The notes under the pieces are model-generated. The model had not been told where the DNA came from, ran no database searches, and saw nothing but the letters and a program-made list of their open reading frames with translations. Positions 1-64,000 of a stretch of 64,000 nucleotides of DNA are shown in pieces; the first letter of the stretch is position 1, and every line of letters starts with the position of its first letter. This DNA comes from Solwaraspora sp. WMMA2056 (lineage in GTDB: Bacteria > Actinomycetota > Actinomycetes > Mycobacteriales > Micromonosporaceae), in assembly GCF_030345095.1 (NCBI RefSeq), contig NZ_CP128360.1:682001-746000 (forward strand), written 5' to 3'. The position numbers and the translations under genes were made by a program.

Positions 1-186
1 CTGCTCCAGGTCCGGCGTCGAATACAGAAACGCCGCTGCTACGTCCGGACGGAAGTTCCACCTCTGCGTCGGGCGATCCCAGATCACGGCCTGCACCGGT
101 CCGCGTACCCGAGCTAGCGCGAGCACGTTCGCCGCCGTCCCGCCCACCTTCCCGGGTCCGTACATCAGGTAATACGTGAACTGCAC
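1..186 (-). CDS. Partial third tandem paralog of the small post-toxin family
   Basis: The GTG at 186 has a good ribosome site (AAGGGG, 6 bases upstream). The reading frame runs off the left edge after 62 codons. The protein repeats the core of the two genes to its right: a short beta-like start (VQFTYYL), then ANVLALA, then the block QAVIWDRP-x-x-RW-x-FRPDVA, then a leucine/tyrosine stretch. I do not recognise the family. Conservation of this block at protein level across three copies shows that this frame is the coding one here, although the toxin frame is also open. Its place behind a polymorphic toxin suggests an immunity or accessory protein; that is inference. The C-terminus is outside the window. 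Confidence 0.6.
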   Translation of the reverse strand, partial: MQFTYYLMYGPGKVGGTAANVLALARVRGPVQAVIWDRPTQRWNFRPDVAAAFLYSTPDLEQ

Positions 187-3100
187 GGTCAACCCCTTCG
201 GCACTTTCCGAGCTCGGAAGCTTCTCACCAACCTCCTGCCCCGTCAGGTCCGGCGGGCCGCCTCGCAGATCCGAGTCAACTCCGCTTCGCTCGGCAACGG
301 CACCGTCGTGAAGTGATGCGTCACCGACTCCGCCGTCGCCCGATCGGTCCGGTTGAACGTGTGACGCTCCTGATTCGCGTACAGAATTGCCACCGCGACG
401 TCTGGGCGGAAGTTCCATCGGTCCGCCCGACGGTCCCAGATCACCGCCTGAGTCGGACCAGGACAATTCGCCAGTGCTATGACGTTCACCGGGATGTCCG
501 TCGGATCGATCTGCCGGGACAGCACGTAGTAGTGAAACTCCATCAGAGGCAGCCTCCCCGCCGTCGTCCCGACCCGAGGTCAGGCCTGGCTGGCCTCCTG
601 GCAGATCCGGGTCAACTCCGGCTCGCTCGGCAACGGGACCGCCGTGAAGTGACGGGTCACCGACTCCGCCGTCGACCGGTCCACTGCCCGTACGCTGTGG
701 CGCTCCGGGTCGGCGTACAGGATCGACGCCGCCACGTCCGGTCGGAAGCCCCACCTCGACGTCGGACGGTCCCAGATCACCGCCTGGGTCGGCCCGGTGC
801 CGGCCGCCACCGCTATCACGTTGACCGGCGGCTGGGTCTGGTCGTCCGTCCGATACAGCAGGTGGTAGCGGAAGGTCAGGGTCGGCATCGGTGCTTCCTA
901 TCGCGTCGGGATCGAATCCGGGCAGGTCGGACGGGTCCAATCCTCGCGCAGCCAACTCCTGCCGGAAGCTGCGACTCGGGTCGGCGGCCAGCCAGTCGGC
1001 GTAGTCCTGCCGCAGGCCGGCCTGGTCCTGTTTGCCGATCCACTTGGCGAAGCTGGTGTCCTTCGGTGGGCCGTACCGCTCGGTCAGCACCGGCATGCCA
1101 CCGGGCATCCGGTCGGCGATGTCGTGCGCCTTGTTGACCGCGAGGATGTCGAGGAGGGCGTGCATCCGGTCGGCCGGGGTCGCCGCCGGGTCGCGCATCA
1201 CCTCGTACGGGGCGTGTGTCTGTTTGCCGATCGCCCAGCTCGTGGCGGTCGGGAACTGCACCTCGTAGGTGCGGCCGGTGGGCGAGACGAGGGTGCAGTT
1301 CAGCCCGAAGAACCGGTTCCCGGGGTGCCAGAAGCTCTTGACGTCGGTCACCTGGTGGCCGCTCGCGGTCAGCGCGTCGAGCACTCCCGCGACCGCCGGC
1401 CCGTACGCGTCGGTCTCCGGTGCCCGTACGGAGAACCGCACCACGTCGTTGACCTCGGCCAGCGCCTCCGGGAGGGTGTAGCCCTTCGGCTCGAAGTCGG
1501 TGCTGAACTTGCGGGCCAGCGACTCGGCGCCCTTCACCCGGTACTCGCTGCCCAGCGGGGTGAGCGCGTCGGTGCCGGCCAGGCCGAGGTCGGCGTTGAG
1601 CCGGTCGCCGATGGTCTGCAGCTCGGCCAGGATCGCGTCGGCGTCGACCTGGGCGGCGGCCAGTTCACCACGCAGGGTGTCCCGGTCAGGCTCGGTCAAC
1701 GCATCCAGGTACGCAGAGTCGCTGACCGTCCCGGTCGTCGACGCGTTCGTTGACGCGTTCGTGCTGGTCTGCGGGCCGTCGGCGGGCACCGGGTTGCCGT
1801 CGGCGTCGAGGGTGATCGACCAGACCCCGTCGACCTCGCTGCCGTAGATCGGTGCGGTGTCGGAGACGGTCCGGCTCTGGGCGTCGATCCAGATGATCTG
1901 CCCGTCGTGGTTGACGGCGTTCCAGGTGTGCGCGCCGCCGCCGGCCGCCGCGGTCCAGCTGGTGATGATCAGGGCGGCGGAGCCGGGGCCGGCGCGGCGC
2001 AGCTGGTCGGCGACCGCTTCCAACCCGGCCGGCCCGCGCCCGGCCGGTGCGAAGGGCGCACCCAGCCACTGTTCCTGCCGCCGGGTGCTGTCCGGCTCGG
2101 CGGTCACCGACGCGCCGGTGGCGGCCGCGACCTGCGGGTCGCCGTACCAGGTGGCGAGGACGGAGAGTCCGACGTCGGCGCAGTTCGTGCTGCGGCCGGG
2201 GTTGGCCGGACCGCCGTCGTTGACCAGCTCCGGCCAGCGGCCGTCGCGCGGGTCGGGGTGCCGGGCCGGTCGGCCGTCCGACCCGACCGGTACGGCGTCG
2301 GCCAGCGCCTGCTGGTCGGCGGGGTCCGGCGGCACCAGCGGAAGCCCGTCGCCGGTCGGTCTGGTCGGCGGCAGCGTCCGCCCATCACCCAGCGCACCGG
2401 AGTCGGGCGGTACGGCCGGGCCGGCCAGCCGTGCGGTGTCGACCACCGGGGTGATCCCGAGGTCGTCGAGGAGCGGCCCGCACGACCGGCACGGTGGTCG
2501 GTAGTCGCCGCGTTCGTACACCACGTCGATGTCCTGGGCGCGGCGGAACTGGTGGGTGACGATCCGCGCCCCGGCGAGCTCCGATCGGGCGTACGTGTCG
2601 AAGTCGCCGGGTCGGCCGGCGGCGTTCCACTGCTGCTCCAGCTGGTGCACCACGTCGGAGACCAGGGCGACCTCGGCGCATTTGCCGTGCCCGCTGCCGG
2701 GCCGGTCGACCTGCCGGGCGACCTGGTCGAGCGCGGTCTGGACCAGTCGGTGCGGGGTCGGTTCGGCGGCCGGGTCGGTGCTCTGGTCAGCGGTCATGCT
2801 GGTGTGCGTGGTGATCTGGCCGTTGCGGGTCATCAGTGCCCCGACCACGCCCGGCCGTTTCGCCATCGAGATCTGCTCGCCGGGGGTGTTCTGCTGCTGC
2901 CGTCGGGTCACCGCGTCCTGGACGGAGTCGACCAGCGCCCGGGATGCCTCGATGAGTGCCTGATCGGCGTCCGCGCTGGTCGGGTCGCCGTCGAACTGGA
3001 CCGGCGCCAGCTGCCAACTGTGCGTACCGCTGCCGGTGGGGCCGGTCGACCGTTGCAGCGTCGCCGGGTCGACGGTCGGCCCGGGGGCGGGCCCGCCGGG

Positions 3101-5221
3101 TGCCGGCTGCGTCGTCCGGTCCGGGCCGCTGGCGGTTGCGGCCGGCGGCGGTACGGGTGCCGGCGGGCCGATCGGCGGCAGTACGGGCGGCGTCTGGCTG
3201 ACCGGGGTGGCCGCGGTCGGCGCAGTGCTCACGGCCGGTGCCGGTACGGTGGCCGGCGCGCTGACCGGCGGGCCGAAGGTGACCGAGCCGGCGGAGGGCC
3301 CGGTCGCCGGCACCGGTGGCCGGGCCGGTGTCGACGCGTTCGCACCGGTCGACGCGTTCGCACCGGCAGACGTCGTTGGACTGGTCGACGTGGACTGGCC
3401 GGCGGACGTGGCAGACGCGGTCGGGTTCGCCGACGTGGTCGGGCTGGTCGTCGAGGTACCCGGGGTGGTGGCGGCGGTCGGTGCGGCGGTGGACGATGCT
3501 GGGGTGGCGGCCGCCGGGGTCGATGCGGCTGGGGTCGCCGCCGCCGGGGTGGCGCTGGTGGACGGCGTACCCGCTGCAGGCGTACCACCGCTCGGTGCCG
3601 CCGCCCCTGGCGCGGACGCCGAGGACGCCCCTGGTGCGGACGCCGCCTCCGGGGTGACCAGGGCAGCCGCAGACCCGGACACCCCTGCCCCGACCTCGGC
3701 CGGCTGCGCTGGTCCGGCGGTGACCGTCGGGGCTTGGGTGTCGGGCCGACCGGGCTGCTCGACCTCGGTGGCGGCCAGGTTCGAGGCAACGACGTCCGGG
3801 GTGGTCACGTCCACGGTCATGGGTGCCAACGAGATGGAGCCGGCACCGGTCTCCGGCGCAGTCGCCGGTGGCACGATGTCCGATGGATCGGCACTCGGGG
3901 GCGCGGCACTCGTCGACGCGGGCGGGGCTGCACCGTCGGCGACGCCGATACCTGCCGTACCGCCGGTTCCACCGGTCGCGCCGCTGCTCCCGCCGCCAGC
4001 ACTGCCGTCCACTGTGCCGCTGCCGCCGAGCGTACCCAGGTCGATCCCGCCGGCGCCGACGGTCGTCAGCGGCATCCCGGTCGCCAGGTCGATGGCGCCG
4101 GTGGGTGGCGCGACACCACCCAACCGGTTGGCGAAACCGGCGGCGGCGGCACCGGCCGACGACGCCGCCATGGTGGCACCGCCCCGGCCGGCACCGCTGG
4201 TGAAGCCGCCGAGGACGCCCTGCCAGCCAGGGCTGGTCCACTGCTGGTTGACGGCGAGGTTCGCGGCGACGCTGGCCGCCGGTGAGACGACCGCGTTCTG
4301 CAGGCCGGCGGCGACCGAACGGCCACCCCAGCGGAGGGTGCCGGCGCTCCACCGGGCGGCCCGGGAGGTGCCGAAGTCCAGCGCCGGTGGCCGGAACGAC
4401 ACCGGTACGCGCGGGGCGATGGTGTTGCGCAGCAGCCGGTTGCCGCCGAAGCCGAGCGCCCCGCCGAAGGCTCCGCCGACGGCGGCGGTCAGCGTCCGGT
4501 TGCCTTCCCACTCGCGGCGGTTGCCCCGGGCCATCTGGTACGCCTGGGCACCGACGTCGATGATCAGTTCCTCGCCGATCTCCTCGGCGAGTTCGATGCC
4601 CAGTTGGGTGCCGAGCCGGCGGGCGCCGATCCGGCTCACCCCGGTGGCAGCCAGCCGTGCCGAGCTCTGCAACGCGGCCCGCATCCCCGCCTGGGTCAGC
4701 ATCTGCCGGCCGAGCTGGGCGAGCAGCCGCCGGAAGGCGACGGTGACGGCCTGCCGGCCGGCGGCGAGGATGCCGGGGATGGCACCGGCGGAGACGCCAC
4801 CGAGCCAGGCCATCAGCAGCGCCACGAAGACCGCGATCACCGTGATGGCGACGGCGATCAGGATGGTCAGCTTGGCGTACTCGATCTCGTTGGCGGCGTT
4901 GTCGCAGCCGCTGGAGAAGGCGGCGGCGGCCTTCTGCAGCACCGGCAGCCCGGTGTTGGGTCCGACGCCGACCTGCTGCCAGAAGGTGGCGAACTCGGCG
5001 CCGGCGTCGCCGCCCCAGCCTTCGATGACCCGCAGCGCCGCCGGGTCGGCCTCGGCGAGGGCCTCGCCGATGGCCTCGGCGAGCTGCCGCCAGGCGTCGG
5101 CGAGCTCGCGCATCTCGACCTCGTCGCCGGTGGGCCAGGCCTCACCGGCGCTCACCCAGCAGATCGCGTCCCAGACCCAGGCGTACTCGCCGAGCCCCTC
5201 CCTCGGGTTCATGATCGACAC
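1..5221 (-). CDS. Type VII polymorphic toxin with deaminase, papain-fold and RelA/SpoT-like domains
   Basis: The best start is GTG 5221 (GGAAGG 8 bases upstream); ATG 5212 is possible. Residues 1-110 are helical with a WXG-like GWGG motif. A membrane segment lies near 117-145, and residues ~410-720 are low-complexity Ala/Pro/Ser/Thr. Near 730-925 is a YwqJ-type deaminase (HGKCAE, H845/C848/E850; PCRSC, C911/C914). A papain-fold Tox-PL domain follows (C1014, H1098, D1113). At ~1228-1345 is a RelA/SpoT-like synthetase (RVK at 1228, D1259, E1320 in EVQF, YE at 1339-1340). Recognisable protein ends near position 895, but the frame stays open to the left edge across three small genes, so a frameshift near the end is likely. 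WXG and YbaB-like genes precede it. It is probably secreted by the neighbouring ESX system and attacks nucleic acid, protein and nucleotide targets; targets are inferred from family. Confidence 0.78.
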   Translation of the reverse strand, partial: MSIMNPREGLGEYAWVWDAICWVSAGEAWPTGDEVEMRELADAWRQLAEAIGEALAEADPAALRVIEGWGGDAGAEFATFWQQVGVGPNTGLPVLQKAAAAFSSGCDNAANEIEYAKLTILIAVAITVIAVFVALLMAWLGGVSAGAIPGILAAGRQAVTVAFRRLLAQLGRQMLTQAGMRAALQSSARLAATGVSRIGARRLGTQLGIELAEEIGEELIIDVGAQAYQMARGNRREWEGNRTLTAAVGGAFGGALGFGGNRLLRNTIAPRVPVSFRPPALDFGTSRAARWSAGTLRWGGRSVAAGLQNAVVSPAASVAANLAVNQQWTSPGWQGVLGGFTSGAGRGGATMAASSAGAAAAGFANRLGGVAPPTGAIDLATGMPLTTVGAGGIDLGTLGGSGTVDGSAGGGSSGATGGTGGTAGIGVADGAAPPASTSAAPPSADPSDIVPPATAPETGAGSISLAPMTVDVTTPDVVASNLAATEVEQPGRPDTQAPTVTAGPAQPAEVGAGVSGSAAALVTPEAASAPGASSASAPGAAAPSGGTPAAGTPSTSATPAAATPAASTPAAATPASSTAAPTAATTPGTSTTSPTTSANPTASATSAGQSTSTSPTTSAGANASTGANASTPARPPVPATGPSAGSVTFGPPVSAPATVPAPAVSTAPTAATPVSQTPPVLPPIGPPAPVPPPAATASGPDRTTQPAPGGPAPGPTVDPATLQRSTGPTGSGTHSWQLAPVQFDGDPTSADADQALIEASRALVDSVQDAVTRRQQQNTPGEQISMAKRPGVVGALMTRNGQITTHTSMTADQSTDPAAEPTPHRLVQTALDQVARQVDRPGSGHGKCAEVALVSDVVHQLEQQWNAAGRPGDFDTYARSELAGARIVTHQFRRAQDIDVVYERGDYRPPCRSCGPLLDDLGITPVVDTARLAGPAVPPDSGALGDGRTLPPTRPTGDGLPLVPPDPADQQALADAVPVGSDGRPARHPDPRDGRWPELVNDGGPANPGRSTNCADVGLSVLATWYGDPQVAAATGASVTAEPDSTRRQEQWLGAPFAPAGRGPAGLEAVADQLRRAGPGSAALIITSWTAAAGGGAHTWNAVNHDGQIIWIDAQSRTVSDTAPIYGSEVDGVWSITLDADGNPVPADGPQTSTNASTNASTTGTVSDSAYLDALTEPDRDTLRGELAAAQVDADAILAELQTIGDRLNADLGLAGTDALTPLGSEYRVKGAESLARKFSTDFEPKGYTLPEALAEVNDVVRFSVRAPETDAYGPAVAGVLDALTASGHQVTDVKSFWHPGNRFFGLNCTLVSPTGRTYEVQFPTATSWAIGKQTHAPYEVMRDPAATPADRMHALLDILAVNKAHDIADRMPGGMPVLTERYGPPKDTSFAKWIGKQDQAGLRQDYADWLAADPSRSFRQELAARGLDPSDLPGFDPDAIGSTDADPDLPLPPAVSDGRPDPAAGQRDSGGGRHRADPGGDLGPSDVEVGLPTGRGGVDPVRRPGAPQRTGSGPVDGGVGDPSLHGGPVAERAGVDPDLPGGQPGLTSGRDDGGEAASDGVSLLRAVPADRSDGHPGERHSTGELSWSDSGGDLGPSGGPMELPPRRRGGNSVRESGASHVQPDRSGDGGVGDASLHDGAVAERSGVDSDLRGGPPDLTGQEVGEKLPSSESAEGVDRAVHVLPDVRTREGGRDGGERARASSGTRTGAGRDLGSPDAEVELPSGRSSGVSVFDAGPGA
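244..543 (-). CDS. Small hypothetical protein, tandem paralog 2 (putative immunity/accessory)
   Basis: This is a 99-aa soluble protein of no family I recognise. The ATG at 543 is preceded by GGGGAGG. It contains VNVIALA, then PTQAVIWDRRADRWNFRPDVA, and a C-terminal block AESVTHHFT-x-VPLPSE-x-ELTRIC, all shared with the 102-aa gene at 580-888. Base composition is a little less GC-rich than the secretion genes. It lies in line with the toxin gene and two sister genes, so co-transcription is likely. Repeated small paralogs directly behind a polymorphic toxin are a known layout for immunity genes, but nothing in the protein itself proves that role. Confidence 0.6.
   Translation of the reverse strand: MEFHYYVLSRQIDPTDIPVNVIALANCPGPTQAVIWDRRADRWNFRPDVAVAILYANQERHTFNRTDRATAESVTHHFTTVPLPSEAELTRICEAARRT
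580..888 (-). CDS. Small hypothetical protein, tandem paralog 1 (putative immunity/accessory)
   Basis: This is a 102-aa protein starting at ATG 888, with AGGAAG a few bases upstream. It shares VNVIAVA, PTQAVIWDR, RWGFRPDVA, DRSTAESVTRHFTAVPLPSE and ELTRIC with the 99-aa gene downstream, so it is a clear tandem duplicate. It begins exactly where recognisable toxin sequence ends. A TAG lies 12 bases before its ATG in its own frame (900-898), whereas the toxin frame has no stop here. No signal peptide or membrane segment is visible. Function is unknown; immunity to one of the toxin domains is the simplest guess from context. Confidence 0.6.
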   Translation of the reverse strand: MPTLTFRYHLLYRTDDQTQPPVNVIAVAAGTGPTQAVIWDRPTSRWGFRPDVAASILYADPERHSVRAVDRSTAESVTRHFTAVPLPSEPELTRICQEASQA

Positions 5222-5248
5222 GACGTGGGCCTTCCGACAGCTGCCGGG

Positions 5249-5587
5249 TCACTTGCCGCCGAAGCTGGTGGACACCGCGTCGTCGTCGTCGACGGTGCCG
5301 TCGACGGAGGAGACGATCCGCACGCCGACGTCGTCGATCGCGGCGATCAGCTCGTCGCCGGCGTCGAGGGTGACCGCTGCCGGGGCCTCGTCGCCGCCGT
5401 CCAGGTAGTGCTCGTTGAAGGCCCGACCGGCTTCGTCGTCGCCCCAGGGCCGGGCGGCGTTGAGGCCACGGATGGTGGCGGTCAGCCGGGTCCACTCCCC
5501 GGAGAGGCGCTCGACGGCACCGCCGAGCACGGCCCCGGCCGGTCGCACCAGGTCCGGGTCGACGAAGGTCTGTTGTGGTTCGGTCAC
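5249..5587 (-). CDS. WXG100-like (ESAT-6-like) protein
   Basis: This is a 112-aa helical protein. Its hairpin carries the variant motif PWGDDEAGRAF (tryptophan at residue 48) instead of strict W-X-G, as is common for WXG proteins placed next to ESX toxins. Such proteins are exported by ESX systems or chaperone the downstream toxin. It starts at GTG 5587 and overlaps the stop of the YbaB-like gene by 4 bases; the toxin gene starts 28 bases after its end. The three genes therefore look like one transcript. The tail is acidic (VDDDDAV). It is likely the secretion partner of the toxin; that pairing is inferred from order. Confidence 0.8.
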   Translation of the reverse strand: MTEPQQTFVDPDLVRPAGAVLGGAVERLSGEWTRLTATIRGLNAARPWGDDEAGRAFNEHYLDGGDEAPAAVTLDAGDELIAAIDDVGVRIVSSVDGTVDDDDAVSTSFGGK

Positions 5588-5976
5588 CTGCGGTCACCTC
5601 CGGGCAGGTCGGCGTCGAGCTGGCGGAAGATGCCGTCCAGGTCGGCGTCCATGTGCGCCTGGAACTGCGCGTCCGGCACGAGCGGCCGGCAGATCCGCTC
5701 CACCTCGGCCATCGCCTGGTCGGCGGCGGTCCGGATGGTGTCGGTGATGGTGGCGGCGAGCTGTGACGCGTTCGGCTGCCGGTAGATGCGCGGATCCAGC
5801 TCCACCTTGGTCACCTGGCCGCGCGGCCCGACGGTCACCGTGACGAGGCCGTCGTCGGAGGTCACCGTCGCCGACACGGTGCGCAACTGCTGCTGTACGT
5901 CGCCGACACCCGCGCGCATTCGGTCGAACTGCGCCATGAGCTCGTCCGCGCGGGCCCGCAGCCCCTGCAGGTCCAT
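5584..5976 (-). CDS. YbaB/EbfC-family protein of the ESX toxin operon
   Basis: This 130-aa protein has the YbaB/EbfC layout: an N-terminal helix with AxxLMAQFDRM, then a beta sheet (VTSDDGLVTVTVGPRGQVTKVELDPR) and a C-terminal helical part. The family was described as nucleoid-associated, but copies next to WXG100 genes and ESX toxins are common in actinobacteria and their role there is not settled. It has a strong ribosome site (GGGGAGG) before ATG 5976 and is the first gene of the operon that runs into the WXG and toxin genes. The promoter must lie in the 158-base gap shared with the divergent mycosin gene. Confidence 0.8.
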   Translation of the reverse strand: MDLQGLRARADELMAQFDRMRAGVGDVQQQLRTVSATVTSDDGLVTVTVGPRGQVTKVELDPRIYRQPNASQLAATITDTIRTAADQAMAEVERICRPLVPDAQFQAHMDADLDGIFRQLDADLPGGDRR

Positions 5977-6134
5977 GGTGTCCTCCCCGTCGCCGCGTCA
6001 CCGGGGCACGACCGTACCGGCCGGGCACGGCTTCGTCCTGACGATACTGAATGTGTGCCAGTCGCACGAGCCCGCTCGGCCCGGCCGGCTCGGTACGATG
6101 CCCGCACCCCACCGGCTCGTCAGGAGGTCGACGG

Positions 6135-7514
6135 ATGCGCTCACCGGCGTCGCCCCGGGCCCGGTTGCGGACCACGACCCGGGCCCGGTTGCGGACCACG
6201 TCCTGGGCCGGGCTGTTGGCTGCGGCCGTCACCGTGGTCGTCACGGCGGCCGTCCCGGGGGCACCGGCCGCCGCCGCGCCCGGCAGCTGCCGTAACCCGG
6301 CGCAGCCCGGTCCGGTGATCCCGCAGCTGTCGTGGCATCAGCGGTGGCTGGCGCCGGAGCGGATCTGGCCGGTCACCGACGGGTCCGGCGTCCGGGTGGC
6401 GGTGATCGACTCCGGGGTGGACGACGACCATCCGCAGCTGGCCGGCCGGGTGGCCGACGGCACCGACCTGCTCGACGTCGAGGACAGCGGCACCGTCGAC
6501 TGTGCCTCGCACGGCACCGCCGTGGCCAGCCTGATCGCGGCCACTCGCCGCGACGGGGTCGGCTTCCACGGGCTGGCACCCGGGGTGACGATCGTGCCGG
6601 TGCGGGTCACCGAGCGGGTGCAGGCCGCCGAGGAGGGCCCTGGTTCGCCCGGTGCCCGGCTCGCCGAGGCGATCGACGTTGCGGTGGCGGCCGGCGCCGA
6701 CGTGATCAACATGTCGTTGACGATGTACCGGGTGGACGAGGCGGTACGTGCGGCGGTGGAGCGGGCCCGCCGGGCCGACGTCGTCCTGGTCGCCGCAGCC
6801 GGCAACAACCATCAGCGCGGCGAGGTGCCCGATCCGACGCCGTACCCGGCGGGCTTCGACGGGGTGATCGGCGTCGGGGCGATCGACGAAACCGGCGTAC
6901 GGCTGGCGGACTCGCAGGTCGGCGGGTACGTCGACCTGGTCGCACCGGGTGGGGCGGTCGTCGCGGCGAGCCGGGTCTCCGGGCACGAGGTGCTCAGCGG
7001 CACCAGCTACGCCACCCCGATGGTGAGCGCGGCGGCGGCGTTGCTGCGCGCCGCCGAGCCGCAGTTGTCGGCGGTGGAGGTGACCCGCCGGTTGCTCGCC
7101 ACCGCCGACCCGGCGGCCGGCGGCCGCGCCGACGGCTACGGCCACGGGGTGGTCAACCCGTACCGGGCGATCACCGAGCAGCTCAGCGCGGCCGAGCCGG
7201 TGGCCGTGCCGGCGTTGCCGGCGGTCACCGAGGATCCGGCGGCGGTGGCCAGGGCGCAGCGGTGGCGGTCACTGGGGCTGGTCGCGGTGGCGGTGGCGGC
7301 CGCTGTGGCGATGATCGCGGCGGGGATCGTCGTGGCGGTCACCGCGCTGCCGTACGGGCGGCGTCGACGCTGGCGGCCGACCCGGTGGGCCGACGCACCG
7401 CCGGGCGGGGCACCCGCCACCAGCGGTGCCGGTGGCGCCGCCCGCGCAGGCGGGGATCCGGGCGCGGACCCGCAGGAGACGTTCTTCGTGGTGCCGGGCA
7501 CCCGGATCCGGTGA
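6135..7514 (+). CDS. mycP: Mycosin (S8 serine protease of the ESX system)
   Basis: This is a 459-aa membrane-anchored subtilisin-like protease of the type VII machine, expected on the outer face of the membrane, where mycosins stabilise the ESX complex and process substrates. The catalytic triad is visible: D92 (VAVIDSGVD), H126 (SHGTAVASL) and S291 (SGTSYATP), with N224 as oxyanion residue (AAGNN). A signal peptide precedes the mature domain and one C-terminal membrane helix is followed by a basic, low-complexity tail. ATG 6135 is chosen because AGGAGG lies 7 bases upstream. It is divergent from the YbaB/WXG/toxin operon and convergent with the Esx pair. Confidence 0.92.
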   Translation: MRSPASPRARLRTTTRARLRTTSWAGLLAAAVTVVVTAAVPGAPAAAAPGSCRNPAQPGPVIPQLSWHQRWLAPERIWPVTDGSGVRVAVIDSGVDDDHPQLAGRVADGTDLLDVEDSGTVDCASHGTAVASLIAATRRDGVGFHGLAPGVTIVPVRVTERVQAAEEGPGSPGARLAEAIDVAVAAGADVINMSLTMYRVDEAVRAAVERARRADVVLVAAAGNNHQRGEVPDPTPYPAGFDGVIGVGAIDETGVRLADSQVGGYVDLVAPGGAVVAASRVSGHEVLSGTSYATPMVSAAAALLRAAEPQLSAVEVTRRLLATADPAAGGRADGYGHGVVNPYRAITEQLSAAEPVAVPALPAVTEDPAAVARAQRWRSLGLVAVAVAAAVAMIAAGIVVAVTALPYGRRRRWRPTRWADAPPGGAPATSGAGGAARAGGDPGADPQETFFVVPGTRIR

Positions 7515-7553
7515 CCGGGGCCGGGCCGCGCAGGGGGTCCGGCCCGGTCACCG
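7510..7553. terminator. Bidirectional hairpin between mycosin and esx genes
   Basis: CGGTGACCGGG (7510-7520, containing the mycosin stop codon) pairs perfectly with CCCGGTCACCG (7543-7553), and an inner pair CCGGGCCG / CGGCCCGG offers an alternative stem. It lies between convergent genes. There is no U-tract, which is normal for high-GC actinobacteria. Confidence 0.6.
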
Positions 7554-7559
7554 TACGGG

Positions 7560-7844
7560 TCACTCGAACTTGGCGCGGTTGGCCGCCTCGCGGGCCTGCA
7601 TCCGGACAGCCGCCTCACGCAACGCCTTCTCGATCCGGGTGAGCAGGTCGTTGAGGTCGGTCGCCGCCGACTCCCACTCGGTCTGCCGGGCCAGGTACGC
7701 GGTCTGCGCGGAGCCTTCCCAGGTGGCCACCAGCGGCTGAATGCCGGTCTTGAGCCCGTCGAGCTCGGCCATCATGTTCTTGGCCGCCGCGCCGCAGTTG
7801 TCGGCGGCACCGTTCAACGCGGCGAAGTCGTAGCGAATATCCAT
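7560..7844 (-). CDS. WXG100-family protein (EsxA-like)
   Basis: This 94-aa protein is typical of ESAT-6/WXG100 substrates: two helices joined by a turn with W42-E-G44 (VATWEGSAQTAYL), no signal peptide, and a hydrophilic C-terminal helix. Such proteins are secreted as dimers by the ESX machine. It follows the 111-aa WXG100 gene by 14 bases in the same direction, matching the usual two-gene esx operon whose products form a heterodimer. The C-terminal YxxxD/E export signal is not evident in this partner. Confidence 0.9.
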   Translation of the reverse strand: MDIRYDFAALNGAADNCGAAAKNMMAELDGLKTGIQPLVATWEGSAQTAYLARQTEWESAATDLNDLLTRIEKALREAAVRMQAREAANRAKFE

Positions 7845-7858
7845 CTCGGTCCCCCCGG

Positions 7859-8194
7859 TCAGAGCTTCAGCGCGGCGGTGATCTGACCGGCGGAGGCGCC
7901 GGCCGAATCCATCTCGGACTTGATCTCTTCGTCGCTGACTTCGTAGTCCTTACCGGCCGAGCCGACGGCCTCGGCGATCGACCGCAACGCGACGTTCAGC
8001 CGCGCCATGTCCTGGTCGAACGACTCGCGCACCTGCTGGAACGAGCCGGCACCGATGCCCTTCCACTGGTCGTAGAGAGGCATGAGCTGATCCATCAGCC
8101 GATTCAGGTTCGAGGTCAGCCGGTCCGCGACGCCGTCGACGTCCTTCTCGGTCTGGACCATCAGACCGGTATTGGTGTTCATCCCGCCGCTCAT
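7859..8194 (-). CDS. WXG100-family protein (EsxB-like)
   Basis: This 111-aa helical-hairpin protein has W44-K-G46 (YDQWKGIGAGSF) and a C-terminal segment YEVSDEEI that fits the YxxxD/E export signal of ESX substrates. It is the first gene of the esx pair, with a 177-base leader upstream before eccB. The start ATG 8194 has GGGGTG upstream. Pairing with the adjacent 94-aa WXG100 protein as a heterodimeric substrate is the expected arrangement; which of the two corresponds to mycobacterial EsxA or EsxB cannot be settled from sequence alone. Confidence 0.9.
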   Translation of the reverse strand: MSGGMNTNTGLMVQTEKDVDGVADRLTSNLNRLMDQLMPLYDQWKGIGAGSFQQVRESFDQDMARLNVALRSIAEAVGSAGKDYEVSDEEIKSEMDSAGASAGQITAALKL

Positions 8195-8253
8195 GGTGGA
8201 GTTTCACCCCGTCCTCTGGTGCGATGCCCCGAATTCGCAGGGGCGGTGCCGCA

Positions 8254-8271
8254 TGGTGCGCCGACGCACCA
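8254..8271. promoter_or_regulatory. Inverted repeat in the esx leader
   Basis: TGGTGCG and CGCACCA form a perfect 7-base inverted repeat around a 4-base loop, about 60 bases upstream of the first esx gene. It is followed, on the plus strand, by a minus-strand TTGACA-like hexamer near 8273-8280. It could be a regulator site or leader hairpin; I cannot tell which. Confidence 0.35.
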
Positions 8272-8371
8272 TCTGTCAACGGAAACGGTAGTTGCTGATG
8301 TCCAGTGGCGCCAGACCGTTGCCGCGCGTCCGACACTCACCGTACCGGAATTGAAGATCCACTGTAGTGGC

Positions 8372-9787
8372 TCAGGCCGGCTGCTTCGCTGCGACCGGAT
8401 CCAGGGTCGGCCCGGCCGGTAGCCGCACCACCAGGCTGGTCGGCATCCGCACCGGCGTCGCCTGCGGATAGCCGAGCATCGCGGCCACCGCACGGTCCGC
8501 CAGCGGATACCGGATGCCGAGGTCGGTGACCAGGGTCAGCGTCCCGGCGGGGGCGTCCGGGCTGGGCAGCGCCTCCACCAGCGCACCGTGCCCCGGCGCG
8601 ATCACCACCAGGTCGGCCAGCGGCACCCCGTCGGCGGTCCGCGACGGCGTGACCAGCGACTGCTCCACCGATTCGACCAGCGCGTCGAGCAGCACCTGCG
8701 GCTCGTGGCGGTCCGGGGCGTACCCGGCGCAGACACTCTGCTGGCCGTCGGTGAGCCGGACGATCTCCGGCCGACGTTCCGGCGCGGCGGCGGCGGTCTG
8801 CGCCGCACGCTCGGCCCGGGGCGCGGCGACCACGGCCGCCGCAGCGGCGGTACGCACCACCGGCTGCTCCCCGTCGTACGCCTCCCGGGTCGCGGGATCG
8901 GCCAGCAGCACCTCCGCCTGCAGTTCGGTCAACGGCAGCAGCCGGGCCCGTTCCGCCAGGTAGTACTGCCGGTCGCCGGCCTGGTTCTGCACCGCGTAGA
9001 TCTCGCCGGTGACCGCGTCCGGCAGCGCCGTCGACGACTCCCCCCGGCCGGCCACCGCCCGGCTGCCGATCGGCTCCCCGGCCGGCAACGCGTTCAGCCA
9101 CGCACCACCGACCAGCACGATCGGCTCGGACCGCAGGGTCAGCCCCTCCAGGACGATGTCCGGGTCGACCAGCTCGTGCCGCTGGTCGCGCCAGATCAGG
9201 TGCAACCGGCCGCTGTCGGCGTCGCGGACCAGCAGCGCCCCGGCACCGGCGGACCGGCCGCCGACCGGAGGCCGGCCGACCGTCAGCACCGTCCGGGTCG
9301 TCGCCTCGCCGGCCTGGTCCCGCACCACCTGGGAACACAGCGTCCAGCCGCCGGTCAGCAGCCGGTCCGCCGCAGGCAGGGCGTCCGGGGCGTCCGGGAT
9401 GCCGATCCGCGCCCCGCGCGGCGCCACGTCCAGCGAGTTGCGGGAGACCCGGGTCAGCGGCGCGAAGCGTTCCAACGCCAGCACCGCCGACGTGTAGTTC
9501 ACCACCGGGTGCAGGTGGCCGTCGCGGTACAGGTACCGGGTGCCGGTCTCCTTCTCCTGGATCACCGCGTCGCCGTCCTGCCAGCCGGTCGCTCCACCGG
9601 GGACGACGAAGCCGAAGATGCCGACCGCGCCGAGGCACAGCACGGCGACCATGATCCCACCCAGACCCGCCGCGCCGAGCCGGCCGAACGGTGCCGCGAC
9701 CGGATCCGGATCCCGGGCGACCAGCGCGGACGTCATCCGCTGGACGAAGAACTGGTACGACTGGACCTGGTCGCGCCGCGACGGCAT
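8372..9787 (-). CDS. eccB: Type VII secretion protein EccB
   Basis: This 471-aa core ESX membrane protein begins with the family signature MPSRRDQVQSYQFFVQRM. A single membrane helix follows at about residues 38-62, then a large extracytoplasmic domain with the two conserved cysteines of EccB (LCSQ and VCAG contexts). In ESX complexes EccB forms the periplasmic part and contacts EccC and EccD. Start ATG 9787 has GGGAGG upstream. The gene is divergent from the SUKH-3 gene at 9908 and upstream of the esx pair on the same strand, so it could be co-expressed with it across the 177-base gap. Confidence 0.95.
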   Translation of the reverse strand: MPSRRDQVQSYQFFVQRMTSALVARDPDPVAAPFGRLGAAGLGGIMVAVLCLGAVGIFGFVVPGGATGWQDGDAVIQEKETGTRYLYRDGHLHPVVNYTSAVLALERFAPLTRVSRNSLDVAPRGARIGIPDAPDALPAADRLLTGGWTLCSQVVRDQAGEATTRTVLTVGRPPVGGRSAGAGALLVRDADSGRLHLIWRDQRHELVDPDIVLEGLTLRSEPIVLVGGAWLNALPAGEPIGSRAVAGRGESSTALPDAVTGEIYAVQNQAGDRQYYLAERARLLPLTELQAEVLLADPATREAYDGEQPVVRTAAAAAVVAAPRAERAAQTAAAAPERRPEIVRLTDGQQSVCAGYAPDRHEPQVLLDALVESVEQSLVTPSRTADGVPLADLVVIAPGHGALVEALPSPDAPAGTLTLVTDLGIRYPLADRAVAAMLGYPQATPVRMPTSLVVRLPAGPTLDPVAAKQPA

Positions 9788-9907
9788 CCCTGGCCACCTC
9801 CCGACCGCCGGTGCCGCGTATCCCCACCACGCAGCGTGCTGCCTACCATAGGCTCCGGCTACCACGACGTACCCCGGGGTCCGACCCCCGGCGGCGAAGG
9901 GGCATCG

Positions 9908-10684
9908 ATGATCGGACGCGACGAGGCGCTCGCGCTGGCCCGCGACTGGGCGACGACGCACGGCGCGGACCCGGCGGCCGAGATCGGCCTGTACGAGTTC
10001 GACCAGGGGTACGTGGCCTGGCTGGTCCCGACCGGGGACACCGGCAGCCACGACCGCGCCGAACCGGCGGGGCCGCCCGCGCCGCCGGCGACCAGCGGGT
10101 CGGCGCGCATCGTCGTCGACCGGCAGTCCGGCGTGGTCAGCCAGTGGCCGCCGCTTCCGGTGGCGGTCGTCGCCGCCCGGTACGCCGCCGAACGCTCCGC
10201 CGACCACCGGTTCCCGCCGGACGTACACCACGTGCTGACCACCGCCGGCTGGTTCGCCGGCCGCGACGTCACCGCCATGGTCGACCAGTGGTCGGCCCGG
10301 TGGGCCGGTGAACTCGACGGCCTGGTGATGAGCCCGGCCGCGCGGGCCGCCCTGGTCGAGTTCGGCGGCCTGACGCTGCCGCAGTTCGGCAGCGACGGTA
10401 CGGCCGACGCCGGCTTCCCGACGTTCCTGCACCCGGTGCGCAGCGGACTGGTCACCGAGGAGGCCCGGGTATTCGTCGACGAGTACGACCACCCGGTGTT
10501 CCCGCTCGGCGGCAACTCCGACGGGCCGTCGGAGCTGGTCGTCGACGCCGCCGGCCGGGTGTTCCTGCTGCACTGGGCCGGCTACCAGTTCGTCGCCGGC
10601 AGCGTCGACACGGCGTTGACCCGGCTGATCCGGGGCGGGCCGTTCCCGCCGCTGCGCCCCGACCAGCTGTCGCCGCAGGACTGA
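9908..10684 (+). CDS. SUKH-3 domain immunity-type protein with YrhB/Imm35-like N-terminus
   Basis: This is a 258-aa soluble protein. The first ~80 residues (EALALARDWAT, GYVAWLVP, ARIVVDRQSGVVSQWP) resemble the YrhB/Imm35 type. The rest is SUKH-3-like: FPPDVHHVLTTAGWFAGRDV, LVEFGGLTLP, and a closing VVDAAGRVFLLHWAGYQFVAG. SUKH proteins are a broad immunity superfamily that binds diverse toxins of polymorphic systems. It sits alone on the plus strand between eccB and eccD, so it is embedded in the ESX core rather than beside a toxin. Start ATG 9908 has GAAGGGG upstream. The toxin it would neutralise is not evident; the nearby triple-domain toxin is a candidate. Confidence 0.75.
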   Translation: MIGRDEALALARDWATTHGADPAAEIGLYEFDQGYVAWLVPTGDTGSHDRAEPAGPPAPPATSGSARIVVDRQSGVVSQWPPLPVAVVAARYAAERSADHRFPPDVHHVLTTAGWFAGRDVTAMVDQWSARWAGELDGLVMSPAARAALVEFGGLTLPQFGSDGTADAGFPTFLHPVRSGLVTEEARVFVDEYDHPVFPLGGNSDGPSELVVDAAGRVFLLHWAGYQFVAGSVDTALTRLIRGGPFPPLRPDQLSPQD

Positions 10685-10755
10685 CGGTCAGCCGTCGGCC
10701 AGGGACGGCAGGCCGGTCAGCCGTCGGCCAGGGGACGGCGGTGGCCGGTCAGCCG
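10685..10755. repeat. Imperfect ~30-base tandem repeat
   Basis: Two copies of a unit starting CGGTCAGCCGTCGGCCAGGG, plus the beginning of a third, lie between the SUKH-3 gene and the end of eccD. The third copy runs into the last codons of eccD. It looks like replication slippage of the eccD 3' end and has no visible function. Confidence 0.6.
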
Positions 10756-12134
10756 TTGATCGCCCGCATGAAGCCGTAGAGGCCGAGCACGGCGCAGGCC
10801 ACCGGCACCACCGCCAGCTGCAGCACCACGTCGAGCCCGTCACCGAGGCGGGCCAACCGGGGTGCCGGCGGCCGCCGGCTGTAGATCATCCCGGCCGCCA
10901 CCACGAGGGCCACCACCAGCAGCACCGCCGGCAGCAGCGCGACCCGTACCCCGGTCGGCACGTCGGCCGCGCCGACCAGCACCAGCAGGGCGACCCCGGC
11001 CAGCCCGCCGACCAGCAGCGGCACCCGGTGCCGGACGGTCGGCACCAGCCGGGCCCGCAGCAGGAAACCCGCAGCCACCACCGCGACCAGCAGCAACGCG
11101 CCGACCGACGCCGCATCGGTGAGCACCGCCAGGGCAGCGGTGGCGGTCGCCGCCGCACCGAACATCAACCCGGTCAGCACCTCGTCGGCGCGCGCCGTCG
11201 CCTGGTAGATCTGCGCCCGGTCCGGCTGCGGATCGTCGCGGACCAGGTCCTCCGGGGTACGCGGCAACGACGGCATCGGCAGCTTTCCCGCCCGTACCGA
11301 GATCAGCGGCATCGCCGGCAGCAGCAACGTGACCAGGCTGACCACGACGGCGGCGGCCTTCGGCGCGTCCAGCGGGCCGACCGCCAGGGCCGCGCCGAGC
11401 ACCCCGCCGACGCCGGTGAAGATGGCCGCGACGAACACCCGGCCGGCGTCGCCGACGGCGAGCATGCCGAGCAGGCCGGTCAACGCCAGCGCCGCCGCAC
11501 CGGCCAGCACGTGCGGCGCCCCCAACGCGGTGATCCGGGCACCGTCGGCCAACGCCACCGCGCCACCGAGGAACGCGTACGGCAGGGCCACCGCCGTCAG
11601 GACCGCGCCGGCCAGCGAGTCGGCCATCGCCCGGGACAGCACCGTGCCGACGGCGACCAGGACGGCGGCCGTACCGAGCAGGGCCAGCCCGACGAGCAGC
11701 CCGACCTCGCCGGCGGTCACCACCGCGACCAGGGCCAGCAGCAACAGGACGGCGGTGACCAGCAGCCCGGTCGCCCGGGTCGCCCCCGGGGTCCACGGCC
11801 GGCCCCGGCGGCGGGCACCGGCCGCGACCGCCTCCATCAGGTCGTCGTAGGCCAGCTCCGGCCAGTCGGTCCGGCGGGGCAGCAGGTGCAGGGTCTCGCC
11901 GTCGCGGACCTGCTGGGCGGCGAGGGTACGGGTCAGGTCGAGAGTGGAGCCGTCGGTACGGCGCAGCGCCCAGCCGCCGTCGGCCGTACCGTCGGAGGGG
12001 TCCTCTTCGGCGTGGCGCAGCACCGCCGGCAGCAGACCGACCAGCGGAAGGTGCTCGGGCAGGGCCAGATCGATCCGTCGGGTCGGTGCCACGACGGCGA
12101 TCCGGGCGAGTCCGGTTCCGGCCTGGGTGACCAC
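10749..12134 (-). CDS. eccD: Type VII secretion integral membrane protein EccD
   Basis: This is the 461-aa EccD subunit that forms the membrane vestibule of the ESX pore. Residues ~10-95 are the cytosolic ubiquitin-like (YukD) domain (RIAVVAPTRRIDLALPEHLPL, LRRTDGSTLDLTRTLAAQQV, GETLHLLPR). About eleven hydrophobic helices follow from residue ~120 to the C-terminus, and a short charged loop (LPRTPEDLVRDDPQPDRAQI) links the two helix bundles as in the family. The gene is divergent from eccC, with a 124-base shared upstream region. Confidence 0.95.
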   Translation of the reverse strand: MVTQAGTGLARIAVVAPTRRIDLALPEHLPLVGLLPAVLRHAEEDPSDGTADGGWALRRTDGSTLDLTRTLAAQQVRDGETLHLLPRRTDWPELAYDDLMEAVAAGARRRGRPWTPGATRATGLLVTAVLLLLALVAVVTAGEVGLLVGLALLGTAAVLVAVGTVLSRAMADSLAGAVLTAVALPYAFLGGAVALADGARITALGAPHVLAGAAALALTGLLGMLAVGDAGRVFVAAIFTGVGGVLGAALAVGPLDAPKAAAVVVSLVTLLLPAMPLISVRAGKLPMPSLPRTPEDLVRDDPQPDRAQIYQATARADEVLTGLMFGAAATATAALAVLTDAASVGALLLVAVVAAGFLLRARLVPTVRHRVPLLVGGLAGVALLVLVGAADVPTGVRVALLPAVLLVVALVVAAGMIYSRRPPAPRLARLGDGLDVVLQLAVVPVACAVLGLYGFMRAING

Positions 12135-12258
12135 TGCTGACTCCTCGTCGATGCCGCGGGCTGTCCTGACTCGAGAAGGCTACCTACCATGTGCCGGTGC
12201 CATCGGTGCCGGTAGTGCGACGGCAGCCGGGTGTGACGACGACGGGGAGGGTCGATCC

Positions 12259-15200
12259 GTGGGTACGGTCGTGATTCGGCGTCCGACGCGCCAGCCGGAG
12301 CCGGAGTACCCGTCCGGGGAGGTGCTGCTCGACGCGCCACCGGAGCTGCCGGCCCCGACCGGCCGGTCCTGGGGGCAGCTGATGATGCTGCTGCCGATGC
12401 TGGCCGGCTCGGTGGCGATGGCCCTGATGTACGCCGGCCGGGGCGGTTCGACGCTGAGCTACGTCGCCGGTGGCCTGTTCGGACTCTCCGCGCTCGGCAT
12501 GCTCGCCTCCCAACTGACCGGCCAGGCCAGCGGGCCGAGCAAACAGGAGATGGCGCAGCGCCGCCGCGAGTACATGGCGCACCTGTCGCGGCAGCGCCGC
12601 CGGGTGCTGCGTACCGTCCGCCAGCAGCGGGAGGCCGCGTTCTACCGGCACCCCGACCCGCAGGCGCTGTGGTCGGTGCCGGTCGGCCCCCGGCTGTGGG
12701 AGCGCCGTCGTGGTGACGCCGACTTCGCCACCGTACGGGTGGGTCTGGGGCCGCAGGAGCTGGCGACGCCGCTGGTCCCGCCGCCGCCGACGGCGCTGGA
12801 GAAGCTGGAGCCGATGTGCGCGCTGGCGCTGCGCCGCTTCCTCACCACCTACGCCTCGGTGCCGGACCTGCCGGTCGACATGGCGTTGCGCGGCTTCGCC
12901 CGGGTGCACCTGCGCGGCGACGCCGACGCCGCCCGCAGCCTGGTACGGGCGGTGATCTGCCAGGCCGCCGCGTTCCACGCCCCGGACGACGTGCTGGTGG
13001 CGGTCTGCGCGGCACCGGCCCGGCGGGACCAGTGGGAGTGGACCAAGTGGCTGCCGCACGCGCTGCACCCGACCCGTACCGACGCGATGGGGGCGTTGCG
13101 GCTGGTGTCACCGACGGTGACCGGGCTGGAGGCGATGCTCGACGACGTGCTGGCCAACCGGCCCCGGTTCAACGTCTCCGGTGGCGGTACGGCCGCACCC
13201 GGCCCGCACCTGCTGGTCGTCATCGACGGCGGCGACCCGGCCGGGTCCGACCACCTGATGACCGAGGGCGGGGTCGAAGGGGTGACGATCCTCGACCTGT
13301 CCGAGCCGCCGCCGCGCGTACTGGACCGGGCGCGGCTGCTGCTGGAGCTGGCCGCCGACGGGGCGATGACCAGCGTGACCCTGGACGGGCGGGTCGCGAT
13401 CGGCACCGCCGACAGCTGCGCCGTCGCCGAGGCCGAGGCGTTGGCGATGCAACTGGCGCCGCTGCGGCTGTCCGCCGCGTCCCGGGGCGAACAGCCGCTG
13501 CACCAGGAGCAGGACCTGGCCGACCTGCTCGACCTGGGAGACCCGTACGAGTTCGACGTGGACCGGGCCTGGACGCCCCGGCCCAACCGGGACCGGCTGC
13601 GGGTGCCGCTCGGGCTGACCCCCGACGGTACGCCGGTCGAGCTGGACCTGAAGGAGTCCGCGCAGGACGGGATGGGCCCGCACGGCCTGCTGATCGGCGC
13701 GACCGGTTCCGGCAAGTCGGAGCTGCTGCGGACGCTGGTGCTGGCCCTGGCCGCCACGCACTCGTCGGAGACGTTGAACTTCGTACTGATCGACTTCAAG
13801 GGTGGTGCGACGTTCACCCGGCTGGACAAACTGCCACACACCAGCGCGGTGATCACGAACCTCTCCGACGAGCTGCCGCTGGTCGACCGGATGACCGACG
13901 CCATCAACGGCGAACTGGTCCGCCGCCAGGAGCTGCTCCGCTCGGCCGGCAACTACGCCTCGCAGCGCGACTACGAGAAGGCGCGGGCGGCCGGCGCGCC
14001 ACTGGACCCGATGCCGGCGCTGCTGATCATCTGTGACGAGTTCTCCGAGCTGCTGACCGCCAAACCCGACTTCATCGACATGTTCGTCCAGATCGGACGC
14101 GTCGGCCGGTCGTTGAGCGTGCACCTGCTGCTCGCCTCACAGCGGCTCGAGGAGGGCCGGCTACGCGGCCTGGACACCCACCTGTCGTACCGGATCGGCC
14201 TGCGGACCTTCTCCGCCATGGAGAGCCGGGTCGTCCTCGGCGCCACCGACGCCTACGAACTGCCCCGCTCCCCCGGCCACGGCTACCTGCGCTTCGGCAC
14301 CGAACCGCTGGTCCGGTTCCGGGCCGCGTACGTCTCCGGCACGTACCGCAGCAAGACCGCCGAAGCGGTCGCTGCCGGCGACGGCGACGACCGCGTCCAG
14401 GAATACACCACCCAGTACGTCGCACCCCGGCTGCCCACCGCCGCCCGTACCCCCGAACCCGAACCGACCGACGCCACCGGCGAAAGCCTGCTCGACATCC
14501 TGGTCGGCCGGCTCGCCGGCCGGGGCAAACCGGCCCACCAGGTGTGGCTGCCGCCGCTCGGCGACCCGATGACCCTCGACCAGCTGCTCTCCCCGCTGGC
14601 CGCCGACCCGGAACGCGGCCTCACCGCCGCCAGCCCCGCCCTGCAGGGCGAACTACGGGCCGCCGTCGGCGTCATCGACAAACCGTTCGAACAGCGCCGC
14701 GACGTCCTCTGGCTGGAACTGGCCGGATCCGCCGGACACGCCGTCATCGTCGGCGGCCCACAGAGCGGCAAGAGCACCCTGCTGCGGACCGTCGTGTCCG
14801 CCCTCGCCCTCACCCACACCCCGCGCGAAGTGCAGATCTACTGCCTCGACCTGGGCAGCGGGGCACTCACCGCACTGCGCGACCTGCCGCACGTCGGCGG
14901 CGTCGCCACCCGGCTCGACGCCGGCCAGGTCCGCCGGACCATCGCCGAACTGCGGCTGCTGATGGCCCAGCGGGAACGCCGCTTCGCCGAACGCCGCATC
15001 GACTCGATGGCCACCTACCGGCGGGAACGCCGCCACGGCGGACACACCGACGACCCGTTCGGAGACGTGTTCCTGGTCATCGACGGGTGGGCCGCCGTAC
15101 GGGGCGAGTTCGAGGACCTGGAACCGGCGATCACCGACATCGCCAACCGGGGACTGTCGTTCGGCGTACACCTGGTGATCACCGCGAGCCGGTGGATGGA

Positions 15201-16212
15201 CCTGCGGCCCGCCGTACGGGACGTCTTCGGCACCCGACTGGAGCTGCGCCTCGCCGACGCCAGCGACTCCCACCTGGACCGACGGGCCGCGATGAACGTG
15301 CCGGACAAGGCACCCGGCCGGGGCATCACCCCCGACGGCATGCAGTTCCTCGCCGCACTGCCCCGCGCCGACGGCGACGCCGACAGCGAGACCCTCACCG
15401 ACGGCGCCCGCCGCTTCGTCACCGACATCGCCGCCGCCTGGCAGGGGCCGGGCGCGCCACCGGTACGGCTGCTGCCGGCCGAGGTGCCGTACGACAGCGT
15501 GCCCGACACCGGCCGGCCCGGCGTGCCGATCGCCATCGCCGAGGCCGACCTGCAGCCGGTGCACCTCGACCTCGGCACCGACCCGCACTTCATCGTCTTC
15601 GGCGACGGCGAGTCCGGCAAGAGCAGCTTCCTGCGGGCCTTCGCCCGGGGCGTCACCGACCGCAACGACCTGACCCAGGCCCGGCTCATCGTCGTCGACT
15701 ACCGGCGCAGCCTGCTCGGCGACATCAGCAAGGAACACCAGATCGGGTACGGCACCTCGGCCCAGGTCACCGAGGGCATGATGACCGAAGTGGTCAACGT
15801 GATGCGCGACCGGCTACCCCCGGCGGACGTCACCCCCGAACAGCTAAGGGCCCGCAGCTGGTGGCGCGGCCCCGATCTGTACCTGCTGGTCGACGACTAC
15901 GACCTGGTCGCCGGCGGCGGCGGCAACCCGCTGCTGCCGCTGCTGGAGTTCCTGCCCCAGGCCCGCGACATCGGGCTGCACCTGGTGATCGCCCGACGCA
16001 GCGGCGGCGCGAGCCGCGCCCTGTACGAGCCGATCCTGATGCGGCTGCGCGAACTCGGCAGCCCGGGGCTGGTCATGTCCGGCAACCGCGACGAAGGGGT
16101 GCTGCTCGGCAACGTCCGGCCGGGCCCGCTGCCCCCGGGCCGGGGCTGGCTGGTCACCAGACGGGAAGGCACTCGTCTCGTCCAGTTGCTACACCTACCG
16201 TCCACAACGTGA
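12259..16212 (+). CDS. eccC: Type VII secretion ATPase EccC (fused EccCa/EccCb)
   Basis: This 1317-aa FtsK/SpoIIIE-type motor of the ESX system sits at the inner face of the membrane. GTG 12259 is chosen because GGAGG lies 8 bases upstream. Two membrane helices near residues 42-85 are followed by three ATPase modules with P-loops GATGSGKS (480-487), GGPQSGKS (832-839) and GDGESGKS (1115-1122), and acidic Walker B strands such as ALLIICDEF and LYLLVDDYDL. In mycobacteria EccC is often split into two genes; here it is one chain. It drives export of WXG100 heterodimers and attached effectors. The next genes in the same direction encode candidate substrates. Confidence 0.95.
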   Translation: MGTVVIRRPTRQPEPEYPSGEVLLDAPPELPAPTGRSWGQLMMLLPMLAGSVAMALMYAGRGGSTLSYVAGGLFGLSALGMLASQLTGQASGPSKQEMAQRRREYMAHLSRQRRRVLRTVRQQREAAFYRHPDPQALWSVPVGPRLWERRRGDADFATVRVGLGPQELATPLVPPPPTALEKLEPMCALALRRFLTTYASVPDLPVDMALRGFARVHLRGDADAARSLVRAVICQAAAFHAPDDVLVAVCAAPARRDQWEWTKWLPHALHPTRTDAMGALRLVSPTVTGLEAMLDDVLANRPRFNVSGGGTAAPGPHLLVVIDGGDPAGSDHLMTEGGVEGVTILDLSEPPPRVLDRARLLLELAADGAMTSVTLDGRVAIGTADSCAVAEAEALAMQLAPLRLSAASRGEQPLHQEQDLADLLDLGDPYEFDVDRAWTPRPNRDRLRVPLGLTPDGTPVELDLKESAQDGMGPHGLLIGATGSGKSELLRTLVLALAATHSSETLNFVLIDFKGGATFTRLDKLPHTSAVITNLSDELPLVDRMTDAINGELVRRQELLRSAGNYASQRDYEKARAAGAPLDPMPALLIICDEFSELLTAKPDFIDMFVQIGRVGRSLSVHLLLASQRLEEGRLRGLDTHLSYRIGLRTFSAMESRVVLGATDAYELPRSPGHGYLRFGTEPLVRFRAAYVSGTYRSKTAEAVAAGDGDDRVQEYTTQYVAPRLPTAARTPEPEPTDATGESLLDILVGRLAGRGKPAHQVWLPPLGDPMTLDQLLSPLAADPERGLTAASPALQGELRAAVGVIDKPFEQRRDVLWLELAGSAGHAVIVGGPQSGKSTLLRTVVSALALTHTPREVQIYCLDLGSGALTALRDLPHVGGVATRLDAGQVRRTIAELRLLMAQRERRFAERRIDSMATYRRERRHGGHTDDPFGDVFLVIDGWAAVRGEFEDLEPAITDIANRGLSFGVHLVITASRWMDLRPAVRDVFGTRLELRLADASDSHLDRRAAMNVPDKAPGRGITPDGMQFLAALPRADGDADSETLTDGARRFVTDIAAAWQGPGAPPVRLLPAEVPYDSVPDTGRPGVPIAIAEADLQPVHLDLGTDPHFIVFGDGESGKSSFLRAFARGVTDRNDLTQARLIVVDYRRSLLGDISKEHQIGYGTSAQVTEGMMTEVVNVMRDRLPPADVTPEQLRARSWWRGPDLYLLVDDYDLVAGGGGNPLLPLLEFLPQARDIGLHLVIARRSGGASRALYEPILMRLRELGSPGLVMSGNRDEGVLLGNVRPGPLPPGRGWLVTRREGTRLVQLLHLPSTT

Positions 16213-16290
16213 CGGACGGTTCACACCCGTTGCGGTAACGCGATAGTTTTGTCGTTGCCGATGCGTGTACGGCACCCGGGGGAGGAGCAC

Positions 16291-16890
16291 ATGGCGGACG
16301 ACAGTTGGTTGGTCAACGAAACGATCAACGTCGACATCGAGCAGCTCGACGACTTCGCCCAGTGCGTGATGGACGAGTTGCGGCTCAACTTCCAGCCAAG
16401 CCTGGAGGGCGGCATCAACCACATGCTCGCCATCCCGGTGCCGTTCGGCGGCTCCGGCCTGTCCGAGGGCCGGTTCTTCCAGGGCCGTCACGACGAGAAC
16501 CGCAGGGCTGCCACGCTGCTGCTCGGCGAGGTGGCGAAAGGGCTCGCCTCGTTGGCCACCGCCGCAAAGTCGATCTCCGCCGAATACCTCGACGGCGACG
16601 CCCTCGCCGCAGCCGACCAGAAGACCATCTATGCCGCGTTCACGAACCTCGACGGCAATGAGACGCTCAGCGGACTCTGGCAGAACGCCGAAAACGGTGT
16701 CCAGGACCCCAGCCTGGCGGTCGGCGAGCCGGAGCCGGAGTCCTCCGCATACGCCCCGCAGTCGGCTGAGCCGGGTCTTTCCCTGTACGAGGCGGAGACC
16801 GTCGGCGACGGCGACGGCGCGTACGACATCGCGGGCGACGACGAAGACATGCACCACGATGACCTCAAGAGTCCGCCGGCGGACCACTGA
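16291..16890 (+). CDS. Hypothetical ESX-associated protein
   Basis: This 199-aa acidic protein starts at ATG 16291, with GGAGGAG just upstream. It has an N-terminal helical region (LVNETINVDIEQLDDFAQCVMDELRLNFQP, in two helices), a middle helical part (RRAATLLLGEVAKGLASLATAAKSISAEYL) and an acidic, disordered tail with many Glu/Asp. No signal peptide is visible. The spacing of helices resembles ESX substrates without a WXG motif. It lies between eccC and the proline-rich substrate gene, 31 bases from the latter, so the two are probably co-translated partners. Function is unknown. Confidence 0.7.
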   Translation: MADDSWLVNETINVDIEQLDDFAQCVMDELRLNFQPSLEGGINHMLAIPVPFGGSGLSEGRFFQGRHDENRRAATLLLGEVAKGLASLATAAKSISAEYLDGDALAAADQKTIYAAFTNLDGNETLSGLWQNAENGVQDPSLAVGEPEPESSAYAPQSAEPGLSLYEAETVGDGDGAYDIAGDDEDMHHDDLKSPPADH

Positions 16891-16921
16891 TCGGCACGGA
16901 TAGCGGCCTCAAGGAGCGAGG

Positions 16922-18604
16922 ATGTCCGGGGACTACTTCGGTTGGCGGCCGGTGTCGGTGCCGTACCCGTACAGCGGGAACGACTACGTCACCTACGACG
17001 CGTCGGATCCGAACCAGCGCTACGAACCCACCGTCTGGGACAAGGAAACGACCACCATCGAGACGATGTGGGGTTGGATCCAGAACGAGAGCGACGAGCG
17101 GGTGGTCGCCGTCGCCGAAATGTGGCACCGGATCAGCGTGCTGCTCGAAAGCACCCGCAACAACCTGCAGCGGTACGCGACCGCGCTGGCCGACCGGTGG
17201 CAGTCCCCGGCCGGTGAGTACTTCATGCAACGGGTCGGTGCCACCCTCTACTCGCTCGACGAGTGGAAGGAGGCGGCCGACAGCAACCGCCGTGGGCTGG
17301 AGCAGCTGGCCACGAAGATCGAGTCCACCCAGCGGGAATTCCGCAGCCTCTGGGAGCAGTACACCGTGGAGGCCGCCGACCCGGACAAGGGTCTGCAGTG
17401 GTCCGACACCTACGACTGGATCCCCGGGACCACCGGTCGGACCCGCAAAGACGTGATGGACGACTACTACGAGCGCGCCCGGGACATCATCAAGCCGCTG
17501 GCCGACATGTACATCGACGTGTACCTGAGCCACATCACCCGGGGCACCGCTTTCAAGGGCCCGACCGACGCAGCAATTGTCGACCCAGCGTTCACTATGC
17601 CGCCCAGCGGGCCCGGGATTCCGCCGGGTGTCCCGCCCGGTGGGGCACCGGGTGCGCCGCCGACGCGACCCGACCTGGTCAGGCCCGGCGCCCCGCCGGC
17701 CGGCCTCGACACGGGCCCCGGGGCACCGCCGTCCGCACCGCCGCCGGTGATGCCGGACGGGCTGAACCTGGCCGGCGGCACGGTCGCCCCACCGACCGCC
17801 CCGCCCCCGGTGCCCACCCCCGGACCGCCCGGTGCCGGTCCGGCCCCGAGCCCACCTCCTGCCGTGGTGCCGCCCGGCATGACACCACCCGGCCCGCGCC
17901 CCGGCACACCGGGGGTCAACCGGCCGGCTCCGCCGCCCGCCGGTGCCAACCGTCCGAACACCGGTCGGCCACCCGGACCGCCACGGCCGACCCTGCCCGG
18001 AGCGGGTGGACCACCGCCGGGGAATCCGGCTTCGCGCGGGCCGGCCCCGAACCGCCCGACCCTGCCGGGCAGCACCGGCCCGGGCACCGGTGGACGGCCG
18101 GCTCCCCCGGCCAACCGGCCGACCGGTCGCGGCACCCCGCCGACCGCACCGCAACTGCCGGGCAGCACAGCCAGCCGACCGGCCAAGCCGACCGGCACGG
18201 GTGCCGGCCGACCGGCCACTCCGCCACCCAGCCTCGGCGGGCAACGCCCGCGCCCAGCTGGCGGGTCGACGGCCGGCGCACCCCGGCTGCCCACGCCGCC
18301 CGCAACCGGAGCCGCCGGCAAGGCGGCGCCGACCGCCCCGCGACTGTCCGGCCGCGCGGCACCGGCCAGCCGCACCGGTGGCACCAGGGCACCCGGTCCG
18401 GTGCTCGGCGGTCAGCGCGGTGCCGGCCCGGCGGCGGGCAGCGGTCGCGCCCGCACCGGCCGCACCTCCGAGGAGCCGCAGACCTGGGCCCACGGTGACG
18501 GCGACGACGAGCTGTGGGAGACCGAGCGGGCCGGTACCGGCACCATCGACGCCCCGACCGAGCGCCCCCCGCAGGAGCAGGGCCGGACCCTGGGCCGGCA
18601 GTGA
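16922..18604 (+). CDS. WXG-like helical protein with long proline-rich tail (putative ESX substrate)
   Basis: This is a 560-aa protein. Residues ~1-220 are helical and contain a WXG/PPE-like turn (ALADRWQSPAGEYFMQRVG) and amphipathic helices (LDEWKEAADSNRRGLEQLATKI). Residues ~230-530 are almost entirely Pro/Gly/Ala/Thr with scattered basic residues. The acidic end (TWAHGDGDDELWETERAG) may be folded or bind a partner. The layout recalls PPE/EspB-type ESX substrates with an exported helical head and a disordered tail. It lies directly downstream of the 199-aa gene and upstream of the second mycosin, which could process it. The assignment rests on architecture, not on a family match. Confidence 0.72.
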   Translation: MSGDYFGWRPVSVPYPYSGNDYVTYDASDPNQRYEPTVWDKETTTIETMWGWIQNESDERVVAVAEMWHRISVLLESTRNNLQRYATALADRWQSPAGEYFMQRVGATLYSLDEWKEAADSNRRGLEQLATKIESTQREFRSLWEQYTVEAADPDKGLQWSDTYDWIPGTTGRTRKDVMDDYYERARDIIKPLADMYIDVYLSHITRGTAFKGPTDAAIVDPAFTMPPSGPGIPPGVPPGGAPGAPPTRPDLVRPGAPPAGLDTGPGAPPSAPPPVMPDGLNLAGGTVAPPTAPPPVPTPGPPGAGPAPSPPPAVVPPGMTPPGPRPGTPGVNRPAPPPAGANRPNTGRPPGPPRPTLPGAGGPPPGNPASRGPAPNRPTLPGSTGPGTGGRPAPPANRPTGRGTPPTAPQLPGSTASRPAKPTGTGAGRPATPPPSLGGQRPRPAGGSTAGAPRLPTPPATGAAGKAAPTAPRLSGRAAPASRTGGTRAPGPVLGGQRGAGPAAGSGRARTGRTSEEPQTWAHGDGDDELWETERAGTGTIDAPTERPPQEQGRTLGRQ

Positions 18605-18710
18605 CGACAACCGACAGCCGGGCATCGTCGGGCAAAGGCCCTGGAGCGGTATCATCCGGTCACGGTGTCGGTCGCTCCGCGACCGCTCGACGGAGAGGAG
18701 TGCACCGCCC

Positions 18711-20006
18711 ATGGGTGCCGCCCGGCGTCTGACGGCCCTGGCGGCCGCCACTGTGGTCGGCGCGCTCGGCGCGACCGGGCTGCCCGTCGGCCCGGCCTGG
18801 GCCGACGACATCCGGGACCGGTCCTGGCACGTCGAGGCGATGCGACTCGCCGAGGTGCACCAGATCACCCAGGGCGACGGGGTAACCGTCGCCGTCGTCG
18901 ACACCGGAGTCGACGCCAGTCACCCCGACATCAAGGACAACATGCTGCCCGGCGCGGATCTGAACGACGCCGACAGCAAGGGCCACATCGACCGGCGCAA
19001 CCACGGCACCGGCATGGCGTCACTGATCGCCGGTCACGGGCACGGGCCGGGTGGGCGCGACGGCGTGCTCGGGGTCGCCCCGAAGGCGAAGATCCTGCCG
19101 TTCACCCTCTCCAGCACGAGGACCGAGATCATCCGACCGGAGTCCATTGCGCTTGGGATCACCTGGGCGGTCAACAATGGCGCCGACATCATCAACGTCT
19201 CTCTCTCCGGCTCCTCGAACGCGGCACTCGAACAGTCCGTCAAGTACGCCTACCGGCACGGAGTCATCGTCGTCGCCGGTGTCGGGAACCGCCGCGACAT
19301 CTTCATCGGCGAGCCGGCCCGCAGCGAGTGGACCATCGCGGTGACGAGTAGCGGGCGCGACCGAGGGCTGAGCCCGGAGTCGATCCGGGCAGAGGAAACC
19401 ACCATCGCCGCGCCCGGAGAGGAAATCGTCCGGGCTGAGGTTGGCGGGGGTTACTACACGCAGGACGGCGCCAGTGCTGCCACCGCGTTGGTGTCGGGGG
19501 CGTTCGCGCTGCTCAAGTCCAGGTTCCCGGACGAGGACCAGGGCCAGCTCTTCCAACGCCTGGTCGGCACCGCGTACGACGCCGGCCCGCCCGGCAAGGA
19601 CCTCGACTTCGGCTGGGGCATCCTCGACATTTACGCCGCGCTCACCACCGAGCCGGACGACCGGGCCAGCCCGCGGCCGTCGCCGACCGCGTCACCGGAC
19701 CCGATCGCGTACCTACCGCCCGAGCCGGGCTACTCGTTCGGCATGGACGAGGCGATCGGCATGCTGATCTTCTTCACCATCCTCGGCACGCTGGTCACCG
19801 GGGTCGTCCTGTTGATCCGTTGGCTGCGGCGACGGTCCCGGCGTACGGCGGCCCGGGACGGCCCGTCCGGCGTACCGGAACCGGCTGCGCCGGAGGCCGG
19901 CGTACCGCTGCCGCAGCCGGTGACCGCACCAGGGGCGGGACCGGCATCGCAGACACCGCCGACCGGCGAGGATGACGACACGGTCTGGCGACCACCGCCC
20001 CGCTGA
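18711..20006 (+). CDS. Second mycosin-like S8 serine protease
   Basis: This 431-aa secreted subtilisin-like protease has a signal peptide (MGAARRLTALAAATVVGALG), D64 (VAVVDTGVD), H98 (NHGTGMASLIAGHG) and S255 in DGASAATAL. The serine motif lacks the usual G-T-S-x-A-x-P form; the triad residues themselves are present. A C-terminal membrane helix (IGMLIFFTILGTLVTGVVLLI) and a basic/proline-rich cytosolic tail follow, as in mycosins. Start ATG 18711 has GGAGAGGAG upstream. It follows the proline-rich substrate gene by about 100 bases. Having two mycosins in one ESX locus is seen in other actinobacteria; their division of labour is not known. Confidence 0.88.
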   Translation: MGAARRLTALAAATVVGALGATGLPVGPAWADDIRDRSWHVEAMRLAEVHQITQGDGVTVAVVDTGVDASHPDIKDNMLPGADLNDADSKGHIDRRNHGTGMASLIAGHGHGPGGRDGVLGVAPKAKILPFTLSSTRTEIIRPESIALGITWAVNNGADIINVSLSGSSNAALEQSVKYAYRHGVIVVAGVGNRRDIFIGEPARSEWTIAVTSSGRDRGLSPESIRAEETTIAAPGEEIVRAEVGGGYYTQDGASAATALVSGAFALLKSRFPDEDQGQLFQRLVGTAYDAGPPGKDLDFGWGILDIYAALTTEPDDRASPRPSPTASPDPIAYLPPEPGYSFGMDEAIGMLIFFTILGTLVTGVVLLIRWLRRRSRRTAARDGPSGVPEPAAPEAGVPLPQPVTAPGAGPASQTPPTGEDDDTVWRPPPR

Positions 20007-20052
20007 CCTGTTTACATCGCCGTCGACCGGCGATGGAGAGGACGTACCCCCG

Positions 20053-20511
20053 ATGGTGCCCGACGTGTCCGAACCGGCTGCCGCCCCCGCTGCCGCCGCA
20101 CCCCGGCGGCCGGCGGTCGTCGTCGCGGCGGTGCTGTTGGCGCTCCCGACCGCCGTCCTCTGGCTGGTCGCCGGGGTCGCGATCCTGCGGGTCGGGTTCG
20201 GTGCCGAGGGACTCGCGGCGTTCCTCATGTGGATCATCGCGGCGGGGATCTTCGGGATCTGCCTCCTGCTGGTCCTGATGACCCTGGGCGGGATGCGGGT
20301 CGTCTGGACCGGCGGCCCGAACATGCTGCAGCTGCCGGCCGGGGCCACGATCGGGCTGGTCCTGGTGATCCCGGGCGTGCTGCTGCTGCTCGGCCGGATC
20401 GACTACAACGGGACCATGGTGGCGCCGATGATCGTCGGTGGGTTGGCCGGGCTGGCCCTGATCCTGTTGGAGACCCCGCCGGCCCGCCGCTGGGTGGGGC
20501 ACCGCCCGTAG
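20053..20511 (+). CDS. Small polytopic membrane protein of the ESX locus
   Basis: This 152-aa protein has a short Pro/Ala-rich N-terminus and about four membrane helices (for example AAVLLALPTAVLWLVAGVAI and GLVLVIPGVLLLLG). It carries no enzymatic motif I recognise. Start ATG 20053 is chosen (GGAGAGG upstream); an earlier in-frame start at 19972 would overlap the mycosin gene. It ends 18 bases before the convergent SseB-like gene. It is probably an accessory membrane component co-expressed with the second mycosin. Confidence 0.65.
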   Translation: MVPDVSEPAAAPAAAAPRRPAVVVAAVLLALPTAVLWLVAGVAILRVGFGAEGLAAFLMWIIAAGIFGICLLLVLMTLGGMRVVWTGGPNMLQLPAGATIGLVLVIPGVLLLLGRIDYNGTMVAPMIVGGLAGLALILLETPPARRWVGHRP

Positions 20512-20529
20512 CCGCGGCTGGGCCGTTGG

Positions 20530-21675
20530 CTAGTCCGCCGGCTGGTCCGTTGGCAGCCAGCGGCGCGCCGCCCGGTCGTAGCTGGCCAGGAGTTCGTCAC
20601 CGCCGTCGTGGTGCAGCACCCGCAGCTGCGCCCCGTCCGGCACCACCAGCGACCGGTGTTGCGGTCCGCCGTCGAGCCAGCTCGGCGGCGTGTCCGGGCC
20701 GGGCGTCCAGCGCAGCACCGGCACCCATTCGTCGTCGACGGTGAACGGCGACTCCGGGCCGAGCAGGGCGAGGCGGGCGTACAGCCGTCGGGGGGTGTCC
20801 CGGCCGGGGCCGTGCCAGCGGTGCACGACGCCGGCCACCCGGTCGTAGTTGTCCGACACGTACGCCTGCAGGTAGCGGTGCGGGACGACCACCTGCATCC
20901 GTACCGGCAGGTCCGGATCCAGGTCCGGATCCTGGTCCGGCGGGTCGGACCCGGACTCGATGGGGCCGGCGGCCGCGCCGGTGACGGTACGGCGTACCTC
21001 GTCGAGCCAGCCACTGACCTCCCGTACCGCCGTGCCCGGCAGGCTCACCGCGAACGGGGTGCCCGGGTCGACGGCGAGGTGCCAGCCCGGGTCTGGCCAG
21101 TGCGCGAAGAGTTGCACGCTGCTGGCGGCCACTGTCGCCGGCGGGTCGTCGAGGGCCTGTCGCAGCAGCGCCGGTGAGGTGAAGACCGGCACCGACGGGT
21201 TCCCGTCGGCGTCCGGCACGCACCACCAGGGGAAATCCGGGTCGGTCAACCCTGGCACCACCCCGGTGGCCGGCGGGGCCAGCGGTACGGTGAACTCGGC
21301 CTGCAGCAGCGCGGCCATCAGGGCGTCCGGGTCCTCGGCGGCCACGGCGTCCCGCAGCGCCCGCGCCACGTCGCCGGCGGTGCCGCCGCCCACCGTCGAC
21401 AGCTGGTCGCGCAGTTCGCTGGCGGGCAGCAGCACGGCGGTCGGTGACCCGGGGTCGACGGCCAGGCACCAGCCGTCGGGCAGGTTGGCGGCCACCTCGG
21501 CGAACTCCACTGTGACGTACTGGACGGACTGGCCCGGCAGGGCGTCGGCGATGGCCTGCGGCGAGGTGAAGGCGAGCACGTGCGGCGTACCGTCATGGTC
21601 GACGGTGGGCCAGGCGAACGGTGCCCGTCCGGCGGCGGTGTCGTCGGAGACCGGCAGCAGCAGCGGCCCGGTCAC
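20530..21675 (-). CDS. SseB-family protein with two SseB-like domains
   Basis: This 381-aa soluble protein has two repeats of the SseB N-terminal-like pattern: a beta block with VLAFTSPQAIADAL, then WCLAVDPGSPTAVLLP, repeated as VPVFTSPALLRQAL and WHLAVDPGTPFAVSLP. The C-terminal third is a different alpha/beta domain ending in RVLHHDGGDELLASYDRAARRWL. SseB-like proteins occur beside secretion and toxin loci, and in polymorphic toxin systems they are counted among immunity-type folds; biochemical function is mostly unknown. Its start overlaps the SUKH-3 stop (ATGA at 21675-21672), so it is the last gene of a deaminase/SUKH-3/SseB operon. Confidence 0.8.
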   Translation of the reverse strand: MTGPLLLPVSDDTAAGRAPFAWPTVDHDGTPHVLAFTSPQAIADALPGQSVQYVTVEFAEVAANLPDGWCLAVDPGSPTAVLLPASELRDQLSTVGGGTAGDVARALRDAVAAEDPDALMAALLQAEFTVPLAPPATGVVPGLTDPDFPWWCVPDADGNPSVPVFTSPALLRQALDDPPATVAASSVQLFAHWPDPGWHLAVDPGTPFAVSLPGTAVREVSGWLDEVRRTVTGAAAGPIESGSDPPDQDPDLDPDLPVRMQVVVPHRYLQAYVSDNYDRVAGVVHRWHGPGRDTPRRLYARLALLGPESPFTVDDEWVPVLRWTPGPDTPPSWLDGGPQHRSLVVPDGAQLRVLHHDGGDELLASYDRAARRWLPTDQPAD

Positions 21676-22187
21676 CAGGTGCCGTCCTCGGCGACCCGCT
21701 GCGGTGCCAGCCCGAGGACGAGTGCGGTGATCGCCTGCGGCACGGACGCGCCCAGGTACCAGTCGCCGCCGTGGTCGAGCACGAACACCCGCTGCCGGGC
21801 GTCGACGACGAGGATGCCCCGGCCGTCGCCTTCCACCCCGAGCGGGCTGACCGGCACCCCGAGGGCGTCGCCGAAGGTGGCGAGGGTCGCCACGGTGTGC
21901 ACCGCCCGCATCGGGTCCAGGTGCAGGGTGCTGGGGGCGACGGCCGTGCCGGGGCCGTCGGACACCACGTGCAGACCGCCGAAGTCGGCGTACGCCTCGA
22001 TCGCCGGACCGACGACGGCGTGTTGCCGGCCGTCGCGGCCGACGTGGCCGGCGACCCGCAGCGCCCAGTCCCGGCCGCGCCGGGCGTCCCGGTGGCCCGG
22101 CTGCCAGCCGGCCCGGGTCAGGACGGCGAGCACCTCCGGCGGAAACTCGGGCGGAGGCCCTGGCGGGACCTCGTCGGCGGCGGTCAC
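21672..22187 (-). CDS. SUKH-3 domain protein
   Basis: This 171-aa protein starts at GTG 22187, overlapping the deaminase stop (GTGA). Its SUKH-3 pattern is FPPEVLAVLTRAGWQPGHRD, then EAYADFGGLHVVSDGPG, and a closing block RQRVFVLDHGGDWYLGASVPQAI. SUKH proteins are typically immunity factors that bind toxins such as deaminases and nucleases. Translational coupling to the deaminase gene upstream makes that enzyme its likely partner. It is distinct from the SUKH-3 protein at 9908, which has an extra N-terminal domain. Confidence 0.82.
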   Translation of the reverse strand: MTAADEVPPGPPPEFPPEVLAVLTRAGWQPGHRDARRGRDWALRVAGHVGRDGRQHAVVGPAIEAYADFGGLHVVSDGPGTAVAPSTLHLDPMRAVHTVATLATFGDALGVPVSPLGVEGDGRGILVVDARQRVFVLDHGGDWYLGASVPQAITALVLGLAPQRVAEDGTW

Positions 22188-22573
22188 CGCAGCACCTCCA
22201 CGCCGGCCCAGTCGAGCAGATTCTGGCAGGTACGGCAGGGGGCGACGGCGGTGCCGTGGGCCGGGTCGTCGGGCTCCCGGACCAGCGTGAGCCGCAGCCG
22301 TGCCCCCCACAGGGCCGCCCGGGCGGCGGCCGGGGACAGCTCGGCCTGGCCGGTGCGCTGCGCGACGGCGTAGAGCCGGTCGGAGAGCAGGACCGGTTCG
22401 GCGCACCAGCCGGCGTAGCGTTCCCGCTGGGCCACCGGCACCTCGTGCAGCAGCCGCCGGATCAGCGGGTGCAGCTGCGGGGCGACGTCGCCCCGGACCG
22501 ACGTGTGGGTGTGGACCTGCCCGTCGACCAGCAGGGCGGCCGCAGCCAGCGGCAGCATCCGGACCTGCGCCAC
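22184..22573 (-). CDS. Free-standing YwqJ-like deaminase domain protein
   Basis: This 129-aa protein consists of little more than one deaminase fold: strand DGQVHTHTS, motif WCAEPVLLSD (C57-A-E59), and the zinc-ligand pair PCRTC (C113, C116). These are the signature elements of the YwqJ-type toxin deaminases. It resembles the deaminase region of the large toxin at 1-5221 (shared TxNGQ/VDGQ-HTHTS, CAE, PCRxC order) but lacks any secretion domain. ATG 22573 starts a three-gene operon with SUKH-3 and SseB genes, divergent from the eccA-like gene. It may be an orphan toxin cassette or an intracellular effector; active-site residues look intact. Confidence 0.8.
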   Translation of the reverse strand: MAQVRMLPLAAAALLVDGQVHTHTSVRGDVAPQLHPLIRRLLHEVPVAQRERYAGWCAEPVLLSDRLYAVAQRTGQAELSPAAARAALWGARLRLTLVREPDDPAHGTAVAPCRTCQNLLDWAGVEVLR

Positions 22574-22707
22574 GGCTCTCCTTCCCCCGGTGGACCGGCG
22601 TCACGGTAGAGGGTAGACAACCGGTGCCGTGTGCACCGGACACCCGGGTTGGGACGGCTGAGATATCGTCGGGATCCCCTGTCCCGCCATGCATGAAGCC
22701 CGGAGCG

Positions 22708-24387
22708 ATGACGCGCACCCTGACTGTCTGTCCGGACCGGCCCGGCGCATATCCGTCGATCGGCGACGCTCTCGCGGCGGCGACCGACGACACGGTGGTG
22801 TCGGTCGCCCCGGGCACCTACTACGAGGCGCTGTTCGTCAACGACCGCCGGATCACCGTGGTCGCCGCGCAGGGCCCCGGCACGGTCACGGTCGACGCGT
22901 CCAGCGGTACGTACCCGACGGTGTCCGCCAACGGCGGTGTGCTGGAGTTGCGGGACCTGGTGCTGCGGGCCGGTGACGCGCCTGCGGTGGCGGTGGACCG
23001 GGCCGAGTTGACGATGTCGGGGTGCCGGCTGCACGCCGGGTTCGGCGCGGGTGTGACGATCGGTGGCCGCTCCCGTTTCGCCCTCACCCGCTGCACGGTC
23101 GCCGGGGCCCGGCACGGCCTGGTCGTCGAGGACGCCGACGGCACCGTGGACGGTTGCGAGTTCACCGACCTCGCCGAGGACGGGGTGATCGTCCGCATCG
23201 GTGCGGCCCCGACAATCCGGGCGTCCACCATCAGTGGCTGCGGCAACCGTGGCGTGTACGTCTACCAGCACGGCCGGCCCACGTTGGAGACCTGCGAGAT
23301 CTCCGGTACCGGCGGTGCCGGGGTGGCGGTCGCCCACCAGAGCGCGCCGACGATGCGCCGCTGCCGGATCCGCGACACCGGTGGTCCGGCGGTGTCGTTC
23401 GGGCGGGGCTGCGGCGGCAGCGTCGAGGAGTGCAGCACCGAGAACACCGCGACCCCGGCGTACGAGGTGGCCGACGGCGCGGATCCGACGATCGTCACCG
23501 GTACGGCGAGCCGCCGGGCCGTGTTCGGGGCGGCCGCCGCCCAGCACACCGGTGGGCAGGACACGGCCCGCGCCGACGAGTTGCTGGCCGAGTTGGACGC
23601 GATGGTCGGGCTGGAGTCGGTCAAGGACGAGGTCCGGTCCCTGATCGACGAGATCCAGGTCAACGAGTGGCGGCGCGGGGCCGGGTTGCCGGTCAGCGCG
23701 GTCAGCCACCATCTGATCTTCGCCGGTGCGCCGGGGACCGGTAAGACGACGGTCGCCCGGATCTACGGCGAGTTGCTGGCCGCGTTGGCGGTGCTGCCGG
23801 GCGGCCCGTTCAGGGAGGTGTCGCGGCGGGACCTGGTCGGGCAGTACCTCGGGCACACCGCCGAGAAGACCGCCGCCGTGTTCGAGCAGGCCCGGGGCGG
23901 GGTGCTGTTCATCGACGAGGCGTACACGCTGTCCCGGTCGTTCGGCAGCGGCGGCGACTTCGGCCAGGAGGCGATCGACACCTTGGTGAAGCTGATGGAG
24001 GACCATCGGGACGAGATCGCGGTGATCGCCGCCGGCTACACCGTCGAGATGGTCCAGTTCCTCGACGCCAACCCCGGTCTGGCGTCCCGGTTCGCCAAGA
24101 CCATCGAGTTCGGCAACTATTCGCCGCAGCAGCTGGTGGTGATCGTCGAACGGATGGCTGCCACCGACGAGTACCTGCTGGCCGACACGGTGCCGCAGGT
24201 GCTGCTTGCGCATTTCTCGGCGGTGCGCCGGGACGAGAACTTCGGCAACGCCCGCGAGGCCCGCAAGCTTTTCGAGGGGGTACGCAAGGCGCAGGCGCAA
24301 CGGTTGCGGCAGTCCGGTCAGCGGCCGAGCCTGGACGATCTGCGTACGGTGACCGAGGCCGACGTACGGGCGGCGACCGGCAGATGA
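22708..24387 (+). CDS. eccA: EccA-like AAA+ ATPase with N-terminal right-handed beta-helix
   Basis: This 559-aa protein has two parts. Residues ~1-270 are a right-handed parallel beta-helix with a pectate-lyase-like pattern of repeats (APTIRASTISGCGNRGVYV, RPTLETCEISGTGGAGVAV). Residues ~295-559 are a CbxX/CfqX-type AAA+ ATPase with Walker A GAPGTGKTT from G340, Walker B FIDEA (D403) and a sensor region (FDANPGLASRF-like). Classical EccA has TPR repeats instead of the beta-helix. EccA disassembles or guides ESX substrates in the cytosol. Start ATG 22708 is preferred; ATG 22693 is also possible. EccE follows after 3 bases. Confidence 0.87.
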   Translation: MTRTLTVCPDRPGAYPSIGDALAAATDDTVVSVAPGTYYEALFVNDRRITVVAAQGPGTVTVDASSGTYPTVSANGGVLELRDLVLRAGDAPAVAVDRAELTMSGCRLHAGFGAGVTIGGRSRFALTRCTVAGARHGLVVEDADGTVDGCEFTDLAEDGVIVRIGAAPTIRASTISGCGNRGVYVYQHGRPTLETCEISGTGGAGVAVAHQSAPTMRRCRIRDTGGPAVSFGRGCGGSVEECSTENTATPAYEVADGADPTIVTGTASRRAVFGAAAAQHTGGQDTARADELLAELDAMVGLESVKDEVRSLIDEIQVNEWRRGAGLPVSAVSHHLIFAGAPGTGKTTVARIYGELLAALAVLPGGPFREVSRRDLVGQYLGHTAEKTAAVFEQARGGVLFIDEAYTLSRSFGSGGDFGQEAIDTLVKLMEDHRDEIAVIAAGYTVEMVQFLDANPGLASRFAKTIEFGNYSPQQLVVIVERMAATDEYLLADTVPQVLLAHFSAVRRDENFGNAREARKLFEGVRKAQAQRLRQSGQRPSLDDLRTVTEADVRAATGR

Positions 24388-24390
24388 GCG

Positions 24391-25962
24391 ATGACCGCTG
24401 AGCCGCCGCCCGGACCGGACCCGTACCGGGGTGCCGTGTCCGGGCAGCCGTGGGTGCCGCAGCAGCGCCCGGCTGCCACGCACGCTGATCCGGAGTCGGC
24501 GGCGGCACCGACGTCGGCACCCCGGTCGGCACCGCCGCCCCGGCTCGGCGGGGCCGGCCAGCGCACCGCCGCCGCCGGTCACGTCGGCACCGCCGCTGGC
24601 CAGGTCGGCGCCGCCGGTCAGGTGGCCGGTTCCGGGCAGGGTGCGGCGGCCGGCGCCGCGCGGGCCGGTGTCGCTCCACCGGCACCGCAGGCGGCGGCCG
24701 TGGGTCGGACCCGGGCCGCCGGGGCTGCGCGGGTGCCGGTGTTCGGCGAGGCCGCAGCCGGGGCCTCGGCTGCCGCCGCGCCGGTCGGCCGCATCCGGCC
24801 ACGTCGGATCCGGCCCGGTACGGGGCCGTTCGCGTTGGGGCAGCTCGTCTACTGGCAGTTGGCGCTGACCGCGCTGCTCGCCGCGTACCAGCGGGGGCCG
24901 ATGACGGCGCTGCTGGCCGCGGCGGTCCTGGTGCCGCTGGTGGCACCGACGGTCGTGCGGGTGCGGGGCCGCTGGCTGTACCAGTGGCTGGCGGTGTGGC
25001 TGCGGTTCCGGTTGCGGTCCCGGCGGCTGCCCGCCGGGGGTGGCAACCGGGCGCTGGACCTGCTGCGCTTCGTGGCCGACCCGGCGACGGTCGGCGCGGT
25101 CGAGGTGGCCGGGCGGACGGCCGCGACGATCAGCCACAGTGGTGGGTTGTGCGGCGTACTCGAGCTGGACCCGGCCGACGGTTCGCTCTTCGTCGGGTCG
25201 GCGCTGAGCCTGCCGTCGCCGGCGACGCTGCTGCCGGCGGCCGATCCGGCGGCTCCGCCGGTGGCGGTGCAGCTGCTGGTCCAGGTGGCGGCCGCGCCGC
25301 GCGCCGGCCGGGGTCTGGTGGAGCGTTCGTACCGGGAGTTGACCGGCGGTGACGTGCCGGCGCACCGGCGGGCCTGGCTGGTGGTCCAGGTGATGCGGAC
25401 CCCGGACAGTTACACCGACACGGTGCTGACGCCGGTGCTGGTGTCGGCCCTGCGGCGGGTGCAGCGCCAGCTGAAGCAGGAGCGGATGCCGGCCCGGCTG
25501 TTGGGGCGCGACGACCTACTGACCGCGATCGGCTACCTCGCCGCGCTGCCGGGTCGGTTGGACGCCGGCAACGTGTACGGCACCGCCAGTGACCGGGTGA
25601 CCGCGCAGGAGACCTGGCACGCGTGGTGGAGTGGCCAGGTGCCGCAGGTCTGCCGCCGGCTGCTGCGCTGGCCGGAGCTGCCGTGGCAGCTCGACGACGT
25701 ACTGCGGCAGTTGCCGATGGTCGACACGGTGGTGTCGGTGGCGGTGACCCGGGAGCCGCCGCATCCGACGCAGGTCGGCGACCAGGAGGTGATCGTGTCG
25801 GCGGCGGTCCGGCTGACGGCTACCGACCCCGCGACGCTGGCCGCCGGCGACCATGCGCTGACCGAGGCGGTACGCGAGCGCGGTGGCCTGACTGAACGGA
25901 TCGACGGCGAGCACGCCCAGGGTCTGGCCGCCACGTTGCCACTCGGGGGTTTCCTGCCGTGA
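24391..25962 (+). CDS. eccE: Type VII secretion protein EccE
   Basis: This 523-aa ESX membrane subunit has an Ala/Pro/Gly-rich N-terminal ~135 residues, then two membrane helices (residues ~150-200, LALTALLAAYQ and LAAAVLVPLVAP), the family motif VRVRGRWLYQWLAVWLRFRLRSRRL cut across a basic stretch, and a soluble C-terminal domain. EccE lies at the periphery of the ESX membrane complex. It starts 3 bases after the eccA-like gene and ends in a GTGA overlap with the next gene, so the three are co-transcribed. Confidence 0.92.
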   Translation: MTAEPPPGPDPYRGAVSGQPWVPQQRPAATHADPESAAAPTSAPRSAPPPRLGGAGQRTAAAGHVGTAAGQVGAAGQVAGSGQGAAAGAARAGVAPPAPQAAAVGRTRAAGAARVPVFGEAAAGASAAAAPVGRIRPRRIRPGTGPFALGQLVYWQLALTALLAAYQRGPMTALLAAAVLVPLVAPTVVRVRGRWLYQWLAVWLRFRLRSRRLPAGGGNRALDLLRFVADPATVGAVEVAGRTAATISHSGGLCGVLELDPADGSLFVGSALSLPSPATLLPAADPAAPPVAVQLLVQVAAAPRAGRGLVERSYRELTGGDVPAHRRAWLVVQVMRTPDSYTDTVLTPVLVSALRRVQRQLKQERMPARLLGRDDLLTAIGYLAALPGRLDAGNVYGTASDRVTAQETWHAWWSGQVPQVCRRLLRWPELPWQLDDVLRQLPMVDTVVSVAVTREPPHPTQVGDQEVIVSAAVRLTATDPATLAAGDHALTEAVRERGGLTERIDGEHAQGLAATLPLGGFLP

Positions 25963-26648
25963 CCGGTCCCTTGTCGATGGATCCACCGGCCGGGCTGCAC
26001 ACCGCCGGGCCGGAGGCGTTGGGTGACGTGCGGCTGCGGGCCGGCGGGGACGGCCTGGTCGTCGGGCGTAACCGGCAGGGCGAGGCGGTGTCGGTACGGC
26101 TGTTCCGTCCCGAACCGACCCGGCTGCTGCTGGTCGGCGGTCTGCGGTGCGCGCAGTTGCTGGCGTTGCGGGCGTTGGCGCTCGGCGCGCACCTGTTCGT
26201 GGCGTCGGCCCGGGAGCCGGACTGGCACGGGTTCGCGCACCAGTGCGGGCTGGGGCGGGAGTCGGTGTCGTTCCTGCCGCCGGGTACCCGGCCGCCGGAT
26301 CCGCCGTCGCCGGCGCATCCGCAGTTGCTGGTGGTCGACGTCGGCCCGTCGGTGGGCGCGCTGCCGGACGTCGGTGCCCCCTGGCGGGCGACCCTGGTGG
26401 TCCGCAGCGATCTGGGCAGTTGGGATCTGGATCCGTTGGTCCGCAGCGACCTGGTGGTGTTCCAGCGGTTGACCGAGGCCGAGGCGGGGCTTGCCGCGTC
26501 GACGTTGGGGTTCACCGGGGCGCAGAGCTGGTTGTCGCGGATCCACCCGGAGATGGTCGGGCTGGTCGGCCAGGGCCGGCTGCAGTGGGTGATGCTGCAT
26601 CCGACGTCGATGGAGGCAGCCCTGCTCGGCCCGGTAGGCCGGCCCTGA
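25959..26648 (+). CDS. Hypothetical protein at the end of the ESX operon
   Basis: This 229-aa protein starts at GTG 25959, inside the eccE stop codon (GTGA). It has no signal peptide or membrane helix. It begins with a beta-rich part (LVVGRNRQGEAVSVRLFRPEP), then RLLLVGGLRCAQLLALRALALGAHLFVAS, which resembles the start of a nucleotide-binding fold but lacks a P-loop. Later strands LLVVDVGPS and RATLVVRSDLG fit a degenerate ATPase-like domain. Such a gene commonly follows eccE in related actinobacteria; its role is unknown. Confidence 0.7.
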   Translation: MTGPLSMDPPAGLHTAGPEALGDVRLRAGGDGLVVGRNRQGEAVSVRLFRPEPTRLLLVGGLRCAQLLALRALALGAHLFVASAREPDWHGFAHQCGLGRESVSFLPPGTRPPDPPSPAHPQLLVVDVGPSVGALPDVGAPWRATLVVRSDLGSWDLDPLVRSDLVVFQRLTEAEAGLAASTLGFTGAQSWLSRIHPEMVGLVGQGRLQWVMLHPTSMEAALLGPVGRP

Positions 26649-26661
26649 CAACGCCGACCAC

Positions 26662-26680
26662 GGGCCGGACGCGCCGGCCC
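26662..26680. terminator. Hairpin between convergent genes
   Basis: GGGCCGG and CCGGCCC form a perfect 7-base stem with a 5-base loop, placed between the end of the ESX operon and the convergent ABC permease gene. It is a plausible bidirectional terminator. Confidence 0.5.
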
Positions 26681-26702
26681 TGACCCGCTGGTTACGGCCC
26701 GG

Positions 26703-28238
26703 TCAGCTGGCGCGTAGTTCGGTCACGTCGGTGGCGCCGCGCAGGAACAGCAGCCCGATGCCGACCGTGGCCAGGGCGGCCAGCACCGCCCCGGCCCCGA
26801 GCAGGGCCAGGTCGTCCAGCGGCACCGGCACCGCGAGGGTGACCCCGGGGTGTTCGATGATGCGGCCGTGCAGCTCCCGGTCCTCAGCGGTCCGGCAGGC
26901 GTCCGCCGGTTCGCAGTATCCGGTCGACTGGGATCCAGAGGAGACCTCGGTGCCGAGTGCCCGGACCAGCATGGTCCCAGCGGCCAGCGCCACCAGGGTC
27001 GCCGGCAGCAGCGGGGTGAGGGTCTGCACCAGGATGGAGCGGGCGAGGACGCCACGCGGCACCCCGGTGGCGACCAGTGCGGCGTTGGCGCGGCGGCGTT
27101 CGACGACGCTCTCGGCGACCGCGACCGCCAGACCGGCGGCGGCGATCGTCAGGCCGAGCAGGACCGCGATGTTCACCAGGGTGACCGCGTTGAAGTAGAA
27201 GCTGTCGTCGCTCGGGTAGTAGGGCTGCCCGCTCTGCTCGGCGAGCAGCCGGCCGACCTGTTCCCGGCTGTCGAACTCGGCCGCCATGTAGGCGCGGTAG
27301 CCGGCGGTGCCGGCACCGAACAGGACGCAGACCAGCAACGCGGCGAAGGTCCGGGCACCGTGCCACGGGTCGGCGGTCAGCCGTCGGGCGGCGAGCAGGG
27401 TCGCGGGGCGGCGGGCCACCCGGTGCAGCAGCTGCCCGCTGACGTAGGAGATCCAGCCGGTGCCGGTGGCGACGCCGATCGCGACGGCGAGCGCGCCGAC
27501 GAAGCCGACCAGGAGTACGATCCACAGTGGTTCACCTCGGCCGACGGTCCAGTCGAGCAGCGGCCGGAACACGAAGGCGAGCGCCAGTCCGCCGAGGATC
27601 AGGACGCCGGGCCACCAGCCGGGTCGGCCGACCCGGCCGCTGCGCCGTACGCCGAACGGTGTGACGACGACGCCGCGCAGCATCGCGGCGGCGACCCCGG
27701 TGGCCAGCAGCGGGATGCCTGCCACGATGAGCAGCAGGGCCCAGGCCGGGGGCAGGACGTCGGTGGGCAGCGGCAGGAGTCCGAGCTCGTCGGGGCGGTG
27801 CAGTAGCCGCCGGCCGACCAGGTAGCCGGCGAGTCCGATGCCGGTGCCGAGCGTAGCGGCCAGCCCGGTTTCGGTGGCGGCCAGCGCCCGGACCTGGTTG
27901 GGGGTGCCGCCGGCCAGCCGGATCGCGGCGAGCCGGCGGCTGCGGGCCGGCGCGCCGAGCCGGGCGCACTGTCCGGCGAGGGCGAGCACCGGGATCGCCA
28001 GCAGGAACAGGGTGATGGCGACGCCGGGCCGCAGGCCGGCTTCGGCGAGCAGCGCCGGGCCGTACTGCGGGGACCGGTTGGAGCGGTCGTCGAAGACCGT
28101 GGGTACGGCGATGACCGTCGCCGCGGCCAGGAAGGTGAGGGTGGCCAGGGACGCGGCGGTGGCGGTGAGGACGATCCGTACGGTGTCGGTGCGGGTGCCG
28201 GCGAGGCCGAGCCGCAGCAGGGCGGTCGGGCGGATCAC
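26703..28238 (-). CDS. FtsX-like ABC transporter permease
   Basis: This 511-aa integral membrane protein of the FtsX/MacB permease type has multiple helices, including a first helix after residue 20 (IVLTATAASLATLTFLAAATVIAV) and a C-terminal group of helices, around an extracytoplasmic loop with two cysteines (GYCEPADACRT). It starts at GTG 28238 with a GTGA overlap onto the ATPase gene. With the ATPase and the PadR regulator it forms a three-gene cassette. The substrate is unknown; related cassettes export peptides or drugs. Confidence 0.85.
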   Translation of the reverse strand: MIRPTALLRLGLAGTRTDTVRIVLTATAASLATLTFLAAATVIAVPTVFDDRSNRSPQYGPALLAEAGLRPGVAITLFLLAIPVLALAGQCARLGAPARSRRLAAIRLAGGTPNQVRALAATETGLAATLGTGIGLAGYLVGRRLLHRPDELGLLPLPTDVLPPAWALLLIVAGIPLLATGVAAAMLRGVVVTPFGVRRSGRVGRPGWWPGVLILGGLALAFVFRPLLDWTVGRGEPLWIVLLVGFVGALAVAIGVATGTGWISYVSGQLLHRVARRPATLLAARRLTADPWHGARTFAALLVCVLFGAGTAGYRAYMAAEFDSREQVGRLLAEQSGQPYYPSDDSFYFNAVTLVNIAVLLGLTIAAAGLAVAVAESVVERRRANAALVATGVPRGVLARSILVQTLTPLLPATLVALAAGTMLVRALGTEVSSGSQSTGYCEPADACRTAEDRELHGRIIEHPGVTLAVPVPLDDLALLGAGAVLAALATVGIGLLFLRGATDVTELRAS

Positions 28239-28945
28239 GACCCGGCCGCCTGGGTGACGACCTGGCCGAGCCCGGCCGGGTCCACCTCGCCGTCACGCAG
28301 CAGGATCTCCCGGTCGGCGTACCCGGCGACGCGGGGTTCGTGGGTGACCAGTACGACGGCGGTCCGCTGTTCGCGGGCGATCCGGACCAGCTGGCCGAGG
28401 ACCTGTTCGCCGGCGAGGCTGTCCAGCGCGCCGGTGGGTTCGTCGGCGAAGAGCACCCGCGGTTCGGTGATCATCGCGCGGGCCATGGCGCAGCGTTGCT
28501 GCTCGCCGCCAGACATCTCGCCGGGTACGGTGTCGGCCCGGTCGGCGACGCCGAGCCGGTCCAGCCAGGTGAGCGCCGCTGTCCGTGCTGCTCGCCGCCC
28601 CGTGCCGGCGAGTAGCAGGGGCAGGGCGACGTTCTCCGCAGCGGTCAGCTCCGGGACGAGCTGGCCGAACTGGAACAGCACCCCGAACTCGGTACGCCGC
28701 AGCACGGCGCGGGCCGATTCGGAGAGCAGGTCGATGCGCTGGTCGCGGTAGTGGACCTCGCCGGCGTCCGGGCGCAGGATGCCGGCGAGGCAGTGCAGCA
28801 GGGTGGACTTGCCGCAGCCGCTCGGTCCGGTGACGGCGACGATCTCGCCTTCGGCGACGTCGAGGGTGACGCCGCGCAGCGCCGGGGTGGCGCCGTACGA
28901 GCGGACCACTCCCCGGCCGGCGAGCACCGTTTCGCTGGTTGTCAC
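28235..28945 (-). CDS. ABC transporter ATP-binding protein (MacB/LolD type)
   Basis: This 236-aa ATPase has Walker A GPSGCGKST, Q-loop FQFGQLVPELTAAENV, signature MSGGEQQR and Walker B VLFADEPTGALDS, followed by the switch His in LVTHEPRV. The ADEPTGALDS form is typical of FtsX-permease partners. GTG 28945 overlaps the PadR stop by 4 bases and its own stop overlaps the permease start, so all three genes are translationally coupled. It is closely related to the ATPase of the mirror cassette at 30109. Confidence 0.92.
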   Translation of the reverse strand: MTTSETVLAGRGVVRSYGATPALRGVTLDVAEGEIVAVTGPSGCGKSTLLHCLAGILRPDAGEVHYRDQRIDLLSESARAVLRRTEFGVLFQFGQLVPELTAAENVALPLLLAGTGRRAARTAALTWLDRLGVADRADTVPGEMSGGEQQRCAMARAMITEPRVLFADEPTGALDSLAGEQVLGQLVRIAREQRTAVVLVTHEPRVAGYADREILLRDGEVDPAGLGQVVTQAAGS

Positions 28946-29478
28946 TGGTGCACCTCCCGGTGCAGGTCGGCGACGCGCCCGACGGTGGCGTCGAGCCAGC
29001 GCAGGTCGGCGTCGAGATGGTTGATGGCGTAGTCGGCGGCGACGATCTCGCCGAGGGTGGCGTCGGGGGTGGTCTTGGTGCGGGTGAGTTCGCGGATCCG
29101 GGCGGCGTGTGCGGCGCGTTGGGCGGCCAGGTAGCGCCGGGCGCGCTGCGGGTCGTCGATCAGCAGGGCGACGACGACCTTGGCGAGCAGGGCGCTGGTG
29201 ACGTACGGGGCGGGTGCCTCGATGGCGTCGAGCCAGGTGTCGAGGGCGGCCCGGCCGGTGTCGGTGAGGGCGTACGAGGTGCGGTCGGGTCCGGCGGCGC
29301 GGTCGCGCTGCGCCTCCTCGACGAGGCCGTCGCGCTGCATCCGGCCGAGGGTGGCGTAGACCTGGCCGAACGCGATGGGTTTGGCGCGGGGCAGCCGCTG
29401 GTCGTGGTCGCGTTTGAGCTCGTAGCCGTGCCGGGGGCCACGGGACAGCAGCCCGAGGAGAACGTGGACGGTGGACAC
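28942..29478 (-). CDS. PadR-family transcriptional regulator
   Basis: This 178-aa protein has the PadR winged helix (VHVLLGLLSRGPRHGYELKRDHD, then FGQVYATLGRMQRDGLVEE) and a C-terminal helical dimerisation domain (PF10400-like). It starts at GTG 29478 with no clear ribosome site, so a leaderless or nearly leaderless mRNA is likely. The 19-base palindrome at 29487-29505 just upstream is its probable operator. It leads the ABC cassette and presumably represses it until a substrate binds. Confidence 0.88.
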   Translation of the reverse strand: MSTVHVLLGLLSRGPRHGYELKRDHDQRLPRAKPIAFGQVYATLGRMQRDGLVEEAQRDRAAGPDRTSYALTDTGRAALDTWLDAIEAPAPYVTSALLAKVVVALLIDDPQRARRYLAAQRAAHAARIRELTRTKTTPDATLGEIVAADYAINHLDADLRWLDATVGRVADLHREVHQ

Positions 29479-29486
29479 CTGGCCAA

Positions 29487-29505
29487 CTATTCACTGAGCG
29501 AATAG
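29487..29505. promoter_or_regulatory. Probable operator of the minus-strand PadR cassette
   Basis: CTATTCACTGAGCGAATAG is an inverted repeat with arms CTATTC/GAATAG plus an inner CT/AG pair, with one mismatched position. It ends 9 bases upstream of the PadR start, right where a leaderless promoter would sit, as expected for autoregulation. Confidence 0.65.
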
Positions 29506-29548
29506 CCGCTGTCAACCGATTCGCTGGCCGGGTCGGCCCGCCGGCCTA

Positions 29549-29568
29549 TATACACCGGGTGTATACAC
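29549..29568. promoter_or_regulatory. Probable operator and promoter of the plus-strand PadR cassette
   Basis: TATACACCGGGTGTATA (29549-29565) is a perfect 7+3+7 palindrome, overlapped by the perfect 10-base palindrome GTGTATACAC (29559-29568). A TACAGT -10-like hexamer at 29575-29580 precedes the ATG at 29588, leaving almost no leader. The operator sequence is unrelated to the one at 29487, so the two regulators probably do not cross-talk. Confidence 0.65.
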
Positions 29569-29587
29569 CTGGGGTACAGTGACGGCC

Positions 29588-30112
29588 ATGTCCCTCGGTC
29601 AGACCTTCCTCGGGCTGCTGGAGTCCGCCCCCCGGCACGGCTACGACCTGAAACGCGCCTACGACGAACGGTTCGCCCGCGGCAAGCCGCTGCACTTCGG
29701 GCAGGTCTACTCGACCCTGTCCCGGCTGCTGCGCGACGGCCTCGTCGAGGTCGACGGCGTGGTCCCCGGCGACGGCCCGGAACGCAAGCGGTACGCGATC
29801 ACCGACGCCGGTGTCTCCGACGTCGCCCAGTGGCTGCGCCAACCCGAGAAGCCCGACGTCTACCTGCAGAACACCCTCTACACCAAGGTCGTGCTGGCGC
29901 TGCTCACCGGCCGGCCCGCCGCCGACCTGCTGGACGTGCAGCGCGCCGAGCACCTGCGGCTGATGCGCGAGCTGACCCGCCGCAAGACCGGCGGCGACCT
30001 CGCCGACCAGCTCATCTGCGACCACGCCCTGTTCCACCTGGAAGCCGACCTGCGGTGGCTGGAGCTGACCGCCGCCCGGCTCGACCAACTCGCCAAGGAG
30101 CTGCACCGGTGA
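29588..30112 (+). CDS. PadR-family transcriptional regulator
   Basis: This 174-aa PadR protein is paralogous to the one at 28942: FLGLLESAPRHGYDLKRAYDERF, then FGQVYSTLSRLLRDGLVEV, and a C-terminal helical domain (AEHLRLMRELTRRK). Start ATG 29588 is chosen; GTG 29579 is possible but would lie on the -10 region. There is no ribosome site, which fits leaderless translation. It is the first gene of the plus-strand cassette and its stop overlaps the ATPase start (GTGA). The palindromes just upstream are its likely binding site. Confidence 0.88.
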   Translation: MSLGQTFLGLLESAPRHGYDLKRAYDERFARGKPLHFGQVYSTLSRLLRDGLVEVDGVVPGDGPERKRYAITDAGVSDVAQWLRQPEKPDVYLQNTLYTKVVLALLTGRPAADLLDVQRAEHLRLMRELTRRKTGGDLADQLICDHALFHLEADLRWLELTAARLDQLAKELHR

Positions 30113-30789
30113 CGACACCCCTGCTGTACGCCGAGGAGCTGCACAAGTCGTTCGGGGCGACGCCGGCACTGGCCGGGGCGTCGATCCGGATCGTCGCCGG
30201 CGAGGTGGTCGCGATCATGGGACCGTCCGGATCCGGCAAGTCCACCCTGCTGCACTGCCTGGCCGGGATCAGCCGACCCGACTCGGGGTGGGTCGGCTAC
30301 CGCGACCAGGACGTGACCGCCATGTCCGACGTACGGCGCAGCGCGCTGCGCCGTACCGACTTCGGGTTCATCTTCCAGTTCGGGCAGCTGGTGCCGGAGC
30401 TGACCGCCGTCGAGAACGTCGCGCTGCCGTTGCGGCTCAACCGGGTCGGCCGCCGCGACGCGCAGCGGCGGGCCACCGACTGGCTGGACCGGCTGGAGGT
30501 CGGCGACGTCGCCGACAAGCGGCCCGGCGAGATGTCCGGCGGGCAGGGCCAACGGGTGGCGATCGCCCGTGCCCTGGTCGGCGAGCCGTCGGTGGTCTTC
30601 GCCGACGAGCCGACCGGGGCCCTCGACTCGCTCAACGGCGAGCGGGTGATGCAGCTGCTGACCGCCGCCGCCCGCGACGCCACCACGGCCGTGGTGCTGG
30701 TGACCCACGAGCCACGGGTCGCCGCGTACGCCGACCGGGAGGTCGTGGTCCGCGACGGCCGCACCCGCGACCTGGCGCTGGCCCGATGA
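30109..30789 (+). CDS. ABC transporter ATP-binding protein (MacB/LolD type)
   Basis: This 226-aa ATPase has Walker A GPSGSGKST, Q-loop FQFGQLVPELTAVENV, signature MSGGQGQR, Walker B VVFADEPTGALDS and switch His in LVTHEPRV. It is very similar to the ATPase at 28235, so the two cassettes descend from a duplication. It overlaps the PadR gene by GTGA and the permease by ATGA. It energises the 787-aa permease encoded next. Confidence 0.92.
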   Translation: MTTPLLYAEELHKSFGATPALAGASIRIVAGEVVAIMGPSGSGKSTLLHCLAGISRPDSGWVGYRDQDVTAMSDVRRSALRRTDFGFIFQFGQLVPELTAVENVALPLRLNRVGRRDAQRRATDWLDRLEVGDVADKRPGEMSGGQGQRVAIARALVGEPSVVFADEPTGALDSLNGERVMQLLTAAARDATTAVVLVTHEPRVAAYADREVVVRDGRTRDLALAR

Positions 30790-33149
30790 CCGGGCCGCGC
30801 AGCACCCGGCTGCGTTACACCAGACAGCGTGGCGGTGGGCTCGGCCGGCTCGGTTACGACGTCGCCTTCGGGGCCCGGCTGGCGTTCAGCGGCGGCCGGG
30901 ACGGCTGGACCCGGGCGATCTTCACCGCCGTCGGCGTCGGCATCGGGGTGGCGATGCTGCTGCTCGCCGCCTCGGTGCCGGGTGCCCTCGCGGCCCGCGA
31001 GGAGCGCGGCGCGGCCCGAGCCGGAGGGTACATTCAGGACAGCACCGGTGACGCGCTGCTGTTCGCCTACTCCGACACGATCTTCCGGAACCAGGGGGTC
31101 TGGGGCCGCACCATTGCGGCCGAAGGGCCGCAGGCACCGGTGCCGCCCGGGGTGGCGGCGCTGCCCGGACCCGGCGAAGCGGTCGTGTCACCGGCGCTGG
31201 CCGAGCTGCTGGCCGGCCCGGACGGCGCGCTGCTGGCACCCAGGATCGGCGAGCGGATCGTCGGCCAGATCGGCCCGGAGGGTCTGACCGGACCCGCCGA
31301 ACTGGCCTTCTACCGGGGCAGTACCGACCTGGACCCGGAGCTGAGCAACCGGGTCACCGCGTTCGGCGGTGGGGGCCCGAACGAAGTGCTCGGCCCGGTC
31401 CTCACTCTGCTCGTCGTGATCATCTTCGTGGTGCTGTTGCTGCCGATCGTCGTCTTCCTCGGCGCGGCGGTCCGATTCGGCGGCGCCGCCCGGGACCGCC
31501 GGTTGGCGGCACTGCGGCTGGCCGGCGCCGACCACCGGATGATCGGCCGGTTCGCCGCAGGCGAGGCGCTCACCGGTGCGTTGCTCGGGCTGGTTGTCGG
31601 CGCCGCACTGTTCCTGATCGGCCGGCAGATCACCCCGCTGGTGCAGGTCTCGGACCTCAGCGTCTTCGCCGCCGACGTACGCCCGCCCGCCGTACTGGTG
31701 GCGCTGGCCGTGGTCGCCGCACCGCTGGCCGCCGTCGCGGTCGGCCTGATCGCGCTGCGCGGCGTCGTCGCCGAACCCCTCGGGGTGGTACGCCGGGCCA
31801 CGCCCCGCCGCCGCCGGCCCGGGTGGCGCCTGGCGGTGCCATTGGCCGGGCTGGCCCTGCTCTATCCGCTGCTGCGCGGCGGGATCTCCAGTTTCGACGC
31901 GCTGGCCCAGTACCAGGTCGCCGCCGGGGCGGTACTGATGCTGATCGGCGTGGTGACGCTACTGCCGTGGCTGATCGAGACGACCGTACGCCGGATGCGC
32001 GGTGGGCCGGTCGCCTGGCAGCTGGCGGTCCGCCGGCTCCAGGTCGACGGTGCCGGCAACGCCCGGCTGGTCTCCGGGGTCGCGGTCGCGGTGGCCGGCA
32101 CGATAGCGCTGCAGGGCCTGTTCATCGGCATCGAGGACGACTTCACCCGGAGCACCGGCGCGGATCCGACCCGGGCCAGTCATTCCCTGTACGTCGGATC
32201 GCCTACCGGCGGACAGGCGGACAGGCTGCTGGCCCGGGTCGCCGAGGTGCCCGGAGTCGAGTCGGTCCGTGGATTCCGTACCACCGGTGTCACCGCCGGG
32301 TCGGGCGACGTCCAGGTGTGGGATCAGCTGACCGTCGCCGACTGCGCGGTACTGGCCGACCTGATCGCCGTGACCGACTGCGCCGACGGTGACGTCTTCC
32401 TCGTCACGCCGCCCGATGCCGCCGTCCGCGCCGGGACCGCACCGCCGGCGCCGGTGGCGGCTACCACCCGGCCGGGCGACCGGCTGCAGGTCGGCGAGGA
32501 TCAGTACGGGTGGACGCTCCCGCCTACTGTGCGCACCGCCGAGCCACGCGTCGACCCGTGGGGCGGCCAGTTACGAGGGATCTTCGCCACCACGGGAGCG
32601 ATCGACCCCACCGTGCCCGGACCGATGACGATCCAGGCGTACCTGACCATCGACCCGACCGTGCCGGACGCGGTCGAACGGGTCCGCAACCTCGCGGCCA
32701 CGGCCGGGGTGAACGGGCAGGTCTCCGCCCTGTCGACGAACGAACAGGCCCGGCAGTACGTCAACATCCGGCGCGGGCTGACCGTCGGCATCGTCGTCAC
32801 CCTGCTGCTGATCGGCGCCAGCCTGCTGGTCAGCACGCTGGAGCAGTTGCGGGAGCGACGCCGGTTGCTGGCGATGCTGGCCGCCTTCGGCACCCCACGG
32901 CGGGTGCTCGGCTGGGCGGTCCTCTGGCAGCAGCTGGTGCCGGTGCTGATCGGCACGGCCCTGGCGGTCGTCGCCGGGCTCGGTCTCGGCGCGGTACTGC
33001 TCGGCATGGTCGGGCGCAGCCTGGCGTTCTCCTGGTGGAGTGTGGCCGGCGCGAGTGCGCTCGGTGCCGGGGCGGCGATCGGAGTCACCGTCGCCAGCCT
33101 GCCGGTGCTGTGGCGGCTGATGCGCGCCGACGGGCTGCGCACCGAGTAG
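30786..33149 (+). CDS. FtsX-like ABC transporter permease, large form
   Basis: This 787-aa membrane protein has two FtsX-like halves. After an N-terminal helix near residues 35-60 comes an extracytoplasmic domain, then a helix cluster (VLTLLVVIIFVVLLLPIVVFLG and following), a second large loop with two cysteines (VADCAVLADLIAVTDC), and a last group of three helices. It is longer than the 511-aa permease of the opposite cassette, so the duplicated cassettes have diverged. ATG 30786 overlaps the ATPase stop. Substrate unknown. Confidence 0.87.
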   Translation: MTGPRSTRLRYTRQRGGGLGRLGYDVAFGARLAFSGGRDGWTRAIFTAVGVGIGVAMLLLAASVPGALAAREERGAARAGGYIQDSTGDALLFAYSDTIFRNQGVWGRTIAAEGPQAPVPPGVAALPGPGEAVVSPALAELLAGPDGALLAPRIGERIVGQIGPEGLTGPAELAFYRGSTDLDPELSNRVTAFGGGGPNEVLGPVLTLLVVIIFVVLLLPIVVFLGAAVRFGGAARDRRLAALRLAGADHRMIGRFAAGEALTGALLGLVVGAALFLIGRQITPLVQVSDLSVFAADVRPPAVLVALAVVAAPLAAVAVGLIALRGVVAEPLGVVRRATPRRRRPGWRLAVPLAGLALLYPLLRGGISSFDALAQYQVAAGAVLMLIGVVTLLPWLIETTVRRMRGGPVAWQLAVRRLQVDGAGNARLVSGVAVAVAGTIALQGLFIGIEDDFTRSTGADPTRASHSLYVGSPTGGQADRLLARVAEVPGVESVRGFRTTGVTAGSGDVQVWDQLTVADCAVLADLIAVTDCADGDVFLVTPPDAAVRAGTAPPAPVAATTRPGDRLQVGEDQYGWTLPPTVRTAEPRVDPWGGQLRGIFATTGAIDPTVPGPMTIQAYLTIDPTVPDAVERVRNLAATAGVNGQVSALSTNEQARQYVNIRRGLTVGIVVTLLLIGASLLVSTLEQLRERRRLLAMLAAFGTPRRVLGWAVLWQQLVPVLIGTALAVVAGLGLGAVLLGMVGRSLAFSWWSVAGASALGAGAAIGVTVASLPVLWRLMRADGLRTE

Positions 33150-33182
33150 GGCGCACGCTCCCCCGGCCCGACCGGGTGCGAC

Positions 33183-34469
33183 TCAGACCCCGGACGGGAA
33201 GGTCTCGGGTTCCCGCAGGTCGACGTGGGGGGTACGCAGCGGCCGTACCCCCCGGCTGCGGTCGAACCAGCAGAACGCGTCGTAGCGGTCGCCGAGGACG
33301 GTCGGCACGTAGTTGCCGTGCCGTTCCCGGTGCGGCCGGTAGACGACCCCGATCGCCCGGTGGTCCCGCTCGTCGGTGAGCAGGTCCGGTCCGCCGTCGG
33401 CCGGGAAGACGAACAACGCCTCGGCCGGGGCGACGGCGGACAGTTCCGCTTCGAGCGACCCCGGCCGGGCCGGCGGTACGGGCATCAGCCGCATCGGCGC
33501 ACCCCACGAGTCCCCGGCCACCACCGTGCCCTGGTAGGTGCCGAAGCCGACCAGCACGACCTGCTCCCGGCCGTACCGCTCGCGGGCCAGCTGTCCGATG
33601 TTGACCTCGCCGAGGTCGGCCATGTCGGTGGCGCGGGCGTCCCCGACGTGGGTGTTGTGCGCCCAGACCACGGCCTTCGAGGTCGGGCCGTAGTGGTCGA
33701 GCAGCCGGTCGAGGGTGTCGTCCATGTGCCGGTCCCGGACGTTCCAGGAGAGTCGGCCGCCGGCCAGCAGCGCCCGGTAGTAGCGTTCGGCACCGGCCAC
33801 GACCTCGGCGTTCTGCCAGGCCCCGAAGCTGCCGGCACCGTCGGCGGCGGCTGCGGCCCGCAGCTGGACCAGCAGGTCGGTCACCTCCGCCTCGCAGCCG
33901 GCCGGGACCAGCCGCAGGGCCGAGGCGTAGTCCTGCGGGTCCTCGCCGTACGGTTCGAAGCAGCGGTACGCGGCCAGCGCCGCCGGCACCTGGTCGGGCC
34001 GGTGCTCGCGCAGGTGGACCAGGATCTCCCGCAGCGACTCCCACAGCGAGTAGACGTCGAGGCCGTGGAAGCCGACCCGGGCGGCCTCGCCGACCGAGTC
34101 GTTGTGCCGACGCAGCCACCGGCAGAAGTCGACCACCTCGTCGTTGGCCCACATCCAGGTCGGCCACCGTTCGAAGCTGATCAGTGCGTCGCGGGGGTCG
34201 CGCGGGGCGTCGAGGCGGCCCCGTACGCTGCGGTCGACCCGGTCGCAGTCAGGCCAGTCGCCTTCGACGGCGACGAACGAGAAGCCACGTTCGGTGACGA
34301 GCCGACGGGTGAGCGCGGCCCGCCAGGCGTAGAACTCGTGGGTGCCGTGGCTGGCCTCGCCGAGCATCACCACGCGGGCGTCACCGACCCGCTCGATCAG
34401 CGGATCGAGGTCGTCGGCGCTGGTCAGCGGAGTCGCCAGCGCGGCGAGGTCAGCGGCAGGTCGGGCCAC
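33183..34469 (-). CDS. Erythromycin-esterase-family protein
   Basis: This 428-aa protein of the EreA/ChaN-like erythromycin esterase family shows the conserved blocks VVMLGEASHGTHEFY, FVAVEGDWPDC, VGFHGLDVYSLWESL and VWAHNTHVGDAR, with the His/Glu residues expected at the active site. Family members from resistance plasmids open the macrolide lactone ring, but most chromosomal members have unknown substrates, so a macrolide-resistance role should not be assumed. Start GTG 34469 has no clear ribosome site. The gene is convergent with the ABC permease and divergent from the next gene. Confidence 0.87.
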   Translation of the reverse strand: MARPAADLAALATPLTSADDLDPLIERVGDARVVMLGEASHGTHEFYAWRAALTRRLVTERGFSFVAVEGDWPDCDRVDRSVRGRLDAPRDPRDALISFERWPTWMWANDEVVDFCRWLRRHNDSVGEAARVGFHGLDVYSLWESLREILVHLREHRPDQVPAALAAYRCFEPYGEDPQDYASALRLVPAGCEAEVTDLLVQLRAAAAADGAGSFGAWQNAEVVAGAERYYRALLAGGRLSWNVRDRHMDDTLDRLLDHYGPTSKAVVWAHNTHVGDARATDMADLGEVNIGQLARERYGREQVVLVGFGTYQGTVVAGDSWGAPMRLMPVPPARPGSLEAELSAVAPAEALFVFPADGGPDLLTDERDHRAIGVVYRPHRERHGNYVPTVLGDRYDAFCWFDRSRGVRPLRTPHVDLREPETFPSGV

Positions 34470-34607
34470 CGGGCCCGGGTACCCGGCGACCTGCCGGCGA
34501 AACGCGCGACCGGCGCGGGCCGGTTTGCCGGCGGGACGCGGGGCCGGCGCGGCCCGCTACCGCATGTGACGGGTGGTGCGGGCGGGTTCGGGATAGGCTG
34601 ACTCAGC

Positions 34608-35672
34608 ATGGAGGAGCCGTCGCCCCCCGCGCAGCCGGGCCGCCGCCGTAACCCGAAGGCCGCCACGCCCAGGGCCACCCCGTCGAAGGCTCCACCGGCC
34701 GCCATCGCGCCGGTGCTGTTCCAGCCGCCGACCCCGGACCCGGTGCCGCCGGCCGCCGCCGAGAAGCAGCAGCAACCCGCAGCGAAGAAGGCCGCGCCAG
34801 CGAAGAAAGCTGTGCCGGCGAAGGCGGCGCCAGCGAAGAAGGCGGCCAAGGCACCGGCCAAGGCACCACCGGCCAAGGCGCCAGCGAAGGCGGCGCAAGC
34901 GAAGGCACCAGCGAAGCGGGCCGCCCCGAGAAAGGCCGCCGCCGTACCGGCTCAGCCGTCGCCGCCGGCACCGCCCGCGCCGGCTCAGCCCGCGCCGGCA
35001 CCGCCCGCGCCGGCTCAGCCGCCGCCGACGACGCCGGTCGGCGTACCCGACGGGATCGGCTGGCAGGTGCTGGCGCGTCCGGCGTACGCCCCGGAATTGT
35101 TGGCCCTGGCGGCGGTCGACCGGATCGGGCCGGCGGCGCGCGACTGGGTGGCGCGGCTGCGCAGCGACTACCCGGCGGCCAGCGACGACGCCCTCGCCCG
35201 GCTGGCGGCCCGCCGGTTCACCCGGTACGCCGGCGCCGGTGCGGTCGCGGCCGGTGCCGCCGGACTGCTCGGCCCGGCGATGGAGCTGGTCACGCTCGCC
35301 TGGGCCCAGGCCGCGCTGACCCTGCACGTGTCGGCCGCGTACCGGCACGACCCGACCAACCCGCAACGGGCGGCGGAGTTGCTGGCGTTGACCGGCGTAC
35401 ATCCGGATGTCGACGCGGCCCGCGCGGCGCTGGCGGCCGCGCAGCGACCGGCCGACGACGACGGTGACCCGGTGGCGCGGTGGTCCGGTGGCGCGCAGCG
35501 GCTCGCCGAGCTGGCCGGCGGCCTGTCCGGCGGCGGCTGGGCGCTGCTGCGGCTACCGGCCCGGCTGCTGCCCGGGGCGCGGGCGCTGGTCGCCTGCGCC
35601 GGCGACACGCTGGTGATGGCTCGGCTGGCCGCGCGGGCGACGGCGCACTACCGGCCGGCCGCGACCAGCTGA
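34608..35672 (+). CDS. Lys/Ala/Pro-rich protein with EcsC-like C-terminal domain
   Basis: This is a 354-aa protein. Residues ~55-115 are a run of KKA/PAKA repeats like histone H1 or HU tails, followed by a Pro/Ala stretch to ~145. The C-terminal ~200 residues are helical with hydrophobic stretches (RYAGAGAVAAGAAGLLGPAMELVTLAW) and match the general look of the EcsC family. The basic tail may bind nucleic acid or acidic surfaces; that is inference. It stands alone and is convergent with the CPBP protease gene. Confidence 0.65.
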   Translation: MEEPSPPAQPGRRRNPKAATPRATPSKAPPAAIAPVLFQPPTPDPVPPAAAEKQQQPAAKKAAPAKKAVPAKAAPAKKAAKAPAKAPPAKAPAKAAQAKAPAKRAAPRKAAAVPAQPSPPAPPAPAQPAPAPPAPAQPPPTTPVGVPDGIGWQVLARPAYAPELLALAAVDRIGPAARDWVARLRSDYPAASDDALARLAARRFTRYAGAGAVAAGAAGLLGPAMELVTLAWAQAALTLHVSAAYRHDPTNPQRAAELLALTGVHPDVDAARAALAAAQRPADDDGDPVARWSGGAQRLAELAGGLSGGGWALLRLPARLLPGARALVACAGDTLVMARLAARATAHYRPAATS

Positions 35673-35694
35673 CACGCGGTGACCCGCGGCAGGG

Positions 35695-36507
35695 TCACAG
35701 CCAGCTGAACCATTCCCGGGGCAGCAGCGCGTAGCCGACGAAGGCGAACACGTCCAGCAGGGTGTGCGCGATGATCAACGGCATCACCCGCCGGGTGCGC
35801 AGGAAGAACAACGACAGCACCACACCCATGATCACGTTGCCGACGAACGCCCCGAGGCCCTGGTAAAGGTGGTAGGTGCCGCGCAGCAGGCAGCTGGTGG
35901 CGACGACCGCGCCGACGCGCCAGCCGAGCTGACGCAGTCGGGTCATCAGGTAGCCGACCACGATCACCTCCTCCAGGATGGCGTTCTGCGCGGCCGCCAG
36001 GATCAGCACCGGGACCGTCCACCACAGCTGCGGTAGCGCGGCCGGGACCAGGCTGGCGTTGAGGCCGAGCAGCGCGGCCACCCAGAACAGCGCGAGTCCG
36101 GGCAGCCCGATCGCGGCGGCCAGCGCCGCGCCCCAGCCGAGGTCGCGCCACGGCGACCGGGCGTCGAGGCCGAGCCGGGCCCGGGCGTCGGCGCGGTCGC
36201 GGTTGAGCAGGTGGACGGCGAGCACGACCGGGACCAGGGCGAAGAAGATCCCGAGCAGTTGGTACGTGAGGTCGAGCCAGGGGCGGGCCGACTGGGAGGC
36301 GTTCATGGTGGCGGTCTGCTGGCCCAGTGGCCGGTCTGCGGTGAGCCGGGCGGTGATGGTCACCAGCGCGTAGATGGCGGACTGGCCGAGCGAGACGCCC
36401 AGCACCAGCAGCACCTCGTGGCGGAGCATCCGGGGTGGCAGCGGGCTGGCCGGGTCGGCGTCGCGGCTGCTGGCCGGCGGTGGTGGCCCGGTGAGTTCGA
36501 CCGTCAC
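35695..36507 (-). CDS. CPBP-family intramembrane metalloprotease
   Basis: This 270-aa integral membrane protein has about eight helices and the CPBP (Abi) motif EE in AILEEVIVVGYL, a second motif with R and H (LLRGTYHLYQGLGAFVGNVIMG) and a third (LIIAHTLLDV). Family members are membrane proteases related to type II CAAX processing enzymes, often linked to bacteriocin self-immunity or prenyl-protein maturation. Start GTG 36507 is chosen because the stretch upstream (to 36621) overlaps the divergent globin gene's promoter region and lacks coding character. Confidence 0.85.
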   Translation of the reverse strand: MTVELTGPPPPASSRDADPASPLPPRMLRHEVLLVLGVSLGQSAIYALVTITARLTADRPLGQQTATMNASQSARPWLDLTYQLLGIFFALVPVVLAVHLLNRDRADARARLGLDARSPWRDLGWGAALAAAIGLPGLALFWVAALLGLNASLVPAALPQLWWTVPVLILAAAQNAILEEVIVVGYLMTRLRQLGWRVGAVVATSCLLRGTYHLYQGLGAFVGNVIMGVVLSLFFLRTRRVMPLIIAHTLLDVFAFVGYALLPREWFSWL

Positions 36508-36640
36508 CGGACCACTGTGCCGCAGCCGGTACGGCTGAGCAAAGTCGCACATCGTGTCCGACGATTCACTACGAAGAGTGTTCACTCTGGGACTGAGCGG
36601 ATACGCGGTCAGTGGCGGCACGGTGACGGGGAAGGGCCCG

Positions 36641-37756
36641 ATGAGCGATCTCGCACAACTGCTGAAGGAGAGCTGGGTCCTCGTCGAAGAGGAGCACGAC
36701 CAGGTCGCCGGCTATTTCTACGCCCGACTGTTTCTCGACCAACCGAGCCTGCGCCAACTGTTCCCGGTGCACATGGACACCCAACGCCGCTGCCTGGTGG
36801 AGGCGCTGGTCAGCGCGGTCGGCTCGATCGACGACCCGGAGCAGTTCGCCGAATACCTGCAGGGCCTCGGTCGGGCGCACCGCAAGTTCCATGTGCAACC
36901 TGCACAGTACGCGGTGTTCGGCCCCGCCCTGCTCGAAGCGCTGCGGACGGTGGCCGACGAACGGTGGACGATCGAGTACGACCAGGCCTGGAGCGAGGCG
37001 CTGCAACTGCTCACCACCAACCTGATCCTCGGTGCCGAGAGCGACACCGGCCCGGCCTTCTGGCACGCCGAGGTGCTCAGCCACGAACGCCGGGGCACCG
37101 ACGTCGCCGTACTGACCTGCCGGCCGCTGCAGCATCCGCTGGTCCACCAGGCCGGGCAGTACGTCAGCGTGGAGGCGCCGCGCTACGCGCCCCGGCTGTG
37201 GCGCAGCTATTCGATCGCCAACGCGCCCCGGCCGGACAACGTACTGGAATTCCACGTCCGGGCCGCCGGCGCCGGCTGGGTCTCCAGCGCGCTGGTCCGC
37301 CGGGTCCGCCCCGGCGACCTGCTGCGGGTCGCCGCCCCGATGGGCACGATGCTGCTGGACCGCGACTCGCCCCGCGACATCGTCTGCCTGGCCGGTGGGG
37401 TGGGGCTGGCACCGATCAAGGCGCTGGTCGACGAGCTGACCCGGTTCAACCGCAGCCGGTGGGTGCACGTCTATCTCGGTGCCCGTACCCGTGACGACCT
37501 GTACGACCTGCCGGAGCTGCAGCGGCTCGCCGCCGCGTACCCGTGGCTGAACCTGGTGCCGTGCTGCACCGACGACCCGGGCTGGACCGGCGAGCACGGT
37601 ACGGTGCCCGAGGTGCTGGCCCGCTACGGCCCCTGGCACGAGCACGACTTCTTCGTCGCCGGCCCGTCCGGCATGGTCCGGGCCAGCCTGCGGACCCTGG
37701 CCGAGCTGGAGGTGCCGGCAGCGCACATCCGCTACGACAGCTTCGGGGAGGTGTGA
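36641..37756 (+). CDS. Globin fused to FAD/NAD(P)H reductase (flavohemoglobin-like)
   Basis: This 371-aa cytosolic protein has two parts. Residues 1-~135 form a globin fold with proximal histidine H80 (GRAHRKFHVQPAQY). Residues ~145-371 are a ferredoxin-reductase-like domain with the FAD motif RSYSIANAP and the nucleotide-binding motif GGVGLAPIKAL, ending at VRYDSFGEV-like IRYDSFGEV. Flavohemoglobins convert nitric oxide to nitrate. The short globin-to-reductase linker and weak similarity outside motifs leave room for another redox role. ATG 36641 has GGGGAAGG upstream; it is divergent from the CPBP gene. Confidence 0.87.
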   Translation: MSDLAQLLKESWVLVEEEHDQVAGYFYARLFLDQPSLRQLFPVHMDTQRRCLVEALVSAVGSIDDPEQFAEYLQGLGRAHRKFHVQPAQYAVFGPALLEALRTVADERWTIEYDQAWSEALQLLTTNLILGAESDTGPAFWHAEVLSHERRGTDVAVLTCRPLQHPLVHQAGQYVSVEAPRYAPRLWRSYSIANAPRPDNVLEFHVRAAGAGWVSSALVRRVRPGDLLRVAAPMGTMLLDRDSPRDIVCLAGGVGLAPIKALVDELTRFNRSRWVHVYLGARTRDDLYDLPELQRLAAAYPWLNLVPCCTDDPGWTGEHGTVPEVLARYGPWHEHDFFVAGPSGMVRASLRTLAELEVPAAHIRYDSFGEV

Positions 37757-37803
37757 GCCCGGCGGCGGACCGCAGAAGCCGGCAGACCGGAAACCGGCCG
37801 GCG

Positions 37804-39348
37804 TCAGTAGGTCCAGGGGCGGCCGCTGTCGCGGTACTGCTCGACCGGAACCAGGGTCGAGCCGGGCGGCATCCGGTCCACGTACAGCCGCCCCTCCAGG
37901 TGGTCGATCTCGTGGGCGACCAGCCGGGCCATCGCCCGGTCGAACGAGGTGATCACCCGGCTGCCGTCGAACCGGGCGTGTTCGACGTCGAGGCGCAGCG
38001 GACGTGGGACCAGCCCTCGGACGTCGAAGAAGGACAGGCAGCCTTCGTACCGGTCGTCGGTGTCGGCGGCGACGTCGACGACCCGGGGGTTGAGCAGCAC
38101 CAGCGGCTCGGCACCCAGTTCGGCGGACCGGACGACCGCAGCGGCCCAGGGCAGCCCGATCTGGGGTGCGGCCAGCCCGACGCCCTTGCTGAACGGGTGC
38201 AGCTCGTCGAGTCGCGCCAGCATCGCCCGCAGCCGGGCCACGGTGTCCAGGGCCACGGTCTCGTCGGCCGGCAGTTCGAACGGCTGCGCCGGCTGCCGCA
38301 GCATCTCGGCACCGCGCTGCACGATGCCGATGGCCCGCATCCGCTCACTGGCCCGGGTGTCGGGCCGCTCCGGCGGGCCGTCGGTGCCGTCGGGCGCGGG
38401 GCCGATCGGCGCACCGGAGCGGAACCGCCACTCCAGCCGGTAGCGGGCGTTGAGCAACGGGGCGTCGGTCGACCATTCCCACACGGTCCGGCCGTCGACC
38501 TGTTGGCGGCGCAGCGGGGTACGCAGCGGCGCGTCCTCGGCCGACAGCGACGTCTCGACGCCCCACACCTGCGGTTCGAACGCCGCCGGGAACTCCAGCC
38601 GTACGGTGAGTTGCCGGGTCGGTAGCCGGACGGCGCGCTGGAACCACTGCCCCCATTTCTCCTGCCCGACCCGGTAGGTGTACTCGATGGTGGTGCGCTG
38701 GCCCGGGTAGAGCGGGTACCGCCCGTGCGGGTTCTCGAACAGCAGCCAGACCTCTTTGAACGCGTCCCGGTCGTGCTTCTTGCGCCACTGCATCGGTTCG
38801 CGGTGTGCGGGTGGGCCGCAGTAGGCGTGCAGGTCCAGTTCGGCGAAGGTCAGCGGGTGGTCGCGGTGGTGGCGGTTGGAGCGGTCCGGGTCGTCGGGGT
38901 ACCGGTCGACGGCGATCCGGGCGAGGTAGCGGGTCACCGGTTCGGTGCCGGCGTTGTAGAGCGCGCGGCGGATCGTGCAGTGGTAGTAGCCGTCCTGGTA
39001 GCTGAGGGTGGCGACCTCCTGTTCGACGATGAGTCCGGTGCCGGGCGGCATCCACTGCTCCGGTACGGGTGGGTCGCGCAGCGGGGTGGTGGTGGCCCGG
39101 CTGTGCCGCAGTTCGTCGTACTCCTGGTAGCGCTGCCAGATCGCGCCGCCGGCGCCGAGTACGGCTTCGGCGCGGCGGGCGAAGTCCTCGGTGGGGCGGT
39201 GCCGGCGGCCTTCGACGTGGCTGATGTAGGACGGGTCGAAGCCCATCCGGGCGGCCAGCTGCTTCTTGGTCATCGCCCGGTCGATGCGCCACTGGGCGAG
39301 TTCGGCCGCGAAGGTGTCCGCGGCGCGGTCGATGGGCGAGCTGGTCAT
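37804..39348 (-). CDS. XRE-type HTH regulator fused to peptide deformylase
   Basis: This is a 514-aa protein. Residues ~15-75 are a Cro/C1-type helix-turn-helix (KKQLAARMGFDPSYISHVEGRRHRPT). Residues ~90-300 are a beta-rich middle region of unknown family. Residues ~340-510 are a peptide deformylase with all three motifs: GVGLAAPQIG (from 389), EGCLSF (C437) and HEIDHLEG (H479, E480, H483), so the metal site is complete. Typical deformylases have ~170-200 residues and no DNA-binding part. It probably deformylates N-terminal formyl-methionine; why this is tied to a DNA-binding domain is unknown. A divergent iron-regulated gene lies upstream. Confidence 0.87.
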   Translation of the reverse strand: MTSSPIDRAADTFAAELAQWRIDRAMTKKQLAARMGFDPSYISHVEGRRHRPTEDFARRAEAVLGAGGAIWQRYQEYDELRHSRATTTPLRDPPVPEQWMPPGTGLIVEQEVATLSYQDGYYHCTIRRALYNAGTEPVTRYLARIAVDRYPDDPDRSNRHHRDHPLTFAELDLHAYCGPPAHREPMQWRKKHDRDAFKEVWLLFENPHGRYPLYPGQRTTIEYTYRVGQEKWGQWFQRAVRLPTRQLTVRLEFPAAFEPQVWGVETSLSAEDAPLRTPLRRQQVDGRTVWEWSTDAPLLNARYRLEWRFRSGAPIGPAPDGTDGPPERPDTRASERMRAIGIVQRGAEMLRQPAQPFELPADETVALDTVARLRAMLARLDELHPFSKGVGLAAPQIGLPWAAAVVRSAELGAEPLVLLNPRVVDVAADTDDRYEGCLSFFDVRGLVPRPLRLDVEHARFDGSRVITSFDRAMARLVAHEIDHLEGRLYVDRMPPGSTLVPVEQYRDSGRPWTY

Positions 39349-39627
39349 CGCAAGGCGTCCCCTCAGGCCGGATCTTCAGTCTGCTTTCCGACTCGTACGC
39401 CCGGTCGACATTGGCGCGTTACCGACAGAATCCTTGACAACTCGGCTGCCGCCACGCTCAGCAATGCCAACAGAGCCGTACGTCATCCTATGGACGAGAT
39501 GTCGCCAACGGGGTAACCCACAGTTGCATCGCGATGGATGCCGCCCGCCGACCACATCACACCGCAGCATGACAAACACTCTCCGTTACACGACGTTGTT
39601 TCTTCATGCGGCAGTTTCGCCAAACTC
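39349..39627. other. Intergenic region between divergent genes
   Basis: This is about 280 bases of somewhat lower GC between the XRE-deformylase gene and the iron-box promoter. A TTGACA hexamer is present at about 39435 on the plus strand without a convincing -10 partner. I see no gene here. Confidence 0.4.
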
Positions 39628-39646
39628 TGGTTAGGCTAGCCTTAGG
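39628..39646. promoter_or_regulatory. Iron box (IdeR/DmdR-type operator)
   Basis: TCTGGTTAGGCTAGCCTTA matches the actinobacterial iron-box consensus TTAGGTTAGGCTAACCTAA at 15 of 19 positions and retains its twofold symmetry. It lies about 50 bases upstream of the first ATG of the FhuF-like transcript, where Fe-bound repressor would block transcription. Confidence 0.72.
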
Positions 39647-39697
39647 AAGCTAGGGTGAGACGTCGGCAGCGAGCGGAAGGTCCGAGAGGTGACAGCG

Positions 39698-39787
39698 ATG
39701 AGGCAGGGCAACGACCGCCCAGCTCAGCACGGGAGCATCCGCTCCCTCGCGGCCACCGGTTCCGCGAACGGCGGTCACTGGCAGTGA
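39698..39787 (+). CDS. 29-aa leader peptide coupled to the FhuF-like gene
   Basis: ATG 39698 follows GAGAGG and opens a 29-codon frame whose TGA (39785-39787) overlaps the GTG start (39784) of the next gene. The peptide begins MRQGNDRPAQHGS and ends GGHWQ, with no known motif. The start-stop overlap suggests translational coupling: ribosomes finishing the leader would load the FhuF-like gene, which has no strong ribosome site of its own. It could also be chance. Confidence 0.4.
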   Translation: MRQGNDRPAQHGSIRSLAATGSANGGHWQ

Positions 39788-40575
39788 CCGCCGTCATCGA
39801 CCCCCGCGCCAGGGCCGCCGCCCCACTGGCCCCGATCAGCGCTACGTTGCGTGCAGCGTTCGGCACCGACGACCTGCCGGGGCTGCACGCCGGGCTGCTG
39901 GTCCACGACGCCACCGGCTGGTTCCCGGCCACCGACCTGATCGACGGCGACCAGCTGCCCCGGATGCTCGACTCGGCGGCCAGCCGCTGGCAGGCCAAAC
40001 GGCACGCCGCCGCCGCCCTGGCTTGGAAGGCGTACAGCTACTGGGTGGCCCTGCCGGTCGCGCTCGGCTGGGCGTCGGCCCGACGGGTGCCGCTGATGCG
40101 GGCCGACGACGTACTGCTGCGGATGGACGACGCCGGCCCACTGGTCGACGTCGGCCTGCGCCCCGGCATCCCGGTCGCGGTGCTGCCGCACGACCCGATC
40201 GCGGCCGCCGGCCTGCCCGAGGTGCTGGTGGTGGCCGACGAGGCCGAACTGCTGCGGGTGCTGCGGACGTCCCTGCTCGACCAGCACATGAGCCCGCTGC
40301 TCGACCGAATCCACTCCCGGGTCAAGCTCGGCCCGCGTACCCTGCTCGGCTCGCTCTCCTCCGGCATCGCCTACGCGGTGCTGCAGGCGGCGGACGCCCT
40401 GCCGGGGTCGTCGGCCGCGACCATCGGCACGCTGCTCGACGCGCTCGACGTCGGCGACCTGATCGAGCTGGTGCCCGGGGCGGACGGCGCGCTGTCGGTG
40501 CAGCGCCGGACCTGCTGCCTGGCGTTCACCCTGCCGGACCCGAAGATCTGCCCCGGCTGCTGCATCCGCCCCTGA
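39784..40575 (+). CDS. FhuF-like ferric-siderophore reductase
   Basis: This 263-aa protein of the FhuF/(2Fe-2S)-binding type has a helical body with a conserved WKAYSYWVALPVALGW region. The C-terminus carries the cysteine motif CC-x10-C-x2-C (CCLAFTLPDPKICPGCC), which in FhuF binds a 2Fe-2S cluster used to release iron from imported siderophores. The start GTG 39784 overlaps the stop of the upstream 29-codon frame. The iron box at 39628 indicates induction in iron starvation. No siderophore transporter is adjacent. Confidence 0.85.
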   Translation: MTAVIDPRARAAAPLAPISATLRAAFGTDDLPGLHAGLLVHDATGWFPATDLIDGDQLPRMLDSAASRWQAKRHAAAALAWKAYSYWVALPVALGWASARRVPLMRADDVLLRMDDAGPLVDVGLRPGIPVAVLPHDPIAAAGLPEVLVVADEAELLRVLRTSLLDQHMSPLLDRIHSRVKLGPRTLLGSLSSGIAYAVLQAADALPGSSAATIGTLLDALDVGDLIELVPGADGALSVQRRTCCLAFTLPDPKICPGCCIRP

Positions 40576-40605
40576 CCACCCCGGGCACCACGGTCCCCAC
40601 TCCCC

Positions 40606-40657
40606 GCGGCATCCCCCCGCGACATCCCCCCGCGACATCCCCCCGCGACATCCCCCC
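40606..40657. repeat. Four 13-base tandem repeats
   Basis: GCGRCATCCCCCC is repeated four times head to tail; the first copy differs at one base. It directly precedes the large hairpin at 40662 between convergent genes. Confidence 0.85.
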
Positions 40658-40661
40658 GCGA

Positions 40662-40719
40662 CGATCTTGCAGTTATCGAGAAGACTTGCCCTATTTGTCC
40701 ATCGATAAGTGCAAGATCG
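40662..40719. repeat. Large inverted repeat between convergent genes
   Basis: The left arm CGATCTTGCAGTTATCGA (40662-40679) pairs with the right arm TCGATAAGTGCAAGATCG (40702-40719): 17 of 18 positions match around a 22-base loop. The region is AT-rich compared with its surroundings. It may act as a bidirectional terminator or be a member of a dispersed palindromic repeat family. Confidence 0.8.
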
Positions 40720-40759
40720 CCGCCGGCAGCAACTGCGACGTGTGCGACCGGGGGGTGGG

Positions 40760-41305
40760 TCAGCCCAGGTTCTGGTAGGTCGCGGTCAGCGTCGCCCGGG
40801 CCAGGGTGTGGAACGTCAGGTTGAATCCGACGTACGCCGGGGTGGCCTCCGGCCCGAGGTCGAGCCGCTCCACGTCGAGGGCGTGTACGGCGAAGATGTA
40901 GCGGTGCGGCCGGTCCCCTGCTGGCGGCGCGGAACCGTCGTAGCGGGCGTTGCCGAAGTCGTTACGCACGCTGAACGCCCCTGGGGCCGCCGCCTCGGGA
41001 GCGCCACCCGCGCCACGGGCCAGGTCGGTCACCGACGAAGGCACATTGACCAGCAGCCAGTGCCAGAATCCGCAGCCGGTCGGGGCGTCCGGGTCGTAAC
41101 AGGTGACGACGAATCCCTTCGTCGCGGCCGGGAACCCCGACCAGGACAGCTGCGGGGACAGGTTCTCCCCGCCGGCGCCGGTGAAGATGTGCGCGTCGGG
41201 CAGCACGTCGCCGTCGAGGACGTCCGTGCTGGTCAGCGTGAACGAGTCGACCGGCGGAAGCAGGTCGTACGGGCTGGGCGCGATGGGTCGGTCTGCCAGG
41301 TTCAT
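40760..41305 (-). CDS. YbhB/YbcL family (PEBP-like) protein
   Basis: This 181-aa protein of the phosphatidylethanolamine-binding fold carries the family motifs LSPQLSWSGFPAATKGFVVTCYDPDAP and FWHWLLVNVP, then a GARYDGSAPPAGDRPHRYIFAVHAL-type block (split across the ligand site). Bacterial YbhB-like proteins are soluble and of uncertain function; they resemble eukaryotic Raf kinase inhibitor proteins only in fold. ATG 41305 is preferred over two weaker upstream starts. The gene is convergent with the FhuF-like gene and downstream of the MMPL gene. Confidence 0.9.
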   Translation of the reverse strand: MNLADRPIAPSPYDLLPPVDSFTLTSTDVLDGDVLPDAHIFTGAGGENLSPQLSWSGFPAATKGFVVTCYDPDAPTGCGFWHWLLVNVPSSVTDLARGAGGAPEAAAPGAFSVRNDFGNARYDGSAPPAGDRPHRYIFAVHALDVERLDLGPEATPAYVGFNLTFHTLARATLTATYQNLG

Positions 41306-41324
41306 GCCTGGCATCCTGCCGCAA

Positions 41325-41374
41325 CCGGCACCGTCGTGCAGTCGGCACACCGGCACCGTCACGCAGTCGGCACA
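41325..41374. repeat. 25-base tandem repeat, two copies
   Basis: The unit CCGGCACCGTCRYGCAGTCG plus GCACA is present twice, and a partial third copy forms the left arm of the adjacent hairpin. It lies between the YbhB-like and MMPL genes. Confidence 0.7.
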
Positions 41375-41412
41375 CCGGCACCGGCGCGCGGTCGGGTGCG
41401 CGCCGGTGCCGG
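41375..41412 (-). terminator. Strong hairpin after the MMPL gene
   Basis: CCGGCACCGGCGCGC and GCGCGCCGGTGCCGG form a perfect 15-base stem with an 8-base loop, starting about 25 bases beyond the MMPL stop on the minus strand. It is a likely transcription terminator of the TetR-MMPL unit. Confidence 0.7.
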
Positions 41413-41437
41413 CCGGTCAGTCTGGCGGACCTGTCGG

Positions 41438-43678
41438 TCAGGCCCGGTCGGTGCCGGTGGAGACGAGTTGCGCCTCCCGTTCGGCGGCGAGCCGGACCCG
41501 CAGCTGCTCGCCCTCGATGTCCACGTTCGGCAGGATCCGGGCCAGCGGGCGGGGCAGTCGCCAGGCGGCGTTGCCGAGCAACGACATCACCGCCGGCACG
41601 ATCGTCATCCGTACGACGAACGCGTCGATCAGTACGCCGATCGCCAACGCGAAGCCCATCGACTTGATCACCGGGTCGTCGAGCAGGATGAACCCGCCGA
41701 ACACCGCCGTCATGATCAGCGCGGCGGCGGTGACCACCCGGGCCCCGTGGCCCATCCCGTTGATGGTGGCCTGGGTCGCGGTGTCGCCATGCACGAAGTC
41801 CTCCCGCATCCGGGAGACCAGGAACACCTCGTAGTCCATGGCGAGCCCGAACAGGATGCCGATCAGCAGGATCGGCAGGAAGCTGACCAGCGGCCCGGCG
41901 GTGTCCAGGCCGACCAGGCCGGACAGCCAACCCCACTGGAACACGGCGACCGTGATTCCGAACGCGGCACCGACGGTCAGCAGGAACCCGGCGGCGGCCT
42001 TCACCGGCACCAGGATCGACCGGAACACCAGCATCAGCAGCAGGATCGACAGGCCGACGACAAGCAGCAGGTAGACCGGCATCGCGTCGGAGAGCTTGTC
42101 GGACACGTCGATGCCGACGGCGGTCGCGCCGGTCAGGGCCACCTGGACCGCGCCGTCGTCGTCGGGCGACAATCCGAGTACGGCGATCTCCTCGCGGATC
42201 CGCTCGACGAGCTCCTCGGTCTCGGCGTCGGTGGGGCCGGCCGTCGGGATGACCGCCAGGATCACGGTCTGCCCGTCCTGGCTGGGCTGCGGCGGGGTGA
42301 CCGCCACGACGCCGTCCAGCCCCTGCACGGTGGTGGCGACCTGGCCGGCGGTGGCGGTGGCGGACTCGGCCGAGTCACCGGAGACCACCATCAGCAGTCG
42401 GCCGTTGAAGCCCGGCCCGAATCCTTCGGAGATCAGGTCGGAGGCGGTGCGTTCGGTGCTGCCGACCGGGGCGGTGCTGGCGTCCGGCAGCGCGATCCGC
42501 ATGTCGGCGGCGGGGATCGCCAGTGCGCCGAGCCCGGCCACGCCGAGCAGGATCACCGGGATCCGCAGCTTGATGATCAGCCGCGCCCAGCGGAATCCGA
42601 AGGTCTCGCTGTTCTCGGCGTGCTCGGTGTTCTCGGTCTTTTCGGTGTTTCCGGTCGGCTGGGCGGCCCGGAACCGGCGGGGCAGGACCCGGCGGCCGGC
42701 GTAGCCGAGCAGCGCCGGCTGCAGGGTGATGGCGACCAGGACGGCGACGCTGACCGTACCGGCGGCGGCCAGACCCATCACGGTGAGGAACGGGATGCCG
42801 ACGACGGCGAGGCCGGCGAGGGCGATGACGACGGTGGCCCCGGCGAACACGACCGCCGACCCGGCGGTGCCGACCGCCCGCGCCGCGGCCTCCTCCGGTT
42901 CCAGCCCGTCGAGCATGTTCTGCCGGTGCCGGGAGGTGATGAACAGCGAGTAGTCGATGCCGACGGCGAGGCCGAGCATCAGGGCCAGCACCGGGGCGGT
43001 GGAGGTGAGGCTGACGACGCCGCTCAGGGCGAAGAGTCCGGCCATCCCGGCGCCGACGCCGATCAGGGCGTTCAGCATGGTCATTCCGGCGGCGACCAGC
43101 GACCCGAAGGTGACGATCAGGACCACCAGGGCGATCGCCACACCGATCGCCTCCTGCGATCCGACGTGCGGCTCGGTGTTGAGCACCTCTCCACCGGTGG
43201 CGACCTGGTACCCGGCGTCGCGGGCCGGTTCACCGACGGCCTCGTACGCGTCCCGCTGCTCGGTGGTGACCTCGTCGACCGGGTCGGCGAACTGCACGTT
43301 GATCAGCGCGTACCGGCCGTCCGGGGAGACCGTGCCGGTCTGGAAGGGACTGAGTGCGCCGACCACGCCGGGCAGTTCGTTGGCCTCGGCCACAACGGAC
43401 AGTACGGCCGTCTGGCCGTCCTCGGTGGTCAGCTGCTGGCCTTCGGGGGCGACGACGATGATCGTCCCGCCGGCGCCGCTGGCTTCCGGGAACTGCTCCT
43501 GCAGCTGGTCCAGCGCCGCCTGGGACTCGGTGCCGGGGATGCTGAAGTTGCTGGCGGTCGGCCCACGGAAGGCGAGCGCGGCCGCGCCGAGCGCCACCAG
43601 GGCGATCAGCCAGACGGCGACGACCAGGTGGCGTCTGCGGAAGGCGGTCCGGCCGAGCCGGTAGAGCAGGGTGGCCAT
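41438..43678 (-). CDS. MMPL-family RND transporter
   Basis: This 746-aa exporter has two homologous halves of six membrane helices and the MMPL signatures GLAVGIDYSLFITSRHRQ and LFGLAMDYEVFLVSRMRED, including the Asp-Tyr pair used for proton coupling. A large extracytoplasmic loop follows helix 1 in each half, and a short charged linker with NTEKTENTEHAENSET repeats separates the halves. Substrates of such actinobacterial pumps are lipids or drugs. It lies 53 bases after a TetR gene on the same strand and is presumably controlled by it. Start ATG 43678 has AGAGGA upstream. Confidence 0.93.
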   Translation of the reverse strand: MATLLYRLGRTAFRRRHLVVAVWLIALVALGAAALAFRGPTASNFSIPGTESQAALDQLQEQFPEASGAGGTIIVVAPEGQQLTTEDGQTAVLSVVAEANELPGVVGALSPFQTGTVSPDGRYALINVQFADPVDEVTTEQRDAYEAVGEPARDAGYQVATGGEVLNTEPHVGSQEAIGVAIALVVLIVTFGSLVAAGMTMLNALIGVGAGMAGLFALSGVVSLTSTAPVLALMLGLAVGIDYSLFITSRHRQNMLDGLEPEEAAARAVGTAGSAVVFAGATVVIALAGLAVVGIPFLTVMGLAAAGTVSVAVLVAITLQPALLGYAGRRVLPRRFRAAQPTGNTEKTENTEHAENSETFGFRWARLIIKLRIPVILLGVAGLGALAIPAADMRIALPDASTAPVGSTERTASDLISEGFGPGFNGRLLMVVSGDSAESATATAGQVATTVQGLDGVVAVTPPQPSQDGQTVILAVIPTAGPTDAETEELVERIREEIAVLGLSPDDDGAVQVALTGATAVGIDVSDKLSDAMPVYLLLVVGLSILLLMLVFRSILVPVKAAAGFLLTVGAAFGITVAVFQWGWLSGLVGLDTAGPLVSFLPILLIGILFGLAMDYEVFLVSRMREDFVHGDTATQATINGMGHGARVVTAAALIMTAVFGGFILLDDPVIKSMGFALAIGVLIDAFVVRMTIVPAVMSLLGNAAWRLPRPLARILPNVDIEGEQLRVRLAAEREAQLVSTGTDRA

Positions 43679-43730
43679 GCGGCATCCTCTGAGGTGTCGG
43701 GCGTGGCGGATTGGTGTGTGTGGTGCTTGG

Positions 43731-44306
43731 TCAGTCCCGGGCGCGCGGCGGGTCGCCGAGGGTCCGGGCGATGACCTGGGTCAGCAGGGGACGGAGTGCG
43801 TCGTCGGTGAGGTCGAGATGTTCGGCGCTGGCGGCGGAGGCCCCGGCCAGGACGACCAGGGCCGCGAACATCTCCGCCGGGTCGTCGCGGTCGCCGGCCA
43901 ACGCGCAGTGCAGCCGGCCGATCATCTGCTCCAGGTCGCAGAAGGCCGGCTGGTGCAGCAGCTGCGGGATCTCGGCGTAGAGCACCGCGATCTGTCGCCG
44001 GAAGCGCAGGCAGAGTTCGATGAAACCGTCGATCGCCGTACGGTGGGCGGCCTCGTCGTCGAGGTCGGCCAGTCGCCGGTCGAGGTCGGCGAGGCTGTCG
44101 ACGGCCGGTTTCATCAGGGCGGCGAGGATCGCGTCCTTGCTGTCGAAGTGGTAGAGCAGCGAGGCCTTCGCGCAGCCGACCTCGGCGGCGATGTCCTGCA
44201 GCGAGGTGCCTCGGAAGCCGACCTCGGCGAACCGCCGGGCCGCCACGGCGAGGATCTGCTCGCGCAGCTCGGCCCGGCCTGCGCCGCTGCGGACGGCCTG
44301 TGTCAC
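43731..44306 (-). CDS. TetR-family regulator of the MMPL exporter
   Basis: This 191-aa protein has an N-terminal TetR helix-turn-helix ([46 protein letters not shown], split over three helices) and a helical ligand domain. GTG 44306 is chosen because GGAGG lies 8 bases upstream; the longer frame to 44438 would run through the operator. A perfect 16-base palindrome sits 66 bases upstream. Order and spacing indicate autoregulation and control of the MMPL gene. Confidence 0.9.
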
Positions 44307-44371
44307 CTGACCTACCTCCTTCCCGCTGCCCACCCGTCGCGACCAAGGATGCCGGAGCCACCCCGGAACTC

Positions 44372-44387
44372 CTGACCGATCGGTCAG
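44372..44387. promoter_or_regulatory. TetR operator palindrome
   Basis: CTGACCGATCGGTCAG is a perfect 16-base palindrome with the TGACC/GGTCA half-sites common for TetR-type repressors, upstream of the TetR-MMPL operon. Confidence 0.75.
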
Positions 44388-44527
44388 AACGTGAAGTAAC
44401 TCACAGCAACGCCCCTGCTCAACCGCGATCTCCACCAACTGATCTCAACCGAAGCGGATGGAAGCCGGACGAGAACTCGATGAGAGTTCGTTAAGAGTCA
44501 CTGGAACAGGGCTGTCACCATGTCGGC

Positions 44528-44686
44528 ATGGAGTTCTTTTCCGGCCAGGGCTTCTTCTTTCTGATCCTGACTCTTGTCGGGTACGGCCTCGGCGCGCTGG
44601 TCCTCTACTGGATCATCCGGCTCGCCGTCCGGCACGGGATCGCCGACGCCGACGAACGACGCGGCGGCCACGATGGCCTCCGCTGA
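44528..44686 (+). CDS. 52-aa single-pass membrane protein
   Basis: ATG 44528 opens a 52-aa frame: FFSGQGFFFLILTLVGYG followed by LGALVLYWIIRLAVRHG, i.e. one long hydrophobic helix and a basic, then acidic, cytosolic tail. It overlaps the next gene by 14 bases in another frame, suggesting coupled expression. No strong ribosome site is visible. Function is unknown; small membrane proteins of this kind can be regulators or complex subunits. Confidence 0.55.
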   Translation: MEFFSGQGFFFLILTLVGYGLGALVLYWIIRLAVRHGIADADERRGGHDGLR

Positions 44687-45002
44687 GCACCCCGCAGGAC
44701 CGGTGGAAAACCAGCTGCGGTCCGACGAGGACCTGTCGGACAATCGCCCGGTGAACGTCGACCTGCCGGACTGGATGCGCAATCCGCCGCCGCGTGCCGT
44801 CACCTGGCGTGACCGGGTCGGCGCCGGCGTGACGCGCCTGCCGGGGGCCGCCGCGCTGCGTCGATTCCGCTGGCGGTGGGAGCAGCGCGACCCGCTGCAC
44901 CGGCGGTTCCCCCGGCTGACCGCCAGCCTGGCCGTACCGCTGGCCTTCGTCGCGATCATGGCGCTGATCTCGCTCGCCTACTGGCTCTACCTCAGCGCCT
45001 GA
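44673..45002 (+). CDS. Hypothetical C-terminal-anchored membrane protein
   Basis: This 109-aa protein has a hydrophilic N-terminal ~75 residues rich in charged groups (NVDLPDWMRNPPPRAVTWRDRVG) and one C-terminal membrane helix (LAVPLAFVAIMALISLAYWLYL). Start ATG 44673 lies inside the upstream 52-aa gene. It ends 40 bases before the convergent TetR gene; the intervening bases repeat part of its own 3' end (CTACCTCAGCGCCTGACC occurs twice). Family unknown. Confidence 0.55.
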   Translation: MASAEHPAGPVENQLRSDEDLSDNRPVNVDLPDWMRNPPPRAVTWRDRVGAGVTRLPGAAALRRFRWRWEQRDPLHRRFPRLTASLAVPLAFVAIMALISLAYWLYLSA

Positions 45003-45042
45003 CCGGCGGACCGGCGCTACCTCAGCGCCTGACCGACGCCGG

Positions 45043-45702
45043 TCAGGCGTCCGGCAGCAGCGCGTGCTTGAGCTGGCTGGCCAGCCAGTCCCGGAAGACC
45101 TGCTCGTCCCAGCCGCAGTGCAGCACCAGGCTGTCGTAGTGGGCCGGGTCGTTGAAGTGCCAGATGACATCGGTGGCCCGCTGCACGTCGACGCCGTCGC
45201 GTAACGGCCCCAGCTCGGCCAGCCGGGCGGCGACCGTACCGGCACCGATGCGCCGGTTGCGCAGCAACGTCTCCCACACCTCGCCCGCTTCCGGAGCATC
45301 ATCGGTGGCGCGGCGTACCGTCTCGAACATCCGGGCCGCGCGGCCGCCGATCAGCCGGCACACCTCCGCGTACGCGTCGAGCACCGCCGGCTGGGTCGTC
45401 GCCACCCGGACCGGCCGGTACCAGGGGCGGTCCGCGACGGCGACGGGCTCGTCGTCACCGGCGAGCGCCTCGTCGAGGACCTGCCGCAGCAGCGCCGGTT
45501 TGGAGCCGAACGCGGCGAAGACGGTCGGCCGGGCGACGCCGGCCACGGCGGCCACGTCCGCCAGCGAGGTCGCCGCGTAGCCGCGCTCGGTGAACAGGTC
45601 ACGGGCCGCCGCGACGACCGCCCGACGGGTACGCCGGGCGCTCTCCTCGCGCACCGCCGACCGGTAGCGGCGGGCGGGCCTGCTCTCCTTCGCCTCAGCC
45701 AT
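45043..45702 (-). CDS. TetR-family transcriptional regulator
   Basis: This 219-aa protein has a TetR DNA-binding domain after a basic leader (TRRAVVAAARDLFTERGYAATSLADVAAVAGVARPTVFAAFGSK, in three helices) and a C-terminal helical domain with several tryptophans (VIWHFNDPAHYDSLVLHCGWDEQVF). It is divergent from the lipoprotein operon, and nested inverted repeats lie in the gap, so it probably regulates itself and/or that operon. Ligand unknown. Confidence 0.88.
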   Translation of the reverse strand: MAEAKESRPARRYRSAVREESARRTRRAVVAAARDLFTERGYAATSLADVAAVAGVARPTVFAAFGSKPALLRQVLDEALAGDDEPVAVADRPWYRPVRVATTQPAVLDAYAEVCRLIGGRAARMFETVRRATDDAPEAGEVWETLLRNRRIGAGTVAARLAELGPLRDGVDVQRATDVIWHFNDPAHYDSLVLHCGWDEQVFRDWLASQLKHALLPDA

Positions 45703-45724
45703 AGCCAGCAGATACTACCAACGG

Positions 45725-45768
45725 ATTCACTAGACGATGTCTCTCGACAATACTGTTGTCTAATGAAT
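45725..45768. promoter_or_regulatory. Nested inverted repeats between TetR and lipoprotein operon
   Basis: ATTCACTAGAC (45725-45735) and GTCTAATGAAT (45758-45768) are inverted repeats matching at 10 of 11 positions. Inside lie GACGATGTC and the perfect GACAA-TACTG-TTGTC (45746-45760). These are probable TetR sites covering the divergent promoters; the region is notably AT-rich. Confidence 0.6.
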
Positions 45769-45855
45769 AGGATGCTAGACCAGCGACACCGCCGGGCCAC
45801 ACGCCACTGCGGGCACCCGACCCGACCTGACCTCGCCGCCGCCGGAGGCACCACG

Positions 45856-46854
45856 ATGGACACCGACCCGCCCGTCACCGCACGCCGGCACACCCGGCGA
45901 CACCACTGGCTCACCCGTCGACACCACTGGCCGCTGGCATTCGCGGCCGTACTGCTGATCCCCGCGACCGCCGCCTGCGGCGGTGCCGACCCGGCGACGC
46001 AGCCCGCCGACGGGCAACCGCCGGCAGCCGGCGCGGAGCCCGACGACGTACCGCCGATCGACGCCTGCACGCTGCTGGCCACCGACGAGATCACCCCGCT
46101 CATCGGCGACCACGACGACGGCGAACCGTCCAGCGGACCCGGCGGCAGCGCCTGCACCTGGGAAAACCCGGACACCTACCACTCGGTCACCGTGAGCATC
46201 GGCGACTGGGGCACCGCCGTCGGCGGCCAACTGCCCGAATCCCCGTACGGCGAGACCGAACCCGGCCCGGACGGCATCCGGTTCGCCGCCGGCGGCATCG
46301 CCGAGTTCGCCGTCGCGGACCGGGCCAGCGAAATCCAGATCACCTCCCGCGACCTCGACCGGGACACCGTGGTCGAGCTGATCGGGCTGATCCGCAGCCG
46401 GGTCGACACGCCGACCGGTCAGGCCGCCGGCGGATCCGGCCAGGGCGCCGACGGGTCCGGGGGCGACGGCACGGCCGCCGGCGCGTCGGCCGATGTCGAC
46501 CCCTGCGCGCTGCTGACCAAGCAGGAGGCGGAGCAGCTGGCGGGGACCGCCCTCGACGAGCCGCTACCGGTGCGGGAGACCTGCACGTTCACCGGGCCGA
46601 CCTCCGGCCCGCTCGCCCAGGTCGAGGTCTTCGTCGGCCCCGGAGCGAAGAAGATCCTCGACATCAACCGCGAGCTCGGGCACGAGTTCCGCGAGCTGCC
46701 CGGCATCGGCGACGAAGCGTACGCCGAGGACGACGCCGCCTACGTGCAGAAGTCCGGCCAGTGGGTGTGTCTGCGGCTGGTGCTGCTCAGCGACCCCGCC
46801 GAGCACCGTCAACGGCTGGAGGACGCCGCCCGCCTCATCGCCGGTCGGCTCTGA
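45856..46854 (+). CDS. DUF3558-type lipoprotein with two domains
   Basis: This 332-aa protein has a basic N-terminus, a hydrophobic segment and a lipobox ending in TAAC-GG (AVLLIPATAACGG), so it is likely a surface lipoprotein. It contains two copies of a DUF3558-like domain, each opening with DACTLLATDEI / DPCALLTKQEA and having later cysteines (CTWENP, CTFTGP). Start ATG 45856 has GGAGG upstream. It is the first gene of a likely three-gene operon and divergent from a TetR gene. Function unknown. Confidence 0.78.
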   Translation: MDTDPPVTARRHTRRHHWLTRRHHWPLAFAAVLLIPATAACGGADPATQPADGQPPAAGAEPDDVPPIDACTLLATDEITPLIGDHDDGEPSSGPGGSACTWENPDTYHSVTVSIGDWGTAVGGQLPESPYGETEPGPDGIRFAAGGIAEFAVADRASEIQITSRDLDRDTVVELIGLIRSRVDTPTGQAAGGSGQGADGSGGDGTAAGASADVDPCALLTKQEAEQLAGTALDEPLPVRETCTFTGPTSGPLAQVEVFVGPGAKKILDINRELGHEFRELPGIGDEAYAEDDAAYVQKSGQWVCLRLVLLSDPAEHRQRLEDAARLIAGRL

Positions 46855-46888
46855 CCTGCCGCCTTTCGCATAGAGAGTGGTGCCGGCC

Positions 46889-48352
46889 ATGCGGTTCCGC
46901 ATCGACGACCACCGGCGGGGGCTCATCGCCGTCGCCACCGTCACCCTGCTCGCCGTCACCGGGTGTGCGCGCGGTGGCCCGGCGGCCGATCCGGCCGGCG
47001 ACCCGGCGGCACCGGGCGGGTCGCCGGTGAGCGCGCAGGCGCAACAGCGGTACGGTGCCGCGCCGACGCCGCACCCCGACGTCACCTACCAGCCGGACGT
47101 GGTGATCGTCGGTGGCGGGGCGGACTCCATCCGCTCAGTTGCCGCCGACACCTTCACCTGGCGGATAGACCCGGCGGCGGCAAACGCCGACCAACTGGCC
47201 CCCGGCAAGATCATGTTCCTGACCGGACGGGCCGTCGGTCGGGTGATCGACGTACGGCCCGAAGGGGACGACCTGGCGGTCGCGATCGGCCCGGTGGACA
47301 TCACCGACGTGATCCGCGACGGCACCTTCACCAGCGCGGAGCCGGTCCCGTTGGCCGCCGCCCGGCCGGTGCCGGACGGGGCGGCAAGCTGGTCGCAGAC
47401 CTCCGACGACGGCGGTGGCACCGGCGGCGGTTCCGCTGTCGCTGGCGGCGACATCGGGCCGGTCGGCGGCGCTTCCACTGACGGCGGGCTGGTGGTGCCG
47501 GCGGCCAACCAGCGCCCTCAGCTGACTCCGCGGCCGATCTGCTGCGCCAACGGCGTCGGCGCGGAATTCACCTACAGCTCGGCCGGCGTCCGGCTGGTGG
47601 GCCTGGTCCTGCTCAAGATGACCGCGCCGACCGCCGCCTTCCACCTGGAGATCCGGGGTGCCAAGGTGATCCGGGCCGAGTTCGAGATCAACGGGGCGGC
47701 GGCGCTGCGGGTCGAGATCAACGCGACGACGTCGACCGGACAGAACATCGACCCGCGCATCCCGATCCCGGTCGACTTCAGCGTCCCGATCGGCGAGGTG
47801 CTCGGCGTACCGTTCGCGGCCACGGTGACCCAGGTCATCGGGGTGCACACGGCGTTCGGCGCCAAGGACGGCAACATCTCCGCCGCCGGCGAATGGTCGC
47901 TCAACCAGTCGATGTCCTTCGGCTACGCCAACGGCTCCTTCGGGGTCCGCGCGCCGACCTCGATCAGCGTCGACCAGAGCCTGATGGACTCGATCACCGG
48001 GATATCGGTCGGCGTCAACGGCATCTGGCTCGACTACCACGCCAAGTTCCACGTCGGGCTCGGCGCGCTCGGCTTCATCGCCGGGCTCTACTTCGAGTTG
48101 ACCCTCACCCTCGGAATGACCATCGGCTCCGCGCTCGGCGCGCCGCTCGTGGTGTGTCGCAGCGCCCAGCTCGGCCTCTGGGCGTCGTACGGTGTCGGCT
48201 ACACCATCCCGGCCGGCCTGGTCACGGTGATCAACACATTCCTGCAATTGTTCAACGCCAAGCCGATCCCCACGAAGGGCGGCGTCGGCGACACCAAGCT
48301 CCTCTACGACAAACCAGTCGTCTATCCGAACGTACCGATCTGCCGAAATTGA
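46889..48352 (+). CDS. Putative lipoprotein of unknown function
   Basis: This 487-aa protein has a lipobox-type signal (LIAVATVTLLAVTGC), a Gly/Pro/Ala-rich spacer and a large beta-rich domain. Hydrophobic segments near residues ~215 and ~390-440 (FIAGLYFELTLTLGMTIGSAL) may be membrane-associated. Two adjacent cysteines (PICCANG) lie in the middle. I recognise no family. It follows the DUF3558-like gene by about 35 bases and precedes a membrane protein gene by 12, suggesting one transcript. Confidence 0.65.
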   Translation: MRFRIDDHRRGLIAVATVTLLAVTGCARGGPAADPAGDPAAPGGSPVSAQAQQRYGAAPTPHPDVTYQPDVVIVGGGADSIRSVAADTFTWRIDPAAANADQLAPGKIMFLTGRAVGRVIDVRPEGDDLAVAIGPVDITDVIRDGTFTSAEPVPLAAARPVPDGAASWSQTSDDGGGTGGGSAVAGGDIGPVGGASTDGGLVVPAANQRPQLTPRPICCANGVGAEFTYSSAGVRLVGLVLLKMTAPTAAFHLEIRGAKVIRAEFEINGAAALRVEINATTSTGQNIDPRIPIPVDFSVPIGEVLGVPFAATVTQVIGVHTAFGAKDGNISAAGEWSLNQSMSFGYANGSFGVRAPTSISVDQSLMDSITGISVGVNGIWLDYHAKFHVGLGALGFIAGLYFELTLTLGMTIGSALGAPLVVCRSAQLGLWASYGVGYTIPAGLVTVINTFLQLFNAKPIPTKGGVGDTKLLYDKPVVYPNVPICRN

Positions 48353-48364
48353 TATCCTTGGGCG

Positions 48365-49165
48365 GTGTCGACCACCGTGGATCCACCGTCGCCGCGTACC
48401 GATCCGACCACGCCCCGGCAAAAGGCCAACTGGGTCGAACGCCTCATTCAGGCAGCGGCTCTGGCCGGGTCGATCGCCGGTGTCGCATCCTTCTTCACCG
48501 AGCATCCCACGGCTGGACTGCGGCTCATCGCGGGCAGCCTGCTCGTCGGCGGGGTCGCGCTCGCCTTCAGATGGCGTACGGCCGACAACCGTTCCCTCGG
48601 TTTCCACAGCGCGCTGGCGCTGGCGCTGCTCGGAGCCGGCAGCCTCGGGTGGTCGTTGCGGCCGGTCGCGGCGCCGGAGGCCAGCGCGCCGGCCCCGAAC
48701 CCGACTGTGAGCAGCTCCTCGGGTTCGTCGGGTCCGTCGCGAACCGCTGGCGGCCAGGCTCCCGCGCCGGGCGGCACGTCGGTGACGGTGCACCGGGCCG
48801 AAACCGTCATCCCGCTCTCCGCGACATCGGAGTTCGACCTCGACTCACTTGCTCCTGACTGGGACGTCACGGGCTATGACGAGACGGGCCGGGCCGATCT
48901 TCGGTTCAGCGTCATCGGCCTGCAGCCGATCAACCACGCCGAGCTACGGGAAGCTACAGGTGACGGCCCGGAGCTTTGCCAGCAGGCGACGGCGCAATAC
49001 CGACTGACGCTCGACGAGGACCTGCCCGAAACCCGGTACGCCTGCGCGATCACCAACGAAGACCGATTCGCCTCGGTGCGGTTCAACCGCGAAGACGTCC
49101 GGATCGGATACACCGTCTTCAGCTGGATCAACCTGACGATCACGGTCTACAACCGCGCCGCCTGA
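48365..49165 (+). CDS. Hypothetical two-helix membrane protein
   Basis: This 266-aa protein (GTG start) has an N-terminal pair of membrane helices (residues ~30-65 and ~78-98), a Ser/Gly/Pro linker, then an exported beta-rich domain of ~130 residues with two cysteines (LCQQ, YACAI) that could form a disulfide. It ends at a strong hairpin. No family recognised. Likely last gene of the lipoprotein operon starting at 45856. Confidence 0.62.
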   Translation: MSTTVDPPSPRTDPTTPRQKANWVERLIQAAALAGSIAGVASFFTEHPTAGLRLIAGSLLVGGVALAFRWRTADNRSLGFHSALALALLGAGSLGWSLRPVAAPEASAPAPNPTVSSSSGSSGPSRTAGGQAPAPGGTSVTVHRAETVIPLSATSEFDLDSLAPDWDVTGYDETGRADLRFSVIGLQPINHAELREATGDGPELCQQATAQYRLTLDEDLPETRYACAITNEDRFASVRFNREDVRIGYTVFSWINLTITVYNRAA

Positions 49166-49174
49166 CCACCGTCC

Positions 49175-49206
49175 GGGCCGGCTGGGCTGGACAGCCCGGC
49201 CGGCCC
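49175..49206. terminator. Bidirectional hairpin between convergent genes
   Basis: GGGCCGGCTGGGCT (49175-49188) pairs with AGCCCGGCCGGCCC (49193-49206) around a GGAC loop: 14 pairs with a single G-U or A-C position. It lies 9 bases after the stop of the upstream gene and about 15 from the convergent one. Confidence 0.75.
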
Positions 49207-49220
49207 GGCGGACCCGGCCG

Positions 49221-50036
49221 CTACTCGCAGGCGACCCCGTCGCCGTCGCGGTCCAGGTCGTAGACGTCCGGGCCGACGACCCGCACCGGCCCGCTGACGT
49301 ACGCCGGCCCGTTGCCACTGCCACCGGCGCAGTCGACGTCGGCGGCGATCGGCACACACGCGCCCGTGTAGCTGCTGTGGCACTGCTGGGTGACCTTCGT
49401 GCCGACCAGCACGACCTTGGTGACCGGCTGCTTGGTCACCTGCTCGCTGATCAGCCGCTTGCCGGTCTGCACGCCGTCGGTCAGGGTCACCTCGTAGGTC
49501 AGCGTCCGCACCCCGGCGACCCCGTTGGTCTTCACCTTGGTGGCGCCCTTCGCCAGGCTCGGGTCGTCGACCCGCTTTTCCTGGAACGGGATCTGCTCGG
49601 TCTCGGTGACCGTCCGGGTCTCCACCTTCGGGCGCGGTGGTGCCGGCGGCAGCGTGGGTGACGCCGAGGCGCTGGGCGTCGGTACGACGCTTGGCGACGC
49701 GCTGGCGCTGGGCGAGCTGGCTCCCGGCACCCCGGCGACGGAGCCGGACGATCCGGACCCGTTGTCCGTACGCCCGGTCAGCCCGGCAGCGTCGACCGTG
49801 TCGGTGTCCGACTGCTCGGGCGCGAACGCGCCGATCACCGCGAGCCCACCGCAGCAGAACAGGACGAAGGTCAGCAGTACGCCGCCGAGGATCCCGGCGA
49901 CCTTCCGGCCAGGGCTGAGGCCAGGGCCGGTCTGGCCGGGGCGCAGGCCGGGACCGGCGGCGGCCGGGCCGGGGGCCGGATACGGACTGTTCGAGTACGG
50001 GTTCTGCGGGTTCGGGTGCTGCGGCGCATTGGTCAC
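49221..50036 (-). CDS. G5-domain and excalibur-domain membrane protein
   Basis: This 271-aa protein has a Pro-rich cytosolic start, one membrane helix (AGILGGVLLTFVLFCCGGLAVIGAF), a Ser/Pro linker, then a G5 domain (ETRTVTETEQIPFQEKRVDDPSL, split over two strands; RTLTYEVTLTDGVQTGKRLI) and a C-terminal excalibur calcium-binding motif DLDRDGDGVACE. G5 domains bind cell-wall sugars, and excalibur motifs are EF-hand-like. It is likely anchored at the cell surface. GTG 50036 is preferred; an upstream ATG at 50099 would add 21 residues with little coding character. Confidence 0.85.
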   Translation of the reverse strand: MTNAPQHPNPQNPYSNSPYPAPGPAAAGPGLRPGQTGPGLSPGRKVAGILGGVLLTFVLFCCGGLAVIGAFAPEQSDTDTVDAAGLTGRTDNGSGSSGSVAGVPGASSPSASASPSVVPTPSASASPTLPPAPPRPKVETRTVTETEQIPFQEKRVDDPSLAKGATKVKTNGVAGVRTLTYEVTLTDGVQTGKRLISEQVTKQPVTKVVLVGTKVTQQCHSSYTGACVPIAADVDCAGGSGNGPAYVSGPVRVVGPDVYDLDRDGDGVACE

Positions 50037-50357
50037 CGCCGAAGTTTCCCGGCCGACATCGATATTGTGCAGTGGCCAAGGAGTGACACTTCGTGGCATC
50101 TACGTCGACAAACGTCTGACGATCATCCTGTGTCGGCTACCAAACTAATCAGTCCAGCTCGGACAAACCGACAACGACAGCAGCCGGTCGGCCGCCGCCG
50201 GTCGGACCGGCGGACCACCGGTGCCGGCCCGGCGCCACAAGCAGCACTGACACTCGGCCACAAGGGTAAATGGCAACTTCCCACCCGAACATTGACGTAC
50301 CTACATTGATGTGTGAAACTAGGAACTCCACATCGCTCCGACAGCAGGGATTACAAG
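50037..50357. other. Intergenic region at the GC drop
   Basis: This is about 320 bases between divergent genes. The first ~60 bases would hold the promoter of the G5 gene. GC content falls sharply after about 50250, and from there on the DNA differs from the rest of the chromosome. No gene or RNA is visible. It likely contains the left boundary of the acquired segment. Confidence 0.45.
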
Positions 50358-50909
50358 ATGGAGCACCGCCAAGGCATGCAACCCGAAATTTTCCGACACA
50401 TCGTCGCATCGGCAACCGCCTTCGTCATCTGCTCCTCAATTTCTCTAGCCGGGAAGCCCGCTCACGCCGATGCACCTAGCCCAAATTTGCACAATGACAA
50501 GATCCATGAGTTCGTAAGCCGAATCGAAGGACGCTGGGGAATAACTGTCAGTCCAGCCGATTACGAAGTCGCCACCATCGAAGGAATAACGGTAATCAGA
50601 CCTAAGGATGCACGTCTGCAGGCACAGGAGACCCAAGACAACAACGGGGATACTAAATTCCTGATGTCAACGACCGCAGACACTCCTCCTGCACCCGCGT
50701 CGGGTGGATCGATGGCAGATTCGCAGACAGACTGGCGTCAGCCGACCTGCTGGGCAAGGCTGGAAAATTTCTGGGCATGGATGGACATGTGTAGCCAATG
50801 GGGATTGATGACCTATGCGGGCGAGACCCGCCGAAATTATGCGTACAAGATGTATGCATCGTGCGGCATAACAGATATAGACAGATACCGCGAGCTCACC
50901 TCCTGCTAT

Positions 50910-51794
50910 GAGGTCTATTCACAGGCGATCCTGTAGAAGTGCAGCCCGATGGCACAGGAGATCGTTTCTGTGAAGGTCGCGAGCGGTCTGCGGTAGTCGG
51001 TGTGCAGGATTCTCCAGGTCTTCAGATTCGCGATGACCTGTTCGACGACCCAGCGGATCTTGTTGACCTGCCTGTTGTATTCCTTCTGCCACTCTGTGAG
51101 CTCGCCGCCCTTGGGCTTCTTGTACGGGGTGATCATGCCGTTGCCGACGTATCCCTTGTCGCCGATCCAGCCTGCAGGATTCAGGCTGACGAGAACACCG
51201 GTGTCGTTGATCGCGTACGAGTCGTGGTGGTTGCCGGTGACGGGATCGGAGACCCAGACGAGCGCGCCGTCGAGGGTGCAGGCGACCTGGACGCTCATGC
51301 CCGTGGTCTTGTGCTTGCCGGAGTACAGACAGCGGTCCGTGCGCCATGACCAGCAGGGGAACAGGGTGCCGTCGACGATGTACTGGACGGTCGGGTCGAG
51401 CTCGTCGGCGGTCGGCACGAACCCCGCCAGCACGCGGTCGAGGACCGGGGTGATGGCGGTGACCGCCCGTGAGATCGTCGACTGGGAGACGCCGTGCGCC
51501 TCGGCGATCTCCGCTTGGACGCGGTTGCGCCGCATGTAGGTCAACGTGACCACGAGGGCGCGGTAGAGGCCGAGGATCGGTGGCCACGGTTCCATGCCCA
51601 GGTTCCGGCATTCGGCGCGGACCAGCACGCAGAGGTCGCGGATCTGATCGGTCGTGAAGCCGGTGGTATGATACATGTTCGGCGGTCCGCTTTTCTTTGG
51701 TTGTTGTGTGGTAACTCCATCCTATGGGAGGGCGGGCCGTCTCATTTATCAGGGGGTCCACTGTGGGCTATCGAGGCCCTGCTGAATAAGCCTC
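50910..51794 (-). mobile_element. IS5-family-like insertion sequence, 885 bp
   Basis: The ends are GAGGTCTATTCA (left) and, inverted, GAGGCTTATTCA (right): 10 of 12 match. The element is flanked by a direct TAT (50907-50909 and 51795-51797), a 3-base target duplication. It carries one transposase whose stop codon lies in the left terminal repeat. It looks intact and recent. Confidence 0.88.
50915..51676 (-). CDS. IS5-family DDE transposase
   Basis: This 253-aa transposase has an N-terminal helix-turn-helix (IAEAHGVSQSTISRAVTAITPVLD) and a DDE-4-type catalytic core: D in YIVDGTLFPCW, D in WIGDKGYVGNGM, and E in RWVVEQVIANLKTWRIL. The length fits single-frame IS5 relatives. The frame is complete from ATG 51676 to TAG 50915, so it should be active. 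It lies within the 885-bp element and is antisense to the interrupted gene. Confidence 0.92.
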   Translation of the reverse strand: MYHTTGFTTDQIRDLCVLVRAECRNLGMEPWPPILGLYRALVVTLTYMRRNRVQAEIAEAHGVSQSTISRAVTAITPVLDRVLAGFVPTADELDPTVQYIVDGTLFPCWSWRTDRCLYSGKHKTTGMSVQVACTLDGALVWVSDPVTGNHHDSYAINDTGVLVSLNPAGWIGDKGYVGNGMITPYKKPKGGELTEWQKEYNRQVNKIRWVVEQVIANLKTWRILHTDYRRPLATFTETISCAIGLHFYRIACE

Positions 51795-52166
51795 TATGTT
51801 GACACCGAGCAGGCCCCCAACACATCGCCGGCGTGGGTGTGGAACGATTGGAGCCCGAGGTCAACAATCAATCTTGGCAACTGCAGCGACTACACCTTGG
51901 CAGTCAGCTACGCAGGCTTTGGCGCTGAACACACCGTGCATACATGCGAGGAGCTCAACCCGGAAAAGGGGGAAGCAGGCGCCGACTTCCGTACGACCTG
52001 GAACGGCGACGCATACAACAACGAAGTGCGTGAAGTCGCATTGCTCATCGCAATCGGGCATGATCCGGCCTTCGCCGCCCCACAGCTTCATCTCCGATGG
52101 GGATTCGTAACCTCGGAATGCAACCCTATTGGCGGAATTCTTGACCCTTGCGGCTAGAATCGAGTG

Positions 52167-52709
52167 ATGATGTTCAGCAGGAGAGGGATTGCCAAGCCTG
52201 GGGCGCTATCAGCTGCTGCCGTCGGGCTGCTGGGGATCTTCATCGCCACGGCTGTCACGGTCATGGACTGGGCTCTGGACGAGCCGAGCCGGCACATTGA
52301 ACGCACCCAGGCAGAGGATCTACTTTCACGAGCTGCGGTACTGGCGCAGGCCGGCAACTCAACCGGCTTGTGTCAGACTGTCGCCGCCACGTCCGCGACT
52401 TGCAGGTCCTTGCTCGACTACACGGAGTCGAAAGGCTGGGAAGCTGGCGCCGATCCCCCACGTGTGGTCGACACTCGACGTTACCCGAAGACCAGTCACA
52501 CTTCAGAAACCCTGGTGCTTCGGGTCGCCGGAGTCAGGGCTGACGGCAGCCACTACGAGTCAGACTTCCCAGTCATTCGTACCCCCGAGGGTGAGATCCG
52601 CAGCACCGCGCCCGTATACTGGTCCGGCGTAGTCTTCGATGAATCTCAAATTGAATGCAACCAAGCAGACGGCGACGCCTGCGCACAGGACATCATATCT
52701 CCTCCGTAA
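52167..52709 (+). CDS. Hypothetical single-pass membrane/exported protein
   Basis: This 180-aa protein has an N-terminal membrane helix (GALSAAAVGLLGIFIATAVTVMDWAL begins near residue 12) and an exported domain with three cysteines (LCQTVA, TCRSLL, ECNQADGDAC). It has DLLSRAAVLAQAGN and a beta-rich part (TLVLRVAGVRADGSHYESDFPVI). It starts 9 bases after the stop of the interrupted secreted-protein gene, so the two were an operon. ATG 52167 is preferred over GTG 52164. Moderate GC. Family unknown; the pair may form a surface complex. Confidence 0.6.
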   Translation: MMFSRRGIAKPGALSAAAVGLLGIFIATAVTVMDWALDEPSRHIERTQAEDLLSRAAVLAQAGNSTGLCQTVAATSATCRSLLDYTESKGWEAGADPPRVVDTRRYPKTSHTSETLVLRVAGVRADGSHYESDFPVIRTPEGEIRSTAPVYWSGVVFDESQIECNQADGDACAQDIISPP

Positions 52710-52937
52710 GACTTTCTTACGCCTTTCGGATCGCTATCGAAGGAGGAGGACGTGCAGGTAGACCCGCCCACGTCGCCGAACTAATCCACCCGACTCGTGC
52801 CGGGAATGGAAGCGCAAGCGACGTCGCTGACGGCGCACAGGACAGCCGGATACGGCGTCAGGGTCATTTCAGCCGGCAGTACTTCAGGCGGTACCCTGAT
52901 CACCAGGTGATCGGCATGCTTTGGCTGGCCACTGGTA
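52710..52937. other. Spacer before the IS630-type element
   Basis: This is about 230 bases without a convincing gene. A GGAGGAGG followed by GTG at about 52753 opens only a 10-codon frame. It is possibly the remnant of a third gene of the secreted-protein operon cut by the element; I see nothing recognisable. Confidence 0.35.
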
Positions 52938-52967
52938 CAGCGGTTGAATAGCTGGGGTCTGTAGTTG

Positions 52968-53558
52968 TCATGGTGGTTCCGGTTCGAGTGTGAGTCCGGT
53001 CTGGGCGAGGAAGCCGGGTATCAGCTCTGGCCGGTACTGGATGCGTTTGAGCCGGTTGCGGATGACCGCGGCGAGGTGGTCCACGCCGTCGACGGCGAGG
53101 TTGCCCAGGCCGGCTTTCACTGTCGACCACAGACTCTCGACGGGGTTGAGGTCCGGGGCGTACGCGGGTAGCTGGACCACGGTCAGCCACCGGTGACGGG
53201 CGGCGGTCAGGCGACGCATCGTGGTGCTGGTGTGGGTGTTGACCCCGTCCCAGATCAGGATGATCGGGGCGTGGAGTTGGTGGTGCGCGGCGGTGATCAG
53301 GGCGGCGTAGTCGTCCTCGGAGAGGCTGCGGCGTTCACCGGTGCGGTTGCGGTGCACACGGAGCCGGTAGAAGACGTGGCCGCGCCGGCCGGGTTTGAGG
53401 CAGACCAGGCCGGCGATGGAGACCCGGCCTGAGCCCTTGGCGTTGACCCGCACGACGGGTGTGTGTCCTCTGCGGGCCCAGGTGGTGGCCCGGGGTGGTC
53501 GCAGGGTCTGTCCGGCCTCGTCCTCGAAGACGATCCACGCCCCGGTCGCCGCCGCTAG
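52968..53558 (-). CDS. IS630-family transposase, catalytic part
   Basis: This frame carries the DDE core: D in WIVFEDEAGQTLRPP, D in IILIWDGVNTHTS, and E in YAPDLNPVESLWSTVKAGLGN. It continues the N-terminal part at 53555-54046 in the -1 frame; the switch lies at or just before 53558, where GGC-TAG can be re-read as AGG-CTA. Programmed frameshifting is known in several IS families, but no textbook slippery heptamer is visible, so a simple disabling mutation is equally possible. Confidence 0.8.
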   Translation of the reverse strand, partial: LAAATGAWIVFEDEAGQTLRPPRATTWARRGHTPVVRVNAKGSGRVSIAGLVCLKPGRRGHVFYRLRVHRNRTGERRSLSEDDYAALITAAHHQLHAPIILIWDGVNTHTSTTMRRLTAARHRWLTVVQLPAYAPDLNPVESLWSTVKAGLGNLAVDGVDHLAAVIRNRLKRIQYRPELIPGFLAQTGLTLEPEPP

Positions 53559-54046
53559 CCTCGTACCTTGGCCCAGGTCGTGGCCCGCCAGGCGGCGATG
53601 GCGTCGGCGTCGCGTTGGACTGCCCGGTGCTTCGGGACCTGCGGGGTGTAGCCGATGCGGTGCAGCAGGTAGGACACCCCGCGCAGGGTGTAGGAGGTGT
53701 GGAACAGCCGGCCGATGAGCGTGGCGACCCGGGCGAGGGTCCAGCGTTGGTCCTCGCTCCAGCCGTGTTCGGCTGGTCCGAGGTCGAGCTCGGCGCGTAG
53801 TCGCAGGAGCTGGTCGGGTGCGAGCCGGCAGGTGGTTCCGCCGGGTCCGGTCGAGGCGAGGGCGGTCATCCCGCCGGTCTGCCAGCGGCGCCGCCACTGG
53901 TAGGCCGATTTCGTCGATACCCGCAGCCGGGCTGCGACCTCGGTCGCGGGGACACCGGCGGCGAACATCCGCGCCGCCTGCATCCGTATCTCTTCCCGCT
54001 TGGCCCGCCCGCCGGCGGACAGACCACCACTATCGGCGTACCTCAT
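53555..54046 (-). CDS. IS630-family transposase, DNA-binding part
   Basis: This 163-aa frame has a helix-turn-helix (MFAAGVPATEVAARLRVSTKSAYQWRRRW), a second winged-helix-like part (WTLARVATLIGRLFHTSYTLRGVSYLLHRIG) and ends at TAG 53557-53555, just after TTWAKVRG. The catalytic domain follows in another frame. ATG 54046 lies directly after GGAGGT. Confidence 0.85.
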   Translation of the reverse strand: MRYADSGGLSAGGRAKREEIRMQAARMFAAGVPATEVAARLRVSTKSAYQWRRRWQTGGMTALASTGPGGTTCRLAPDQLLRLRAELDLGPAEHGWSEDQRWTLARVATLIGRLFHTSYTLRGVSYLLHRIGYTPQVPKHRAVQRDADAIAAWRATTWAKVRG

Positions 54047-54189
54047 ACCTCCGGCATAGACCGGCCGTCATCGATGGTCACGCCGACACGCCGCCTGTGA
54101 TCAACCAGACCCGAACCGCCCAACAGACCCCGGCTATTCAACCGCTGTAGCTTCGGTCGCCGGCCGGCCGTCGCAACTGCCTCACCAGT

Positions 54190-54399
54190 TCACGCATCTT
54201 CGCAATCCCCCCTCACGGATATTTCGGTCGTCGCAGCCGGCCCCGGCTCGCGCCGCCACTGGCCGGCCTTGTCGGCCAGGATCGCCACCGCGCCGGCCGT
54301 ACCGTGCTCGGCCACCAGCTCGGCCCAGGTGAACCTGATCGTCACGACGTCGTCGTCGCGGATCGGGCCGACCCAGCGGTCGTCACACATCCCGGTCAT
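54190..54399 (-). CDS. Small hypothetical protein of a mobile-element gene run
   Basis: This 69-aa acidic protein starts at ATG 54399, whose A is the last base of the upstream TGA (TGATG). It contains VVTIRFTWAELVAEHGTAGAVAILADKAGQWRRE (in two helices), a pattern shared with the 76-aa gene at 54582 (LRWSFEDLKAEHGEVGARRILAEILARWE). The two are distant paralogs. No known family. The TGATG overlap indicates translational coupling. Confidence 0.6.
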   Translation of the reverse strand: MTGMCDDRWVGPIRDDDVVTIRFTWAELVAEHGTAGAVAILADKAGQWRREPGPAATTEISVRGDCEDA

Positions 54400-54533
54400 C
54401 AACACCCCCGATGGTCGAGCGGCAGCGTGGTCCGGCCACACACCGGGCACCACCTGGACTTCACCTTGAACGACCACAGCCCGGCGCAGTAACCGAGCAG
54501 CGTCGTCCCGATCAGCGCTCCGATACTCCACAT
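54399..54533 (-). CDS. 44-aa membrane protein with CxxC knuckle
   Basis: ATG 54533 opens a 44-aa protein: one membrane helix (MWSIGALIGTTLLGYCAGLW) followed by a basic segment and WCPVCGRTTLPLDHRGC, a CPxC knuckle with a closing His/Cys that could hold zinc. Small proteins of this shape occur in actinobacterial integrative elements; I cannot name a family. It overlaps the next gene by one base. Confidence 0.6.
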   Translation of the reverse strand: MWSIGALIGTTLLGYCAGLWSFKVKSRWCPVCGRTTLPLDHRGC

Positions 54534-54581
54534 CGACGTACTCCTTTCTGAAGGAAGACGAATCCCCGTGGTCACGTGCAA

Positions 54582-54812
54582 TCAGTCGTCGAGCGCCACC
54601 GGCTCGCCGCCGTTGGCCTCCCAGCGGGCCAGGATCTCGGCGAGAATCCGCCGGGCACCGACCTCACCGTGCTCGGCCTTCAAGTCCTCGAAGCTCCATC
54701 GCAGGGTGAGCACCATCTCAGCCGCTTCATCGGTCACACACTCACGGGTGACGTCGGCGGCGTCGTCGGTGCTCGGCTCCGACTCGCCCGCACCGTCGTC
54801 GACCAAGATCAC
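54582..54812 (-). CDS. Small hypothetical acidic protein, paralog of the 69-aa gene
   Basis: This 76-aa protein starts at GTG 54812, overlapping the upstream stop (GTGA). It has an acidic N-terminal half (GAGESEPSTDDAADVT) and a helical C-terminal half with WSFEDLKAEHGEVGARRILAE, matching the 69-aa protein at 54190. It may be a small DNA-mimic or regulatory protein; no function can be assigned. Confidence 0.6.
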   Translation of the reverse strand: MILVDDGAGESEPSTDDAADVTRECVTDEAAEMVLTLRWSFEDLKAEHGEVGARRILAEILARWEANGGEPVALDD

Positions 54813-55048
54813 AAACCCGCTGGTACGCGGTAGCCGACCATCTGGCCGTAGGTCATCAGCGGACGCAGAGTCGGAGTGAGCATCGTCGGCTCCGACGACC
54901 AGCGGTGCCCCCGGTTGCCGTCCAACCACCGTTGCCGGGCCGCCGCCCGTTCCTGGTCGAGCCGGGCCAGCCGCTTCGACGCCGCCGACCGGCCGTCCCG
55001 CCACTCCCGCCACCGCAACACCAGCTCGCGAATCATCTCAGTGATCAT
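54809..55048 (-). CDS. 79-aa basic protein, first gene of the small-gene run
   Basis: This Arg-rich helical protein (LVLRWREWRDGRSAASKRLARLDQERAAARQRWLDG over two helices) starts at ATG 55048. Charged coiled-coil-like composition suggests nucleic-acid or protein contacts. It leads the four-gene minus-strand run at 54.2-55.0 kb, divergent from the AlpA-like gene. Family unknown. Confidence 0.55.
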   Translation of the reverse strand: MITEMIRELVLRWREWRDGRSAASKRLARLDQERAAARQRWLDGNRGHRWSSEPTMLTPTLRPLMTYGQMVGYRVPAGL

Positions 55049-55227
55049 TTCTCGCTCCTGTTCAAGATCGTTTTCGTATTACCCGATCGATCAAGCCCAC
55101 GGCGGAGCCAGCCGGAAATCCCGCATAGGCGCCGGTGGTCTCGCCTCATTAGCATCCCCTGCAACGTGCGCACCGTCAACCTTGCAACTGGCAAGCTTCA
55201 CGGAGGCAAGGTGCATAGCTTGACCTT

Positions 55228-55422
55228 GTGAAGCTGGTCGCGCTGTCCGACGTCGCCGAGATGCTCGGCGGTGTGTCGCGCACCCGCGCCACCGAGATCA
55301 CCAACCGGTCGAGCTTCCCGGCACCAGTCGCGCTCGTCGCCTCCGGCCGGATGCGGATCTGGGACCGCGACGAGGTCGCCGAGTGGATCCGCACCCACCG
55401 CCCGACCCAGCAAGAAGACTGA
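55228..55422 (+). CDS. AlpA/excisionase-like small DNA-binding protein
   Basis: This 64-aa protein (GTG 55228) reads MKLVALSDVAEMLGGVSRTR, then ITNRSSFPAPVALVASGRMRIWDRDEVAEWIRTHRP (in two parts): a winged-helix MerR/AlpA-like fold as used by phage excisionases and integrative-element regulators. It has no ribosome site, so is probably leaderless. Inverted arms ACCTTGC / GCAAGGT lie just upstream and could be its binding site. It is divergent from the small-gene run, suggesting that it regulates that run. Confidence 0.75.
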   Translation: MKLVALSDVAEMLGGVSRTRATEITNRSSFPAPVALVASGRMRIWDRDEVAEWIRTHRPTQQED

Positions 55423-55700
55423 CGGGATCACCGGCTCACGAAGCATCTCGACGACCATCGCCCTCCCGCTTGCCGGTGAGCTTGCGCTGTCCTGACTAGA
55501 TGGTCACCCACTGACAACGCGCAGTGAACGCATCAGGCGTACGGCTTCTCTGCTGGTTCGGACGGCAACTGGTACGCGACGTACGACTTTCGCTCGCCGT
55601 CACCTGGGCGTAACAAGCAGCGATAGCCAACCGCGCTCCGCCCTAGAACGCGGCGTCGATCATGCCCTCAGCGCCCGGCACGCCAGTCCGTGAAGAATGC
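55423..55700. other. Intergenic region without recognisable content
   Basis: These are 278 bases between the AlpA-like gene and the convergent XRE gene. I see no gene, tRNA or attachment-site repeat. It may contain decayed element DNA. Confidence 0.4.
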
Positions 55701-56951
55701 TCAGGAGCCAGCGCCCAGCAGGTCGGCCAGCGCCGCCAACTCCTGACTCACCGGCCGGCGGCGGCGGGCCAGGATCGTGGTGACGATGTCCCGCGCGTAC
55801 CGCTGATGTCTCAACCAGGTGGGCGACTCGGCGCGGAGCCCGGACAGGATGCGCGTCGCTTCGACCATGTCGCCGCGTTCAGCAGTGGCCCAGGCGCGGT
55901 CGAGCTGGTGGCGATTACGGTTGTCCGAAGTCGCCCGGCCGCTCCCCGGCGGTACGCGCTCCGCCAACGCGAGCGCAGTGACGGGATCGCCGCCTACGAC
56001 CGACATCTCCACCCGCTTCATCTCCACGGTCACTGGGCAGAAGGCACCCATCGTCACCGGCATGCGGACAGCCACGTCTGCTGGAAGTTGCTCGCCGATG
56101 CGGACCGCTGCCGCGCTGGCCGCGTCCAGCATTTCGCTGGCGTCGTCGGCGCGACCATCGCGAATCGCGGCGGCGGACCCACGCAGCATGAGCCAGCCCC
56201 AGACCGCGAGCCGGGTCGGATCTGTACGGGAGAAGCGTGGCTCCACCGCATCCGCCGTGGCGACTGCCAACCGCTCTGCCTCGTCGAACCGCCCTTGTCG
56301 GAGCAGCAGCCAGCACATCGTGGTGACGACAGACGCGGCGACTAGTTCGTTCCCGGACTCGTCCGCGACGTCAAGCGCGAGACTCAGGGCGTGGTAGGCA
56401 AGATCGAAGCGTCGGAGCTGGATCAACGCCGTCCCGGCGACCTGGTACGCCTGAGCGAGCTGCGTCGCACCGGCGATCCGCTGATCGCCGACACTCGCCT
56501 CGACGAAGCTGCGGGCTTCACCGATCAGCACCGGCAACCGTGTCAGCGCACTGGCGTAATCGTCACCATGGTAGATCCGGTCGATCTCGGCAATCGACGC
56601 TTGCAATCCAGCCAAGGTCGGTGGACTCATCGGGGATTTGTCGACGAACGTTCCGTTGAGACCCCGGGCAGGAGTCAGCGCCCGCCGCAGCAGGTCAAGT
56701 GCGGCCTCGTCATCAGCCGAGCCGAACCCGACTGCTGGGCCAGCGATGGCAGGGCCGACGAGTACGGATGTCGGCACGCCAAGCGCATTGGCGATCGATC
56801 GCAAGGTCGACATCCGTGGCGACCCCGGCTTGTTCTGCTCCAGCTTCTGGATCGTCTCAACCGCTAGGCCGGCAGCCTCCGCCAACTGCTCCTGGGTGAG
56901 TCCGCTGAGTCGACGCAGCCGCCCTACGTTGTCGCCCACCGTCGAGCTCAT
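55701..56951 (-). CDS. XRE-family regulator with TPR-like C-terminus
   Basis: This 416-aa protein has a Cro/C1-type helix-turn-helix at residues ~5-65 (VGRLRRLSGLTQEQLAEAAGLAVETIQKLEQ). The rest is all-helical with TPR-like repeats (AQAYQVAGTALIQLRRFDLAYHALSLALDVA; CWLLLRQGRFDEAERLAVATADAV), as in regulators that sense a peptide or partner protein. Start ATG 56951 has GGGAGG upstream. It is divergent from the CutA-like gene. Target genes unknown. Confidence 0.85.
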   Translation of the reverse strand: MSSTVGDNVGRLRRLSGLTQEQLAEAAGLAVETIQKLEQNKPGSPRMSTLRSIANALGVPTSVLVGPAIAGPAVGFGSADDEAALDLLRRALTPARGLNGTFVDKSPMSPPTLAGLQASIAEIDRIYHGDDYASALTRLPVLIGEARSFVEASVGDQRIAGATQLAQAYQVAGTALIQLRRFDLAYHALSLALDVADESGNELVAASVVTTMCWLLLRQGRFDEAERLAVATADAVEPRFSRTDPTRLAVWGWLMLRGSAAAIRDGRADDASEMLDAASAAAVRIGEQLPADVAVRMPVTMGAFCPVTVEMKRVEMSVVGGDPVTALALAERVPPGSGRATSDNRNRHQLDRAWATAERGDMVEATRILSGLRAESPTWLRHQRYARDIVTTILARRRRPVSQELAALADLLGAGS

Positions 56952-57089
56952 CGAGCTGCCTCCCGAACCCGTTGCCCGCCAGCAGGAAGCCGGCACCGTC
57001 GCATCGACCGCCGCTGACCACCGTACCGCGATTTGATGATCAACTATCGCTCATGATTCGGTACGTCGAATGGCCGCTAATCTCAGTGC

Positions 57090-57425
57090 ATGAGCGACTA
57101 TCTACAGGTGTCGACCGCTACCGAGACACGCGAGGTTGCGGTGGCCCTGGCCCGATCGGCGGTGGGTGCTCGGCTGGCCGGAAACGCACAGGTGCTCGGC
57201 CCCGTCATCAGCGTCTTCCGGCACCTGGGCAGTCAAGGTGAAGGCGAAGAGTGGCAAGTCCTCTTCAACACGACAGCAAGCCGGTATCAGGCCCTGGAGC
57301 GACATCTACTCGCCCACCATCCCTGGCAGAAGCCGCAGATCATCGCCACCGCGATCGTGGCAGGATCAGCTGCGTGTCTGGAATGGCTCACAGCGTCGAC
57401 AGACGACGCTACGCCTGACAAATGA
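57090..57425 (+). CDS. CutA1-like protein
   Basis: This 111-aa protein of the CutA type has VSTATETREVAVALARSAVGARLAGNAQVLGPVISVFRHLG (in several elements), EEWQVLFNTTASRYQALERHLLAHHPWQKPQIIATAIVAG and ACLEWLT, the order of strands and helices in CutA1 trimers. Usual family features Y-W-x-G and K-T are changed to F-R-H-L-G and N-T, so it is a divergent member. The family is linked loosely to metal tolerance; function is unsettled. GC is lower than the chromosome. Confidence 0.8.
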   Translation: MSDYLQVSTATETREVAVALARSAVGARLAGNAQVLGPVISVFRHLGSQGEGEEWQVLFNTTASRYQALERHLLAHHPWQKPQIIATAIVAGSAACLEWLTASTDDATPDK

Positions 57426-57502
57426 AGGCGGAGATTCGAGCAGTCGACCGCGTACCGCCGCTCTGGCCCCGACCGGGACGTCCGGTCGATGGCGGGGACG
57501 GC

Positions 57503-57898
57503 TCACTCCGGGAGATAGATCACCGGCAGGTCGTCGCCGTACCGTGACTCGCCGGTCAGAATCGGGGCCCGGTGCTCCAGGCAGGCCATGACTGTGGAGG
57601 CGAGGTCAACCCGCCCGGTGACGCCCCGCCAGTAGGACAGCTCCTGCCACGACCGTCCCGAGGTGTCCAGGACAGCGCAGGCGGCCAGGTCGAGCAGCCG
57701 GTGCAGCAACTGGCGATCCTTGCCGTCGCCCACCATCGCCAGGGTTTCGGCCACACTGACCGCGGTGACCCCGAACCGAACCCGGTCCTGAGTGACCTCG
57801 TAGATCGGCTCCGCGACGTGCACCGACCCGGACACGTAGGCGAGCAGCGCCGACCGGTCCAGCACCAAGCGGACCGGACGTTCGTCGTCGCCGGTCAC
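57503..57898 (-). CDS. PIN-domain toxin of a toxin-antitoxin pair
   Basis: This 131-aa PIN-like ribonuclease candidate has D14 in RLVLDRSALLAYV, an acidic residue in VSVAETLAMVG, and D in GRVDLASTVMACLEHRAPILTGESRYGDDLP (over two segments). The set of acidic residues fits the PIN metal site, though spacing is slightly unusual. Its start overlaps the antitoxin stop by 4 bases, the usual order for type II pairs. Confidence 0.75.
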   Translation of the reverse strand: MTGDDERPVRLVLDRSALLAYVSGSVHVAEPIYEVTQDRVRFGVTAVSVAETLAMVGDGKDRQLLHRLLDLAACAVLDTSGRSWQELSYWRGVTGRVDLASTVMACLEHRAPILTGESRYGDDLPVIYLPE

Positions 57899-58191
57899 GC
57901 GGCCGGTGCCTGCCCGGCCGGGGACTCTTCGTCACGCAGGTGTTGGCGCACCCGGTCGCGGACCACGTCGTACCGCTCGGCCGGCCACTGCATGTCGACG
58001 GTGGCGCGGCGCGCCCGCGCAGCCGCCAGCCCGGCCTCGGTGACCTCGATGCCGGACTCAGCCAGCTCGGCCCGGAGGGCATCCAGGCGCATTCGCCCCC
58101 GCACCGCCTCGGTGACGTAGGCGGACGCGTTCGGCTGCTCGGCCAACATGTCCGCGACGTCCTGCGGTACGGAGATCGACAGCTTCTTCAT
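57895..58191 (-). CDS. Antitoxin with ribbon-helix-helix-like N-terminus
   Basis: This 98-aa protein starts with MKKLSISVPQDVADMLAEQP, then ASAYVTEAVRGRMRLDALRAEL, i.e. a ribbon-helix-helix-like DNA-binding part, and has a helical C-terminus rich in Arg/Glu that would wrap the PIN toxin. ATG 58191 is preferred over a longer frame upstream. It precedes and overlaps the PIN gene. Confidence 0.78.
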   Translation of the reverse strand: MKKLSISVPQDVADMLAEQPNASAYVTEAVRGRMRLDALRAELAESGIEVTEAGLAAARARRATVDMQWPAERYDVVRDRVRQHLRDEESPAGQAPAA

Positions 58192-58247
58192 GCCGTTGAT
58201 GCTACCCGGCAGCACAACTGGTAGCACCGAGCCCGTGAGCTGGGCCG

Positions 58248-60785
58248 TTACGCTGCCAGGCGGTCCTTCGCGGTGAGTCGGCGAGTCGCCAGCAGCGTCG
58301 CGACGGCGATCGAGGAGTAGACGGCGGCGGTCAGAACCGCCAGTTGGCCCCACGGAATGCTGAGGACGAAGCCGGGAATCCGCCAGGCTGCCAGCAGTAC
58401 GGCCGGGAAACCGATGAGCAGCCCGACCCCGGTCGCCACAACGGTCAGCACGACGTGCTGACGGACCAGGACCGCCCTCGCCCAGCGGGGCGCCACTCCG
58501 AGCGCGACAAGGTGCCCGAGGTGCTGCCGCAGGATGCGAATCTGCGTCTGCGTCGTCGTCAGAGTCAGGGCCAGCGCCAGGATCACCACGCCGACGGCGG
58601 TGATGTTGAGCGCCACCGGTGGGATGGGCGTGGGCGGCGTACGGTAGATCTTTGCGATGCGTGGGTCCAAGCCGGCAGCGTTCACCGCAGCCTGCGCCGC
58701 CTCGGCGTCCGCCCGGCTGACGCCGGTGTAGATCACCGCGCCTGCGGTGACAGGCAGGTCATGCTCCCTGGCGGTCGCCGTCAGCACGAGGCCCGTGGTG
58801 CCGACGTTCCACCCCGCCGGCTCGACCTCGAACGCCGCTGCGGGGATCGTGGCCAGCACCGCGCCGACGCCCTCGGCCGCAGCAAGGCGAAGATCCACGG
58901 CATCACCGATCGGGGTACGGGCATCCCAGAACAGGACTCCTCCGCGTGCCAGCAACGCCCGCCGCTGCTCAGCGAGTCTCGTCCCGAGGAGCCGGTCTGC
59001 GGCGGCGACCGAGTCCACGGCCAGCAACAGACCCCAGGCACCGTCGGCGACGACGTGGGTCTCCCCTACGGCATCGGTGTCAGCGAGGTAGTGGACGGAC
59101 ACCGGTGTCTGATCCCGCAACGCCGGCACGGTCCGTGCCGCGTCCAACGCGACCTGCGGTGCCGGGTGCACATCCGTGGCGATGTCGGCGATCTTGACCT
59201 GGCCGGGCAACACATCCGGATACACCTGCGCACCAGCGGTACGGATCATCGTGTCCAGGAGCGACACGAACCCGGTCGACAACCCCAGCAGCACCGCGAT
59301 GGCCGCGATGAAGGCGGTTGCCCGACGGGTGTCCGTCAGGAGTTGCCGCTTGCTGAGCCGCGCACGCAGGTTCGCCTCGGGCAGCCGGCCGAAGACGGCG
59401 GGGATCAGATCCGGCAGCATCAGCAGCACCGCGGCCGCCAGCAGCCCGGCGACATGCATCGCTTCCGCCGGCGAATCGAGGCCGGGAAGGCGCACCAGCG
59501 CCACCCCGACCGCAAGCGCCGCCAGCAGGTGTCGAGCATTGCGCAGCAGGCCGTCCCGTGGCGTTCGCGGCTGCTGCCCGAGGGCGCGGCCGGGCACCCC
59601 TGCCGTGTCGACCCGGCTGGCCCTGGCCTGCCCGAACAGCAGGGCGCCAGCAACGCAGCCGAGAAGGACCACAGCGATGCCCTGGGCGAGCGGTCCGATG
59701 GTGGAGGGCACCGGACCAACTGGTTGTCCGAGTGTCCGGGCCAGGAGCCGGGCAGCCAGTACGCCAAGCGCCAACCCGACCACATGTCCGATGACCATTG
59801 CGGCCAGACACCACAGGCTCTGCGCCAGGCTGGCACCACCGACCGCGATCCGGTGAGCGACACCGACCGAGGTCATCCTGCGCACGGACAGCACGACCTG
59901 CCGCCTGGTCAGGGCGAACGCGGCCAGCGTCGCCAGTAGTGGCAGTGCCAACGACGGAATCGTGTAGCCAGCCGGTGACCGGTCGATCCAGGTAGGACGT
60001 GCCTGGGACACGACCGATTCACGGCTGACGTACGTCCGTTCCACCTGGTCTACGAGATCCGCCGCTGCGGCACCGCCCGATGCTCCCCGTAGTGTCTGAG
60101 CGATGGCAGCCACCGTCGCGGGCACCTCGGCACCGTCCCAGTAGACGACTGGCTGGACGCGCAGCAGTGAGTTGACCGCAGCAAGCTCAGGGTCCATGGC
60201 AGCCCAGGTGCCGGGTCCGGCAAAGACCTCCACGTTCCCCGAAAAGAGGTCGTCGACGCTGCCGACAACGGTGAATTCGACGCGACCGCCGTACAGGCTG
60301 AGGTGCTCCGGTATCGAACCTGTCGCCGTATCGGGGTTGACGACGACAATCTCGTTCGCCCGCTTCGGCCAGCGCCCGGAGAGCGTACGGTAGTTCCCCG
60401 GGAACGGGTCCTGCGCCCAGTCCATCTCGACGAATCTGACCGAACCATGGGCGAGCGCCGGAATTGCCAGGTCGGTGCAGACCAGAGCGACGTTGGACTG
60501 CCCGCCCCGCCCATCAGGCAGCGCAGCGCTCAGCGAATCCCGGATCCTGCTACCCGGCGGCAGGTCCACTACGCCGAATCCCGCATAGGCACCGTAACGG
60601 CCCATGTCCCGTTGAGCGACCTGCTCCGCGCTCACCGACTGACCGACCAGCGCGACGTACAGGCCGGTCACCAGCACTGCAGCTACGAACACCGGGACGG
60701 CACTGACCCGCATCCGCCCGGATCGCGCGAACCTGCGCGCGAAGGTGACGACAAGTCGTCCGGGTCCAGCGAACCGGCCACTCAC
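58248..60785 (-). CDS. FtsX-like ABC transporter permease
   Basis: This 845-aa membrane protein has an N-terminal helix at residues ~25-45, a large extracytoplasmic domain, a first helix cluster in the middle (LALPLLATLAAFALTRRQVVLSV, then several more), a second loop domain and a final group of three helices (LNITAVGVVILALALTLTTTQ; VVATGVGLLIGFPAVLLAAW; LAVLTAAVYSSIAVATLLATRR). This is the two-FtsX layout of large macrolide/peptide or lipoprotein exporters. It is translated in a GTGA overlap with the ATPase gene. Substrate unknown. Confidence 0.85.
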   Translation of the reverse strand: MSGRFAGPGRLVVTFARRFARSGRMRVSAVPVFVAAVLVTGLYVALVGQSVSAEQVAQRDMGRYGAYAGFGVVDLPPGSRIRDSLSAALPDGRGGQSNVALVCTDLAIPALAHGSVRFVEMDWAQDPFPGNYRTLSGRWPKRANEIVVVNPDTATGSIPEHLSLYGGRVEFTVVGSVDDLFSGNVEVFAGPGTWAAMDPELAAVNSLLRVQPVVYWDGAEVPATVAAIAQTLRGASGGAAAADLVDQVERTYVSRESVVSQARPTWIDRSPAGYTIPSLALPLLATLAAFALTRRQVVLSVRRMTSVGVAHRIAVGGASLAQSLWCLAAMVIGHVVGLALGVLAARLLARTLGQPVGPVPSTIGPLAQGIAVVLLGCVAGALLFGQARASRVDTAGVPGRALGQQPRTPRDGLLRNARHLLAALAVGVALVRLPGLDSPAEAMHVAGLLAAAVLLMLPDLIPAVFGRLPEANLRARLSKRQLLTDTRRATAFIAAIAVLLGLSTGFVSLLDTMIRTAGAQVYPDVLPGQVKIADIATDVHPAPQVALDAARTVPALRDQTPVSVHYLADTDAVGETHVVADGAWGLLLAVDSVAAADRLLGTRLAEQRRALLARGGVLFWDARTPIGDAVDLRLAAAEGVGAVLATIPAAAFEVEPAGWNVGTTGLVLTATAREHDLPVTAGAVIYTGVSRADAEAAQAAVNAAGLDPRIAKIYRTPPTPIPPVALNITAVGVVILALALTLTTTQTQIRILRQHLGHLVALGVAPRWARAVLVRQHVVLTVVATGVGLLIGFPAVLLAAWRIPGFVLSIPWGQLAVLTAAVYSSIAVATLLATRRLTAKDRLAA

Positions 60786-61468
60786 GGCGCACCACGCAGA
60801 GACCCGTCCACCATCTCGTACACGGCGTCGGCGTACCTGCGACAGAGCGGATCATGCGAACTGACGACAGCCAACGCGCCGGCCGAGCAGAGCTCGCTGA
60901 TCAGCTCGAACAGGTCACTTGACGCCTTGCTGTCCAGCGAGCCGGTTGGCTCGTCCGCCACGAGGATGCGTCGGCCGCCAGCGAGCGCGCGGGCGATCCC
61001 GACCCGCTGTCGTTGCCCGCCGCTGAGCTGTCCCGGCCAACGTCTGCCGAGATCCGCCAGACCAACTCGCGTCAACAGGCGGTCGGCCTGCGCCAGAGCA
61101 TCGGCCGTGGCCGTTCCACTGGCCTCCAGCGGGAGGGCGACGTTCTCGGCCGCCGTGAACTCCTCGACAAGGGCGTGGTCCTGAAAAACCACCCCCACGG
61201 TACGCAGTCGGAGATTCGCCCGCGCGGCCTCATCCATCCGTCCGACGTCGACGCCGTCAACCTGGATCTCGCCTTCATCGGCGAGATCCAGGCCGACGAT
61301 CAGATTGAGAAGCGTGGACTTGCCAGAGCCGCTGGGGCCGTGGATGCAGATGAACTCGCCGGCGGTTGCCGCCAGGCTCACACCTCGGACTGCTCGAACC
61401 TCCTCGGCCGCCGACGTGTACGACTTGCTGACATCGCGCAGCTCCAAAAGAGGCATGTCACCACTCAC
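60782..61468 (-). CDS. ABC transporter ATP-binding protein
   Basis: This 228-aa ATPase has Walker A GPSGSGKST, Q-loop VVFQDHALVEEFTAAENV, signature LSGGQRQR, Walker B ILVADEPTGSLDS, and switch His in VVSSHDPL. The ADEPTGSLDS form is typical of FtsX-permease partners. It starts at GTG 61468 (GGAG upstream); ATG 61456 is an alternative. It is the first gene of a two-gene export unit. Confidence 0.92.
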   Translation of the reverse strand: MSGDMPLLELRDVSKSYTSAAEEVRAVRGVSLAATAGEFICIHGPSGSGKSTLLNLIVGLDLADEGEIQVDGVDVGRMDEAARANLRLRTVGVVFQDHALVEEFTAAENVALPLEASGTATADALAQADRLLTRVGLADLGRRWPGQLSGGQRQRVGIARALAGGRRILVADEPTGSLDSKASSDLFELISELCSAGALAVVSSHDPLCRRYADAVYEMVDGSLRGAP

Positions 61469-61645
61469 CGGCTCCGGTACACCACGGCGTTGCCTTGCTG
61501 CCGGTTCACGCTACAGCAGGGGCTGCCGCAATTTCCCCACATCGATGAGCCGGATTTCCGCCTCGCCTGGGCTGCACGACTTCCGCTCCACTACGGCCAG
61601 GGCGCACGGACCCGCACCGGGATCGGACGGGTTTCGGTAGTACCG

Positions 61646-63049
61646 TCACCGAGCTGGCCCTGGTTGTTCAAGCCCCCAGGAAATCACGGAGTAGTCGGGC
61701 TGAAGCGCCAGAGTGTGCGATCCGCCAACGGATATGGCTCTGATCAGGACCAGGTGCTGGGCACAGAGAGCGACCTGGCCTACCGCACACACCCTGACCG
61801 GGGTGGAACGACTCTGGTAGGTGCCGTCACCGAGCTCGCCGAAGTCGTTGAAGCCCCAGGAAACGACGCCGCCGCTGCTGAGCTGCGCAGCGTTGTGGTT
61901 TGCGCCGGCACTGATCTGCCGGACCCCGTACAAGAGCTGTTCGCACGGCGCGACCTGCCCTACCGCGCAGACCCGCACCGGGGTGAGGCGGTTGACGGTC
62001 GTGCCGTCGCCGAGCTGCCCAAGTCTGTTGTATCCCCAGGTGGCGACGCTGCCATCACCCAGCAGCGCCATACTCTGCGTGAAGTGACCTGCCACGGCCC
62101 GTACCGCGTGCAGGAACCGGTCGCACGGCGCGACCTGCCCCACCGCGCACACCTGCACCGGGGTGTGCCGATCGACGGTGGTGCCATCACCCAGTTGCCC
62201 GTACTGGTTGGAGCCCCACGTGACGGCCAGCGCGTTGTCCACCACCGCCATGCTGTGCCGTCCGGCAACCGCGAGGGACCTGACTCCGGTCAGGAACCGG
62301 TCGCAGGGGGCTACCTGCCCTACCGCGCACACCTGCACGGGGGTGCGCCGATCGACGGTGGTGCCGTCGCCAAGCTGACCGTACAGGTTGCTCCCCCAGG
62401 CGACCGCAGTCCCGTCGGTCAGCTGGGCAAGGGTGGTATCGCCGTTTGCTGACAGGGCCCTGACCCCTCTCAAGGGCTCGTCACAGGGTGCGACCTGACC
62501 GACCGCGCAGACCTGCACCGGGGTGAGGCGGTAGGGGTGGGTGCCGTCACCGACCTGTCCGCGAATGTTCCAGCCCCAGGCGACGACTGTACGGTCCCGT
62601 AGCAGAGCGACACTGTGAAAGGTGCCCACCGCGATTGCGATCACGCCGGTCAGGAACCGTCGGCAGGGCGCGGTCTCGCCGACGGCGCAAACCTGCACCG
62701 GCGTCAGGTAATTTTCCCCGTGACCAATACCAAGCCGACCGTAGGTGTTCCAGCCCCAAGCAACGACGGTGCCGTCCGAACGCAGAGCAAGGTTGTGCCC
62801 GACGCCGGCGGCGATGGCGGTGACCGCGCCGAGTCCGGCCGGGACCTGTCGGATCACGGGCTCCGCTGCCACCGCCGACTCTGCTGCGCGCTCAGCCGGG
62901 ACCTCGCTGGCGTACCCGGTGGAGCCGGCACCGGTCACCAGGACCATGGCCAGCAGTGCGGCTACCAGGCCGGCAGCCGACCATCGACGGCGGGCCACCG
63001 CCATGACGAATGTCGGTTCCGGATTTCCTGCCGATTGGCGACTGTCCAT
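61646..63049 (-). CDS. Secreted RCC1-repeat beta-propeller protein
   Basis: This 467-aa protein has a signal peptide (RRRWSAAGLVAALLAMVLVTGAGS) and about seven RCC1-type repeats with GVVSWGFNDFGELGDGT-like cores. Six repeats carry the same extra block, TPVQVCAVGQVAPC and variants, with two cysteines each, probably one disulfide per blade. RCC1 propellers mediate protein binding; secreted bacterial copies have unknown partners. ATG 63049 has GGAGGAATCG upstream. The repeats are nearly identical in places at DNA level, suggesting recent internal duplication. Confidence 0.85.
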   Translation of the reverse strand: MDSRQSAGNPEPTFVMAVARRRWSAAGLVAALLAMVLVTGAGSTGYASEVPAERAAESAVAAEPVIRQVPAGLGAVTAIAAGVGHNLALRSDGTVVAWGWNTYGRLGIGHGENYLTPVQVCAVGETAPCRRFLTGVIAIAVGTFHSVALLRDRTVVAWGWNIRGQVGDGTHPYRLTPVQVCAVGQVAPCDEPLRGVRALSANGDTTLAQLTDGTAVAWGSNLYGQLGDGTTVDRRTPVQVCAVGQVAPCDRFLTGVRSLAVAGRHSMAVVDNALAVTWGSNQYGQLGDGTTVDRHTPVQVCAVGQVAPCDRFLHAVRAVAGHFTQSMALLGDGSVATWGYNRLGQLGDGTTVNRLTPVRVCAVGQVAPCEQLLYGVRQISAGANHNAAQLSSGGVVSWGFNDFGELGDGTYQSRSTPVRVCAVGQVALCAQHLVLIRAISVGGSHTLALQPDYSVISWGLEQPGPAR

Positions 63050-63371
63050 CGATTCCTCCACAGGACGAGTCAGAAGCGGCGACGGTGGGAGCCGATGGAA
63101 TGCGACTGACTTTCGCTTTGTCGCCTTACTCAAAAGGCGACGGGCGAGCCACAATCAATATAGAACAATGCCGCATGATCGAAAAAGAGGCCGATCGAAC
63201 GAGTGTGAATCTCGCAAAATCGTTGGCCCGCCGCCGCGCGAAAAAAGACAAACGTACGGCCCACCCCTGTGCCAACCGTGGACCGGTCGGCACAGGAGGG
63301 GGCGGTGGCCAGCCCGTACGCCGAGGCGCTGACCGCGTACCGCCGTCGATCTTGACCGCAGGCGGGCCCGC

Positions 63372-64000
63372 TCAGGCCGGGACGGGCAACGCGCCGAGGG
63401 CGCGGCCGGCTTCCCGGGCGGCCTGCAGCGCGCCGGAGTGCAGCTGCGCGGCCACGTCGGTGAAGGAGTCCAGCGCGGGGTTGACCCCGACGAGGGTGAA
63501 CTCGCGTTCGACGACGGTGAGGTCGGCACCCCAGCAGTCGGCGATGATCCGCCGCAGGTACGGGGTGGAGTGGTCCCAACCTTCCCGTGGGGTTCCGGTG
63601 CCGTACGCGCCGCCACGGACGGTGGCGAGCACGACCGGCTTTCCGGCGAGGAACGGGACTCCGGTCGCCCGTGGATCGGCCAGGACGACATCGAGGTACG
63701 TCTTGAAGTGCTGGGAGACGCCGTAGTTGTAGAGCGGTACGGCGAGCAGGATCGCGTCGGCGGCGACCAGTTCGTCCACGAGTGTCGCGGCGAGGGCGAC
63801 GGCGTCGCGTTGCTCGGCGGTCCGCTCCTCGGCCGGGGTCATGCCGGCGGTCACCGCCGCTGCCCAGACGGTCGACGGCAGGGTGTCGACGCCGACGTGG
63901 CGGGTCACCACCGGGTCGCCAGGGTGGGCGGTACGCCACTCCTGCTCGACGATGTCGGCGATCTCGCGGCTCGCGGAGCCGTGCGTACGGATGCTGGCGT
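63372..64000 (-). CDS. FMN-dependent NADH-azoreductase-like protein, partial
   Basis: The reading frame runs off the right edge; about 209 C-terminal residues are present. It starts in the window with SIRTHGSASREIADIVEQEW and TRHVGVDTLP, followed by AILLAVPLYNYGVSQHFKTYLDVV and the loop GGAYGTG, all typical of flavodoxin-like azoreductases/NAD(P)H dehydrogenases (quinone). Such enzymes use FMN and NADH to reduce quinones or azo compounds. The first few residues and the start are outside the window. Confidence 0.85.
   Translation of the reverse strand, partial: ASIRTHGSASREIADIVEQEWRTAHPGDPVVTRHVGVDTLPSTVWAAAVTAGMTPAEERTAEQRDAVALAATLVDELVAADAILLAVPLYNYGVSQHFKTYLDVVLADPRATGVPFLAGKPVVLATVRGGAYGTGTPREGWDHSTPYLRRIIADCWGADLTVVEREFTLVGVNPALDSFTDVAAQLHSGALQAAREAGRALGALPVPA

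Follow-up and report, generated by a model that had tools for sequence, protein, structure and literature searches.

A giant open frame beside an ESX locus

In the window analysed here, a stretch of 64,000 nucleotides from Solwaraspora sp. WMMA2056, ORF analysis of the 64-kb sequence places on the minus strand a giant gene that starts at the GTG codon at 5221 and is still open at the window edge (Table 1). Followed further, the frame closes at L009:705 (G000:C1:672705) after a total of 4,838 codons, with a GC content of 72.2%. A preliminary description of this DNA had proposed a complete toxin of three enzyme domains ending at about position 890. The domains themselves stand on motifs and matches, but the end point does not: there is no frame-0 stop at 890, and a nested gene in frame +1 begins at position 888, where the effector does not end. 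The three domains thus make up only the first third of a predicted toxin gene of about 4,800 residues. That a three-enzyme toxin nonetheless ends there has next to no probability; it would fit the fact that a small ORF starts directly after the third domain, but none of the seven genomes of the genus that were searched has a frame-0 stop at this place, and in all seven the match to the third domain lies in a stop-free frame of 4,770-5,443 aa.

The adjacent ESX system, also part of the preliminary description, is represented by ESX-type genes at most 15 kb away, namely two subtilases and an FtsK/SpoIIIE ATPase. The giant gene has the traits of a type VII (ESX) polymorphic toxin, namely a WXG100-type N-terminus, nearby ESX genes and a constant N-terminus followed by variable toxin domains.

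Table 1. Position, strand and supporting match of the features at the giant gene and its ESX neighbourhood.
Feature	Position in window	Strand	Remarks
Giant open frame, first 1,740 codons	2..5221	-	open at the window edge; closes at G000:C1:672705
WXG100_2 N-terminal domain, aa 14-148, ESX-type export region	4778..5182	-	Pfam PF25547, 4.7e-23
YwqJ-type deaminase domain, aa 782-921, HGKCAE and PCRSC	2459..2878	-	Pfam PF14431, 1.1e-26
Tox-PL1/Gln_amidase papain-fold domain (PL1), aa 1012-1117	1871..2188	-	Pfam PF15644, 7.1e-26
REL, RSH alarmone-synthetase domain and C-terminal extension, aa 1165-1440	902..1729	-	D1259, E1320
immA copy 1, 102 aa	580..888	-	frame +1 relative to the giant frame; preceded by SD-like AGGAAG
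immA copy 2, 99 aa	244..543	-	frame +1
immA copy 3, 114-aa ORF	1..231 (cut by window start)	-	frame +1; full at L009:9887-10231
YbaB-like gene, just upstream of the giant gene	5584..5976	-	Pfam PF02575, 1.7e-16
Subtilase, candidate mycosin of the neighbouring ESX locus	6051..7514	+	Pfam PF00082, 7.2e-44
ORF with SUKH-3 immunity domain, residues 542-683	8588..10684	+	PF14433, 8.8e-29
FtsK/SpoIIIE ATPase, three FtsK stretches, EccC-like	11944..16212	+	Pfam PF01580, 1.8e-83
Second subtilase, candidate mycosin	17943..20006	+	Pfam PF00082, 4e-42

Catalytic modules of the giant frame

The WXG100_2, YwqJ-deaminase and Gln_amidase matches all exceed the curated Pfam cut-offs, and the key residues lie where they had been placed: HGKCAE at 845 and PCRSC at 910 in the deaminase, C1014/H1098/D1113 in the papain-fold Tox-PL domain (PL1), and D1259, E1320 and YE at 1339-1340 in the RelA/SpoT-type segment (REL). 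Profile searches confirmed the deaminase and Tox-PL in Pfam; REL, which had no relevant Pfam match, was recognised instead through the exported alarmone synthetase of PDB entry 8vx3 (phmmer 3.2e-9; profile 8.3e-22) and the C-terminal part of NCBIfam XopAD (1.7e-15, at 55.5 bits for a long model whose cut-off is 2000). REL falls within the SYNTH fold of RSH proteins and exported alarmone synthetases. Alignment with the 8vx3 position points to D1259 as the catalytic Asp, and we take E1320 to be the catalytic Glu; both motifs are kept in 24/24 REL copies among the relatives described below. YwqJ and PL1 are both present in all 21 giants whose modules were mapped. The CxE and PCxxC zinc motifs of the deaminase occur in 21/21 loci, spread over two separate match pieces in L070 and L071, and the 21 PL1 copies fit the strict patterns NCAD in 20 cases, AHTW in 18 and W-D-Q in 21, those off pattern (L029, L032 and L063) retaining Cys and His in NCGD, SHTW, VHTW or GHTW.

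Across the whole frame, Pfam finds four Gln_amidase stretches and, at 4438-4672, a sub-threshold calpain match (PF00648, E 0.001, 18.7 bits, under the cut-off of 23.8). The motifs of this calpain-like tail are well kept, with Cys in 28/28 copies, His in 27/28 and Asn in 25/28, the exceptions for Asn being L070 and L071, which have Asp, and one L065 copy that is cut. A further warhead-like module (BIGa/BIGb/FAD) spans codons 2720-3440 of the giant frame (L009) and carries the glycine-rich motifs GGGWAAT and GAGAS, to which it owes the labels 'two-Rossmann' and 'FAD'. The region has no Pfam match, the best hit of its BIGb and FAD sequence in the PDB has an E-value of about 0.09, and an AlphaFold model of the same part of the L085 homologue is poor (pLDDT 49). 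The HAF motif is absent from 9 of 27 copies of the Tox-PL module PL4, and stretches of several giants carry no identified module. Catalytic motifs are nevertheless mostly intact (REL 24/24, PL2 14/14, PL1 21/21), which rules out a pseudogene array. The layout is very probably WXG100_2 - YwqJ - PL1 - [REL] - [Tox-PL] - [Tox-PL] - [two-Rossmann module] - [Tox-PL] - conserved tail - calpain-like domain.

Small genes nested in frame +1 and antisense

Base composition by codon position indicates that the toxin modules are coded in frame 0 and patches between them in frame +1; segmentation by codon usage likewise gives an alternation of frame 0, frame 1, antisense and unclear stretches. The patches of frame +1 coding hold small ORFs, many with Shine-Dalgarno (SD)-like sites according to a first survey on a rougher gene set that included some spurious ORFs. 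We call the small ORF after REL immA and that after Tox-PL immB. After the two-Rossmann module, the giant frame also contains an antisense gene for a leucine-rich repeat (LRR) protein of 252 residues (Pfam LRR_6). Pfam gives no convincing family for immA or immB, and PADLOC gave no match for the effector or for two immA genes. Of the 118 immunity genes internal to giant frames (defined below), 85 have an SD core close to the start, compared with 238 of 2,360 upstream windows of equal size and phase. In this genome, the giant-frame translation over immA and immB, hereafter the linkers, has 20-25% Gly and 23-26% hydrophobic residues, against 39-42% hydrophobic residues in three toxin modules.

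An ORF of at least 241 residues (L009:2-724) lies where an immunity gene ordinarily would, overlapping the stop of the giant gene, and has DUF6406 (4.7e-21) and SMI1_KNR4/SUKH-1 (9.3e-7) domains; its product is perhaps the antidote of the calpain-like tail.

Conservation of the layout and pairing of modules

A search with the N-terminus gave a match in 151 of 250 genomes of the family. The 22 N-terminal matches listed at 57% identity or above all lie in frames of 2,761-6,941 aa; G039 has two at 50-52% identity, in frames of 967 and 3,970, and below about 50% the frames range from 236 to 13,832 aa, many of them 1,100-2,800. The longest belongs to a second, distant N-terminal paralogue in genome G041 (L078-L080, G041:C1:1050001-1098000), whose 13,832-codon open frame has an antisense-coding patch at codons 10730-10960 and possibly follows the same design at larger scale. 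Another N-terminal paralogue, on G040:C1 (L081-L082), lies in an open frame of 7,837 codons.

Scanning GTDB genomes for related loci with the REL of the window alone returned no loci, and with the alignment A1 returned 25; eight GTDB-derived loci are the same DNA as other loci in the set. The same layout occurs in Micromonospora, Salinispora, Actinoplanes and Symbioplanes, and a reduced form in Catellatospora and Nocardia. A class-wide search with a REL profile gave matches in 13 of 394 genomes, including 11 distant loci (L112-L122).

In the module map of 21 loci (L069, which failed the N-terminal pattern, is absent from these counts and included in the stop counts below), the N-terminus, YwqJ and PL1 are constant, cassettes that vary in number and order follow, and the modules TAILa-C2 close the frame. 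A six-frame module search found all detected toxin modules in the giant frame in 20/21 loci, all immA and immB matches in frame +1 and the antisense LRR gene codon-aligned. The remaining locus, L068, has one frame change inside the module BIG, after which the later modules, END excepted, are in the new frame, and its LRR gene is codon-aligned to that frame. The N-terminus and the calpain-like domain share a common frame in 19/21 loci (L068 is shifted and L077 extends past the stretch examined, as do L065 and L066). REL is paired with immA in 24/24 cases, PL2 or PL4 with immB in 40/41 and FAD with LRR in 21/21; directly after PL1 there is a toxin module in 18 of the 21 loci and an immunity gene in three. 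In the 12 more distant loci L098-L109, an immA match, sought with one immA query, directly follows REL in only 17 of 28 cases. We infer that immA, immB and LRR encode cognate immunity proteins of the neighbouring warheads.

Stop avoidance and selection on both frames

Were the giant frame untranslated through the immunity genes, stop codons would be expected in it there. We examined this in a corrected set of 39 unique loci (47 less 8 duplicates) with 127 immunity genes of at least 70 codons, of which 126 are at phase +1 and one is at phase 0. Whether a gene was internal was decided on the frame of the module that followed it within 4 kb, and not on openness. The 118 internal genes, from 34 unique loci, have no giant-frame stop in 11,136 codons, where 89.0 would be expected from their own synonymous codon usage; in their third frame these genes have 605 stops. 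A non-redundant set of 29 genes below 70% identity has 0 stops against 23.2 expected (P 2e-11, a value that overstates independence because the loci are related, a problem that the 29-gene set lessens and does not remove). In 20 ordinary genes of the window, the same relative frame has 33 stops in 7,657 codon pairs with 39 expected, and there is therefore no general avoidance of stops in this organism. The 24 antisense LRR matches contain no TTA, CTA or TCA in 5,271 codons, against an expectation of 17.7 that is based on window codon usage and ignores relatedness.

A natural control is provided by single-warhead REL effectors with immA at +1, where the corresponding frame has 5, 8 and 3 stops (L126, L130 and L136). 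Two further terminal immA genes have 4 and 3 (L104 and L107, the latter with a weak immA match of E 0.0011), which brings the clean terminal controls to five. The first three controls are among 20 single-effector loci, of which another three have immA at phase 0 and 14 have no immunity match. In those with immA at phase 0 (L133, L139 and L140), no REL was detected and immA lies downstream of the effector stop, which suggests orphan immunity genes behind other warheads.

Among the nine unique immunity genes not classed as internal, eight are also without giant-frame stops. At L063, L072, L106 and L108 the giant frame extends well beyond such genes. At L098 (Phytohabitans flavus) and L101 (P. 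suffuscus) the last immA is stop-free, yet the frame closes about 87 and 11 codons later; at both loci the REL/immA and PL4/immB modules are spread over different frames and several long open frames overlap, so that they might be read as giants broken by frame changes.

The two frames differ in how they diverge. With duplicate loci still in the set, the immA frame has a pN of 0.090 and a pS of 0.199 (pN/pS 0.45, 47 pairs) and the immB frame a pN of 0.071 and a pS of 0.255 (pN/pS 0.28, 41 pairs), while the giant frame has a pN of 0.136 and a pS of 0.075 through immA and 0.136 and 0.070 through immB. Since pN is below pS in the nested frames, the immA and immB proteins are kept; since pN exceeds pS in the giant frame, it is without residue constraint across the immunity genes. 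Both frames are under selection, the nested one by pN/pS and the giant one by stop avoidance with its controls, and as far as these counts can tell selection keeps the giant frame open, and little else, across the immunity genes.

These counts bear on what else the long frame could be. An ordinary polymorphic-toxin locus, with one effector (residues 1-1444) followed by silent cassettes and a long frame that is a by-product of 72% GC, would agree with the textbook arrangement, in which toxins come in cassettes with immunity genes and have leftover immunity genes strung out behind them, as given in the available text of PMC3482391, and with the giant frame's GC content in a window rich in spurious ORFs that are hundreds of codons long. 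We regard it as very unlikely: it does not account for the absence of stops where 89 are expected, each single-warhead relative whose immA is likewise at +1 has 3-8 stops, and the N- and C-terminal modules are in one frame in 19/21 loci. The stop counts in immunity genes and in ordinary window genes rule out a GC-driven accident as such.

Even less likely, in our judgement, is a switching reservoir, in which the open frame would not be fully translated and deletion or recombination between cassettes would always yield an in-frame effector. Cassettes that differ in number and order among relatives between constant ends are what it would predict, but homologous recombination should re-establish the frame locally without any frame shared by the whole locus, and a reservoir would give no reason to purge stops inside the immunity genes. 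Programmed frameshifts at the toxin-immunity junctions, freeing each toxin as a separate product, are less probable again. A TGA in frame +2 does overlap the immunity start in three Tox-PL modules, and a TAG in frame +1 lies beside the SD after REL, but GTG-ACN and ATG-ACN starts create such a TGA by themselves, and frameshifting would leave the avoidance of stops across a whole immunity gene unexplained.

A model for a polytoxin with nested antidotes

Taken together, the single open frame, the fixed phases, the avoidance of stops, the conserved immunity-like proteins, the pairing of warhead with antidote and the RSH fold, all read from sequence, point with high probability to one giant polytoxin gene of the ESX (type VII) kind, with the immunity genes for its variable warheads nested in the same DNA. 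According to this model, a full-length chain bearing about eight catalytic modules would be made and exported via its WXG100 N-terminus. Ribosomes translating the giant frame would cross each immunity gene in the wrong frame and produce a linker rich in Gly, Asp, Arg and Ala, presumably disordered, while on the same message other ribosomes would initiate internally at Shine-Dalgarno sites to synthesise the immunity proteins; the LRR antidote would be made from the antisense strand. Selection would purge giant-frame stops and leave the linker residues free. In the target cell, REL would make alarmones; the T7SS-linked enzyme AaEAS makes (p)ppGpp, and expression of its C-terminal part lowers E. 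coli viability, according to the accessible portion of PMC12691689. The constant YwqJ-PL1 pair and the calpain-like tail may serve processing, with PL1 or the calpain-like domain cleaving the chain, and some papain-like versions are described as likely releasing peptidases in the available text of Zhang et al. (PMC3482391). About 4,800 residues would be very large for an ESX substrate, which counts against the giant-chain reading.

If the model is correct, toxin and antidote are locked into one piece of DNA instead of lying side by side, and whenever a warhead is copied, moved or recombined, its antidote would have to go with it. New warheads could accrete in frame because the stop-purged immunity genes act as linkers, and this would offer a simple route from single-warhead toxins to polytoxins. 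The locus would also show, in a concrete instance, overlapping bacterial genes under strong and recurrent selection. At such loci, automatic annotation averse to overlaps may miss the immunity genes or truncate the toxin, and the stop-avoidance test provides a sequence-only means of finding others.

Comparison with known systems

Tas1/Apk1 (6ox6) and toxSAS such as CapRel (7ztb) are further from REL than 8vx3 is, and belong to type VI or toxin-antitoxin contexts, unlike the ESX giant; we know of no nested immunity in either. T7SS-linked alarmone synthetases are known already, 85 WXG/LXG proteins being given in the accessible portion of PMC12691689. There, AaEAS has a C-terminal synthetase with a small ORF downstream, and SaEAS (8vx3) is also an exported alarmone synthetase, whereas REL is here accompanied by many other warheads, in a frame that continues and has the immunity-like gene of REL nested inside it.

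Several toxin domains in one very long chain are likewise found in the polytoxin SACTE_5178 (13,652 aa), and toxin-immunity cassettes in polymorphic toxins generally (PMC3482391, available text). In the same text, immunity genes are described as lying adjacent to toxins rather than nested in a translated toxin frame. Two proteins from one stretch of DNA are known from overlapping genes such as pop, antisense to ompA, and ano in E. coli O157. Those among the matches listed are single E. coli genes; here, immunity-like families are embedded repeatedly and in fixed phases in the presumed target toxin. Among the matches listed from the open-access literature, in the text these made available, immunity genes nested in a translated toxin frame were not described. 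Multi-domain polytoxins, T7SS alarmone synthetases and toxin-immunity cassettes are thus known already, and the new element is the nested layout: antidote genes in the +1 and antisense phases within a toxin coding sequence that would be translated straight through them are likely to represent a new architecture.
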